Positions 1 through 49,748 of a stretch of 49,748 nucleotides of DNA are shown one piece after another. Position 1 is the first letter of the stretch. Each line of letters begins with the position of its first letter. This stretch comes from Lentisphaeria bacterium (lineage in GTDB: Bacteria > Verrucomicrobiota > Lentisphaeria > JABSQK01). The stretch covers positions 1 to 49,748 of the forward strand of contig JABSQK010000004.1 of NCBI GenBank assembly GCA_013215875.1, given 5' to 3'. The notes under the pieces were generated by a model. That model was not told the origin of the DNA, did no database searches, and saw only the letters and a program-made list of their open reading frames with translations. Both the position numbers and the translations under genes were made by a program.

Positions 1-26
1 TGCAAAGCATATGTAAACGCTAGGGG
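1..26. repeat. 26-bp direct repeat, copy 1
   Basis: This 26-base unit (begins TGCAAAGCATATG, ends ACGCTAGGGG) recurs without mismatch at 48-73, giving a 47-base period. It starts at the window edge, so more copies may lie outside. The function is unknown. Confidence 0.85.
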
Positions 27-47
27 CTTGGGATCTAGCGCGTTTCA

Positions 48-73
48 TGCAAAGCATATGTAAACGCTAGGGG
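48..73. repeat. 26-bp direct repeat, copy 2
   Basis: Perfect second copy of the unit at 1-26. The 21 bases between the copies (27-47) are unrelated to the unit. A strong hairpin follows 9 bases downstream. Confidence 0.85.
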
Positions 74-82
74 ATGCTTACA

Positions 83-110
83 TGCTTGTGAACTTGCAGT
101 TCACCAAGCA
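83..110. other. Hairpin with 12-bp stem next to direct repeats
   Basis: TGCTTGTGAACT (83-94) pairs with AGTTCACCAAGCA (98-110): 12 base pairs with one bulged C and a TGC loop. No T-run follows on either strand, so it is not an obvious rho-independent terminator. It may belong to the same repeat element as the 26-bp units. A short 13-base repeat (ATCGAAAGTTAGC at 173-185 and 197-209) follows further on. Nothing else is recognisable in 111-191. Confidence 0.6.
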
Positions 111-191
111 CTTGGGGCTCAGCGGTCCCAGGTGCCGAGCTGGGGTTTCAGTGAGTTGAGGGGGATTTGAGCATCGAAAGTTAGCTGCGTA

Positions 192-374
192 GTGGTATCG
201 AAAGTTAGCGCACTACTGCCAAATCGTTCGAAGGACAAGCGCTATAGGGGCAAGAGTATTGATGAGGTCTTGGCTATGAATCCAGATAAACATTTGTCCA
301 TTACCAGAGTAAATAATATTCTGGGGAAGAGTTGGTTCATAGGGATTAAGAAGCTGCTAAAATTAAAAAAATGA
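192..374 (+). CDS. Short hypothetical reading frame, possibly a gene remnant
   Basis: A 60-codon frame from a GTG with no convincing ribosome binding site. Its middle (KSIDEVLAMNPDKHLSITRV) has protein-like composition and its tail is Lys/Leu-rich. The first codons lie inside the second ATCGAAAGTTAGC repeat, so the start may be artificial and the frame could be the 3' remainder of a longer broken gene. No family was recognised. It could also be chance. Confidence 0.25.
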   Translation: MVSKVSALLPNRSKDKRYRGKSIDEVLAMNPDKHLSITRVNNILGKSWFIGIKKLLKLKK

Positions 375-438
375 AGAAGGCAGTGCTCCTGACGCAGACA
401 AGCCACGTAGGTGACCTTTTTCGTTCAATTGGCCAATT

Positions 439-1170
439 CTACTCTCCAGGGAACGTGTACTTCTCGTCAGAACGCCACATGCTGCTGTCCCAATAGTCGT
501 CTCTTGGGCGCCACTCCACATGGCCATCAAAATAAGCCGCGTTGGCTCCCTCGGAATGTCGCCATGCCGTGCCACCAACCCCGTAGCTGTCTCCCAAGAG
601 ATCAAAGGCATACAAGTACTTGGTCGTCTCCTGATTCTTGAAGCCGAAGATTTGGAAATCGATGCCATCTGCAAAAAGAATAATTGCTGACGGATCTTTC
701 AATAAATTCATGCGGACCGCCTTCGAAACAAGGCCCGGCATTCCCTCGATTACGAAATTTCCATCATCGTCAGTGGCCATGTGGCCATTCATGCCATAGT
801 CGAAAAACACCTCAGTTATTGGCAGGGATGGCGCTGTGGGACAACTAAGTCCAGGAAGGTCGAAGTCGAAATTCCAGGATCCGCCTCCAGGCTCAAGAGT
901 CAAATACTCCCGGAAACTCTCATACTGCCACCAGTTCAGGTTAAACCAGGTTGAGGACGTCGGAGACTTCGTTCGAATCGGGACGCTAACCTTTGAATCA
1001 CCCTCTTCGTCCACGTACAGCGTATGGGCAAGTCCCATTTGTTTGAGGTTGGACAGACAGGCCGTTCTGTTGGCTAGTTCCTTGGCCCGGCCGAGAGCTG
1101 GCAGAAGCATGGCCGCCAGAATCGCGATGATGGCAACCACCACCAACAACTCGATGAGCGTAAAGCTCAT
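439..1170 (-). CDS. Prepilin-type (type II secretion pseudopilin-like) protein with H-x9-DG motif
   Basis: The start is taken at the ATG at 1170, where [21 protein letters not shown] begins. This is the type III prepilin signal: cleavage before Phe, Glu at mature position 5, then a hydrophobic helix. An AAGGTGAAGG Shine-Dalgarno stretch lies 8 bases upstream. The frame is open to a further ATG at 1251, but that extension is unlike a prepilin leader. The product is 243 residues. The body is soluble, and near the C-terminus [17 protein letters not shown] contains the H-x9-DG motif typical of the many pseudopilin-like proteins of Planctomycetota and Lentisphaerota (DUF1559/SBP_bac_10-type). A prepilin peptidase would process it, and it would end in the inner membrane or a pseudopilus. 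Its exact role is unknown, since such genomes carry many paralogues. Confidence 0.85.
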
Positions 1171-1393
1171 CAAGCTTGCCTTCACCTTGCGTGGCTTCGG
1201 CCGGCAAGCTGGAAGCTCGGTCAACGTTAAGATGGATGTCCCCTTTCGCATTGCCTAACGTTACCACATATAATGCTAGGGTGCAAGTTGATCTCGCAGA
1301 TCGTGTGCTTACGTTGGTCATGCGTGATAGCCTCAGGCTAAGCACTTTCATCGACTGTTGGGGGACTATGCCGATGGAGTGACAATCCGGTAT

Positions 1394-1498
1394 CTTAGCC
1401 CGACTAAAAACAGGCAATAACATCGCCGCAAGAATCGCAAGAATAGCGATTACAACAAGCAACTCAATCAAAGTAAATTTTTTGCTAGCATCCATCAT
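1394..1498 (-). pseudogene. Truncated N-terminus of a second prepilin-type gene
   Basis: Starting at 1498, the minus strand encodes [18 protein letters not shown] and continues [18 protein letters not shown], a textbook prepilin N-terminus of 35 residues. After the SRAK at about 1394 the frame stays open, but it turns into sequence unlike any pilin and runs into the next prepilin gene in another frame. The usual continuation (Asn/Cys-rich, then the pseudopilin body) is missing. Either a deletion or recombination removed the body, or this is a 5' scrap left by exchange between prepilin paralogues at their most conserved segment. An alternative is a short expressed peptide. Confidence 0.6.
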
Positions 1499-1786
1499 TC
1501 ATTTGCCGTGAATAGCATAAGCGTAAGTCTAAGAAGGACAGTTTGTCAATCAGTTTTTTAATTAAATTAGACAAAGTATTAAGCTGATTTCACTGCGCGA
1601 ATCGAGCCATAAATGCAAAACAATGCTTCATTTATTTGAAATAAATCATCTATTTTTTTCAAATAATGGAACTTCGTGTCTTGAAAAAGGTCTGAATCGG
1701 TACAGTTTAGTCTGGCTTGATTTTTTTAATCGAGCAAAGATTAGTTAGTATAAATTTAATAAAAACCTAATTATGAAGGATATGAT
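1499..1786 (+). promoter_or_regulatory. AT-rich leader region of the long MoxR operon
   Basis: This intergenic stretch separates the divergent prepilin scrap from the MoxR gene and is the only clear place for a promoter of the 29.5 kb array. A TATAAA at 1749-1754 could be a -10 box. A TTGATT at 1717-1722 is too far away (26 bases) to be its -35 partner, so the promoter call is weak. A clear ribosome binding site, GAAGGA at 1775-1780, lies 6 bases before the ATG at 1787. Confidence 0.35.
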
Positions 1787-2797
1787 ATGAGCGAAGAAAT
1801 TGACATGGCGGTTGTTGAACGAGCGCGTGAAGGTCGGGAAAAGGTTCTCAAGGAATTACGTAAAGTTATTGTGGGTCAGGAAGACTTGATCGACCAGGTG
1901 CTCATTGCCTTGTTTGCCGGTGGCCATTGTCTATTAATAGGTGTACCAGGATTGGCGAAAACACTTCTGGTAAGTACTCTGGCTAAGACCTTGGACATGA
2001 AATTCAAACGTATTCAATTTACTCCGGACATGATGCCTTCTGATATTACCGGTACTGAAATACTTGAAGAAGACGTGACTACGGGACATAAGAAATTCAC
2101 GTTCGTACAGGGTCCGGTTTTTACCAACCTTCTACTGGCTGACGAAATTAACCGTACACCACCAAAGACACAGGCTGCCTTGCTTGAAGCGATGCAGGAA
2201 AAGCAGGTCTCTGTTGGTAAAGAAACGTATAAACTTGAAGAACCCTTCATGGTTATGGCGACTCAAAACCCGTTGGAGCAGGAAGGTACTTATCCGTTAC
2301 CTGAAGCCCAGATGGACCGTTTTATGTTCAACCTTTGGGTTGATTATCCAAGTGCCTCTGAGTTGAAGGAGATTATCAAAATTACCACTGCGGGTGGATT
2401 GGCTGAACCAGAAGCTGTTCTCTCTGGTGCAGAAGTTCTCGAGTTCCGCAAAGCAGTTCGTATGGTACCAATAAGTGATCATGTGATTGATTATATCGTT
2501 CGCTTGACCATGACAACACATCCTGATAATCCTGATAACCCGGACATCTGTACGAAGTACTTATCCTGGGGTGCGGGCCCACGCTGTGGACAGTATCTTT
2601 CACTGGGCGCAAAAGCCCGGGCGTTGTTACGCGGTAACATGCAAGCCACAGTTGAAGATGTTCAGGCAGTATCAAATGCGGTAATGCGTCATCGTATTTT
2701 CACAAACTTCAGTGCACAGGCGGAAGGAATTACGTCTGATAAAATCATTGAGGACTTGTTGAAACTTGTTCCTGAAGAGGACACTGCCAAGGCCTAA
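1787..2797 (+). CDS. MoxR family AAA+ ATPase
   Basis: 336 residues, the normal length for a MoxR ATPase (AAA_3 core plus AAA lid 2). Walker A is GVPGLAKT at 52-59. Walker B is LLLADEINR at 115-123 with Asp119-Glu120. The segment MATQNPLEQEGTYPLPEAQ from about 157 carries the sensor region and the Asn-Pro-(Ile/Leu)-Glu-x-Glu-Gly signature of the family. MoxR proteins are cytoplasmic ATPases that act with VWA-domain proteins as chaperone-like assembly or activation machines. The next three genes (DUF58, two membrane VWA proteins) are the usual partners. It heads the array and has a good ribosome binding site. The substrate cannot be read from the sequence. Confidence 0.95.
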   Translation: MSEEIDMAVVERAREGREKVLKELRKVIVGQEDLIDQVLIALFAGGHCLLIGVPGLAKTLLVSTLAKTLDMKFKRIQFTPDMMPSDITGTEILEEDVTTGHKKFTFVQGPVFTNLLLADEINRTPPKTQAALLEAMQEKQVSVGKETYKLEEPFMVMATQNPLEQEGTYPLPEAQMDRFMFNLWVDYPSASELKEIIKITTAGGLAEPEAVLSGAEVLEFRKAVRMVPISDHVIDYIVRLTMTTHPDNPDNPDICTKYLSWGAGPRCGQYLSLGAKARALLRGNMQATVEDVQAVSNAVMRHRIFTNFSAQAEGITSDKIIEDLLKLVPEEDTAKA

Positions 2798-2897
2798 GTT
2801 TGTTTTGTTCATTACGAGCATGACAATCTTAAGGATACGACAATGAAAATCAACTGCTTTCAGAATCGAAAAAATATAAAAAGCGAACTGTTCAACT

Positions 2898-3812
2898 ATG
2901 GCTGATGCACGAAGAATAATGAAGTTTCTGGACCCTAAGGTCCTGAAGAATATTAACGGTATTGAAGTGAAAGCCCGCATGCTGGTAGATGGTATGTATG
3001 CCTCACGACATCGCTGTCCGGATTATGGTGCCAGTGTCGAATTTGTTGATCACCGCGACTATGTACAAGGTGATGACCCACGGTCTATCGATTGGAAAAT
3101 GTTGGCCCGAACCGAAAAATATTACATTAAACGCTTCGAGATGGAATCGAACATGGACGTTACCTGCCTGCTGGATGTTAGCGGCTCTATGGGTTATGTC
3201 ACGGATGACCGCAATCGTCTGACCAAGCTGGAATACGCCAGTTATCTGGCGGCCTCTCTGGCTTTTCTAATGGGTAAACAGCAGGATGCAGCGGGATTAA
3301 TTACCTTTGATACAAAAATGCGTGACTTTCTGCCGCCTAAACAGGGACAGCGCCACCTCTTTTCAATTCTGAGCTGCTTGAATAATATACAAGCAGGCGG
3401 TGAAACCGATTTGGAAGATGTTCTTAAGCTGGTTGCCCAGCGTCTTACACGCCGTGGCCTCGTGGTCTTGATCAGCGACTGCTACGGTAATGCCGAACGC
3501 GTCATAGATGGCTTTAAACATGTGGCTGGTCGTGGCCAGGAAATTCTGGTTTTTCATATTGTTGATGATGATGAAATTAATTTTCCATTTGATACATTGA
3601 CCAGTTTCAAGGATTTGGAATCCGGCCAGCAGGTTCTCAGTGACCCGCTATTTCAGAGAAAAAATTACATTGATCGTTTCGAGCGTTTTCGCGATGAAAT
3701 CGAAGAAGGTGTGGCTGGCTTTGGAGCAGATTACCGCTTTGCCAGTACCAGCGACCCAATCGAAATCCTTCTACGCGATTATCTACTTTACAGGAAGGAG
3801 CGTTACAAATGA
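2898..3812 (+). CDS. DUF58 domain-containing protein (VWA-like MoxR partner)
   Basis: 304 residues. The DUF58 signature is clear: VEFVDHRDYVQGDDPRSIDW at about 47-66, followed by KMLARTEKYYIKRFE. A VWA-like fold then starts with LLDVSGSMGY, giving a DxSxS metal site (Asp93, Ser95, Ser97). There is no signal peptide, so it is cytoplasmic. DUF58 proteins are the standard partner encoded next to MoxR and are thought to link the ATPase to the membrane VWA proteins. The gap from moxR is 100 bases, and no strong Shine-Dalgarno precedes the ATG at 2898. The ATG at 2919 is an alternative start that would still keep the whole domain. The 3' end overlaps the next gene by ATGA. Confidence 0.93.
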   Translation: MADARRIMKFLDPKVLKNINGIEVKARMLVDGMYASRHRCPDYGASVEFVDHRDYVQGDDPRSIDWKMLARTEKYYIKRFEMESNMDVTCLLDVSGSMGYVTDDRNRLTKLEYASYLAASLAFLMGKQQDAAGLITFDTKMRDFLPPKQGQRHLFSILSCLNNIQAGGETDLEDVLKLVAQRLTRRGLVVLISDCYGNAERVIDGFKHVAGRGQEILVFHIVDDDEINFPFDTLTSFKDLESGQQVLSDPLFQRKNYIDRFERFRDEIEEGVAGFGADYRFASTSDPIEILLRDYLLYRKERYK

Positions 3813-6151
3813 GTTTTCTATATGGTGCTATGTTGGCAGGATTTGCCGGACTGGCCATTCCGACGGTTATCCATTTAATCGCCAAACATAAATTTCCGAT
3901 AAAAGAATTTCCATCGATTATGTTTTTGTTGCGCGATGAACGGACGAATACATTCGCCAGAAAATTAATTGATATTCCTCAGCTGCTTTTACGTTTACTT
4001 ATTCTTGCCTTAATCGTTTTGGCAATGTCGCGGCTCTTCGATGGAAATGGTGCCGATTTAGCACCACGCAATGTGATTGTTATTATAGATACCTCTGCCA
4101 GTATGAAAATGGTCGTGACTGAGAAAGAGGATGTTAAAGGCGAAAAGAAAACAATCCCTTTAAATAAAGCGAAAGAAATTGCCAAAGCGCTTCTGTCTAA
4201 AATAAAGCTGCCTAGTAGTTGTGCTTTGGTAACAACAGGCGATGACATTAAAATCGTTAGCCAATTGGGACCAAACCCGGATAAGGCAATTGCTGCTCTG
4301 GAAAAGATAGAGGCTGGCGATGGTACTGGACCGGGAATTGTACGGGCTGTAGCACTTTGCGGCGAAATGATTCGCGGGCGCAGGGAAGTAAAATCACAGA
4401 TCTTTATTTTGACAGACCAAAGAGAGAGCGCGTTCTCAACCCGGAACCAGCAGGACGTTCAAAAAATTAAAAAGCTTCAGGAAGAGCTTGGCGACCAGCT
4501 TGATATTATTATCGTTGATTTGGCCTCTGGAACATCTGAAAACCTGGCGATAACATCGGCAGTATTACAAGAGGACTCAGCACGTATAGGCGACCATGCC
4601 CACATTACTACGAAGATTAAAAACTATGGCAATTCCGCCAAAATGCTCAAGCTTAACCTATCCGTAGCAAATAAGATACAACCAAAACCACGGGATATAA
4701 AGCTGGAACCGGGTGAAGAAGTCGTTGTTGATCTGACTGCTAAAGTAGAACGCCAGATTAAATCCTATGCCACTGTGAGTATCAAAGGAAAAGACGCCGC
4801 CAAATATGACAATGAAAGCAGCGTGCCTTTTGTTGTTGCTCCGAGTCGCCGCATTTTATTGGTCAACGGCAGTAAAGAGGCTGTTGATAAAACGGGTGCT
4901 CTAAACAACCTACCTGGTATGGATACAAAAGAAGAAGTCATCGAAGAACCCATTGACGGAACAATGATTCTGAGATTTGTCCTGAATCCCGGTCGTGAGT
5001 TGGGACGTGCCTTTGGTACGGGTATTGATACGACGACTGTTACACCCGAGGCTTTGCCGGCCCAAACACTCAGTAAGTATCATTGCATCATTCTCTATGA
5101 TGTGGACAAACTTAACCCGCAATCTCTGGATGACTTGCACAACTTTGTTTCAGAAGGACGCTCTGTCCTGATGATCTGCTCTGGTGGTGTGAACCCAATG
5201 GCTTTTAATAGTACAATTGGTGCGCCACTTAAGGATAAGAAATCCATTGCACCTGCGACATTGGGTGTAGACCTGGTGCTTGACCCACCCGCAGCGATCC
5301 AGGTGCCTGTAAGTGATACGATGCATTCGGAAGGCGTGACTTACAATCCAGGTCTTTGGATCAGTCACTTTCGTGATCGTCGCAAAGGTGACCTGTCGGT
5401 AATTCGTTTCCGTAAGATCCGCAAATTACTGGCGATACAAGAAGGCTCTAATGTCTTATTGAAATCAGACAAGGGTGAGATTCTGGCGATCGAAAGAAAG
5501 CTTGATCGCGGCCGTACTGTGATGCTCACTTTTGGTACAGAGCTGAGCCGTGGTAATATCGCTATGTCTAAAGCATTCCCTGTTTTCATGTGGCGCCTGA
5601 TCGATTACTTAACAGATCGCTTGCGTGTAAAACCACCAAACTCATTATTGGCTTCACAACCAGCTGCATTGGACGTTTCTGACCAGGCATTTGCCTTTTC
5701 TGAAAAACTCGAATTATATCAAGAGAATGACAAGAAGGATAAAATTATTCTCAATGTTACTGAGGATAAAACGGTCTATGTCCCTGGGCTTTCTGCGGGA
5801 CATTACTGGATTGGCAAGATTACCAAGCCGGGTGCCCTGACGATGGGTTACCGCCGCCCCATCACTGTAAACCCTGACCCACGCGAAAGCATTATGACTC
5901 AGGTAACAAATGAGGAACTGAAAAAGCCCGACTTCTTTGGTCCCAGCTTGAAAATAGAAACGGAAGATAGTGCCAAACTGCTTGCTCCAACAGGTAATGA
6001 AAAATGGCATCTGCTCATTTTACTGTTGATTGCAGTGTTTATTGTTGAGGCAATTGCAGCATACATCGTTGGCTATTTCAGACAGAAGCGTCTGGAAGAA
6101 GAGCAGGAAAATCAAAACATGAGACGAGAAGAGGAGACGGTGGAAGCATGA
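3809..6151 (+). CDS. BatA-type membrane protein with VWA domain
   Basis: 780 residues. The N-terminus matches BatA: a hydrophobic helix at about 3-24 ending in IHLIAKHKFP, then a second helix at about 57-75. A VWA domain follows with VIIDTSASM (DxSxS: Asp94, Ser96, Ser98) exposed to the periplasm. After it comes a CARDB/Ig-like stretch, then a class I glutamine-amidotransferase-like alpha/beta domain (about 380-640) as seen in long BatA relatives. A C-terminal transmembrane helix at about 732-757 leads to a charged Glu/Arg tail. The ATG overlaps the DUF58 stop by 4 bases, so translation is probably coupled. It is likely the inner-membrane VWA partner of the MoxR ATPase. Its clients are unknown. 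Confidence 0.85.
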   Translation: MSFLYGAMLAGFAGLAIPTVIHLIAKHKFPIKEFPSIMFLLRDERTNTFARKLIDIPQLLLRLLILALIVLAMSRLFDGNGADLAPRNVIVIIDTSASMKMVVTEKEDVKGEKKTIPLNKAKEIAKALLSKIKLPSSCALVTTGDDIKIVSQLGPNPDKAIAALEKIEAGDGTGPGIVRAVALCGEMIRGRREVKSQIFILTDQRESAFSTRNQQDVQKIKKLQEELGDQLDIIIVDLASGTSENLAITSAVLQEDSARIGDHAHITTKIKNYGNSAKMLKLNLSVANKIQPKPRDIKLEPGEEVVVDLTAKVERQIKSYATVSIKGKDAAKYDNESSVPFVVAPSRRILLVNGSKEAVDKTGALNNLPGMDTKEEVIEEPIDGTMILRFVLNPGRELGRAFGTGIDTTTVTPEALPAQTLSKYHCIILYDVDKLNPQSLDDLHNFVSEGRSVLMICSGGVNPMAFNSTIGAPLKDKKSIAPATLGVDLVLDPPAAIQVPVSDTMHSEGVTYNPGLWISHFRDRRKGDLSVIRFRKIRKLLAIQEGSNVLLKSDKGEILAIERKLDRGRTVMLTFGTELSRGNIAMSKAFPVFMWRLIDYLTDRLRVKPPNSLLASQPAALDVSDQAFAFSEKLELYQENDKKDKIILNVTEDKTVYVPGLSAGHYWIGKITKPGALTMGYRRPITVNPDPRESIMTQVTNEELKKPDFFGPSLKIETEDSAKLLAPTGNEKWHLLILLLIAVFIVEAIAAYIVGYFRQKRLEEEQENQNMRREEETVEA

Positions 6152-8712
6152 CCGTACTACAACAAGCATTTTTTTGGTTGCTGGGATTAAGTGACCCCGG
6201 CACAATCAGTGGTGCAAGCGACTGGCAATGGTATTCTGCAAATCCCACCAATACTGCGATATTGGTCGTTCTCACGATCATTGGGCTTGCCCTGGCTTTA
6301 CTGAATTTCATGCCGAAAAATGGTATGCCAATACGCACGCGTTTTCTCACCAGCTTTTGTCGTATTCTTGCATTTGCGATGATTATTTTGTTTTTTGTTC
6401 AACTTGAGCTGCGTGTAACCGTCAATCGTGACCAACGCCCAAATGTGGCAATTCTTACTGATTATTCGGGATCCATGAGTGAAACAGATGGCGGCGAGAC
6501 CAGCCGTTTGGCTACATCCAAGAGCTTCAAAGCAGAACTCATCAAGAAATTGGGCAGTGATGCAAACATTACCGATTATCATTTTAACTGGAAATTGCGT
6601 CTGGGTGACGGCGGCGAAAAAGAACCCTCTGGCATGAGTAATATTATGAAGTCCAGCAAGATTCTCCAGCAAAAAGAGGGCGATATGCAAGCCTTGATTA
6701 TTTTGACAGATGGTAATGATACGAGCCGCGACAGTGGTGGAACTGTAGCACCACTTTATACAGCTCGCGGTATTCCTATTTACCCGGTTGTTTTTGGTAG
6801 CTCTGAAGAGCGCAAGTCTGTTCCACCCCCATCCCTTACAGGTGACCCTTATGTACGACTTGGTGATAAACTCCACCTGGAGGCGACATTGGCTGTTACA
6901 GGATTTAGCGGAAAAGTTCCCGGAAAAGTCAAACTCTTTCAACTGATGAAACCCATTCCTGTCGAAGAAGACGAAGACAAGAAAGACGGTGAAAAGAAAG
7001 ACGGTGAAAAGAAAGACGACAAAAAGAAAGAAGGTGAAGAGAAGGAACCGAAATTCAAAAAAGTTCCACCGAAACTTCTTATTGAGCAGGATGTGCTTCT
7101 GGGAAAAGAACCACGTGTTGTTACTTTTGAATTTGAACCTAAAAAAGCGGGTAAACATACCTACGAAATTCGCCTGGAAGGCATTAAGGGACTACCTCCA
7201 GAGAAGCGCATCGTCGACACTCATACCGTGCAAGTTATTGACCAGAAAATCCGTGTTCTTTACATCGATATCCCACGACCTGAACGTAAAATTGTCGGTC
7301 ATTGGGTTGCCCGCGACCCGGTTATTGACATGGCCGGACTTCTGAGACTACCCAAAGGTGGCTGGTTTGCCCAGGGGCAGATGCGCCATAAAAACAAGGG
7401 TACAGGATTACCAGACGATGAAGCGGATCTAAATGAATACGACGTGATTATTTTGGGGGATATTGCCCGCGCCTATTTTAAGCAGGATGATGCAGTAGAG
7501 AAAAAGATGTCATGGTTGGCAGACTTTGTCCGTCGTCGTGGTGGTGGTTTAATTACCCAAGGTGGCCAAAGCGTATATGCTGCAGGATCTTACCAAAATT
7601 CCGAGCTGGCAAAAATTTTGCCTTTTCAAATTAAAGCAGTGAAGAATACTCAGATAAAAGGCAAGCTGAAAGTCAGTCCAACGGATATCGGCCAGAGTCA
7701 TCCCATAATGATGCTGGAAAGAGACGCCAGCAGCAATCGCGATGCCTGGTTTGAGTTGCCTAAGATCGAAGGATGCAATGTCGTCGGCGAGGTTAAGCCC
7801 GGTGCTCAAATGCTTGCAACGATTACGAAAGTATTTGACAAAGTTGGTGACGAAGGAAAAAAGCAGAGTGTTGTCGTTCCAGCGATTGCTTACCACAAAA
7901 TTGGTAAGGGGCAGGTTCTTTCTATGTCTATCGATACGACCTGGCGTTGGGAAATGATGCGCAAGCGTGGCGAAGAGGGTGAAGGCCAAGCAGAAAGTAC
8001 AGACTATTTCAGACGCTTTTGGGGAAATGCCATTCGCCATCTTTCACCGGATCCACGAATTCAACCCGGCCGCCCACAAATTTCACGCCGTGAAAGTCGC
8101 ACAGAGGTAGGGCAAACAATTACGCTGGCAACACGCCTAGTGCATCCAAACTATTCGCCAATGAGAAAAGCGGATCTCACGATTCATGTCATTAGCCCAT
8201 CTGGAAAGCATGTCCGTATCTTTCCAAGTGACAGTGAAAGTAAGCCCGGGATTTACGAATATAAAGTTGTCTTGACTGAGCCAGGACTTTGGCAAATTGA
8301 GGCGATTCATAAAGAAGCAAAAGTGCGTGCAGAAATAGCGAAGTATGAAAAAGCTGTTAAGAAAGCGAAGCTTGAAGATAAGGATCCGAAGGATTTGTTA
8401 AAAGCTCAATATCAATTGAAAGCTGCCAAGAAAAAGATTGCCCGTGATGAGATTCGGGCGGTTGCGAGTCAATCCGAATTTCAGGATGTTCGTTCCAAAC
8501 CGTTGGCCATGGAAAGCTTTGCAGCTGCGACCAACGGAAAATCATTCACCCCGCAGGATGTGGACAAATTGGTTGAAGCATTAAAATTTAGAACCCATGC
8601 AGTGAGTCAGAGTTATACGATTCCTGTATGGAATTTGCCTGCAATGATGATTCTTTTCATCCTGCTGATTTGTCTGGATTGCTTAATACGTAAACGTCGA
8701 GGTCTGGTATAA
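6148..8712 (+). CDS. Large membrane protein with VWA and glutamine-amidotransferase-like domains
   Basis: 854 residues, overlapping the previous stop by ATGA. Helices at about 36-54 and 67-86 anchor it. The VWA domain starts at VAILTDYSGSM (DxSxS: Asp105, Ser107, Ser109), and ALIILTDGNDTS is a typical later VWA strand. A Lys/Glu/Asp-rich linker (about 272-308) encoded by a 15-bp tandem repeat follows. Next is an alpha/beta domain resembling class I glutamine amidotransferase (GGGLITQGGQSVYAAGSY at about 466-483) but without an evident catalytic Cys. One C-terminal helix (about 829-846) ends in Arg/Lys. It is a paralogue in architecture of the preceding gene. Such tandem pairs are common in planctomycete Bat-like clusters. 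The role is presumably structural or regulatory at the cytoplasmic membrane. Confidence 0.8.
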   Translation: MTVLQQAFFWLLGLSDPGTISGASDWQWYSANPTNTAILVVLTIIGLALALLNFMPKNGMPIRTRFLTSFCRILAFAMIILFFVQLELRVTVNRDQRPNVAILTDYSGSMSETDGGETSRLATSKSFKAELIKKLGSDANITDYHFNWKLRLGDGGEKEPSGMSNIMKSSKILQQKEGDMQALIILTDGNDTSRDSGGTVAPLYTARGIPIYPVVFGSSEERKSVPPPSLTGDPYVRLGDKLHLEATLAVTGFSGKVPGKVKLFQLMKPIPVEEDEDKKDGEKKDGEKKDDKKKEGEEKEPKFKKVPPKLLIEQDVLLGKEPRVVTFEFEPKKAGKHTYEIRLEGIKGLPPEKRIVDTHTVQVIDQKIRVLYIDIPRPERKIVGHWVARDPVIDMAGLLRLPKGGWFAQGQMRHKNKGTGLPDDEADLNEYDVIILGDIARAYFKQDDAVEKKMSWLADFVRRRGGGLITQGGQSVYAAGSYQNSELAKILPFQIKAVKNTQIKGKLKVSPTDIGQSHPIMMLERDASSNRDAWFELPKIEGCNVVGEVKPGAQMLATITKVFDKVGDEGKKQSVVVPAIAYHKIGKGQVLSMSIDTTWRWEMMRKRGEEGEGQAESTDYFRRFWGNAIRHLSPDPRIQPGRPQISRRESRTEVGQTITLATRLVHPNYSPMRKADLTIHVISPSGKHVRIFPSDSESKPGIYEYKVVLTEPGLWQIEAIHKEAKVRAEIAKYEKAVKKAKLEDKDPKDLLKAQYQLKAAKKKIARDEIRAVASQSEFQDVRSKPLAMESFAAATNGKSFTPQDVDKLVEALKFRTHAVSQSYTIPVWNLPAMMILFILLICLDCLIRKRRGLV
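6976..7050 (+). repeat. 15-bp tandem repeat inside VWA gene
   Basis: Five in-frame 15-base units: GACAAGAAAGACGGT at 6976, two GAAAAGAAAGACG-type units at 6991 and 7006, and two more diverged units at 7021 and 7036. They encode a highly charged Asp/Lys/Glu-Lys-Lys linker. The copy number could vary between strains without changing the frame. Confidence 0.8.
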
Positions 8713-10535
8713 TGGATAAATTAAAAGGACAGTTACAGCAAATAGATAAAGCCCTGGCGAGCTTTGGTAGCTTCCGTAAACGCTGGGGAATGCTGGATGG
8801 CTTGGGTCGTTTCTTATCATGGGCATTGGGCGCATTTTTAATATGGTTCTTTCTTGACTGGGCGATTAAACTTCCAGCCTGGCCACTCGTTCTTCTTTTT
8901 GTTGCAGTTGTCGTAATCGCTCTGGTTTCTATTTGGAAGTGGCTCTTGAAGCCGGTGATGAAAACCATAAATATTGAAAATGAAGCTGTTGTTGCCGAGC
9001 AATTACATGGTGACCTCGACAACCGGATTATCGGGTCTAAGCAATTGGGTAAAGGTGTACTTGATGGTGAACATGAAGAATTGGGCTATTCCCCAAATCT
9101 GGTATTATCCCTGGTCGAACATACCATCGGCAAATTAAATGATATAAAACTCACCAGTTTGATCGACCTTAAAGCCGCAAAGAAAGCACTTGGAACAGGA
9201 ATCGTAATTTTAATCTGTGTTGTCTGCTTAGGTGTATTCGCCCAAGAGGCACTTAAAGAACGTTTTTCCCGCCTGGCAGATGCCTATGCACAGGTACTTG
9301 ATACACTCTTTCCCGTTGATATTGAGGTAGAACCGAAGAATAAAGCCGTGGTTAGAGGATTGCCTTTGCAATTAAAAGTGCACGTTGTTGGTGCTCGTCG
9401 CACTGAAGCAGTACTGGTCATGACCGATAAGAAAACGGGTGAAATTATTACAAAAGATTTAACCCTGGTGGATGACAAAGCGAGCTACACCATTAAAGAA
9501 GCGGATCAGGACTTTAGCTATAAATTTGGCTACAGCGGACGTTTTTCTGAGGAGTACACCATCCTTGTTGATGATCTGCCAATTGTCAAAGCAATAAACT
9601 TTGAAATCACTCCGCCTGGATATACAGGCCAACCCATGCGTATGATGACCGGCCGCGTGGCCAAGCTTAAGGGTTTAACAGGTACCTCGGTACTGGTAAG
9701 TTTTGCTGCTAATACACGTTTGGCTCCCGATAGCTGCTATGTCAAATGGAAAAGTGGCACTACAGATAAGATTGATATCTCAGGACGTTTTGGTAGCTTC
9801 CAGTTTCAAATTCGCGAAAATACCAAATTGGCAATTCACCTGACCGGCCATCATGGTAAAGATTTCCAAATGGCTCAGCCAATGGTCATACTCATTGAAG
9901 TTGTGCCAGATGCGCCACCGAGCTTGCATGTAACAACAAAAATTGCCAATGCAGAACTTGGTGCTAGTCAAGCAGCTGGTCTTCAGCTAGGCTATTTTGC
10001 CAAGGATGATTTTGGCGTTCAGAAAATAGAACTGTTCTATAAAATCGAATCCCAGTTTGCGGCATTAGGAATGAAAGACCGAAAAGGCCATAAGATACAC
10101 GCATTGACTACGCCCCGTGATCGTGTTAAAAACAAGTTTCGCGGTATCTTCAGCGGCAATACAATAAAAGCCGGTGATAAAGTAACTCTATGGCTAAAAG
10201 CGACTGACAACAATACCGAGACCGGCCCGGGCATAGCCCAAACCAAACGGTTTGAATTTACAGTCATTGGTAACGACCTCGGTCAGTTCACCGCGGGAGA
10301 CCCAATGTCAATGAAACGCAAGAGGGAATCTAGTATGCTCTTAGTTGAAGTCGAACGAGTAAAACGTAAGCAAGACCTTTTGCAAGACCCTGAGCGAATG
10401 GTTCGCACCGAAGTGAAGAAAGATTTTATACGCATGGATGTATCTACGAATGTTCGTAAGGATGTTGGATCGGGTAGTTCAGAGGAATTCTCTTCGCAAT
10501 ACTTTCAACTCTTGTCTGGTGGCGGTAACGATTGA
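8712..10535 (+). CDS. DUF4175-like membrane protein
   Basis: 607 residues. The ATG shares one base with the preceding stop (TAATG). Two close N-terminal helices (about 34-78) and one near 155-178 anchor a mostly extracytoplasmic body. The body has Ig-like strands and the segment FEITPPGYTGQPMRMMTGRV, which is typical of the DUF4175/TIGR02302-like proteins encoded after MoxR-VWA genes. The usual long C-terminal coiled coil of DUF4175 proteins is short here: after KRKRESSMLLVEVERVKRKQ the protein ends within about 70 residues. The next gene begins 41 bases on, so no missing C-terminus is hidden downstream. The function is unknown. The assignment rests on position, topology and a few motifs. Confidence 0.65.
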   Translation: MDKLKGQLQQIDKALASFGSFRKRWGMLDGLGRFLSWALGAFLIWFFLDWAIKLPAWPLVLLFVAVVVIALVSIWKWLLKPVMKTINIENEAVVAEQLHGDLDNRIIGSKQLGKGVLDGEHEELGYSPNLVLSLVEHTIGKLNDIKLTSLIDLKAAKKALGTGIVILICVVCLGVFAQEALKERFSRLADAYAQVLDTLFPVDIEVEPKNKAVVRGLPLQLKVHVVGARRTEAVLVMTDKKTGEIITKDLTLVDDKASYTIKEADQDFSYKFGYSGRFSEEYTILVDDLPIVKAINFEITPPGYTGQPMRMMTGRVAKLKGLTGTSVLVSFAANTRLAPDSCYVKWKSGTTDKIDISGRFGSFQFQIRENTKLAIHLTGHHGKDFQMAQPMVILIEVVPDAPPSLHVTTKIANAELGASQAAGLQLGYFAKDDFGVQKIELFYKIESQFAALGMKDRKGHKIHALTTPRDRVKNKFRGIFSGNTIKAGDKVTLWLKATDNNTETGPGIAQTKRFEFTVIGNDLGQFTAGDPMSMKRKRESSMLLVEVERVKRKQDLLQDPERMVRTEVKKDFIRMDVSTNVRKDVGSGSSEEFSSQYFQLLSGGGND

Positions 10536-10576
10536 TGACTATAGAATTTAATATTGGGACGATCGAATCATAGAAA

Positions 10577-12445
10577 ATGATCAAACGAATTTACATTGCA
10601 GTTTTTCTTCTGGCGACTTTGTCTTATGCAAAGTCTGTCGAGGAAATGAGCACCAAAGAACTTGTCGCGAAGATTGTTGAATATAGTGATGGCGATGAAC
10701 TCATCAATATCCATGTATTTATCCGTGAGGGCAGTGGTCGCGGTGCTGCGGGAATTACAGAAGCACTGAACTTCCTGAATCCCGATAAAAAGAAACGCAG
10801 CAAAAATCTTTATGAAATGATTCAGGGCTGTGCAAAAATCCGCCGTAACCCGGAGCAAATTGTCAAGCTGTATGATCCCCAAAGCCATGCCTTATATTAT
10901 GGCGCAAATGCATTGAAAGCTCAAACGCCAATCGTGACTGCCTTCACTTGGAAAGTTTGGCCTTATCACTTTCCACGTGCAGCTGTGCGTGCTGCACCAC
11001 TGGCAACACTGGCGTGGTTAAAGAAACAGATAGCTGCAGCAAAGCCACAAACAGAGAAATTATTAATGATTCTTACTGAGTGGAACCATTGGATCTCCTA
11101 CAAAAACGAACGCCAGTATACGAGCCAATATGGCAAGCTTCTAGGCGATGTGGCCAAACACCCTGTGCTCAGCAAGCATAAACTCATCAGCAATGCAATT
11201 CTTGGTGGACTTGGCGAATGCAAAGCGATTGATCAGATCGCCTATGTACGTGCCAAACTGAAAGATGAACATGCAGAAATTCGCGGGCGTGCTTGTATGA
11301 CACTTGCCTCATTTGGGACTGATGCCGCTCTCACTTCTCTTATTGAATTGTCTAAAACAGAGACAAATGCAAATACCCAGAAATCTCTCGGCAGCACGTT
11401 TACCTCTTTCCCGGCAAGTGAAAAAGCGGGTGCAGCAGCACTGGCTTTGTTCAAACGTACAAAGAGCCAAAATGCCCGCCGTGAAATACTCTTTCTACTT
11501 TCCACTACGAGTTGGTCACAACGCAATGCATTTATTGAAGAAGCGTTTAAGTATCCGGGAAATGGTGTACTCGGAGTGGCACTGCTCGCTGTGAATAAAC
11601 GCGTGCCTGATAAAGTTCGTGACGACATATTAAAGCTTTGTGACCAAGTTGAGAATCCAACACCAGAACTGATTGATGCCATTGGAAAATTGGGTGATGA
11701 GAAAGGGTTGGTAAGTCTAGCCAAATGGTTCGACAGTGAAAAAAACTGGTCTATTCGCAATAAAATAGTTCTTGCTGTTGAAATGATTAAGGGACCAAAA
11801 GCAAGCCAAACGACGCAAGTATTTATGAAAAAAGAAGCCAACAAGTTTGTTATTCATCAAATCATCCGGGTCGCCGGCCGCTTAAAGATCAAAGCGTTGA
11901 TTCCTGATATGATTCGTGTCGCTGGAGATCCCAAAAGTCCAATAGACATGCGTTCTGAGGCTGTTTGGGCTTTAGGTCATTTGGGTGGTGCAGAGGCTTA
12001 CAAATGCCTGACTTTACTCAGTGAAAATAAGTCTGCATTCATTGAAGATGATGTGCCCAAGGATCAGCCGGTGGAATCAGGTGCACTTGAACAAGCGAGA
12101 CTTTATGTGCAGCTCAGCTTAATGAATTTAGGCAGCAGCGATGCAGCTAAAACAGTTGAAAAAATTTATCATACGGGCACTCCGACAACCAAGCTAACGG
12201 TCTTAATCATTCTCAGTGATTTAAATAAGGATAGTCACTTGATTAAGGATGCGTTTCAAAGCACAGACTTTGTTGTACTTCTTGGTGCGGTGCGGGCAGC
12301 ATGGACAATTTCGCCTCTAAAATATAAGGCTGCTTTCGACGCTTTGCGACAGGATCCTTACCTCGCAGAAATGCTTAAGACCAGTTATAAGGATGTGACG
12401 ACTCTCGTGTATTACTTGACTCAGAAAAAGGAGACAGCACTGTGA
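10577..12445 (+). CDS. Exported HEAT-repeat protein
   Basis: 622 residues. A signal peptide (MIKRIYIAVFLLATLSYAKS) is followed by an all-helical protein. Repeated pairs such as DEHAEIRGRACMTLASFG and SPIDMRSEAVWALGHLGG are HEAT/PBS-lyase-type repeats (helix, Gly or Pro turn, Ala/Leu-rich helix), best seen at about 210-260 and 445-480. Such solenoids bind other proteins. The gene overlaps the next start by GTGA, which ties it into the array. Its location implies an extracytoplasmic scaffold for the VWA proteins or the giant secreted products. No enzymatic motif is visible. Confidence 0.75.
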   Translation: MIKRIYIAVFLLATLSYAKSVEEMSTKELVAKIVEYSDGDELINIHVFIREGSGRGAAGITEALNFLNPDKKKRSKNLYEMIQGCAKIRRNPEQIVKLYDPQSHALYYGANALKAQTPIVTAFTWKVWPYHFPRAAVRAAPLATLAWLKKQIAAAKPQTEKLLMILTEWNHWISYKNERQYTSQYGKLLGDVAKHPVLSKHKLISNAILGGLGECKAIDQIAYVRAKLKDEHAEIRGRACMTLASFGTDAALTSLIELSKTETNANTQKSLGSTFTSFPASEKAGAAALALFKRTKSQNARREILFLLSTTSWSQRNAFIEEAFKYPGNGVLGVALLAVNKRVPDKVRDDILKLCDQVENPTPELIDAIGKLGDEKGLVSLAKWFDSEKNWSIRNKIVLAVEMIKGPKASQTTQVFMKKEANKFVIHQIIRVAGRLKIKALIPDMIRVAGDPKSPIDMRSEAVWALGHLGGAEAYKCLTLLSENKSAFIEDDVPKDQPVESGALEQARLYVQLSLMNLGSSDAAKTVEKIYHTGTPTTKLTVLIILSDLNKDSHLIKDAFQSTDFVVLLGAVRAAWTISPLKYKAAFDALRQDPYLAEMLKTSYKDVTTLVYYLTQKKETAL

Positions 12446-13020
12446 ATCATCGCATACTATATCTTCTAGCAGCTATTTTTGTTTCACTAAGTAGTCAAGC
12501 GCATGAATCACCGATTGATCATATAGACCGCTTGATCAAGGTTTGGATTGAGAAAGATGGTTTGCATATCAGTTATCAAATGCATCTGAGTGAACGCCAG
12601 GCTTTGCTGCAACTACGGGCAGTGGATACGGATAAAAACGGGCAAATTAACGGCACTGAAAAAGCGACTTATTTCAAGAGTCATGGTGAAAAAGTGGCCA
12701 GCTATTTGGTACTGACACTGGGCAAAAAGCGCCTGCCTATTACGCTCGCTGAACCCGTTTTACTGAGGGCGAATTTTTCACAGCGTTATCATTTTGTGGC
12801 CCCGATGGATTTTAAGGCTGGTCAAACAGATTTACTCTTAACCGATAATTATTCCCATCTTTATCCTGGCAGCTGCCGGATAAAAGCGGACAGCCTTGTA
12901 AGCAATAGCTTTTTGAAAGCGTCATTTGCGAAAGAAACAGAAAAAATGCGGGGCCATGGTGGCATAATCATGATTAAACTTCAAGTCCTTGTTAAAGCAG
13001 AAAAGGAGCCTAGACAATGA
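12442..13020 (+). CDS. Exported EF-hand protein
   Basis: 192 residues from a GTG that overlaps the preceding stop by 4 bases. The signal peptide (MNHRILYLLAAIFVSLSSQA) is clear. A single canonical EF-hand loop, DTDKNGQINGTE at 62-73, has acidic or oxygen ligands at positions 1, 3, 5 and 12. The overall pattern (short beta-rich domain around one EF-hand, then a conserved TDNYSHLYPG turn) resembles the N-terminal extracytoplasmic domain found in some HupE/nickel-transporter-like proteins, but here there are no membrane helices after it. Calcium binding is likely. The role is unknown. It overlaps the next gene by ATGA. Confidence 0.65.
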   Translation: MNHRILYLLAAIFVSLSSQAHESPIDHIDRLIKVWIEKDGLHISYQMHLSERQALLQLRAVDTDKNGQINGTEKATYFKSHGEKVASYLVLTLGKKRLPITLAEPVLLRANFSQRYHFVAPMDFKAGQTDLLLTDNYSHLYPGSCRIKADSLVSNSFLKASFAKETEKMRGHGGIIMIKLQVLVKAEKEPRQ

Positions 13021-13811
13021 AATTATTTATAGCAGTTTTAGCATTACTTATTAGCACATCACTTCGTGCTGGATCCTTTGTAGATCAAGCCAAGAAAGGA
13101 AGCTCAAGTGCACTGAATGAAAATGAGATCAACAAGCGCAAGAGCAAGAAAGAAGAGCGTGATGGTCGCAACAAACTGAGTATGCGTCGCATCAAACCGA
13201 CATCAGGTTCGAGTGACTGGAATACAGACCCAACTGCCATCCCCTTTATGCTCTACCAGGTGAAAGAGCGAACCGGATTGCCAATCTATATTAATAACGA
13301 TGGCCTTGATGTTGGTTCCGACGATATTTTCGAAGAATCGATTATCTATCTTACCTCCCATCATGCTTGGGCTTTCAACGAGAAAGAAAGTAATAATTTA
13401 CAGATTTGGCTTAAGCGCGGCGGCACTTTGTTACTGGATGACTGTTATAATAAGGGCAGTTCTTTTTCCGATTCGGTTCAACCTGAAGTAGGAAAAATGA
13501 TCCCTGGAGCATCAGGAACGATTCTTCTTAAGACCGACCATATTGTCTCGGATGTATTCAAAATGGTTTATGATACGGATTGGCCTGGCGAATCTTTGGA
13601 AGCAATGCGCCCTTGGCAATACTTTATGCTCGATGACCGTCCAGCAGTATTCTTTACACCAAATGATGATGGTTGTGGTTGGGAGATTTCCACACCACCA
13701 AGTGCATCAAACCCGCTCGGAGAAGGGATTGGCCATGGTGGTGATAATCGTGCACGTGAACGTTTTTATATGTGGGCAACAAACTGGATGATGTATGTTT
13801 ACTGTCATTAA
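13017..13811 (+). CDS. DUF4159 domain-containing exported protein
   Basis: 264 residues with a signal peptide (MKLFIAVLALLISTSLRAGS). It has a Lys/Arg-rich linker, then the DUF4159 core. Recognisable pieces are WNTDPTAIPFMLYQVKERTG, IYLTSHHAWAFNEKE and IWLKRGGTLLLDDCYN, where a flexible loop precedes a Gly-Gly-Thr-Leu-Leu-Asp-Asp element. It ends in RERFYMWATNWMMYVYCH, as usual. The fold is glutamine-amidotransferase-like without proven activity. DUF4159 genes commonly accompany MoxR/DUF58/VWA genes in Planctomycetota, Myxococcota and Bacteroidota, which supports membership of the same system. The stop is followed by a 57-base gap before the first giant gene. Confidence 0.8.
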   Translation: MKLFIAVLALLISTSLRAGSFVDQAKKGSSSALNENEINKRKSKKEERDGRNKLSMRRIKPTSGSSDWNTDPTAIPFMLYQVKERTGLPIYINNDGLDVGSDDIFEESIIYLTSHHAWAFNEKESNNLQIWLKRGGTLLLDDCYNKGSSFSDSVQPEVGKMIPGASGTILLKTDHIVSDVFKMVYDTDWPGESLEAMRPWQYFMLDDRPAVFFTPNDDGCGWEISTPPSASNPLGEGIGHGGDNRARERFYMWATNWMMYVYCH

Positions 13812-13868
13812 AATGTTTAAGCCAATGAATTTACGAGAGAGCTGTAGAACAGTTCCAGGGATACTAAA

Positions 13869-16800
13869 ATGAGAAATGATAAAATGACGATTAAAAAATA
13901 CCTGGGCATTATTTTGTGCCTGTTAAGCTTTTGGGCCATGGCCGATGATTATGAAATCGAATTGGTTCCCTTCGATTCACCACATAAAAAATTACAACCT
14001 AGGCTTGTTCAGCATGCCATGCCATCGATCATGTATTGGTATACCCTGACTGAAGGGCAGCAAAGTTCCTATGCAGCTCCTTACTTTGATTGGGCCCGAA
14101 ATATCAAACTTGATGGCAAACCTGGTTTTGAAATTTATCAACGGGGAAAGTACATCGATCGACGTCCGTTTACACGCTTAAAACTAAAGGTTGGCGATCA
14201 CACGCTGGATCCTGGTAAACATGTTTTTACAGTAGCCAAGGACGGAACTGTTAGTACCAAGGATGAGGACATTGTACTAAGTACGATAAAGGGGCGCATT
14301 GCCTATATACCTGAGAACTTGAAAAAGGGAATTAATGATAAGGGTGTTGTCACTGTAAAACGTATACAGTCTCTCGAAGAAGCAGATGAGGAATCAAACC
14401 TTATCTGGGAGCTCACTAATGGTGATAAGGTAAAAGTATTAGGAACTGAAAATGGTTGGGTCAAACTCGAACTCGCGCCATTACATTTAATTAAGTTGAA
14501 GCTTTACCCTATTTCGATCCATGCAACCAATGCCGATCTCAAGGCCCCACCACCAAAGGAACTGTTCTATGCAATCTCCCTTCCAAATGTGGTTCTGCGT
14601 TTGGCAGATGATAAGAGACTTAAGCCAGAGGAACTGATTTTCAGGATCCGCGCAGCAACAAAGGAGCGTAAGAACCTTTATAAATATTTTGAAATTTGGT
14701 TACCATCGAACAAAGTAGGAAAAGGGTATTTGGCTTTCCCCTTAAAGCACACATTCCATATTGACAAAAACGGAATTACCAATGGTGCTGGAGGCGGCTA
14801 CGATGCAAAGTGGTTGACTAATCCCAAGGCAAAAGGCATAAAAAAATACCGTATTGATATTCCCGTGAATCGAGTGCCTGTTTATGGAGATGCGTTAAAT
14901 ACCTGCTTGATTGCGAATATGCAATTTATAAAAATACCTCAATTCGCCAGTGGCGACCTGGAGTATGCCAACCTATATGTTCGTAATGAACCCTATGAAA
15001 TACGTGTAACAGAAAAAGGCCCCTCTTTATCCATTAGTGGTAATCTTTCAGACTTGCCAAACAAAGCAATTCGCCTGGGTTGGACAGATGCCTATAAGAT
15101 CAACCAGAAACTATTGCTGGTTGAAGCGGAGTCAACACATCTCACAGCCGGACAAAAAATGCGTGTTCGAGTCAGAGCGCTGGATCCCAGTAAAAGCAGC
15201 GAAGCCGAGGCAGAAGCAATTAACACGGAAAACTTTATTAAGGCAATGGAAACAGCATACAAAGGGATAGAGAGAGGTATAAATACAAATTTAAATAATA
15301 TTGGTAGAGCCAGCAAAGATCTCATACAGTTGTCTCAAGTCCGTCAGAAAGCGCAGAAAAAATGGTCGATTGCAGCTGGTAACCTTAAGCGTGCACTGGG
15401 TCAAGAAAAAGCCATTCTGGGCAGGGTCGCGACGTATACAAAACAAGTGAATCAATTCAAAAAGCAGATTGCAGACGCGCAGAAAAAAGCAGCAGCAGAG
15501 AAGGATGCCAACAAGAAGAAGCCCCTTTTGGCCAGGGTTAAGCCCATTCAAACACGTTTGAAAGCGGCGACAACAAACCTAACAAAACAACAAGCCGCCT
15601 TAAAGAAAACGCAGGTGATAGTTGCAAAGGATAAGAAAACGGAAGCCATTACAAAGGTACAACATACGAATGAGGCAGATGCACATAATAAGTTAATTAA
15701 GCAGAGTGCGAAACATCCTAAAATAGTCGTGTTGCGTAAGGTGAATGAAAAGGCAAAGAAAAAGCTTGTTGAAAGTCAGGCAAAGATAGACCGTTACAAA
15801 AAGATTCTAGTGACCCAAAGGGCAACACGTCTAAAGAGAACAAATTATAATCCGTTGGCTAATGCACCTGCTTTTGCTCAGATTCGTGACTTTAACGACA
15901 GTAATTGGCAACCCGTAAAAGTTGAAGCTGCCAGTCCAAATGCCAAAGCAGGAAGCAAGGAAGCAAACGAGTGGTTTCTTACTCTACCGAGTAAAATGCG
16001 CGATGGTATCTATAAATTGCGTATCGGGGTAAAACCCGTGCAAAAGGATGAGCAGATTTTTCATGTTGAACAATGGGTGACAATTTCAGCCGGAACAGGA
16101 CTGGGAATTGGCGTTTTTACACAGCGCTCACGGACAGCATTTTACCGGGGTGAAACATTTTGGCTGGCACTGGGTGTTTTGGGTGGAACGCGCTCGATTC
16201 CTGCTGGAACAAAAATTGAAGCAGACTTGGTGGATGAGAATGGCATCCGCGTACCCATCGTGCGGGAAACGGTAAAGAGTGAAATTAAAGACCGGAAAAC
16301 GTATGTGGTGACCCTCTCTGGAGAACAAACACTAAATCTGGCTCCAGGAACGTATCGGGTCGAACCGAAGTTGGGTACACAGGATGGCCCGGTGTTTAAA
16401 CTTTATATTGTTGATCCCCAGCCAAAAACAAACTTTATAAATATGCTTCTAGGAAAGTACAATCAAGTTGGTTTCGATTACAGTTCGCTTCTCAGCGGCG
16501 GAAATGCCATCTCGCAGCGCTCGGTACAGTTGGGTGGTCAGCATGCTGACTCGCGCCTTTCCGCAGACATGGTTGTTAAAGATCTAGCCGAGTCAGGTTA
16601 TAATTCGTTCAAAGGAATGAGTTATGGAATGAATCGGGTCTTTTTTCCCAGCAGCCGTACCATTCGTATGTTAGTAGAAGAGCGGCCTGAGCTTGGTCCT
16701 TGGGAAGCCTTTGCACCACCGAGTGGTCGCGATCTCTTTCTCGATGCCTGCGTAAAAAACAACATTGCCTTTTACGAAAATCTCTTCACTCAACATGACA

Positions 16801-19800
16801 GCATTATGCCACGCGGTGAAAAATTTCTAGCTGCCTGTGATCGTTATTCGACGCTTGAAGCAGCATCCATGCGACACAGCCCGGCTTTCCGTGGTCTTTG
16901 TATGTACGATGAATTTAGCCATTCGCTCGACCATGATACGGCTCAGGTTGTCATGACTCATTTTCATAAAATGGACGAGAAAGGATTTCGCAAGAAATAT
17001 GGTTATAGCAGTAGTGATGCCCAGATTGCAATGGACCGCTTTACCGGACGCCCAGAAGGGCAGCGGGACTATAAAGATTTGGTGAAATATAAAGCTTACC
17101 CTAAATATATTGACTGGACCTGGGAAGAGTTTAGTCGCCGGATGACCAATAGCATACATGACATGATGCCGGGATCAGTGAATTTCACACTTGCCCGTGT
17201 AGCCGCTCACCCGGGTGATAATCTGGGGATTGGCAATGGTAATATTGCCACAGTTTTTGCACCGTTGGAATTGGCCACAGCAGTTGGCTATAAAGACATG
17301 GGCGGTTGGGGCGCTTTCCCTCTATCAGGACCCCTTATGGCTGATGCATTTCGTATTAACGATACGCTGAAATCCGTTCCGATGCTTGCAGGTCAGAGAA
17401 CCGGATCTTATGGCGATTCAAACCTGCGCGATGCTTTTATGACACTATCGCAAAAACCGGATGGATTGAGTTTTATGCAATATGATACGAGCATTCAAAC
17501 ATCCGTTGGCACAGATCATTATTCAACGGTGCGCGATATTGCCAGAAACCTGACGACTCGCTATGGCGACTTTATCCTGTATTCGAAAAAAGGGTATAAG
17601 AAAGTGGCCATCTATGATTCACGTGAAGCGAAATTTCTCTCAATCCGAAAATCAGTCAATGTTTCACTTGCCAATGAAGCGTTGTGGGCATCTTGCTTGC
17701 GTGCTGGTTACCCTGCTGATTTCCTGACGGATCAACAGATCCTTAAAGATAAAGGCATGGATTACGATGTCATTATTGCACCCGGTTGGATCTTCAAAGA
17801 AGAGGTGCCACCAAAGACACTTGAGGCTCTAAAGCGACTGAAGCAGGCGGGGAAAATTATTATAGTAGAGAAGAGCAGTAATTTACCGATTCCCGGTATT
17901 GTCCGTCTTCGTCTACCTTCAGTTAAGGGTGCTGAAAAAGAAGCTATTGACCTGGATGAGATTGAAGACCGTCTCGGCGGTATGTTTCCAAAATATCTCG
18001 ATGTCGACAATGAGCGCTGGTGGAAACATACCATTAAAATAACTGCCGCCCTCAAAGAAACATTGTCAAAGTATATCCCACCTGCAGCTGAAGGGCATGA
18101 TATGCTTTTAAGTCCGGATTGGCTTCAAAGCCAGGAAGGCTCTTATATGATTATGTCGAATCATGCTTATACCGGCTTCAAGGGTAACCATAAGACCCTA
18201 TTTCAGGCACCACAGGTTTTTGATATTACCGTTATAGACAAGCCACCAGTTTGTTATGACATGCTTGAAATGAAGCAGGTCCCGGTAAAAAAGCTTGCGA
18301 ATAAGAGGAGCTCAATAAAAGTTGATATGCGCACCTATCCGGGTAAATTTTATGCCTTCCTGCCAACAGCTATCGACCATCTAACAATTAAAACGTCGCC
18401 TGCAGTTGCGGGGCAAAATATGAGTTTCGAGATTTCCATCACGGATAAATCGGGTAAAATGATTCCGGCTGGCTTTCCTGTTGAAATTAAATTGACCAAT
18501 GAAAAAGGACAGATCTTAAGACATGTCTTCCGTAGCGGAACACCTGTTTATAAAGGTATCTATAGAGTACCCGTTAACTGCCCTGGTAATAAAATAAAAC
18601 TCTGGGCTCGGGAATTAATATCGGGGTCAAGTTGTGAAGCAACAGCTGCATATATCGCCAAACCCTTTGTTCCTAAAAAATCCGCGAATGCTGATGTTCG
18701 TATTTCAGAGATCGATAAAATTAAACGCTTTATAAATGAGGAATGTAAAGTTGCAACTCCTCTGTTTACTGCGAAAGACATTCGCAAACCCGGTCGCCTG
18801 GCCATTCGTATTCGTAAACCAAGAAATATCCAGCAACCCGGAAGGTCCAATTGGTATAAGGACAAAATGTCTGCCTATATAAAATCCAAATGTACAGAAG
18901 CAGAATTGAAAGTGATGCACGCTTACGATCCAAAGAAAGGACAAAGCAAGGAGTTGTATGCGACAATTGTAACAGTTTTGAACAGGATCATACAAGATGG
19001 GCGTCTATTTAGCAAAAAACGCTTCCCACCCGGATTTTTAACTGCCTCTGACAATGATGTGGGCGAAGATGTTACAAACCCTAAAAGCTTTTTAGATATC
19101 AATCGCTACCTGCTGACTAAATTTTACTCGGAAGAATTGATTGCCGGTGAGGTTATCTATGTAACGACGGATGAGAAATGGCTTGTTGAAGATGCCTGGC
19201 GCCTGGGTGACATGCTTATGGCGAAGGGATATCGTGTGCGCGTTTTGCCGAGTCAAGCATTTGTTCGTGGACCTGCTCGTGGATGGAACCACACAGATAA
19301 GGAGCTACCATTTCTTGATGGTAGCCGTATGTGGCGCGGATCTGTTGTTAAGCCTGGTGTATTCCTCGATGGACCGGTAATCGTTCTTGGTCGTCGATGG
19401 ACACTGGCAAACCATTTAATTAAGCGTGATGCACTGCCAGAACCCATTACGGAAAATTTCCCTGGTGCAGGGCGTTGTCTGGTCGGTTGGGTGCCAAAGG
19501 CAATTTCAAATTATCATAATACACTCTATGTCCTGACAAATGACAAGGACGGCTTAAAGAAAGGGATTGATGCACTTATCAATATTGATAAACAAAAAGC
19601 CAATGTCTTTATTCACCGCCCACTTGTTAAAGAAAAAGCAACGAAAGCGGCAGTTCAAATGAAAACGTTTGAAGGAAATTCAAAAGACCTGAAGAGCTAT
19701 CGTGAAATGCATAGTGACGAAGATAGAGTCACTGCAATTGATACAGATACGGCAACTGGCCGCAGCGTATTTGGTACATTTGGCTACGGCAAGAATCTCT

Positions 19801-20528
19801 TTTGCTTTGACAAGGCAGGCAAATTATTGTGGAAGACATTCCTGCCTGAGCACAATGTTTATTATGCCAAGTGGATTGATGGTGGAAAGAAAATTGTTGC
19901 ATCCACTGGGCATGGTTTCTTTATCTTTATTCTCGATGCTACAAATGGAAAAGTTATTAAGAAATTTGCCTCTACCGAGTGGCCCGATCTTCATGTTGGT
20001 GAGCGTGAACACAACACAGAGGTGAGAATTATCTTAAACCCACCCCTGCGACAAATCTTTGTATTCGGAGCCACTGGTTTACTGGCAGTTGACTATGATG
20101 GAAAAAAGATGTGGTTTAAGGATCGTGTCAAAGAGATCGTTGAATATCCCGCTGAAGCAGTACAAACGAGCTTTGCTACTTTTGGAAAATATTTACTGAT
20201 GGAGGGCTTCGAGATAAGTCCTGACGGTAGTAAAGTTATTTATAATGAACGACTTGTAATTGGCAGTACCTATGGGTTCGCTGGATCAATCATCAACCTC
20301 TGGGGAAACCAACCACAAATATTCGATGCCAAAACAGGCAGGTTGCTGCTCAAAAGTACCACTGCGGATCCTGGAACAAATATAAAGTGGGAGGTGACCT
20401 GGGGCAAAGAAGGTCCTTACATACATGCCAACAGCCTTGCAGCACCTTTACTCTTTGTAAATCCAAATAGAAAGAGTGGTGTAGATCCAGGTAAATTAGG
20501 TGCGTTCAGACCGCCATTTGTTGATTGA
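13869..20528 (+). CDS. Giant exported glycosidase-like protein, N-terminal part (2219 aa)
   Basis: Start at 13869 with CAGGGA 7 bases upstream. The signal helix (about 8-24) is followed by Ig/jelly-roll-like domains, a Lys/Ala/Gln-rich coiled coil (about 455-655) and two beta-sandwiches. A glycosidase-like barrel follows (about 870-1230) with MYDEFSH placing Glu1015 as a possible acid/base. An alpha/beta domain at about 1245-1355 (MDYDVIIAPGWIFKEE) is like the GH42 trimerisation/amidotransferase-like fold. A later alpha/beta domain (about 1755-1920) resembles those preceding GH20/GH67 barrels, and a PQQ-like propeller starts at about 1940. The propeller is cut at residue 2219 by a TGA. The same frame continues open for 34 codons and then through the next CDS, so this is probably the N-terminal two thirds of one 3137-residue protein. 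Domain limits are estimates by eye, and the substrate is unknown. Confidence 0.75.
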   Translation: MRNDKMTIKKYLGIILCLLSFWAMADDYEIELVPFDSPHKKLQPRLVQHAMPSIMYWYTLTEGQQSSYAAPYFDWARNIKLDGKPGFEIYQRGKYIDRRPFTRLKLKVGDHTLDPGKHVFTVAKDGTVSTKDEDIVLSTIKGRIAYIPENLKKGINDKGVVTVKRIQSLEEADEESNLIWELTNGDKVKVLGTENGWVKLELAPLHLIKLKLYPISIHATNADLKAPPPKELFYAISLPNVVLRLADDKRLKPEELIFRIRAATKERKNLYKYFEIWLPSNKVGKGYLAFPLKHTFHIDKNGITNGAGGGYDAKWLTNPKAKGIKKYRIDIPVNRVPVYGDALNTCLIANMQFIKIPQFASGDLEYANLYVRNEPYEIRVTEKGPSLSISGNLSDLPNKAIRLGWTDAYKINQKLLLVEAESTHLTAGQKMRVRVRALDPSKSSEAEAEAINTENFIKAMETAYKGIERGINTNLNNIGRASKDLIQLSQVRQKAQKKWSIAAGNLKRALGQEKAILGRVATYTKQVNQFKKQIADAQKKAAAEKDANKKKPLLARVKPIQTRLKAATTNLTKQQAALKKTQVIVAKDKKTEAITKVQHTNEADAHNKLIKQSAKHPKIVVLRKVNEKAKKKLVESQAKIDRYKKILVTQRATRLKRTNYNPLANAPAFAQIRDFNDSNWQPVKVEAASPNAKAGSKEANEWFLTLPSKMRDGIYKLRIGVKPVQKDEQIFHVEQWVTISAGTGLGIGVFTQRSRTAFYRGETFWLALGVLGGTRSIPAGTKIEADLVDENGIRVPIVRETVKSEIKDRKTYVVTLSGEQTLNLAPGTYRVEPKLGTQDGPVFKLYIVDPQPKTNFINMLLGKYNQVGFDYSSLLSGGNAISQRSVQLGGQHADSRLSADMVVKDLAESGYNSFKGMSYGMNRVFFPSSRTIRMLVEERPELGPWEAFAPPSGRDLFLDACVKNNIAFYENLFTQHDSIMPRGEKFLAACDRYSTLEAASMRHSPAFRGLCMYDEFSHSLDHDTAQVVMTHFHKMDEKGFRKKYGYSSSDAQIAMDRFTGRPEGQRDYKDLVKYKAYPKYIDWTWEEFSRRMTNSIHDMMPGSVNFTLARVAAHPGDNLGIGNGNIATVFAPLELATAVGYKDMGGWGAFPLSGPLMADAFRINDTLKSVPMLAGQRTGSYGDSNLRDAFMTLSQKPDGLSFMQYDTSIQTSVGTDHYSTVRDIARNLTTRYGDFILYSKKGYKKVAIYDSREAKFLSIRKSVNVSLANEALWASCLRAGYPADFLTDQQILKDKGMDYDVIIAPGWIFKEEVPPKTLEALKRLKQAGKIIIVEKSSNLPIPGIVRLRLPSVKGAEKEAIDLDEIEDRLGGMFPKYLDVDNERWWKHTIKITAALKETLSKYIPPAAEGHDMLLSPDWLQSQEGSYMIMSNHAYTGFKGNHKTLFQAPQVFDITVIDKPPVCYDMLEMKQVPVKKLANKRSSIKVDMRTYPGKFYAFLPTAIDHLTIKTSPAVAGQNMSFEISITDKSGKMIPAGFPVEIKLTNEKGQILRHVFRSGTPVYKGIYRVPVNCPGNKIKLWARELISGSSCEATAAYIAKPFVPKKSANADVRISEIDKIKRFINEECKVATPLFTAKDIRKPGRLAIRIRKPRNIQQPGRSNWYKDKMSAYIKSKCTEAELKVMHAYDPKKGQSKELYATIVTVLNRIIQDGRLFSKKRFPPGFLTASDNDVGEDVTNPKSFLDINRYLLTKFYSEELIAGEVIYVTTDEKWLVEDAWRLGDMLMAKGYRVRVLPSQAFVRGPARGWNHTDKELPFLDGSRMWRGSVVKPGVFLDGPVIVLGRRWTLANHLIKRDALPEPITENFPGAGRCLVGWVPKAISNYHNTLYVLTNDKDGLKKGIDALINIDKQKANVFIHRPLVKEKATKAAVQMKTFEGNSKDLKSYREMHSDEDRVTAIDTDTATGRSVFGTFGYGKNLFCFDKAGKLLWKTFLPEHNVYYAKWIDGGKKIVASTGHGFFIFILDATNGKVIKKFASTEWPDLHVGEREHNTEVRIILNPPLRQIFVFGATGLLAVDYDGKKMWFKDRVKEIVEYPAEAVQTSFATFGKYLLMEGFEISPDGSKVIYNERLVIGSTYGFAGSIINLWGNQPQIFDAKTGRLLLKSTTADPGTNIKWEVTWGKEGPYIHANSLAAPLLFVNPNRKSGVDPGKLGAFRPPFVD
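20526..20528 (+). other. Single in-frame TGA dividing a 3137-codon frame
   Basis: The codons PFVD-TGA-LKTGNRIETDF run on without a second stop to the ATG at 20631 and on to the TAA at 23280-23282. The base after the TGA is C, a leaky context. Restoring TGG (Trp) needs one G-to-A reversal. No Shine-Dalgarno precedes 20631. The stop lies inside a beta-propeller, which argues that both halves belonged to one polypeptide. Confidence 0.85.
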
Positions 20529-20630
20529 CTGAAAACTGGAAATCGCATTGAAACAGACTTCCATTTTGTAAAAGTCTTCAATAGTAAAGGCCAGACAATC
20601 GTTAGCTACTTAGATCGTTCCGATGTCTGG

Positions 20631-23282
20631 ATGAAAAAGCGCGACCTCTTTTCAGCAGATGATAAATTGTATTATCGTACAGGCCGAAAAGGCGGAATTT
20701 TCTGTTTGGATCTGGCTACTGGAAAAAAAGTTTGGTCACAGCAGATTGATGGTATTGCACTGCTGTCGCTTGCTGGTAAGGATCTGATGGTTGGTTCCCG
20801 CAACGGGCGCATTTTGAGAATTGCTCCGGATGGTAAAATAGTCTGGCAGACTCAATTACGTAAGCACCATGAGATGCCCGGTGGCGATTATTCGGAGTTC
20901 CTACAAAAAATTAGCCGCAGAGAGGTGGATTCAACACCCGAGTTTTACCCAATACGAACCGCCCAAGCAGATGATTTTAGCAAAGAATTCGACTTTGGTG
21001 CGACTGGTGGCAAGAAAGATGCAATACTCAAAATGGGTATTAATCAATTGGCCAATGGCGATTTTACTAAAGGCAGTGAAAACTGGAAAATCGAAGGCGA
21101 TGATAAACTTAAGAAGGATAAGGGTGGTAAAGCGTTGCGGGTTTCAATTACCCCAAAAGTAGCGGCAAAAGGATTTAAAGGGAAACAAGCCGCCTTGACT
21201 CTGCTAAATAAACAACAGATGCTGCAGACAGTCGATCGTAAAGTCGTGAAGCGGGTAACCTATCTGCTGGAATTTTACTACAAAGTAGAGAGCTATGATA
21301 CCGTTCTTGCCGCCGCCGCACTCTTGGACTCAGTGAATGAAAAGAATTATTTCAATGGATCGAATTATACGGCTAAACCAGGTGAGTGGACCTTTGGCCG
21401 TCTGGCAATAAAATCCTTGCATGATACAGACACACTAAGAATTGGTTTTGAAGCAGGCAAAGGCAAAGTTGAGATAGCCAATGTGAAATTGAGAATTGTG
21501 CGTTTCCCATCGGCAAACATTTTGGGTAATTTGGCCCTGCATAAAATAAAACCGACGCATGCCAAAGATGTTCGTAACTTGTACAATAAAATTCCTCAGC
21601 AACTCAGGGAATTTCTGATGACTGACAATGGTGTAACTGTGATGATGCAAAGTACCCCCCTTGGCGCATTGGTTATTACGCAGGAACCGGCATTCCTGCA
21701 CAATGGCAGACTGGATGATTTGGATACAATGTGGTGCTACAAACCGAATCCTATGGGCTTTGCGGTTTCTCTAAAAGAACCGACCTATGTCTCGCATATT
21801 GTTTTATATATGAACAATGTAAAACCGAATATTCATTACAAGGCGATGAGTATTCTGGCCAATGACTTTGAACGGAAAGTACCCGTTACAGTTGGTGTTG
21901 TTCGCGGCGACCACCGACGCTTCATCGTGATTCCAATAAAACTCATTCTCACGGATAATATCAAAATTCTTCCGGGTCACTCACGAACACAGCTTGATAC
22001 AATAACGGAAATAGAAGTATATGGACCCGTCGGCGGCATAGAGCAAATGGGTAAGAAAAGTTTTGTCGCTGATGCCAAAGCAACACATATGTTCATGGGC
22101 AATGCAAAACACGTTCCAACAAATTTACCTGGTGATCTGACTGGTCCATTAAAAAAGGTTAATCTTCCGTCCATGCCCACGATACCGGGGGCTTCAGCCC
22201 TTCATTCTGGCATGACCATTGTCAAGGGGATTGCTACATTTCCACAGGCAGATGGACTGCTGCACTATAGACCAGTTACAGTGAAAGCGAATTTACTTAA
22301 GAAGCAAAGAGAAAATGCAGCAATCGTAAAAGCGAGACTGAATAAAACAAAGGCCCCTGTAGCATTTAAGGGTTGGAAGGGAAGTACTGTCACACCAATA
22401 ACAACGCCGACGCGTTATGCCAACCGCCTTTTAGTTGGGTCTGCCGATTATAAAATGCATGCCATTGGGGATAACGGTGCTCATCTTTGGGGCTTCAAAA
22501 CAGATGGCCGGGTGTATTCCGCACCCACGCCGCATGAGGCAGAAGTCTACTTTGGTTCCGATGACGGATACCTCTATAAGGTGGATATCGATTCAGGTAT
22601 TTTGATCTGGCAGTTTAAGACAAATGGCCGTATACGAAGTGCACCAGTTGTTGCTGATAAGAAAGTTTATGTTGCCTCTTGGGATGGTAATGTTTACGCA
22701 GTTGATCTGACCATGGGCGATTTACGTTGGAAAGCACCCATAGCCAGCACAACAAGCACCTCGCTTGCCTACAGCAAAGGAAAACTGTATATCGGTGACG
22801 AGGATGGAAATCTTCATTGCCTAAATGCTGCCAATGGTAAACCAGCCTGGAAACCAGTAAATATTAAGGGTGAACGCTTTTCACAATGCGCTGTTGTTTG
22901 TCCCGACGGCGTATACTTCCAGGGCGATTATGGAACAGGTGTTTTTCTGAATCTTAATACTGGCGCAGAGAAGTGGCCGAAGAAGGATGTTTTGAAGCCT
23001 TTGTCTAAGCCATTGGAGACCCCAGCGCGAGTGACCGGTCAAGTCTTTGCAACAAAGACCCAGCTCATCATCCCCCATACCCGTGGCTTGCTAGTATTGA
23101 AACGGGCGACCGGTATTCCCGATGCAGCCTATAAGGCACCCGCAGTATTCAAGCATGTATTGTCTGCGGCAATTTACGATAATCATCTTTGTGTGACGGA
23201 AAGTATCACGCATGCTCAGGTGAATCCAGAGAAACGATTTGTAATCTCCCACGGCACTAAAATGACCGTGTGGCAGAAATAA
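20631..23282 (+). CDS. Giant exported protein, C-terminal part: PQQ-like propellers and carbohydrate-binding modules
   Basis: 883 residues from the ATG at 20631, but the frame is open from 20529, directly after the TGA. There is no signal peptide and no ribosome binding site, so a free-standing gene is unlikely. The first about 80 residues (KGGIFCLDLATGKKVWSQQI) complete the propeller begun upstream. Then come a galactose-binding-like CBM (about 136-290) and an F5/8 type C-like domain (about 295-470). A second, well-formed PQQ-like beta-propeller (about 585-883) has repeated blades such as VYFGSDDGYLYKVDIDSG and VYVASWDGNVYAVDL. Such propellers usually mediate protein or glycan contacts. If translated only as part of a truncated gene, this segment would be dead. 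If the TGA is read through, it is the C-terminal third of the giant. Confidence 0.75.
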   Translation: MKKRDLFSADDKLYYRTGRKGGIFCLDLATGKKVWSQQIDGIALLSLAGKDLMVGSRNGRILRIAPDGKIVWQTQLRKHHEMPGGDYSEFLQKISRREVDSTPEFYPIRTAQADDFSKEFDFGATGGKKDAILKMGINQLANGDFTKGSENWKIEGDDKLKKDKGGKALRVSITPKVAAKGFKGKQAALTLLNKQQMLQTVDRKVVKRVTYLLEFYYKVESYDTVLAAAALLDSVNEKNYFNGSNYTAKPGEWTFGRLAIKSLHDTDTLRIGFEAGKGKVEIANVKLRIVRFPSANILGNLALHKIKPTHAKDVRNLYNKIPQQLREFLMTDNGVTVMMQSTPLGALVITQEPAFLHNGRLDDLDTMWCYKPNPMGFAVSLKEPTYVSHIVLYMNNVKPNIHYKAMSILANDFERKVPVTVGVVRGDHRRFIVIPIKLILTDNIKILPGHSRTQLDTITEIEVYGPVGGIEQMGKKSFVADAKATHMFMGNAKHVPTNLPGDLTGPLKKVNLPSMPTIPGASALHSGMTIVKGIATFPQADGLLHYRPVTVKANLLKKQRENAAIVKARLNKTKAPVAFKGWKGSTVTPITTPTRYANRLLVGSADYKMHAIGDNGAHLWGFKTDGRVYSAPTPHEAEVYFGSDDGYLYKVDIDSGILIWQFKTNGRIRSAPVVADKKVYVASWDGNVYAVDLTMGDLRWKAPIASTTSTSLAYSKGKLYIGDEDGNLHCLNAANGKPAWKPVNIKGERFSQCAVVCPDGVYFQGDYGTGVFLNLNTGAEKWPKKDVLKPLSKPLETPARVTGQVFATKTQLIIPHTRGLLVLKRATGIPDAAYKAPAVFKHVLSAAIYDNHLCVTESITHAQVNPEKRFVISHGTKMTVWQK

Positions 23283-23292
23283 AGGTTAAACA

Positions 23293-26200
23293 ATGATAAA
23301 TAAATTAATACCATTACTGATATTGGCCGCTTTCACTCTAAGCGCCCAGCAAGAAGATATAATCGTTCCAGAGACATACTATCTGGTTGATAACTTTTCA
23401 TCGAGGATGAGCGGGTCTACAGCACAATTGACTGCAGAGATCGATGAGAAGATTAAGAAAGTCGGCGTTGCATCAAACCGTTTGACCTACGACTTTGGTA
23501 ATAAGCGCTTCGGCCTCATTAAACTTCGTGAAGGTGAAATCCGCAGCGAAAAACAAGGCGAATTGAAATTCTGGTTATTTGGTGATGGCTCTGGTAATAC
23601 CCTTTCGCTGTCTTTCAAACATTCAGCCAAAGCGACCAACAAAATTCGTGGTAAACATCTTGCTGGTCATCGTCCATACAAAGCAAATAAATTTCGTATC
23701 CCCCTTACATTTAAAGGCTGGAAAGAGATTATTGTAGATTTCACGGATGAGAAAGTCAGTCGGCGTGTAATTTGGCTTGAGAGTATACGGGTGGATTTAA
23801 AAGCAAAAGGCAAAACGAAAAAAGGGCAAATCTGGATCGATGATATGCGGGTTTATCCTGAGCGTCGTGGCGCTGCCCCATTGATTCTTGCTGACCTCTC
23901 ACTTAATGGGCCAAAGATGCGCTCATATGACGATAATATCTATTACAATTTGGATGTTCGTAACTTCAGCGACGATTCTGCAAAAATAATTACGCGCTTG
24001 AAAATGAGCGATAGCAATGACAATCAAATAGCTGACAGATCATTTGATATTAAAGTTGAGGCGAATGCGTCCAAAGAGATTAAATTAAATATTGAGCCGG
24101 AAAACCTGCAGATTTACCTGCCGCCTTTTAAGATTACTGCAGAACTTTTCTCTCCGGACAGTCCAGATGTCAGTAGCCATGAAGAGCAGGATTTGATTAT
24201 GGGAAATGCCATGTTCTTGCATGATAACTTCAGCGATGTTGCCGGCCGCTGGTTTCTTTCAGGTATTCCATTTGAGCTACGACGAGGACCAGACAGGGTC
24301 TCAAGTTTATTCACCGAGTCTCAGCGCTCCAATGCCCAGACACAAACCAGTGGGCGTATCAGCCGGGTGAAGCTCGATGCTGCAGCAATGAAAAAGATTC
24401 CCGGCCAGTATGCCATGAATCTTAAATTTGTTAAGGATGCAATGGTTTTTAACGGCTTGCCAAGTGCGGCATCAAAAGAGTCTGAGCGTTACCTGCCAGG
24501 CGATGCCTATAGTATGGGTCTTTGGGTTAAGGGTAGTGGTGGTGGAAGCCTACACGCAATCATCATCGATTTTGCTGCGCCGGGGGCGACAAGCTATAAC
24601 TGGAAACTTCATTATCAGCGAATAAAATTGTGCGACCTGAATTTCACTGGCTGGAAATACATTGAAGTCCCTTTGCCTGGAAATGGTATTGGTACGCATC
24701 GTATACGCGGATCAACTGAAGGTATCGATTATCCCCTGGAATTAACCGCATTTGTGGTTAAATCAGCGTTTAAAACAGAAACAAAAATGAAAGAGGTCAC
24801 AGACCCAAAAGATAAAAAAAAGAAGATAAAAGTTCCCTATGTCGTAAAGACAAAAGAACCTGCGGGTGGTGAAGTGAGCATTGCTGGTTTGACCGTACAT
24901 ACACAAAGCAAGCAAGCGAAAGCCCTTGCCTTGCACATAGGCTATGATGATGCGACTAACAATTATCAAGCAAAATCTGGCGCCTGGGTTACGGTACAGA
25001 ACAGCTGGCGGGTAAAGAAACGGACAATGAGCCTGGACTGGGAATTGACCGACAGGAATGATGATATCATCGTTAAGGGCCGTCAAAAGCTTGATCTCTT
25101 ACCCCTGGCACACAAGTCAATTCGCATTGAATTGGCCAAGCATGCAAAAAAGATTGCTGGTAAATCTGCCCCCTTTCATTTAAGAGTCGTTGCCACAGAT
25201 GCCGAAGATGAAGGACGCATTGAGCGAACAATCGTTCTCGCACGACCTGATAGTAATGTGATGTTTAATGATTTTGAAACTGTGCGTGGTTACCTTGGAC
25301 TTAAAGCTGCCGGCGTCGACAAAGCCCCTCAGCCCGGCCAGGAAATTGCCAAGACCAGTACGGTACAGAAAAAGAGCGGTAAACAATCCTTGGCGATGAA
25401 CTGGACAAAAGGCCCTTCCATATTTGTTTCCATCGACCCACCTGTGCCTGGTATACCCACAGAAGTCTCTATGCAAGTATATGGTGATGGCTCTGGCGTA
25501 TTGTTTTACCCTTTAATTGGTGACCAGCATGGTGTTTTGACAGGCAGAGAAGATCTGGCCTGGGATTTATTTTTACCCATCAGTCTTCAAGGTCCTTTGC
25601 AAAATGCAGTTAAGGTCGATTGGAAAGGCTGGAAACTGGTAAAATTCCGCTTGCCTGTTATTCCCCATAACTGGAGCAATGAGGATGCGAATAAATCCTT
25701 TCAGCCAACCTACCCACTCGGACTTCATCTTGCGGTAACCACTAAGACTACGGAAGTGGCTAAAGGCACGATTTATGTGGACGATATCGTCTTTAAATCT
25801 CATATCGATCCGGCAAAACGGGTCTCTATGGTACTCAACCGCAGCAGTGCGACAAATCTCGTGAAACCGGGTACAGATATCACTGTGACAGTTGCCAACA
25901 TGGAAAGCGGCGGAAAATCACGCAAAGTTATTGTTTCAGGCGGTCTCTTTGACTGGCGTGGAACCCGAGTAACTGGTTCTGATACAACGTTGAATCTTGG
26001 CCCGGGTAAATCAAAACTCATAGCAGTTTGCCCAAAGATTAAAGAAGGGGCTTATATCCTTAAAATTAGCCTGAAGGTTGTTATTCCTGCCAAAGGAAAA
26101 TTAAAAGAAGTGGCGAAACAAGTTGCCTATATAAAAGAGGATGTGCTTGTTGCCGATGGTGCCAAAGTTATGAATGCGAACTGGTTGAATGATGCAAAAG

Positions 26201-28485
26201 ACCAGGATCGTTTGCGCATACCCTTGAAGGCAACATTTGCACCGATCAATCAAGACTGGGACTGGACAGAGTTTCATATCGGAAATCTCCAGGTTGAAAC
26301 GTTGATGGAATTTGCTTACGGAATTAAACGAAACAAGCAGGAACCCTTTGGTTTGCTTGGTTACAGTGCCTTTTGGGCCTCTGGAACTGGCTTCGAAGAT
26401 ATGGAAAATGATGTGCTAATGATCCGTGGCGGCTATGATACTGGTGGACGTGACTGGGGACATACGGTGGATATCTTTCATACCCCGGTGCGTATCGATG
26501 ACTGGGATAATTACTGTTTCGAACTTATGCGGAAAACTGGCAAACATATGTCCGGCTGGATATTGTGGGATTCGCCGGATAGTTCCGCAGGAATGGGTCT
26601 AGGTGTAGATCCCGCACTGTTTGCCAAAATGATTCGTATCGCTGATAAATGGCGAGTGAAATATTGTCCCGAGACCCCCATCTATATTGGTGGACTCAGT
26701 AAGGCAACATCTGTTTCCTATCTGCTGGATCTGTCCGAACAATATGATGATCATCTTGCAATTGCTGCTGCCCAAAAGGCCGTCGATAAAATCGAAAAGG
26801 ACATGAAAAAGAAGGCCGGAGATGATGAGCCAAAGCCTGCAGATCTAAAAGTGCTTGAAGCAGCCAAGAAGAAAGTCGCAGACTTGATAGCCAAGTCATT
26901 AACTGCGCTTGATCATATTCAGGGTGTTAACTTACGCATTGATGCAGGAACGCTGTCTCCTGAGGACAGCCGAATCATGGCCTACATTAGTGAGGTGCGT
27001 TCTGTTATAGAAAAACGTTCGAAGAACAAGGCGCCTAAAGCGGTACTGGTGACAGACCTTGACTGGGGTGTTGAACGTGGAGAGGGTGGCTTAAATGCGT
27101 TTGATCAAACAGCCTACCTGATTCGAGCGAACTTGCTCATGCATCAGCAAAATGTGCAGCAGTCACTGATCATGTCCAATGATCGCTTTTTGCGGACAGG
27201 GTATGGTATGATTTATAAACGGACAACAAGTATTCCACCGATGAGTCAAAGAATGCCGACTTTTCAATTCAAACCGGTTTGGTGGGGTCTGGCTCGAACG
27301 CGCAAACTCTTAGCCGGGTTAAATGCTACAGGCGAGGTTGTTATCCAAGATCGTATTCCCGGACTAACTCGCTGTCTCACTTATATCCGTAAATCAGACA
27401 AGAAAAAGATTGCTATTATCTGGCGTAATAATGACCCAGCAGTACTCAACTTTGAGAAGACCGGACTCAGTGTTGTCTCTGCCGTCGATATCTTTGGCGC
27501 AGCAGTTATTAAGGACAATAAACAATATGTGATCGGTATGCTTCCCTGTATATTTGAGATGAAAGCTGGCGCAGAGCCGCTTCAAGAAGCATTAACACGT
27601 CTGCGCGTGCAAGATAAGGGAATGAAACTTCACTGGGCTCAGGCCGTGGTCGCGAGTTTCACTCCAGCCACAGGAAAAATCGTAGCCTGGAAAGGACCTG
27701 GAACTGCAAAAGAATTTGAGGGTTATGATTCAGCAGGGAGCCACAAGAAGATCAAAGGTATTGCCTTTAAGAAAGGCGATACAGAAAGCTTTACCTGTAA
27801 GACGAGCGGTAAATATGGCTTGGTTTTGCGCAAACGTTTTTATCTTGATGCCAATGGCCAGCAAGCAGAGGTTAAGGTAAATGGCAAAAGCATCGGTACT
27901 TGGGATATGAGTACAGGATTTACAATAACAAAAATCGAAACAGATAAGCTGTCCCATGGATTTCGTGAGTCGAGCTTTTTGCTCCCCGTTTCAGGAAGCT
28001 CTGCAAAAATAGAACTGACGTATACAACAGATGCGAATACCATTGGCTGGACTGTTCTAGAGCAAGTTTCTGGACCTTTCGAGCTCGGTTTATTGGGGGC
28101 AGTACATGTGGATTCAGTCGTTATTTCACCACGTATTGCTAAGAATGTCGTTGGCTTGGGAATGCAGTTTGGGCAGGAAAAAGTTGACCATGGTATTTCC
28201 ATGTTTGCGCCGGCCTTAATGGAGTATTCTCTCAACAAGCAATTTAAAACACTGAAAGCAAGCTATGGCATAGATGCAGTGACAGAGGGTAAAGGTAGTA
28301 TTGTTTTCGAAATCTGGCTCGACCAAAAGAAGGTTTGGAATTCGAAAGTTATTTCCGGACTCGATAAAGTTCAAAAATTGGAAGTTGATGTAACAGGGGG
28401 AAAACGCTTACGCTTGATTATTACTGATGGCGGCGATGGCAATAAGTTTGACGTAGGTAACTGGGGCAATATTGAAATAAAGTAA
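23293..28485 (+). CDS. Giant exported multi-CBM protein with glycosidase-like barrel and C-terminal NPCBM domain
   Basis: 1730 residues with AAAGG 7 bases before the ATG. A signal peptide (MINKLIPLLILAAFTLSAQQ) is present. Three related beta-jelly-roll modules (about 29-190, 309-533, 656-836) share a pattern of DNF/NDFE start, a middle such as FWLFGDGSGNTLS, then KGWK..(I/L)V and I(W/Y)(I/V)DD(M/I). They alternate with CARDB/Ig-like spacers. A barrel-like domain (about 990-1420; GWILWDSPDSS, VLVTDLDWGVERGEGG) looks like clan GH-A but shows no certain pair of catalytic Glu. The last about 130 residues match an NPCBM-type module (ISPRIAKNVVGLGMQF...). It lies 10 bases after the preceding stop. 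A large cell-surface or secreted polysaccharide-binding enzyme is likely, but the substrate cannot be inferred. Confidence 0.75.
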   Translation: MINKLIPLLILAAFTLSAQQEDIIVPETYYLVDNFSSRMSGSTAQLTAEIDEKIKKVGVASNRLTYDFGNKRFGLIKLREGEIRSEKQGELKFWLFGDGSGNTLSLSFKHSAKATNKIRGKHLAGHRPYKANKFRIPLTFKGWKEIIVDFTDEKVSRRVIWLESIRVDLKAKGKTKKGQIWIDDMRVYPERRGAAPLILADLSLNGPKMRSYDDNIYYNLDVRNFSDDSAKIITRLKMSDSNDNQIADRSFDIKVEANASKEIKLNIEPENLQIYLPPFKITAELFSPDSPDVSSHEEQDLIMGNAMFLHDNFSDVAGRWFLSGIPFELRRGPDRVSSLFTESQRSNAQTQTSGRISRVKLDAAAMKKIPGQYAMNLKFVKDAMVFNGLPSAASKESERYLPGDAYSMGLWVKGSGGGSLHAIIIDFAAPGATSYNWKLHYQRIKLCDLNFTGWKYIEVPLPGNGIGTHRIRGSTEGIDYPLELTAFVVKSAFKTETKMKEVTDPKDKKKKIKVPYVVKTKEPAGGEVSIAGLTVHTQSKQAKALALHIGYDDATNNYQAKSGAWVTVQNSWRVKKRTMSLDWELTDRNDDIIVKGRQKLDLLPLAHKSIRIELAKHAKKIAGKSAPFHLRVVATDAEDEGRIERTIVLARPDSNVMFNDFETVRGYLGLKAAGVDKAPQPGQEIAKTSTVQKKSGKQSLAMNWTKGPSIFVSIDPPVPGIPTEVSMQVYGDGSGVLFYPLIGDQHGVLTGREDLAWDLFLPISLQGPLQNAVKVDWKGWKLVKFRLPVIPHNWSNEDANKSFQPTYPLGLHLAVTTKTTEVAKGTIYVDDIVFKSHIDPAKRVSMVLNRSSATNLVKPGTDITVTVANMESGGKSRKVIVSGGLFDWRGTRVTGSDTTLNLGPGKSKLIAVCPKIKEGAYILKISLKVVIPAKGKLKEVAKQVAYIKEDVLVADGAKVMNANWLNDAKDQDRLRIPLKATFAPINQDWDWTEFHIGNLQVETLMEFAYGIKRNKQEPFGLLGYSAFWASGTGFEDMENDVLMIRGGYDTGGRDWGHTVDIFHTPVRIDDWDNYCFELMRKTGKHMSGWILWDSPDSSAGMGLGVDPALFAKMIRIADKWRVKYCPETPIYIGGLSKATSVSYLLDLSEQYDDHLAIAAAQKAVDKIEKDMKKKAGDDEPKPADLKVLEAAKKKVADLIAKSLTALDHIQGVNLRIDAGTLSPEDSRIMAYISEVRSVIEKRSKNKAPKAVLVTDLDWGVERGEGGLNAFDQTAYLIRANLLMHQQNVQQSLIMSNDRFLRTGYGMIYKRTTSIPPMSQRMPTFQFKPVWWGLARTRKLLAGLNATGEVVIQDRIPGLTRCLTYIRKSDKKKIAIIWRNNDPAVLNFEKTGLSVVSAVDIFGAAVIKDNKQYVIGMLPCIFEMKAGAEPLQEALTRLRVQDKGMKLHWAQAVVASFTPATGKIVAWKGPGTAKEFEGYDSAGSHKKIKGIAFKKGDTESFTCKTSGKYGLVLRKRFYLDANGQQAEVKVNGKSIGTWDMSTGFTITKIETDKLSHGFRESSFLLPVSGSSAKIELTYTTDANTIGWTVLEQVSGPFELGLLGAVHVDSVVISPRIAKNVVGLGMQFGQEKVDHGISMFAPALMEYSLNKQFKTLKASYGIDAVTEGKGSIVFEIWLDQKKVWNSKVISGLDKVQKLEVDVTGGKRLRLIITDGGDGNKFDVGNWGNIEIK

Positions 28486-28563
28486 TTACGGGTTTTTTAC
28501 TTTAAAATACATCTTCAAGGTCCACAGTAGCGCTTATTGTTAACCGCTTAATGAAGGTAGCCC

Positions 28564-31314
28564 ATGTTGCATCGACAGATTTTCTTACTTTGTATACTCC
28601 TGTTTTCGTTCCAATTCATGCTCAATGCACAGGGCAATAAGCTTCCAGACGGCGAGTCCGATATGATGAATGAAGCGTCAGCCAAAATCCGCCGCAATGC
28701 CCTGTCTCGTACTAAACTCATTGAAAGTGACGCCCTCAAAAAAATACGTAAGAAAGAGCCTGAGCCTGGGCCGGGTAAATTAATTTATAAGGATGACTTC
28801 GAATCTTATAAAGTGACGAGCACACCCAAGCACTGGGAGAAAACAAATTGCCGAGTGGTTCAAAGTAAGACTGTTGGTAATAAAACGAAAGTCATAAGAT
28901 ACGAACCAACAGGCGGTGGCTCTCACGCCTATATGAGCAGGAAGATTACTGCAACAAACTTCAGACTCAAGTATGACTTCCTTTGTGGCAATGGTGGTGA
29001 AGTTACCTGGCTTATCCGCCTGAATGGCGAACGCGGCCATTCCCTGTGGTCAAACGAAAATTACTATCAGGCAAAATTTTACACCAAAGATGGCAAGCCG
29101 CTTACCTTCGGCATGCAACATCTTTGGACGGGTGGTGGTTATCCATTTGTGAATGCCAAACAACCGGGTGTCAGGACGAATCAAAAGAGTTACCAGGAAG
29201 CCTGGCACCGCGCTGAGCTTACAGTTATTGACGACCGCATCATTGTAAAATTAAATGGTACGCGGGTTTTGGATGCCCATTACCCCATATTGATGGCGCG
29301 CACAAAAAAGAGTAAAAAATATGGCTTTGGTCTCATGGCTCGCGATTCCCATTCGAGTTCCAAAAAAAATCCATATGTTTGGGCGGAGTGGTTCGACAAC
29401 ATTGAACTCTATGACCTTGGCGGCGAGGTTCGTGAGCGGCACTGGCCGGCAGAGCTTCATGTCGCCCCATGGGGTAAAGATACCAACAGCGGAAAGGATC
29501 AAGCACATCCCTTTAAAACATTAAAGAAGGCATTTCAAGAAATGTATCAGGGGGACCGCCTTGTTCTTCAGGAAGGGACCTATGATGGTGATATCACCTG
29601 GAGCAATCCCAAACTCTGTGACTTAACGTCAGTGGAAGCAAAACGCAAAGACTATCCAAGTTTCATTGAAGCAGCACCGTATGAAAATGTAACGATTACA
29701 GGTTCCTGGAAATTAGAAAATTGCGGTGAACTGCGAATCAATCAGCTGACGTTTTCAGGTTCCAAATCAGCTCTGGATATCAAAGGGAAAGATGCCAAAG
29801 CCACCCGTATTTTAAATAAACTGAGTTTCACAAATAAATCAAAAGGCCTACGTACATCAATGGCAAAAGGTGCTAAGCTGAATTGTATTGCCTCGAGCTT
29901 CAAAGGCTCGTCATTAAATGGCAGCGGGCTTATTGTCAAACGTTCTGTATTTCTCAACAGTCCTGTCAAAGCTGCTCAGGCGCGCATCAGCCATTGTACG
30001 GTAATTGGCAGCGGTACAATTCCAAAGGGGCAGAATGTCCTTAAATTTTCATCGCTTGCAGTCGCTGCGAAGAGTTTGGTGAACCCTGCCAAGGATCGTT
30101 TCGATTTAAAGAAATCGGCCAAGGCGATTAATAAGGGACGCGCTATAAAAAAGGATCTTATCGATAAAACCGTGATAGTTGGCAAGCCAGATCTTGGCGC
30201 CTTCGAGTATTACCCGCCGCGCAAATTAACCGTGAAAGGTGCAGCTGAAATTGAGGATGAATTGACCGGCGATATGGTTGAGCAAATGCCAATGAAAAAA
30301 CGCCGGGAACGTCTTTCCAAAAAGATCAGCTCACTTCGTCCCGGGGATACCTTATACGTTGCTCCCGGTCTCTGGTCTGAGAGCGGTATCAGTTTTAGTA
30401 ACTTACGTGGTACTTCGTACGCACCGATTCGGGTGATTGCTAAACCTGCCTTGGGTGCGATTGTTCATGGCGGCATTCGTTTCAGCAACTGTGATAATCT
30501 TGAAGTCACTGGCTTTCGCTTTGCAGGCTATAAGGGAACGAAGAAAAAGGCTGCAAGTACCGGACTGAGTTGGAGTAAATGCGGGCGCACACTCATCAAA
30601 CGCTGCGAGATTACCGAGTACGGCCATGCGGGTATTGCGGGAGAAGAACAGGGCGTTACGCTGCTGCAAAACTGGATACATCATAATGGTAAAGGTGGCC
30701 GAAACCATGGTATCTATTGGGCAGGGATTGGGCCCACATGGGTTATTGGTAATACCTTCTATGGCAACTCCGGATGGGGAATACATCTACATGCTGCAGT
30801 CTACGACGGCTGGCACCCCTGGAAGATCATTGCCCATCATAATCTTTTCATAAAAGGAAACGCTATTGTAACAACAGGCAGCCGGGGTGAATTTTACAAT
30901 AATACAATGTATGCCAGTGCTGTATCAGGACTGTGGTTTTATAATGATGGGCACATGGATAATCGCATCGCCAACAATATTTTTTACAAATGCAGTATGG
31001 GTTTTCCGGTACCCAAAGACGGCAATTTCGTATCACACAATTTGGCCTTTAAAAAACAAGGCAGGGGAAAAGCATTGATCACTGGTAACCCAGAATTTAT
31101 TAACCCGCAAAAGAATAACTTTAAGCTTTCCCCAGGAAGTCCCGCATTGAAAGCAGGGATGGATGTGGGCTTTGGCAAGAATGGCAATCTGGGTGCATAC
31201 GATCATAATACCCAGTGGGCACCACCTCTGCCTCTGCCAAAATATATTCCGCTTCGTTTAAAAAAGACCAATAAGGAGATGAAGAAGGCAGGCGAAATGG
31301 ACCTGGGTTTATAA
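28564..31314 (+). CDS. Exported right-handed parallel beta-helix protein with concanavalin-like N-terminal domain
   Basis: 916 residues. GAAGGT lies 6 bases before the ATG, and the signal peptide MLHRQIFLLCILLFSFQF is clear. A DUF1080/laminin-G-like jelly roll spans about 75-285. Then LHVAPWGKDTNSGKDQAHPF begins the classic entry to a parallel beta-helix (xYVxPxGxDxNxGT...PF.TL). The first helix part at about 300-545 is interrupted. A second starts with RPGDTLYVAPGLWSESGI at about 595, with Asn/Gly/His-rich coils such as NWIHHNGKGGRNHGIYW and IIAHHNLFIKGNAIVTTGS. The fold is shared by pectate-lyase-like polysaccharide lyases and hydrolases, but no catalytic set could be fixed. It is the last gene of the co-directional array, 78 bases after the multi-CBM gene. 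Confidence 0.8.
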   Translation: MLHRQIFLLCILLFSFQFMLNAQGNKLPDGESDMMNEASAKIRRNALSRTKLIESDALKKIRKKEPEPGPGKLIYKDDFESYKVTSTPKHWEKTNCRVVQSKTVGNKTKVIRYEPTGGGSHAYMSRKITATNFRLKYDFLCGNGGEVTWLIRLNGERGHSLWSNENYYQAKFYTKDGKPLTFGMQHLWTGGGYPFVNAKQPGVRTNQKSYQEAWHRAELTVIDDRIIVKLNGTRVLDAHYPILMARTKKSKKYGFGLMARDSHSSSKKNPYVWAEWFDNIELYDLGGEVRERHWPAELHVAPWGKDTNSGKDQAHPFKTLKKAFQEMYQGDRLVLQEGTYDGDITWSNPKLCDLTSVEAKRKDYPSFIEAAPYENVTITGSWKLENCGELRINQLTFSGSKSALDIKGKDAKATRILNKLSFTNKSKGLRTSMAKGAKLNCIASSFKGSSLNGSGLIVKRSVFLNSPVKAAQARISHCTVIGSGTIPKGQNVLKFSSLAVAAKSLVNPAKDRFDLKKSAKAINKGRAIKKDLIDKTVIVGKPDLGAFEYYPPRKLTVKGAAEIEDELTGDMVEQMPMKKRRERLSKKISSLRPGDTLYVAPGLWSESGISFSNLRGTSYAPIRVIAKPALGAIVHGGIRFSNCDNLEVTGFRFAGYKGTKKKAASTGLSWSKCGRTLIKRCEITEYGHAGIAGEEQGVTLLQNWIHHNGKGGRNHGIYWAGIGPTWVIGNTFYGNSGWGIHLHAAVYDGWHPWKIIAHHNLFIKGNAIVTTGSRGEFYNNTMYASAVSGLWFYNDGHMDNRIANNIFYKCSMGFPVPKDGNFVSHNLAFKKQGRGKALITGNPEFINPQKNNFKLSPGSPALKAGMDVGFGKNGNLGAYDHNTQWAPPLPLPKYIPLRLKKTNKEMKKAGEMDLGL
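31296..31312. repeat. 17-bp direct repeat, copy 1 (inside 3' end of beta-helix gene)
   Basis: AATGGACCTGGGTTTAT overlaps the codons for Met-Asp-Leu-Gly-Leu and the first bases of the stop. An identical copy is at 31639-31655. Upstream of both copies TGAAGAA and further scattered bases also agree, so the shared segment is longer than the perfect core. Confidence 0.85.
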
Positions 31315-31433
31315 TCCCAAATCCAAAAAAATAACGGCACCGCCATGTTTTATGAAAGCTCGGTATGAGATGCCGGGTGTATAAGACCTAGATAATTTCC
31401 AGCTCGAAATTTTCCACTGCGATTCTCAAGTAG

Positions 31434-31459
31434 GTCGGGCTCTCCGAGCGCGATTTTTA
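31434..31459 (+). terminator. Possible rho-independent terminator of the long array
   Basis: GTCGGGCTC (31434-31442), loop TCC, and GAGCGCGAT (31446-31454) pair with one mismatch and one G-T wobble, followed at once by a T-run (TTTTT). It sits 120 bases after the last gene of the array. Its near-perfect palindrome could also be one unit of a REP-like family. Confidence 0.45.
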
Positions 31460-31482
31460 AGCTGACATTAAAGATACTTAAT

Positions 31483-31502
31483 GGGCGATAATAATATCGC
31501 CC
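31483..31502. other. Perfect hairpin, 8-bp stem
   Basis: GGGCGATA (31483-31490), loop ATAA, TATCGCCC (31495-31502). No T-run follows on the plus strand. Confidence 0.6.
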
Positions 31503-31543
31503 CACGGTAACAAACATATGGCGGGGCAGCCTGCTGCTCATGT

Positions 31544-31565
31544 GCCTGTGGCCAAACCCACAGGC
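31544..31565. other. Perfect hairpin, 8-bp GC-rich stem
   Basis: GCCTGTGG (31544-31551), loop CCAAAC, CCACAGGC (31558-31565). It resembles the palindromic REP-like units that are scattered in some bacterial genomes. No second copy was seen in this window. Confidence 0.6.
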
Positions 31566-31638
31566 TACGGTAAACCAGTCCGTTGGACTTCAGCTTGTAT
31601 GCCAGTAAACGATTAAAGCTCATTGAAGAATACCGGTG

Positions 31639-31655
31639 AATGGACCTGGGTTTAT
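31639..31655. repeat. 17-bp direct repeat, copy 2
   Basis: Identical to 31296-31312 and 343 bases downstream. The sequence before it (TTGAAGAATACCGGTG) is a diverged match to the coding bases before copy 1, so this looks like a decayed duplicate of the gene end. Confidence 0.85.
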
Positions 31656-31723
31656 GTCCTTGCGTTCGCTTTAAAAACACGCTACACCATATAGGTTATC
31701 ACAATTTTTAAGCGGAGAAAATA

Positions 31724-32467
31724 ATGGATTTTGAAAATAAAGTAGTCGTAGTTACTGGTGCAGCATCGGGTATCGGAAGAGCCACTGCCCAAACATTTAT
31801 GGCACAAGGCGCAACGGTTTACGGATTTGATTTAAATGAAGATGGCCTTAAAGCGGTCGACGGATTGAATCCTTGTCCGGGTGATGTAACGGACCATGAG
31901 GGGATGAAAAAACATGTCGATGGCATTATAGAAGCACATGGCGCGGTAGATATATTGGTGAATAACGCCGGTATGTGTTATACCTCCCGGCATGATGATA
32001 GTACGCTAGACGAATGGCGCCATACCATGGCAGTCAATATGGATGCCTATTATGTGATGGCAAAATTACTTACCCCTTCCATGCGCGAGAAAGGCTGGGG
32101 ACGTATTGTCAGCATTGCATCCATTCAGGCAATTGCCAGCGAACCGCTGGGTGCCTATTGCGCCAGCAAGGGCGCAATCATTTCCTGGACAAAAGCCCTG
32201 GCAGTAGACCTGGCGGAATATGGCATTTTGGTCAATGCAGTAGCGCCTGGGTTTGTGCAGACGAATATGTCGATCATTGATGGGGTTGATGAAATGGATA
32301 CGCCTGAATTCCATGAATGGTATGCGGGTAAGCGCAAGATTCCCCTGGCCCGTGCAGCCCAACCGGAAGAGATCGCCAAAGCGGTCATGTTTCTCAGCAG
32401 TGACGATTGCAGTTACATCACCGGCCATACTCTCGTTGTCGACGGTGGTCTGACAGTTACTTTTTAA
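31724..32467 (+). CDS. SDR family NAD(P)-dependent oxidoreductase
   Basis: 247 residues, the classical short-chain dehydrogenase length, with GGAG 6 bases before the ATG. The cofactor motif TGAASGIG is at 11-18, NNAG at 80-83, and the catalytic Ser133, Tyr145 and Lys149 lie in VSIASIQAIAS and YCASKGA. The C-terminus SSDDCSYITGHTLVVDGG is typical of FabG/glucose-dehydrogenase-like sugar or polyol oxidoreductases. Aspartate in GFDLNED after the second strand suggests NAD rather than NADP. It is cytoplasmic. It converges with a Gfo/Idh/MocA gene, and the two may serve one sugar pathway. The exact substrate is unknown. Confidence 0.93.
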   Translation: MDFENKVVVVTGAASGIGRATAQTFMAQGATVYGFDLNEDGLKAVDGLNPCPGDVTDHEGMKKHVDGIIEAHGAVDILVNNAGMCYTSRHDDSTLDEWRHTMAVNMDAYYVMAKLLTPSMREKGWGRIVSIASIQAIASEPLGAYCASKGAIISWTKALAVDLAEYGILVNAVAPGFVQTNMSIIDGVDEMDTPEFHEWYAGKRKIPLARAAQPEEIAKAVMFLSSDDCSYITGHTLVVDGGLTVTF

Positions 32468-32496
32468 GAAAATGAATGATTAAAAAGCGACTAAGA

Positions 32497-32551
32497 TAAA
32501 CCCAATGAGCAACGATAAACTTTGCTGGGGATATTTAGACATTAGGGTTTA
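32497..32551. terminator. Possible bidirectional terminator between convergent genes
   Basis: TAAACCCAATG (32497-32507) pairs with CATTAGGGTTTA (32540-32551) over 11 bp with one bulge, and an inner AGCAA/TTGCT stem (32508-32512, 32522-32526) stacks inside. It lies between the convergent SDR and Gfo/Idh/MocA genes and includes the stop codon of the latter. T-runs downstream are weak on both sides. Confidence 0.4.
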
Positions 32552-33712
32552 GATCTCTGTTAATTTTACAATACGGTTTTCAGCTGCAGATTTTATTGCG
32601 GCAAATGCGACTCGTGTTGCCATGACAGTATCATCAATACCACAAACGACAGGGGCATCGCCATTTATTTCATCAACAAAGCGGTCAATCGCATGGGCGT
32701 GGCCCTTGTCCGGCTCAGCAGTGAAAATCAAATTGGGATCAGCTGCTTCCGTCGCTTCGTCACAGGCCGCACGTTTTTTTGCCAGCCAGCCGGGCAGACC
32801 GCCTTCGGCGCCAATCTCCGGATGCCGATCTAATAACATTGCATAGGTGGTACGTGCGGGCGCATCGGTAATGCCGGCCGTACGGACTTCGAGCATATGA
32901 TCCACTGCGACCATTGCACCATTGCCCATCACTTCATAAAGTTCCTTAGGATAGCCGAATGTACCATTGCCGCACATCAGGATGTTTGCCATTTCACCCG
33001 TTTCGTAACGCACGATAATACTGCTGGATAATAAACCTTGTTCCATGGCTGTCACTTCGATGGGCTTAGAATCCAAAAACCAGTTCGCCAGATCTGTAAA
33101 ATGGGTCATTTCAAAAAGCATTGCACCATGCGGGGCATGTTCTTTAGTGAAGGCCCAGGCTTTCCAGCTGAACCAGTCATCATTGATGCGGATGGAAATG
33201 GCTGCCTTGCCGTCGCCGTCGATTTCCGGGCGTATCTCGCCTTCACGATCAAAACGCCAGAGGCAGGGCTGCGGATTTGTCATGTGACCGCGAAAGATGC
33301 GGTGTGCATCAAGCATTGCCGGCGATGATCGTCTGTTATGTCCCACACAAAAAGCAATGCCGGAATCTTGGATGATTTTTTGAATTTTGTAAAGCGTATC
33401 GAGTGACTGTGCGACGGGCTTTTCGCAATAGATTGGCTTACCAGCTTTAGCGGCCGCTTCGATGACTGGTAACCGCATTTTCTCAGTTGTTGCCAGGCAG
33501 ATCGCATCGACCTCAGGATTGTTTATTGCCTCTTTAAAGTCTTTTGTGATATGCAGTGCACCGTGAATGTCACGGCATTCCGCCAGGGCCTCATCGGACA
33601 GGTCGCAACAGCTGTGCAGTATTGTTTTATCAGAAGCTGCAATATTCGGTATATGCATTGAGCGCGCCAGCATGCCACATCCGATGACTGCAAAATTTAG
33701 TTTTTTACTCAT
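32549..33712 (-). CDS. Gfo/Idh/MocA family oxidoreductase
   Basis: 387 residues. The Rossmann motif VIGCGMLARSMH (GxGxxA at 11-16) opens the protein. EKPV at 97-100 contains the conserved Lys of the family, preceded by AGKPIYC. The C-terminal alpha/beta domain holds MTHFTDLANWFL, where the His/Asp positions fit the family's catalytic region. Proteins of this family use NAD(P) to oxidise or epimerise sugars, inositols or amino sugars, and occur in many copies in PVC bacteria. It is cytoplasmic, with no signal peptide. The start is followed by a standard N-terminus, and AAAAGGAATTAA upstream can serve as ribosome binding site. The substrate is not readable from the sequence. Confidence 0.93.
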   Translation of the reverse strand: MSKKLNFAVIGCGMLARSMHIPNIAASDKTILHSCCDLSDEALAECRDIHGALHITKDFKEAINNPEVDAICLATTEKMRLPVIEAAAKAGKPIYCEKPVAQSLDTLYKIQKIIQDSGIAFCVGHNRRSSPAMLDAHRIFRGHMTNPQPCLWRFDREGEIRPEIDGDGKAAISIRINDDWFSWKAWAFTKEHAPHGAMLFEMTHFTDLANWFLDSKPIEVTAMEQGLLSSSIIVRYETGEMANILMCGNGTFGYPKELYEVMGNGAMVAVDHMLEVRTAGITDAPARTTYAMLLDRHPEIGAEGGLPGWLAKKRAACDEATEAADPNLIFTAEPDKGHAHAIDRFVDEINGDAPVVCGIDDTVMATRVAFAAIKSAAENRIVKLTEI

Positions 33713-33799
33713 TTAATTCCTTTTATGCGTCTTTGAAGGCAATAGGTAAACTATAAAGGTATTTCATTTTATACAATCAATTTCTGCATTATTAATAAG

Positions 33800-33969
33800 C
33801 GAGTTTATTTGCCACAAGCTGCACTGCAGAACTACCCGAAAGCCATTGTCACTATGCGAATGGATTATCAGTTATACCAACGCGTGGTCGAAGGAGTAAG
33901 AGAGCAATACCACCTCCAAAGAAGTTCAGGAAAGTGTTATCGTTTTCTTTTTTCCATCTGTTGTAGTTA
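33800..33969 (+). pseudogene. Possible gene remnant in the sulfatase 3' flank
   Basis: The plus strand in this otherwise empty gap (33713-33925) has an open frame reading RVYLPQAALQNYPKAIVTMR and then MDYQLYQRVVEGVREQYHLQR, which has protein-like composition. It then runs into the antisense of the sulfatase and stops at 33967-33969. There is no start codon upstream with a ribosome binding site. It may be the tail of a lost gene or pure chance. No family was recognised. Confidence 0.2.
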
Positions 33970-36085
33970 GAACTAATTTTGCTGGCTGAATCTTTTCATT
34001 TGCAGACGAATACGAGATTTTGATTCTGATGTATTTTCCTTCATGAAGAATGCTCTTCTTAAGAGCAGGTATGGAAAACCCCTTTTTCCCATCTCCGCTC
34101 AATTCGATGGATTTTATTGTGGATTTACCAGCAGTTGTGCGACCCAGATATAAATATTCATTCCGTTTAAAAACAGCATTTTTTTTATCAAAGACTCGTT
34201 TGCCAAATCTTATACTTTTATCGCTGATCCATAAATCCAGTTTTTTCCATTCTCTTCTTTTATCAATCTCGGTATAATCGCCTTCGCCTTCAAAAAAGTT
34301 GTACTTGGGGTCGCTAAAATATTTTTCAGGGCCATCCATCCGTAACATCCATTCAAGTAATAGGCACTTTAAATGTTCAGCCTTACCGATGATCTCTTCA
34401 GATGCACTCAGACCATTCTTTCCAACTAAATTTTTCATCTCAAAAGGGTCTGACTCTATATCGTACATCATATCAAGTCTGTTCGATTTTGCGAGTTTAG
34501 TTAACATCAACTTATAGTTTCCTTTTCGAACCATGAAGTTGGTTTCTCTTCCCAATTTCCCCATTAATTTCTTTTTAGGCTTTTTTTTCTTTTTTTCTTT
34601 TTTTGAATTTTTATTTAGTCTTGGTGCACGGGAATCCCATTCTGTTATCACCACATCATCATCATAGAGTTCATTCCAGTTACGATTTTCAATATGCCTT
34701 CTTAGGCTTTTACTGTCGCTTTTATCAAAACTCGAGGCACCCAGGTAATCCAGAACCGTTGCAAAAATATCCATTGTTGTCACGGGTGATTGTATTTTAA
34801 GTCCTGCCGGGATGACATCCTTGTATTTTACAATCAGAGGAACATGTGCCGATTCTTCGAGAAACCTGTTTTTTTCCCGGAGCCCATGTGCACCCAACAT
34901 TTCACCATGGTCAGATGTGAAAATAATTAAGGTATTTTTTGTAAGATCCTTTTCATCCAGTTTTTTTAATATTAAACCAATGTGGTGATCAATTTCTTCA
35001 CAAAGAGCGTAATAAGGAACCATCCATTCCTTTACAGCACTTGGGTCTCTATATTCATCAGGAAGTCTCCATTTACCTTTCGCTTTGTAAGACGAATTAT
35101 CCATCGTGTCTTTAATGCTTGGAGAAACAAACATTTTTTGTCTTCGTTCCCAGTAATAGTCAAAATACTTTCCTGTAGCAATCATTGGGGCATGGGGACT
35201 ATGAAAGGACGTTGTGAGAACAAATGGTTTGTTTCCCTGTGATAAACGGTCTATCGCATTGACTGTTGAAGTACCCTGGAAAAAAGAAGATGTTTTATCC
35301 TCAGGAAGTGAATCCCTTCCCTGAGAATTAGAATGTTTGATTTTTTTGAAGCCTGTGGGTGTCGTAGGTTCTTTATATCTTATATCGGTCTTAATCGGCG
35401 TATAAGGGTAGCCGGAGTATTTGTTGATTTGCTGTCCCTTTTTAAGTGTGATTGGTATTTCGCCTTTAAATTGAGATAAATATTCCGTGTAACCCCCACC
35501 TTTTTTTGAGAAAAGCGCCTTTTTGCTTTTCATATTATAGTAATTGTTAGTGATAACCTTTTTGGTGCCATCTTTAGTTTTATAAAAACTTTTAGGCATA
35601 TGCCACTTGCCATAATGTTCACTGACATAGCCAAAACTTTCTACAAGAATCTGCTCAAAGGTACTCACGTTTTTAATTTTATTTTCGAACATTGGTAAGA
35701 TTTTATAAACATCTTCGTTTACCAGCTGATTTGTCTGCATTCCATGTCGTTCAATCGTACAGCCTGTACGGATAGATACACGTGTTGGGGCGCATACTGC
35801 ACATTGGCTATAGGCATTTTCAAACCGGACGCCTTCTTGCATGAGGCGGTCCAGGTTGGGTGTTCGTAGTTTGGTTTTTCCTTTGTACTGTGGCAATTCA
35901 TTTTGAATAGCACCCAAAGCATCAAAGCGTTGTTGGTCGGTAATGATAAAGAGTAAGTTAGGCTTGGTAATGGATGACTGGAGATTTCCGGAAAATAAAT
36001 TCTGAGTGCTTAGGTACGCACCTATTCCCGCGAAAGTGCCATATTTGAGAAATTCTCGTCGGCAGTATTTAGTCGTATTATTCAT
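33926..36085 (-). CDS. Tat-exported type I sulfatase
   Basis: 719 residues. CRREFLKYGTFAGIGAYL at 8-25 is a twin-arginine signal (RRxFLK), so the folded enzyme would be exported. The sulfatase core follows: LLFIITDQQRFDALG with metal ligand Asp50, and CAPTRVSIRTG, where Cys98 in C-x-P-x-R is the residue turned into formylglycine. TPNLDRLMQEG, HYGKWHMP and TSDHGEMLGAHGL are further family signatures. An unusually Lys-rich insert (about 495-510) lies before the C-terminal part, and an extra C-terminal beta-domain of about 110 residues follows the normal sulfatase end. It is probably a polysaccharide or glycan sulfatase. Activation needs the FGE at 48520-49473 or a homologue. The exact substrate is unknown. 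Confidence 0.93.
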   Translation of the reverse strand: MNNTTKYCRREFLKYGTFAGIGAYLSTQNLFSGNLQSSITKPNLLFIITDQQRFDALGAIQNELPQYKGKTKLRTPNLDRLMQEGVRFENAYSQCAVCAPTRVSIRTGCTIERHGMQTNQLVNEDVYKILPMFENKIKNVSTFEQILVESFGYVSEHYGKWHMPKSFYKTKDGTKKVITNNYYNMKSKKALFSKKGGGYTEYLSQFKGEIPITLKKGQQINKYSGYPYTPIKTDIRYKEPTTPTGFKKIKHSNSQGRDSLPEDKTSSFFQGTSTVNAIDRLSQGNKPFVLTTSFHSPHAPMIATGKYFDYYWERRQKMFVSPSIKDTMDNSSYKAKGKWRLPDEYRDPSAVKEWMVPYYALCEEIDHHIGLILKKLDEKDLTKNTLIIFTSDHGEMLGAHGLREKNRFLEESAHVPLIVKYKDVIPAGLKIQSPVTTMDIFATVLDYLGASSFDKSDSKSLRRHIENRNWNELYDDDVVITEWDSRAPRLNKNSKKEKKKKKPKKKLMGKLGRETNFMVRKGNYKLMLTKLAKSNRLDMMYDIESDPFEMKNLVGKNGLSASEEIIGKAEHLKCLLLEWMLRMDGPEKYFSDPKYNFFEGEGDYTEIDKRREWKKLDLWISDKSIRFGKRVFDKKNAVFKRNEYLYLGRTTAGKSTIKSIELSGDGKKGFSIPALKKSILHEGKYIRIKISYSSANEKIQPAKLVLTTTDGKKKTITLS

Positions 36086-36400
36086 TTAATTCCATTGGTC
36101 ATACTATCTCTTGAGTTACATCTAATACAGTCTTACACTATTGCAAATTATCAACTAAAGCAATCAGCACTCTTATTGAACTAACTGCTAGAAATTTTTG
36201 ATTTTCAGCGTTGTATTCTCCCCCGTTAAATAGGGATCTTTGCCTGCCTCGCACTTTGTACTGTGAAGGCTCCAATAAGCACCCTTCACATCTGATATTA
36301 AGCTGCCTAAACCAATGCCCCCACTAGAATAAAGCATCGGAAGGTGATACTGTAAGCTGTGAATGAATACTTTTGAGTAAGGAAATTTTGAGGAAAAATC
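36086..36400. other. Intergenic region between sulfatase and sialidase-like gene
   Basis: 315 bases upstream of two divergent genes. They contain the promoter region of both, a minus-strand gene scrap (36188-36337) and the GAGGA ribosome binding site at 36390-36394 for the gene at 36401. No hairpin or clear promoter boxes were found. Confidence 0.5.
36188..36337 (-). pseudogene. Possible C-terminal remnant of a lost gene
   Basis: The minus strand reads MLYSSGGIGLGSLISDVKGA and ends LTGENTTLKIKNF-stop, 49 residues of protein-like sequence that would look natural as the end of an extracellular beta-rich protein. Upstream the frame continues only as the antisense of the sialidase-like gene, so the rest of the gene is absent. 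It could be the 3' scrap of a gene replaced when the sialidase-like gene arrived. The family was not recognised. Confidence 0.3.
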
Positions 36401-37663
36401 ATGCTTCTTGCAAATGACTATGTGACAATCTTCGAGTCGCCGGATCCCGCAACCCACTACACCTACAGTCCCGCGATTACCCGTTGTCCAAACGGACGAC
36501 TGGTCGCGACGCTGGACCTCTGCGGTAAGATGACCGCGGCAACAACCGGTGCATCGGAGGAGTCGATTTTTCAACAGGGCAAGGTTTTTAGCTCGGATGA
36601 TGGTGGCACGACTTGGCTGCACCGGGCGGATTATTCCTTCATTGAAGCCAAAACCTTCGTTGCCGGCGACCATCTCTACGCGCTTGGTAATTATGGCGGA
36701 GAAGGCCGGGGTGATATGGCGGTTATGCGTTCTGATGACTGGGGCAAATCCTGGACTGAGCCGGTCGTCCTATTCCCCGGTCTGCGCTGGCACCTGACAC
36801 CCTGCAATACCGTTTATGCCAATGAATGCGTTTATTTCGCCGTCGAAAAACGCTGCAGTGAGGATGTCGAGGGCTGGGCCGTCAGTATTCTTTCGCCCAT
36901 CCTGATGCGGGCCAAAGTCGATAGCGATATGCTGCTCGAAGAAAGCTGGACCCTGTCATCCGAACTGGTCTTCCGTGATAACGTGGATATGGATGAAATT
37001 GACTTCACCGGGATCCCTTTCTTTCCCTTTGTTCCCGATGGTCCCAACTGGATTCACAAGTGGGATTGTGTCATGGTGCCGCCGGGTTGGCTCGAAACAA
37101 ATGTTGTGCAAATCAGGGACCCGAATCATTATTGGCATGACCCCAAGGGTGGAACCTTTCACCTCTTCATACGGGCTCATACGGGTCGGGCAAATTTTGC
37201 AGCAATTGCCAAGGTTTGTGAAAACGATGACGGGTCGATGACGACGATGCTCGTAACGGTGCCGTCGGGAAAGAAAATGGTTTACCTTCCCCTGCCTGGG
37301 GGGCACCTGAAGTTCTTTATTGAATACGATGCCGTATCCAATCTCTATTGGATGGCGTCAAACCAGGCCACCGATAGTATGGTTCGGGCCGATTGTATGC
37401 CCGCGGACCGGCATGCTAGTCCCGATAACGAACGGCATCGGCTTGGTCTCCATTTCTCCCGCAACTGTGTGGACTGGTGCTTCGCCGGCTTGGTCGCCAA
37501 AGGCAACAGTGAAAAAGAGGCTCGCCACTATCCGAGCATGACGATTGACGGAGATAATCTGGTCGTTCTCAGTCGTTCAGGCGACGAGCGGGCTCAGTCT
37601 GCCCATGACGGTAATATGATAAGCTGTCATGTGGTTAGGGACTTTCGAAAACTGGTTTACTGA
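36401..37663 (+). CDS. Sialidase/BNR-repeat family protein
   Basis: 420 residues. Two Asp boxes (S-x-D-x-G-x-T/S-W) are present: SSDDGGTTW ending at Trp72 and RSDDWGKSWTEP with Trp118. These mark a six-bladed sialidase-type propeller. YSPAITRCPNGRLVATLDL fits the first blade of exo-sialidase-like proteins, which often act on other glycans. There is no signal peptide, so it seems cytoplasmic or exported by another route. GAGGA at 36390-36394 fits the start. The gene looks richer in G+C than both neighbours and is flanked by gene scraps, which suggests it was acquired later. Catalytic activity is unproven. Confidence 0.8.
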   Translation: MLLANDYVTIFESPDPATHYTYSPAITRCPNGRLVATLDLCGKMTAATTGASEESIFQQGKVFSSDDGGTTWLHRADYSFIEAKTFVAGDHLYALGNYGGEGRGDMAVMRSDDWGKSWTEPVVLFPGLRWHLTPCNTVYANECVYFAVEKRCSEDVEGWAVSILSPILMRAKVDSDMLLEESWTLSSELVFRDNVDMDEIDFTGIPFFPFVPDGPNWIHKWDCVMVPPGWLETNVVQIRDPNHYWHDPKGGTFHLFIRAHTGRANFAAIAKVCENDDGSMTTMLVTVPSGKKMVYLPLPGGHLKFFIEYDAVSNLYWMASNQATDSMVRADCMPADRHASPDNERHRLGLHFSRNCVDWCFAGLVAKGNSEKEARHYPSMTIDGDNLVVLSRSGDERAQSAHDGNMISCHVVRDFRKLVY

Positions 37664-37696
37664 CGTTTTTATTTCCACGACCAATGAGCCAGATTT

Positions 37697-37899
37697 TTAA
37701 AAGCTCAAATCACCCGGTTCAATCTTTTTGTAGGTCTCCTTGTAATCGTTGATCTGATTGTCACCGATCACCATCGAGTTTAAAGCCACGTTCCAGGTCA
37801 TAGTCGTATAGTTTAATTGTCATTCGTCCACGAGCAGCGTAGTAAAGACACACCCTTAATCCTTCACAATAATACTTGTAGTTGACTGGTAAACAGTTA
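37697..37899 (-). pseudogene. Frameshifted remnant of a minus-strand gene
   Basis: Two overlapping minus-strand frames carry protein-like sequence. One runs from about 37899 to a TGA at 37761-37763 (CEGLRVCLYYAARGRMTIKL, then YDYDLERGFKLDGDR). The other ends at a TAA at 37697-37699 (MTWNVALNSMVIGDNQINDY, then KETYKKIEPGDLSF). They differ by one base of phase, as expected for a single-base indel in a former gene. The 5' part would overlap the promoter and start of the gene at 37935, so the gene is no longer intact. The family was not recognised. Confidence 0.45.
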
Positions 37900-37934
37900 G
37901 TTTTTAAAGCGACAGATTTAACCAGGAGAATAGA

Positions 37935-38762
37935 ATGAAAAAGCTATCGAGAAAAAAAAGAATTGCGGCTTTAAGCATTATTCTTATTATTGCCGCGGGC
38001 TCTGTCTATACGTATTTCCAATCCCTTATTCCCGAAGGCGAGGGCGGCTGGTATATTCTTAAATGGGTAGAGAAACCGCATGCAGATGGTCCGTCGCAAT
38101 TGGCGAAGCCTGAGGATCAAACCAAATTCACACTTGTTCAATCATTCGATATGGATGCTGATAATTACGAAGATGCCAGCAAAGATGTTCGTGTCGGTGA
38201 CGTGTTTGCTTATAAGATGAAGAAAGGCGAGGCCCGCAAAGGTATCGCCAAAGGAAAGTTGAATGTGATTGGCTATCGCATTCTTAAGTATGGACACCTG
38301 GCCATTGTTATCCCAAATCCGGATAAACGGGAGGAGATGCGCCTTTTTTCGAGCCAGGGATTTAAGGGGCCGAATTTTGAGGAAACGATAAGTACACTTA
38401 AGGACCACAGTTGGGACCACTATCGCATTGATAAATGGGACCGGGTAGATGTGGATCGCCTTGTAGAATTTGCCACATTGTCGAACCAGAAAGGGGGAAA
38501 ATGGGATGGTTACGATTTCACTGGCATGTTTGGTCTTTGGAACTCGAATCTGAAACCAAGTGATTCCTCAAAAATTGGCAAGGAGTACATCTGCTCGACA
38601 GTCGTTGTGGCAGCCTTATATTATGCCGGCCTAGAGCTCGATGCGGTAAACCGCAAGGGCATCACGGATTTGGTATCGCCCAAACAAGTGGTGGAGAGCA
38701 AGGGGCGACTTATTAAATTGCCCGATATGAAACCTGAGATTGTTCCAGTGGAGAAAAAGTAA
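37935..38762 (+). CDS. YiiX/YebB-like permuted papain-fold protein
   Basis: 275 residues with AGGAGA 7 bases before the ATG. An N-terminal membrane anchor (about 9-28) follows a Lys/Arg-rich start, so the body lies outside the cytoplasmic membrane. VRVGDVFAYKMKKGEA, then YGHLAIVIPNPD (His121), and near the end EYICSTVVVAALYYAGL (Cys220) give the order His before Cys seen in circularly permuted NlpC/P60-type enzymes (YiiX/YaeF, LRAT-like). Such enzymes cleave amide or ester bonds of peptides or lipids. The substrate is unknown. The next gene starts 6 bases after the stop, so the two are probably co-transcribed. Confidence 0.7.
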   Translation: MKKLSRKKRIAALSIILIIAAGSVYTYFQSLIPEGEGGWYILKWVEKPHADGPSQLAKPEDQTKFTLVQSFDMDADNYEDASKDVRVGDVFAYKMKKGEARKGIAKGKLNVIGYRILKYGHLAIVIPNPDKREEMRLFSSQGFKGPNFEETISTLKDHSWDHYRIDKWDRVDVDRLVEFATLSNQKGGKWDGYDFTGMFGLWNSNLKPSDSSKIGKEYICSTVVVAALYYAGLELDAVNRKGITDLVSPKQVVESKGRLIKLPDMKPEIVPVEKK

Positions 38763-38768
38763 CTAGTC

Positions 38769-39548
38769 ATGAATACGGACATACCTTTAAAGACAGCTCT
38801 AAAGTTTACCGAACCGATAGATAATGTTAATTTTGGCAATAATATCCTTGAGTTACGTACCAAGGGATTCACCACCGTGAAAGATGTTTTTGAGCCGGAT
38901 AGTGTTGATGCTTACGTGCAGGAAATGGAAAAAGATTTGGTTGACGATGGGCATGGAAGTTTGCAACTGCCAGTAGATTCTGATCATGCGATTGCGCCAA
39001 TTCTTGCACCGCGAATCAGGCAAGTCATGGCCTTGGCGGTTTCAAAACCTCCTTACATTTGCCACCCTACTTACCTTAATGAATATTTGAGTGTGTTTAA
39101 AGAAACGCCTGACGCAGCGGAACTGGATCCTCACGATGGTTGGCATAAAGATGGCCGTCATTATATAGAAGGCCCAGTAGAACCTTATTTTGAATTAGCT
39201 ACGATCACCTTTTTCTTTCGTGATATGAAAGAGGAAGCAGATGGTGCAACACAGGTGGTCGTTGGTTCCCATGTGACCAATGCAAACCCATATCATGGGG
39301 ATGGCCGAGTCGTATCGGTTAAACCAAGGAAACAGGATGCTCTTTTATGGTTTTCCAAAGTATGGCATCGTTGGATGCCACGCCGAAAAGAAGGGAAGCG
39401 ATATTTTTTCCTCTATCGCTTTGCCCCGCCACTTATCGAGAATGAAATTCCCACAGAGCTGCCTGGCGCACGCGGGCGTTTATGGGAAGCAACTGATGAT
39501 CCGGCTTTGAAGTTTTATTTGGGCGGTCTCTATCACGGACCTAAGTAA
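38769..39548 (+). CDS. Phytanoyl-CoA dioxygenase (PhyH) family protein
   Basis: 259 residues, normal for the family. The iron-binding facial triad is visible as HKDG (His126, Asp128) and a distal His200 in SKVWHRWMP. The 2-oxoglutarate-binding Arg is probably in RRKEGKRYFFLYRF after it. GATQVVVGSHVTNANPYHGD is the conserved Pro/Gly-Ser-His segment of PhyH proteins. It is a cytoplasmic Fe(II)/2-oxoglutarate oxygenase that would hydroxylate a small molecule. Marine PVC genomes carry many copies of unknown substrate. It lies 6 bases downstream of the papain-fold gene and 97 bases before a sulfatase, so it may belong to the same catabolic unit. Confidence 0.88.
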   Translation: MNTDIPLKTALKFTEPIDNVNFGNNILELRTKGFTTVKDVFEPDSVDAYVQEMEKDLVDDGHGSLQLPVDSDHAIAPILAPRIRQVMALAVSKPPYICHPTYLNEYLSVFKETPDAAELDPHDGWHKDGRHYIEGPVEPYFELATITFFFRDMKEEADGATQVVVGSHVTNANPYHGDGRVVSVKPRKQDALLWFSKVWHRWMPRRKEGKRYFFLYRFAPPLIENEIPTELPGARGRLWEATDDPALKFYLGGLYHGPK

Positions 39549-39645
39549 GTTTGGGAACAGGAATCAATAATGATCCCACACGGTAACTTAAACGAGCTTC
39601 TTAGCGTCAATTGTTTTATGAATTTGTCAGGCTAGATTAAAACTC

Positions 39646-41142
39646 ATGAGCGAGAAAAGTCGACCCAACCTCTTATACATCCATTCGGATCAGCACAGCC
39701 CTTATGTGACAGGCTGTTATGGCGATCCACTGGTAAAGACACCTCATCTCGATGCCCTGGCGGCTCGCGGGGTGGTGCTCGAAAATACCTATTGCCCGTC
39801 GCCAGTTTGTGGCCCCTCGCGTATGTCGATGCTTTCCGGTCGTTATCCCTACGAGAACAGAGTCTGGACGAATACGCACATGTTAGAATCCAGCATTCCC
39901 ACCTTTGCCCATTCTATGGGGGCCGGCGGCTACCGCCCTATTTTGATTGGTCGCATGCACGCTGTCGGTCCGGACCAATTGCACGGCTATGCCGAGCGCC
40001 TGGTGGGTGACCACGGTCCGAATCAACCCGGTGGCACTGGCGTGAATCTCGGTGTGTTGGCAGGCACAGCTGGACCGCATCGGGTGAGTCTCGAAGCCTC
40101 AGGGCAGGGGCAAAGTGCTTATCAGGTTCATGATGAGGATGTTTGCTCAGCAACCGTCGATTTCCTAAATCAGCTTGGTGAGAAAAAAAGGAATGGTGGT
40201 GATGAACCATTTTCGCTTTCAGTCGGCTTCATGTTGCCGCACCAACCCTTTGTCGCCCGCAAAGAGGATTATGAATACTATTACGACAGGATGACGCCCC
40301 CTAAAATTAATGAAGCTTTTGGCGACCACCTGCATCCGCATATAAAATATTGGCGCGAGATTTGTGAGATCAAAGAAGTCAGCGAAGAAGAAACTCGCCG
40401 CTCCCGGGCAGCGTATTGGGCGCTTGTACACCGGATGGATATTATGATTGGTGAGATACTCAGTGCTTTGAAGGAAAATGGCCTGGACAAAAATACCCTG
40501 ATTGTCTACACATCTGATCATGGTGAGCAGGTTGGCGAACATGGGCTTTGGTGGAAGCAGACATTCTATGAACATTCTGTTAAAGTTCCAGCGATCCTCT
40601 CTTGGCCAGGACATTTGCCCGAGGGTACTCGCTGTGACAATGTGATCTCCGCTTTGGATCTCAATGCCACGATGCTCGATGCACTGGATTGCCCGGCATT
40701 GCCTCATTCCCGTGGCCGCAGCCTCTTACCATTACTAAGATCACCGGAAACAACGGATTGGGAAGATGTTGCGATTTCTGAATTTTGTCAGAATCTGTCT
40801 GGCGGCACGGGGCCGTTTCCAGCAGAGGGTGTTTTTCAACGAATGATTCGCCGCGATAATTGGAAGCTCAATTATTATCATGAACAACCCTGCCAGCTTT
40901 TCGACCTGGCAGCCGACCCTGATGAACTAAATGACCTGGCCGCTGATCCGGCGCATCAGGACATACTTGAGAAACTTAAGTGTGAGATTCTTGAAGATTG
41001 GGATCCGGAATGGGTGAAAGAGGAATTGGCGGCTCGTCGTAGTGACGCTGATATAATAAATTCCTGGGTCCAACATGTGCAACCGCAGGATAGTTGTCGC
41101 TGGGAGCTGAAAGAAGAGATGTCCTGGCTCGACGATCAGTAA
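39646..41142 (+). CDS. Type I sulfatase without export signal
   Basis: 498 residues. NLLYIHSDQHSPYVTGCYG carries metal ligand Asp15. CGPSRMSMLSG has Cys55 in C-x-P-x-R-x4-(S/T)-G, the formylglycine site. TSDHGEQVGEHGLWWKQ and the tail PCQLFDLAADPDELNDLAAD complete the family signatures. It begins directly at the core with no signal peptide or Tat motif, so it is probably cytoplasmic and acts on imported, small sulfated sugars. It would be converted in situ by the FGE of this window. The start at 39646 is the only reasonable ATG. The 9-mer TCAGGCTAG lies at 39627-39635, just before it. Confidence 0.93.
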   Translation: MSEKSRPNLLYIHSDQHSPYVTGCYGDPLVKTPHLDALAARGVVLENTYCPSPVCGPSRMSMLSGRYPYENRVWTNTHMLESSIPTFAHSMGAGGYRPILIGRMHAVGPDQLHGYAERLVGDHGPNQPGGTGVNLGVLAGTAGPHRVSLEASGQGQSAYQVHDEDVCSATVDFLNQLGEKKRNGGDEPFSLSVGFMLPHQPFVARKEDYEYYYDRMTPPKINEAFGDHLHPHIKYWREICEIKEVSEEETRRSRAAYWALVHRMDIMIGEILSALKENGLDKNTLIVYTSDHGEQVGEHGLWWKQTFYEHSVKVPAILSWPGHLPEGTRCDNVISALDLNATMLDALDCPALPHSRGRSLLPLLRSPETTDWEDVAISEFCQNLSGGTGPFPAEGVFQRMIRRDNWKLNYYHEQPCQLFDLAADPDELNDLAADPAHQDILEKLKCEILEDWDPEWVKEELAARRSDADIINSWVQHVQPQDSCRWELKEEMSWLDDQ

Positions 41143-41284
41143 TAATTAGAACCACTAATCTTCACTAATCTTTATAATAAGAGATAAATGCTAATCGCTA
41201 TTTATCCTTGATATAGTTGATTAAAACCTGCAACAATATATTTCCTTATAGAAAAATCGCGGGAGTCACTGGCTAAAAACAGAA

Positions 41285-41315
41285 CGGGCCCTGTATTCTA
41301 TGAACACAGAGCCCG
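41285..41315 (-). terminator. Rho-independent terminator of the HpcH/HpaI aldolase gene
   Basis: On the minus strand, CGGGCTCTGT, an 11-base loop and ACAGGGCCCG pair with one mismatch. They are followed by TTCTGTTTTT. It lies 23 bases after the stop codon of the aldolase gene (41338). Confidence 0.75.
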
Positions 41316-41337
41316 ACTTTAATTCGTTGTCTTACCT

Positions 41338-42165
41338 TTAGAACAAGTTCGTCTTACGACGTTCCCAAGGAAATCCACTATTATTGGAAATACCCTCAAG
41401 GCCTTCGACATATGCACCGGTTTGTGTTAACAAATGATGCAGGTCATTTCCAAGACTGATGAACTTGAATCCTTTTTCGAGGAATTCACCAACGCGGTCT
41501 GAACCAAAGAGGAAGAGACCCAGGACAATGCCATTTGCATTGGCTGCATCTACAAGCTTTTGTGTTGCATCAGCAAGTTCTGGAGATGTGTACATTTCCG
41601 GGAATACATATGATTCGAAAAGTCCCATAGACATACATAGATCATTTTGTCCGAGGAACAGAATATCGATTCCAGCTACCGCGGCGATCTCATCCATGTT
41701 TTCAATACATGATGCAGTTTCAACTTGAAGTGCAACAATGATATTTTTATTGGCATTTGGAACGTAGCCTAGCAGGCCTTCCTTATTTGTACTGCGCTGT
41801 GGAAAGTATACAGAACGTGTACCAGCAGTCGGGTATAAGCAACAGCTCACACCTTGGCGTGCTTCTTCAGCAGTGTTGATGTAAGGAATTAATACGCCAT
41901 CAGCGCCCAGGTCGAGCGCCTGTTGGATACCGGAACGGTCGTTATATCCGCCTACACGTACCATAGATTTTGCTCCACCATCACTGATCGCAGCCAGCAT
42001 GCCGGATAATGTTTCATTGCCCATTGGTCCATGTTGTGTATCAACCAGCAACCAGTCATAACCACTGTGTGCCAATTGTCCTGCAACTGTTGTGCTTGCA
42101 GAGTTTACAAATAGACCAAATTTCGGTTTGCCGCTACGCAGCTCTTCTTTGAATGCTTCGCTCAT
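41338..42165 (-). CDS. HpcH/HpaI aldolase family protein
   Basis: 275 residues. FGLFVNSASTTVAGQLAHSG, then DWLLVDTQHGPMG with the catalytic His45 at the usual place. Arg70 in KSMVRVGGYN, metal ligand Glu149 in ALQVETASCIENM and Asp175 in FLGQNDLCMSMG complete the class II aldolase site of HpcH/HpaI/2-keto-3-deoxy-L-rhamnonate-aldolase-like enzymes. These cleave 2-keto-3-deoxy acids to pyruvate (or a related keto acid) plus an aldehyde and need a divalent metal. It is cytoplasmic. AAGGGA precedes the ATG at a good distance, and a strong terminator follows. It fits the final step of deoxysugar or hexuronate breakdown. The exact substrate is not determined. Confidence 0.93.
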   Translation of the reverse strand: MSEAFKEELRSGKPKFGLFVNSASTTVAGQLAHSGYDWLLVDTQHGPMGNETLSGMLAAISDGGAKSMVRVGGYNDRSGIQQALDLGADGVLIPYINTAEEARQGVSCCLYPTAGTRSVYFPQRSTNKEGLLGYVPNANKNIIVALQVETASCIENMDEIAAVAGIDILFLGQNDLCMSMGLFESYVFPEMYTSPELADATQKLVDAANANGIVLGLFLFGSDRVGEFLEKGFKFISLGNDLHHLLTQTGAYVEGLEGISNNSGFPWERRKTNLF

Positions 42166-42519
42166 TTTTGAAGTCCCTTCTTTTAATGTTAGTTTCTACC
42201 GTGCTCCCATTAGCACAAGAGCTTTTACTATTGAGACCCTGCCAAAATTGTCAATCCTGATTAGTTCAAAAAACTGAAGAAAATAATTTTAGAGATGTCA
42301 TAAATACTAGCATTTAAACTGGGGCGATTTTACCTAAAGGCATTTCTGCTTCGCAGAGAGTTATTGTGTTTGAAACTGTGGGCACTAGCTACATACGCCA
42401 TAGAATAGTGGTTGGAATTTTATACCTGTTCACGTCTGTAATACATAGAATGCTCTTTTAAGTTGGAATTTAGCATGTAGATTCAACAGTAATTGTGGTG
42501 AAACTAATGGGACTAAAAG
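42166..42519. other. Divergent intergenic region, no gene
   Basis: 354 AT-rich bases between the aldolase gene (minus) and the ankyrin gene (plus). There is one small perfect hairpin (TCTGC-TTC-GCAGA at 42345-42357) and no protein-like frame. Promoters for both genes must lie here, but no confident boxes were found. Confidence 0.5.
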
Positions 42520-44388
42520 ATGATCAATAAATTAGTGGTTTTTGCTTTTTTATGCCTGGTAAATTTGTTAGTGGCTGAAGAGATAGATCTTGAATCAAGC
42601 GAGTATTCGAAATATATAAAAGGCCAGTTAACCGATGAATGTAAGGCCTTTATAAAAAAACATCCCAAGTTTATTACGAGCTTTCCTGTTCTTGCCAGGT
42701 CCGAAAAAAAATCCTTTCGATGTCTGTTACAAAATGTGGCTGGTGAAACTCGATTAAAATTGGGAGATTTGAAATATGTATTAGCTCTGAAGCCTGATTT
42801 GGATGTAAAAACTAGTGACAAAGATGGGAAAACGGCTCTTTACATCGCAGTTGAAAGCCATAGCAAAGACAAAAAGGATGTAATCAAATTACTTCTTGAA
42901 GCAGGGGCAAACCCTAATATAAAAAGCAACAATAGTGATAAAACAGCTTTTGAACGGTTGACAGTTTTTTATAAAAAACCAGATGATCGTTATGAAATGA
43001 TAGCGCTTTTCTTTAAGCATGGGTTTGATCCAAATACGTACAATCAGAATTATGGAAAACAGGTTGCCCAGACATATTTTGGAAATGATAAAAATCTAAA
43101 GATGGCCAACCTTTTTATTGATAATCCTCGATTTAAAATTGATCTAAGAGAGAAGAATGGGAATAGCTATCTTCATAGAGCAGCAGGAAAGAACGCTATT
43201 AAAATTATGAAGTTGTTAATCAAAAATAAGGCTAGTATTGATGCTTTAAATAAACGTAAAGAAACGCCATTATACGAGGCCGTAGAAATGTCCCATTTTG
43301 AAGCAGTTGAACTACTATTGAATAATAATGCTAATCCCAATATTCGATCAAAAAGCGGTGATCATGTTCTAAATGAGACTAAAGATGAAGATATTCGTGA
43401 ACTATTGATTAAGCATGGGGCAGTTGACAAAAAAAGTATAAAAAAGAAGGAGCCAATAAAGCCCTTCAAACCACAGCTTGAAGTCAGAGTTTTTCAGCCA
43501 AATACCCTCGAGGCATCACTATTGGTATCGTATAACTTTGCACATATAAAAGCAGAGGAAATCAAAAATCTTACGCTCACTCGTCTTTCAGGTAAAAAAT
43601 GGGAGAAAAGAGTCGGTCTAAAGATTAAGTCGAAAAAAGGGAAATACCTGGATACAAAGTTAGGTGCCGGAAAAACGTACAGATATGAATTAAAACTTGA
43701 AACCCTGGAGCAAACATATACGGAAAGATCAATATCAATTACTGCGCACATCCTCAAAACCCCCCGTATAAAACCACAAAAACCTACGAATTTAAAATTA
43801 ATACCAGTGCTAAATAAAAAGGGAGATTTTGATATTAAGGTTACATGGGAATTAGCAAATAAGCTGACAAAAAATGATTGGTACTGTGTACGAAAAGTGA
43901 GCCCTCGGCGGAAATACCGTTTTTCCTGGGATAACCCAAATAATGATAAGTCCGCAATAAATGCCACAAGCGCGATTGTGGAAGGCTATCTCTTTAAATC
44001 AGGGGAGGTAAAAATTAAGGTTGTGGGTCGTTTGAATAGCTACTATTATGATGAAGTGGAAGAAACGATTACTGTACCACAACATTATTTTGCTCCCCTA
44101 AGTATTAATGATTTAACGACTAGTAGAAAACAATCAAAAATAAAAATATATTTCTATGATTATGATTTTACCGGCATTGTAAATGTAAAATTTTTAATAA
44201 ATGACAGAGTCATGGAAATAAAAGATTTTAAGACTATCACGAAAGAGATGAGTTGCTGGACTGGAAAGTTGGTTGCTGGAAAAAACTATAAAATAAAGAC
44301 ACAACTCACTGATATCTTTGGTAGAAAAAAAGAATCACGAGAAAGGAAAATAGAACTTCTTGTTCCTCGACGAAATACATCGAATTGA
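42520..44388 (+). CDS. Exported ankyrin-repeat protein
   Basis: 622 residues with a signal peptide (MINKLVVFAFLCLVNLLVAE). Ankyrin repeats run from about 95 to 310: DKDGKTALYIAVESHS.., NKRKETPLYEAVEMSHFEAV and AVELLLNNNANPNIRSKSGD match the (T)PLxxA..xx..VxxLLxxGAxxN consensus. The C-terminal half (about 325-615) seems made of beta-sandwich, fibronectin-type-III-like domains. It has no enzymatic motif, so protein binding outside the cytoplasm is likely. Its base composition is clearly more AT-rich than the neighbouring genes and its codon use leans to A/T third positions, which hints at recent acquisition or weak expression. The partner is unknown. Confidence 0.8.
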   Translation: MINKLVVFAFLCLVNLLVAEEIDLESSEYSKYIKGQLTDECKAFIKKHPKFITSFPVLARSEKKSFRCLLQNVAGETRLKLGDLKYVLALKPDLDVKTSDKDGKTALYIAVESHSKDKKDVIKLLLEAGANPNIKSNNSDKTAFERLTVFYKKPDDRYEMIALFFKHGFDPNTYNQNYGKQVAQTYFGNDKNLKMANLFIDNPRFKIDLREKNGNSYLHRAAGKNAIKIMKLLIKNKASIDALNKRKETPLYEAVEMSHFEAVELLLNNNANPNIRSKSGDHVLNETKDEDIRELLIKHGAVDKKSIKKKEPIKPFKPQLEVRVFQPNTLEASLLVSYNFAHIKAEEIKNLTLTRLSGKKWEKRVGLKIKSKKGKYLDTKLGAGKTYRYELKLETLEQTYTERSISITAHILKTPRIKPQKPTNLKLIPVLNKKGDFDIKVTWELANKLTKNDWYCVRKVSPRRKYRFSWDNPNNDKSAINATSAIVEGYLFKSGEVKIKVVGRLNSYYYDEVEETITVPQHYFAPLSINDLTTSRKQSKIKIYFYDYDFTGIVNVKFLINDRVMEIKDFKTITKEMSCWTGKLVAGKNYKIKTQLTDIFGRKKESRERKIELLVPRRNTSN

Positions 44389-44431
44389 ATTAGAGAAACT
44401 CAGGAATTATTTTTACTTTTATTTACACAAT

Positions 44432-44953
44432 CTATTCTCCTTCTCCTGGTACATGCATATCACCCATTTCTTCAATCATTTCACCCATCTCAACTTCAAT
44501 TGGTTCTACTTTTTGAGGTGAATTCTGGACAGGTATTTTCTTTTGTTTTGGATTTACCTGCTGAACCGGGGCCTGCATTTTTCCAACAACCGGAGCTTCC
44601 ATATCTCCCATAATATGCCTTTCTACTTTTTTGTTGCAGCCTATAAACAGGAAGAAGGGACTCAAGAATGTAAATATGGCTGCTGCATACTGAAACACCT
44701 TGAGTCTCGGTAATTCCTGTTTGCTGCAGTCGGCTGTTACGATTGTGCCATCCGGCCGTTTGTAATAGCGTATGCAGGGGGTTTCTGTTTGTTTTTCAAT
44801 AAAGCTGAGAATTTCATCTTCTGTCATTGCGGATATATTGTGCACGTTTTTACGGCAGTGCGAACAATTGCGTGTTTTGTCATTGCCAGACATTGTATTC
44901 CAACTGGCGGGGCAACTCTTTGCGACTGATAAATTTAGTAAGCGTTTTTCCAT
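44432..44953 (-). CDS. Small Cys-rich membrane protein of unknown function
   Basis: 173 residues from the ATG at 44953, chosen because GGAG lies 8 bases upstream. An upstream in-frame ATG (44992) has no such site. SCPASWNTMSGNDKTRNCSH with Cys14, Cys30 and Cys33, plus Cys60 and Cys76 (a C-P-x-x-W...M-x-G...R-x-C-x-x-C pattern), resembles a family seen in Bacteroidota and Planctomycetota that has no assigned function. The Cys could bind metal. One transmembrane helix (about 87-106) follows, then a tail rich in Pro/Gln/Lys and Met/Glu ending in HVPGEGE. The orientation is probably N-terminus in the cytoplasm. Whether it forms an operon with a neighbour is unclear. Confidence 0.65.
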   Translation of the reverse strand: MEKRLLNLSVAKSCPASWNTMSGNDKTRNCSHCRKNVHNISAMTEDEILSFIEKQTETPCIRYYKRPDGTIVTADCSKQELPRLKVFQYAAAIFTFLSPFFLFIGCNKKVERHIMGDMEAPVVGKMQAPVQQVNPKQKKIPVQNSPQKVEPIEVEMGEMIEEMGDMHVPGEGE

Positions 44954-45048
44954 GATATGATCTCCATTATTTACAGCTATAACGGGGGGCAAATCAGTTT
45001 ATTAGTGAAACGGATCTCTTATTCTTATTTCGAGCCTAAAACTGCGCT

Positions 45049-46059
45049 TTATACCAGTGACACGACTGCTTTAATACAGCCGAATTCGGGATTTGTCCAA
45101 TCCTCGAAATTGGCGATCATCTCGTCGAAACTGACCCTGTGGGTAATCATTGCATCTGCAGAAACCGCTCCGGAGAGGAGGGACTCGATAACAAATTCAA
45201 AGTCGGCGCGGGTGGCATTGCGGGTACTCAATATACTGCTTTCACGTTTATGAAATTCGATATCATCGATGGAAAATTCACCAATAAAAAGGCCAACAAA
45301 AACAAGCGTACCACTATGGGCAAGGTAATTTACTGCACTATTCATCGACTTGGGGCTGCCAGTCGCATCAAATACTGTTGTAGGGAAATCGTTATTTGTA
45401 AGTTCAGCGATTTCATCTTTTGCGGTATCTCCGGCGATGACTGTTGCATAGACACCGAACTTTTCTTTTATAAAATTTAAGCGGCCTTCATTGAGATCCA
45501 TGACAATAACTTTGCAGCCGGCTGCTTTAGCAAACTGTACTACACCGATGCCGATTGGGCCGGCACCGATGACTAAAATAGTATCATCAGTTTCCAGTTT
45601 GGCCCGTCGTACGGCATGAGCTGCAATGGCGAGGGGCTCGATCAATGCCAAATGATCATCGTTTAGGCCATTGGCCTTTACCAAAAACTTTGCTGGCAGG
45701 CTGACGTAATCCTGCATGCAACCATCTCTGTGCACGCCGAGGACCTGCAGGCTCTGGCAACAGTTTTCTTTTCCGCGCCGGCAGGCAATACAGTCGCCAC
45801 ATGAATCGTAGGGCAGTACGGAGACAATGTCACCTTTTTGAAAGTCATCATTGGGGCTTTCGATAACCTCGGCGGAAAGTTCGTGTCCGAGGACTCTAGG
45901 GTATGTGAAAAACGGTTGGCGGCCTTTAAAGGCATGCAGATCTGTGCCGCATATACCGATCTTACGGACCCGTAAATAAAGCTCATTGGGCTTTCTTTCC
46001 GCATCCTCTATTTCTGTAAGCTGGAAATCGCCGGGCTCGTTTAATCGTATTTGTCTCAT
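45049..46059 (-). CDS. Zinc-dependent alcohol dehydrogenase (medium-chain, sorbitol/threonine dehydrogenase-like)
   Basis: 336 residues with AAGGAC 6 bases upstream of the ATG. ICGTDLHAFKGRQPF gives catalytic Zn ligand Cys37, and VLGHELSAEVIE gives His59-Glu60. The structural zinc site is CGDCIACRRGKENCC (Cys87, Cys90, Cys93, Cys101). The Rossmann motif GAGPIGIGVVQFAKA with downstream Asp in VIVMDLNEGR suggests NAD. It belongs to the sugar/polyol/threonine dehydrogenase branch of the MDR superfamily. The substrate is unknown. It is cytoplasmic. It lies divergent to fdhD with a 172-base spacer, so they could share regulation. Confidence 0.92.
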   Translation of the reverse strand: MRQIRLNEPGDFQLTEIEDAERKPNELYLRVRKIGICGTDLHAFKGRQPFFTYPRVLGHELSAEVIESPNDDFQKGDIVSVLPYDSCGDCIACRRGKENCCQSLQVLGVHRDGCMQDYVSLPAKFLVKANGLNDDHLALIEPLAIAAHAVRRAKLETDDTILVIGAGPIGIGVVQFAKAAGCKVIVMDLNEGRLNFIKEKFGVYATVIAGDTAKDEIAELTNNDFPTTVFDATGSPKSMNSAVNYLAHSGTLVFVGLFIGEFSIDDIEFHKRESSILSTRNATRADFEFVIESLLSGAVSADAMITHRVSFDEMIANFEDWTNPEFGCIKAVVSLV

Positions 46060-46231
46060 AAAAGTCCTTATTATTCAGGCTAGTGGTGAATAAACAACAC
46101 TATTTAACAGCGATGTAATGTCAATAAAGCAGTAATGAGGAATGCCAAATAAATCGAGAATCAGCGATTGCGATTTCCAGGTTCTGCAGCATTTTTATAG
46201 ATAGTTGAATCAAAGGAAATAGAGTATAGAT

Positions 46232-47044
46232 ATGTCAGTCGAATCGAAAAACATTTTGCGGGTAAATGCCGGCAAAGCAAAGGAAGTCTCCGATGCCTTG
46301 CTTTGCGAAGCGCCTATGCAAGTTTTGATTAACGAGGAAAATTATACCTCGACGATGCGTACAGCGGGCCATGACCGTGAGTTGGTGCGTGGCATCTTGT
46401 ATACGGAAGACATTCTCGCTGAATCGAACGAATACTTTGACTATTCGGTGTTGGAGCCGGACGGGCTGATTAGCAGTGTGAACATAAATATTCCCGAGGT
46501 ATTTTTATGCGACAAAAATACCGAGCGGCGCAACATGTCCTCCTCCTCTTGTGGTTTATGCGGCAAAACCAGTCTGGACCTGGCCGACTTTACGATCACC
46601 GATATGACTTTGCGTGCTGATGCACCATTTTCTGTTGAGCAAATAAAAGAGATGATGGCGCAAATGGCTGAGCAACAAATTATTTTCAAAGAGACGGGGG
46701 CCTGTCATGCCGCCGCGATGTTTGACAGTGCAGGTGTTTGCCTGACAGTGATGGAAGATATCGGCCGGCACAATGCGGTAGATAAATGCATCGGCACATT
46801 ATTACTCAAGGAACAACTTGAGTCGGCTGTGGTGATGACAGTGAGCGGCCGCATCTCTTATGAAATTGTCTACAAAGCGATACGCGCTGGCATTTCATTC
46901 CTAGTGGCTGTTTCTGCACCCTCGGCACTGGCAGTTGATATGGCGGAAAAGGCTGGCATGGTACTCATCGGATTTTGTCGCGATGAACGGCTGACAGTTT
47001 ATACGCACCAGGATCTTATTACACTAAATGAAAGGGAGAATTAA
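46232..47044 (+). CDS. fdhD: Formate dehydrogenase accessory sulfurtransferase FdhD
   Basis: 270 residues. The essential CxxC is in SSSSCGLCGKTS (Cys107, Cys110). TGACHAAAMFD and EDIGRHNAVDKCIG are strong signatures of FdhD. VSGRISYEIVYKAIRAGI and the C-terminal FCRDERLTVYTH complete it. FdhD transfers sulfur (from IscS) to the molybdenum or tungsten bis-MGD cofactor of formate dehydrogenase and is needed for its activity. No formate dehydrogenase or molybdopterin gene is in this window, so it acts on an enzyme encoded elsewhere. AAAGGAAA is 16 bases or so upstream of the ATG, a loose fit. The next gene begins directly after the stop. Confidence 0.95.
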   Translation: MSVESKNILRVNAGKAKEVSDALLCEAPMQVLINEENYTSTMRTAGHDRELVRGILYTEDILAESNEYFDYSVLEPDGLISSVNINIPEVFLCDKNTERRNMSSSSCGLCGKTSLDLADFTITDMTLRADAPFSVEQIKEMMAQMAEQQIIFKETGACHAAAMFDSAGVCLTVMEDIGRHNAVDKCIGTLLLKEQLESAVVMTVSGRISYEIVYKAIRAGISFLVAVSAPSALAVDMAEKAGMVLIGFCRDERLTVYTHQDLITLNEREN

Positions 47045-47959
47045 ATGGACGAATATTTTATCTGCAGTCTGGCAAAGGTTGTCATTGCGATTGCCTGGGC
47101 GGATGACGAACTGGCACATGAAGAAGTGAATGCCTTAAAGGATCTTATTTTTCAACTCGACGGGATTTCCGAACGCGGCTGGAAAGAACTGGAAATGTAT
47201 ATGGTAAAACCCGTCGGCGCAGACGAACGCGAACGCTTGATAACCAATCTTCTGGAAGAAACAAAAACCGCCGAACAAAAAGCAACAATCATTTCAACAA
47301 TTCAGACACTTATCGAAGCGGATGAGAATATAGACTCTGCGGAAAAAGAGGCAATGAGCTTACTTAAAGAGGCTGTGGAGGATCACAGTACTGGTTTTGG
47401 CAGAATTATCTCCAAGTTGCTTGGTGGTTCCATTGCCAAGCGCCGGCAAAAATTTGATGATGCCCCCAACCGTGATGTGCTCTTTGACGACTACGTGCAC
47501 AACAATGTCTATTTCCATGTGAAGCATGATAAGAAACAATTGCATGTAAAAGATGACAAGGAGCTTTATTTCATATGCTCCCTGGCGGCCCTAATGGGCT
47601 ATGTGGCCAAATGCGATTTGCACGCATCGGAAAATGAGGCGACCGCAATTATTAAAATTCTCAAGGATGATTGGGAACTGCATCCAGATGATGCGCAGTA
47701 TCTTGCCGAAATTGTCACCACCGCAAACGTGGAAAACTGGGATCGATTTCGTTATACCCGCCACTTTTTTGATCAGACGACTCGTGAGCAACGACTCAAA
47801 TTTGTTGATTCATTGTTTAGCATTGCCAATAGTTGTGGAGGGACAAGCACGGAGGAAATCGAGAGCATACGATCTCTGTCAAATTTCCTGAAGCTGTCTA
47901 ACAAAGAGTTTATTACCGCAAAGCTGAAGATTTCTCGTGAGGATCGTAATGGACTTTAG
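47045..47959 (+). CDS. TerB-like tellurite-resistance-domain protein
   Basis: 304 residues, starting at the base after the fdhD stop. The N-terminal half (YFICSLAKVVIAIAWADDEL, then LIEADENIDSAEKEAMSLL) has the helix-acidic loop-helix pattern of the TerB family, with Asp/Glu pairs that could bind metal. The C-terminal half (YFICSLAALMGYVAKCDLHA.. ) repeats it, so the protein looks like two TerB-like modules joined by a linker. It has no transmembrane segment. TerB-like domains are widespread and bind metals or form scaffolds. The link to FdhD is only by position. The end overlaps the next gene by 11 bases. Confidence 0.7.
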   Translation: MDEYFICSLAKVVIAIAWADDELAHEEVNALKDLIFQLDGISERGWKELEMYMVKPVGADERERLITNLLEETKTAEQKATIISTIQTLIEADENIDSAEKEAMSLLKEAVEDHSTGFGRIISKLLGGSIAKRRQKFDDAPNRDVLFDDYVHNNVYFHVKHDKKQLHVKDDKELYFICSLAALMGYVAKCDLHASENEATAIIKILKDDWELHPDDAQYLAEIVTTANVENWDRFRYTRHFFDQTTREQRLKFVDSLFSIANSCGGTSTEEIESIRSLSNFLKLSNKEFITAKLKISREDRNGL

Positions 47960-48410
47960 GGATATCTCTGAAGTAGGTACTGACTATAGCGCGACATCTG
48001 TCTTACAGCGCTTTGTTGCGGCCCTGGGCTTTCGCTACTATTGGGCGACACATGAAATAGACGATGACGACCTGCATGCCAGAGCAGCGGGCGATTGTAT
48101 GTCGATTCAGGAATTGATTGATCATATCGATGGCCTGGTACATATGTCAGCAGAAAGTCTCAAATGCGATTTAAGTGAAAACACGGAACCACGCAGAAAG
48201 ACTCTGGAAAATCTCTCCACTCTATATGAGCAATGCGAAACAATTTCAGATCTTGCAGATTTCGCAATTAGGGGTAATCCGCTCTTTTATATGATGAACG
48301 GGCCCTTGTCTGATGCCTTAACACACGTGGGACAGATAAACATGATTCGCCGGCTCGATGGTAATCCCGTGGCCAAGGTGAATTACTTCAAAGGGCAAGC
48401 ACCCGAATAG
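47949..48410 (+). CDS. DinB-like four-helix-bundle protein
   Basis: 153 residues from the ATG at 47949, overlapping the TerB-like gene by 11 bases. A GTG at 47937 is a weaker start. The all-helical pattern, with MSIQELIDHIDGLVHMSAES early and LTHVGQINMIRRLDGNPV near the end, matches the DinB/DUF1572 fold. The His in the first helix and the conserved His in the last (LTHVGQINMIRR) are likely metal ligands. Some DinB-like proteins are thiol transferases with bacillithiol or mycothiol, but most are uncharacterised. It is cytoplasmic, and the third gene of the fdhD run. Confidence 0.75.
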   Translation: MDFRDISEVGTDYSATSVLQRFVAALGFRYYWATHEIDDDDLHARAAGDCMSIQELIDHIDGLVHMSAESLKCDLSENTEPRRKTLENLSTLYEQCETISDLADFAIRGNPLFYMMNGPLSDALTHVGQINMIRRLDGNPVAKVNYFKGQAPE

Positions 48411-48490
48411 TCAATCAGGCTAGCAAACCTTTACAAAGCCTTTACCAAATTGAGCAGTCATTTTACTTGATGGTATTCCTGCTAAAGCTA

Positions 48491-48507
48491 TATTGATTGA
48501 ATCAATA
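48491..48507. promoter_or_regulatory. Perfect 17-base palindrome upstream of FGE gene
   Basis: TATTGATT-G-AATCAATA (48491-48498 and 48500-48507 around G48499) lies 12 bases before the ATG at 48520. Its symmetry suits an operator for a dimeric repressor or a translation-limiting hairpin. It does not carry a T-run. The ribosome binding site between it and the start is poor. Confidence 0.5.
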
Positions 48508-48519
48508 GAATGAGATATT

Positions 48520-49473
48520 ATGAGTGATGATTTAGAAAAAAAAGCCTGCTGTACGCCCTCGAATGATTCTTCAGCAGCAACTCGCGAGACGATTGTTTTT
48601 GCCGACACAGGATCTACTGATGGCATGCTCAAACTTGATGCGTGCACATTCCTTATGGGTACGGAAAGTGACGAGGCCTGGGAGTCGGATGGGGAAGGGC
48701 CTATACGCGATGTGCAGATAAAAGAATTTTACCTTGATGAAACAGCGGTGACAAATCGCCAGTTCGAAAAATTCATTAAGGAAACGGGATTTAAAACCGA
48801 AGCGGAAACGTTTGGCTGGTCTTATGTTTTTCATACACAGATACCCAAGAGCAAGCAGGCAACTCTTGTAAAAGATACAGTAGCCGGATTGCAATGGTGG
48901 TGCCAGGTGGAAGGTGCTTATTGGAAAAAGCCGGAAGGCCCGGGCTCAAATTTGAAACGTCGCATGGAACACCCGGCCATACATATCTCCTGGAACGATG
49001 CAATTGCTTATTGTGAATGGGCTGGCAAACGTTTGCCAACTGAGGCTGAATGGGAATATGCTGCTCGTGGCGGGCTCGAACAAAATGTGTATTGCTGGGG
49101 CGATGATCTTACACCTGGTGGTAAACACATGTGCAATATCTGGCAGGGAAACTTTCCGCATGTGGACAGCGGGGAAGATGGATATAAGGGGGCTTGTCCG
49201 GTAAAAGCGTTCAAGCCAAATGGTTTTGGTTTTCATAATATGGCCGGTAATGTCTGGGAATGGTGCGGCGACTGGTGGAGCCCAAGCTATCATCTCAATG
49301 TCTCGATGGACAATCCTCAAGGACCGCCACTGGGTGACAATAAGCTCATGAGAGGTGGCTCGTATCTTTGCCACGATAGTTATTGCAACCGTTATCGGGT
49401 GGCTGCCCGTACAAAAAATACCCCTGATTCATCTACAGGAAACTGTGGTTTCCGCTGTGCGAGAGATGTCTGA
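48520..49473 (+). CDS. Formylglycine-generating enzyme (sulfatase modifying factor)
   Basis: 317 residues, the FGE-sulfatase family. FLMGTESDEAWESDGEGP and YLDETAVTNRQFEKFIKETG open the fold. ISWNDAIAYCEWAGKRLPTE and AEWEYAARGG follow, and NMAGNVWEWCGDWW is the conserved Trp/Glu segment. The decisive motif is RGGSYLCHDSYCNRYRVAAR: Cys284 and Cys289 match the two copper-binding catalytic cysteines of true FGE (many FGE-like proteins lack them). It would oxidise the Cys of C-x-P-x-R in sulfatases to formylglycine in the cytoplasm, as needed by the two Cys-type sulfatases here. No signal peptide is visible. A Cys-Cys pair at 10-11 is not part of the core. The stop overlaps the next start by 8 bases. 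Confidence 0.93.
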   Translation: MSDDLEKKACCTPSNDSSAATRETIVFADTGSTDGMLKLDACTFLMGTESDEAWESDGEGPIRDVQIKEFYLDETAVTNRQFEKFIKETGFKTEAETFGWSYVFHTQIPKSKQATLVKDTVAGLQWWCQVEGAYWKKPEGPGSNLKRRMEHPAIHISWNDAIAYCEWAGKRLPTEAEWEYAARGGLEQNVYCWGDDLTPGGKHMCNIWQGNFPHVDSGEDGYKGACPVKAFKPNGFGFHNMAGNVWEWCGDWWSPSYHLNVSMDNPQGPPLGDNKLMRGGSYLCHDSYCNRYRVAARTKNTPDSSTGNCGFRCARDV

Positions 49474-49748
49474 AACGATTGAAGACAGCAACGCCGGCAA
49501 AATCCTAAAAATTAAGATTGTCATCTTAATCGTCAGCTTGCTGATGGTTTTTTTCCTTAGGGCTCATGGTTTTACGGAATGGTATGGCAAATATACCGAG
49601 CCTCTTGAGGGTGATGAATGTACTTACATGCTCATGGCAAAAATCTGGAATGATGGTGGCATCCCGTATGTCGACATGTGGGACAACAAGCCGATAGGTA
49701 CATTTATCCTATACCGTATTGGCATCGTCATTTGGGGTTACACAGAAA
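49466..49748 (+). CDS. ArnT/PMT-like glycosyltransferase, partial (runs off the window)
   Basis: The ATG at 49466 overlaps the FGE stop by 8 bases, and the frame is open to the end of the window (94 codons). The N-terminus is charged, then a transmembrane helix IKIVILIVSLLMVFFLRAHG. After it, EPLEGDECTYMLMAKIWNDG and IPYVDMWDNKPIG match the first periplasmic loop of GT39/ArnT-type membrane glycosyltransferases: the D/E-E motif and D-x-W-x-x-K-P-(I/P)-G. It would use a polyprenyl-phosphate sugar. The rest of the gene is outside the window. Coupling to FGE is by overlap only. Confidence 0.8.
   Translation, partial: MSETIEDSNAGKILKIKIVILIVSLLMVFFLRAHGFTEWYGKYTEPLEGDECTYMLMAKIWNDGGIPYVDMWDNKPIGTFILYRIGIVIWGYTE

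Follow-up and report, generated by a model that had tools for sequence, protein, structure and literature searches.

A private in-frame TGA in the gene for a giant exported propeller protein of a Lentisphaeria bacterium is probably an ordinary nonsense change

The internal TGA and its reading frame

The window, that is, the whole stretch of 49,748 nucleotides of Lentisphaeria DNA analyzed here, contains a gene of exceptional length that encodes an exported protein and whose reading frame meets a TGA codon well before its end. This raises the question of whether the TGA is read through or recoded, separates two genes, or interrupts one gene. In the list of open reading frames and their translations, the frame contained no other internal stop and ended at TAA 23280-23282. 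The TGA closes an ORF of 2219 amino acids (aa), and an ORF of 883 aa follows in the same frame (Table 1). By the codon signature of the gene, the 34 open codons between the TGA and the next ATG scored +0.17 bits/codon, compared with +0.17 before and +0.18 after them, and the other five frames of this segment had lower scores, each with stops. The chance of a 34-codon open stretch alone was ~12%, and that of 917 codons staying open downstream of the TGA was ~10^-24.5. The first-pass annotation had described the frame, the TGA, and the 34 open codons accurately, and its coordinates were reproduced. Its view that the 34 codons are normal propeller sequence was supported by the flank-like coding score and the alignment to relatives, and the base after the TGA was indeed C (TGA-C).

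Table 1. Coordinates of the interrupted gene and its neighbors in the window
Feature	Position	Strand	Remarks
Giant exported protein gene	13869..23282	+	3137 codons including the internal TGA
Single in-frame TGA	20526..20528	+	Lies in a weakly conserved loop in the first propeller; close relatives have P, V, or R, and distant ones lack the loop
Open codons (34) before the next ATG	20529..20630	+	Scored as coding; alignable with relatives
Rest of the frame, starting at the next ATG	20631..23282	+	Relatives have no separate gene here; lacks a Shine-Dalgarno motif and an apparent signal peptide
Upstream cassette: MoxR ATPase, DUF58, BatA/VWA, VWA/GATase-like, DUF4175, HEAT-repeat protein, small ORF, DUF4159	1787..13811	+	
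1730-aa protein with NPCBM domain	23293..28485	+	After the giant gene in three close relatives; near it in distant ones

The giant protein begins with a signal-like segment, followed by N-terminal and middle regions without an assigned domain, a BamB/PQQ-like beta-propeller at about residues 1940-2330, and a further C-terminal region, with the C-terminal PQQ_2 propeller lying downstream of the TGA. The TGA site itself is inside the aligned domain that resembles a BamB/PQQ propeller. When the propeller region was modeled for an uninterrupted relative (L038), the site (residue ~300) fell in a low-confidence stretch (residues 255-336, mean pLDDT 58.9).

The downstream part could be an independent gene. 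An ATG is present 34 codons after the TGA, and two real genes would result if the protein had been split in this lineage and its downstream part were translated alone from ATG 20631. Most genes in the window have a purine-rich Shine-Dalgarno-like motif upstream; none was found before ATG 20631 (tagatcgttccgatgtctgg), as had been claimed, and no signal-peptide-like start was apparent there. Furthermore, the cut falls within a propeller domain, and none of the relatives is split at this place. These observations make two separate genes highly improbable.

Conservation of the giant gene among relatives

Two close relatives (L037 and L038) came from a single-sequence scan of GTDB genomes, a phylum search yielded G382 (L094), G427, G378, G414, G264, and G311, and a class search yielded G108 and G063. 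The close relatives were 38-45% identical to the giant protein: L037 and L038 were continuous across the site at 42-44%, and L094 was in one frame at 38%. In L038, a single open frame of 3042 codons aligned with residues 27-3136; L037, which is cut by the contig end, aligned with residues 1132-3137; and most of L094 aligned, in a single 2611-codon frame. Six distant homologues (G108, G063, G427, G378, G414, and G264; ~22-29% identity) also crossed the site in single open frames. Neither a stop at the equivalent position nor a split gene was found among the three close and six distant relatives. Homologues that end at this point and are followed by a separate downstream gene, which the first-pass annotation had named as evidence against one interrupted gene, were looked for and were absent among the relatives.

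The residue aligned to the TGA was P in L037, V in L038, and R in L094, and the distant homologues had none because the loop is absent. Neither Trp nor Cys occurred at the aligned site in the three close relatives, the surrounding loop being variable and of low conservation. The proposed origin of the TGA from TGG was thus not borne out. On either side of the TGA, the identities were similar: 47% over roughly 1000 residues before it and 45% after it for L038, 45% and 47% for L037, and 42% and 38% for L094, suggesting that the downstream part was fully constrained until very recently. Codon bias was also alike on both sides, and no decay was seen elsewhere in the giant gene, indicating a stop that arose recently, is an error, or is tolerated. 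No near-identical sequence from another strain was found in the searched relatives, the GTDB genome contig scan, or viral contigs.

With regard to gene location, the giant gene is the ninth in its cassette and is followed by the NPCBM protein. On the contigs of L037, L038, and L094, most cassette members that could fit were present in the same order, and no match to the HEAT-repeat protein or the small ORF was found on these contigs; pieces of the cassette also lay near distant homologues. The giant protein resembles the uncharacterized giant exported propeller proteins of MoxR/DUF58/VWA/DUF4175/DUF4159 cassettes (L037, L038, L094, L033, L034, and L095-L098) in its 2600-3170-codon frame, at 23-45% identity, and in having the same neighbors in close relatives, but the internal stop occurs in the window copy only. 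As a separate observation, the cassette at 1787-28485 (MoxR, DUF58, VWA, DUF4175, and DUF4159) is kept across MAGs labeled Verrucomicrobia and Planctomycetota; it includes two giant exported proteins, one with about 3100 residues and the other with about 1700.

Decoding of UGA at the site and in the genome

Selenocysteine could in principle be encoded at 20526-20528, the features in its favor being the UGA codon and a weak hairpin downstream. However, SelA was absent from the genome sequence analyzed, SelB gave matches below the cut-off only, and no tRNA-Sec was found at the cut-off, the best scorers being Ser, Leu, Trp, Arg, Tyr, and Met tRNAs. The RNA fold after the TGA was unremarkable (z = -1.25; 25 of 200 shuffles folded at least as well), and no Rfam match was found downstream of it up to E = 5 in a library that includes bacterial SECIS elements only to a limited extent. 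The close relatives also lack Cys at the site. Selenocysteine insertion, which had been put forward as one model, is therefore refuted on the sequence analyzed; with the genome an estimated 92.67% complete, one of the required genes might lie in the missing sequence, but hardly the full set.

A genome-wide reassignment of UGA to Trp or another residue was likewise refuted. In a 1.09-Mb genome sample, TGA was the stop of 140 of the 544 long frames, 17 of them with TGA-C, and TGA-C also closes the cassette's BatA-like gene (3809-6151), confirming the claim that TGA is a normal stop elsewhere. RF2 matched over its cut-off, and no anticodon TCA was present among 48 tRNA matches, almost all of which were identified by ARAGORN. 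UGA decoding has been linked to a tRNA-Trp with a 4-bp anticodon stem, A9C, and G24A (PMC13092985), whereas the tRNA-Trp(CCA) here, read by eye, has a full 5-bp anticodon stem, A9, and G24, and so lacks those features. TGG was used at ~12.9 per 1000 codons, in-frame TGA was almost nil, and no internal stops were seen in 31 sulfatase-family matches. What speaks for reassignment is a second candidate in-frame TGA (L106 -7680), at which Trp reads naturally by eye. Separately, a 4.9-kb contig (C402 of G000) carries four tRNA genes at L108:465-980 (Arg-acg, Thr-tgt, Arg-tct, and Val-tac) and a weak fifth Rfam match; their anticodons repeat ones found elsewhere in the genome, and the cluster may derive from a phage, a plasmid, or contamination.

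In functional readthrough, some ribosomes would insert Trp or another near-cognate residue at UGA-C to give short and long exported forms. In Escherichia coli, UGA is the leakiest stop; readthrough at a single reporter position ranged over 0.7-6% among stop codons, and values of up to 14% are reported for UGA under particular conditions (PMC11126739), and in yeast a C at +4 raises readthrough (PMC5289835). The locus resembles bacterial UGA readthrough in its UGA followed by C and in the open frame downstream, which is intact and constrained, and the lack of a second disabling change in the gene would also be expected from functional readthrough. However, neither the stop nor its context is conserved, no relative having a stop here, no notable RNA structure or Rfam match follows the TGA, and tRNA-Trp(CCA) is without suppressor features. 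Moreover, the base that lowers accuracy in E. coli when it follows is G, not C (PMC11126739), and in this cassette TGA-C serves the BatA-like gene as its normal stop. Functional readthrough is thus unlikely, and a lineage-specific, functionally used UGA-C readthrough giving truncated and full-length propeller proteins is very unlikely; low-level fortuitous readthrough may nevertheless occur at this TGA. Among the three options in the first-pass annotation, nonsense mutation and sequencing error were supported, and programmed readthrough, to which only the TGA-C context pointed, was otherwise unsupported.

Likely origin of the stop and other interruptions in the assembly

The gene is continuous in all relatives, the stop is private to the window copy, no machinery for selenocysteine or UGA decoding was found, and the gene has no decay. 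We consider it about 90% probable that the TGA is a private nonsense change, either a recent loss-of-function allele or a consensus error in the draft genome; its recency is inferred, as would be any choice between a real allele and a base error. Judged by sequence, the locus would be classed as an interrupted gene, with uninterrupted homologues, a private stop, and a downstream part homologous in frame. The TGA is most likely ordinary and not a novel mode of decoding.

A real allele would mean that translation ends after residue 2219. The truncated product would keep the signal sequence and the N-terminal 70% of the protein, but the last strands of the BamB-like first propeller and all of the C-terminal PQQ propeller would be missing. 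The downstream part would most likely not be made, apart from basal UGA readthrough as measured in E. coli (PMC11126739); a start at ATG 20631 is unlikely and would give a fragment without an export signal. Some cells of the population would in that case have lost the terminal part of this large and conserved exported protein. The main consequence concerns annotation: the two predicted proteins are best recorded as a single interrupted gene, and the TGA should not be listed as a recoding event.

The assembly comprises 876 contigs and 5.49 Mb, with an estimated contamination of 5.06%, and the window is one contig; it is a fragmented multi-contig draft that was probably metagenome-assembled. The single private stop with both sides intact and conserved, and similar interruptions in the assembly, match pseudogenes or consensus errors in draft MAGs, from which the locus differs only in its unusual gene length. 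In the interruption scan of 1.09 Mb, 438 stops had an open stretch of 60 codons or more on both sides; the coding filter retained 23, and 3 of these were judged likely interrupted genes on reading: the giant gene (TGA), L106 -7680 (TGA), and one on contig C232 (TAA). The latter two were judged by eye only, with no homologues to compare, and they indicate a background of nonsense interruptions in the sample. Since two interruptions are TGA and one is TAA, they do not point to a TGA-specific mechanism.

The L106 candidate, for which no relatives of the CAP protein were found in the class, has its TGA at 7680-7678 on the minus strand (contig C235 of G000), in a signal-peptide protein reading RVVKISKFK*KIADRLYWDGE (the asterisk marks the stop); further along, the same frame encodes a CAP domain (PF00188, E 1.4e-7), and the first 38 codons past the TGA contain no start codon. 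The C232 candidate (G000, minus strand) has its TAA at L148:592, about contig position 30591; its signal peptide is followed by HIVNGYRHDIQYSEDGS*FQTLAALSIEKLELAPGDYTIHFK, and the frame then stays open over a long stretch.
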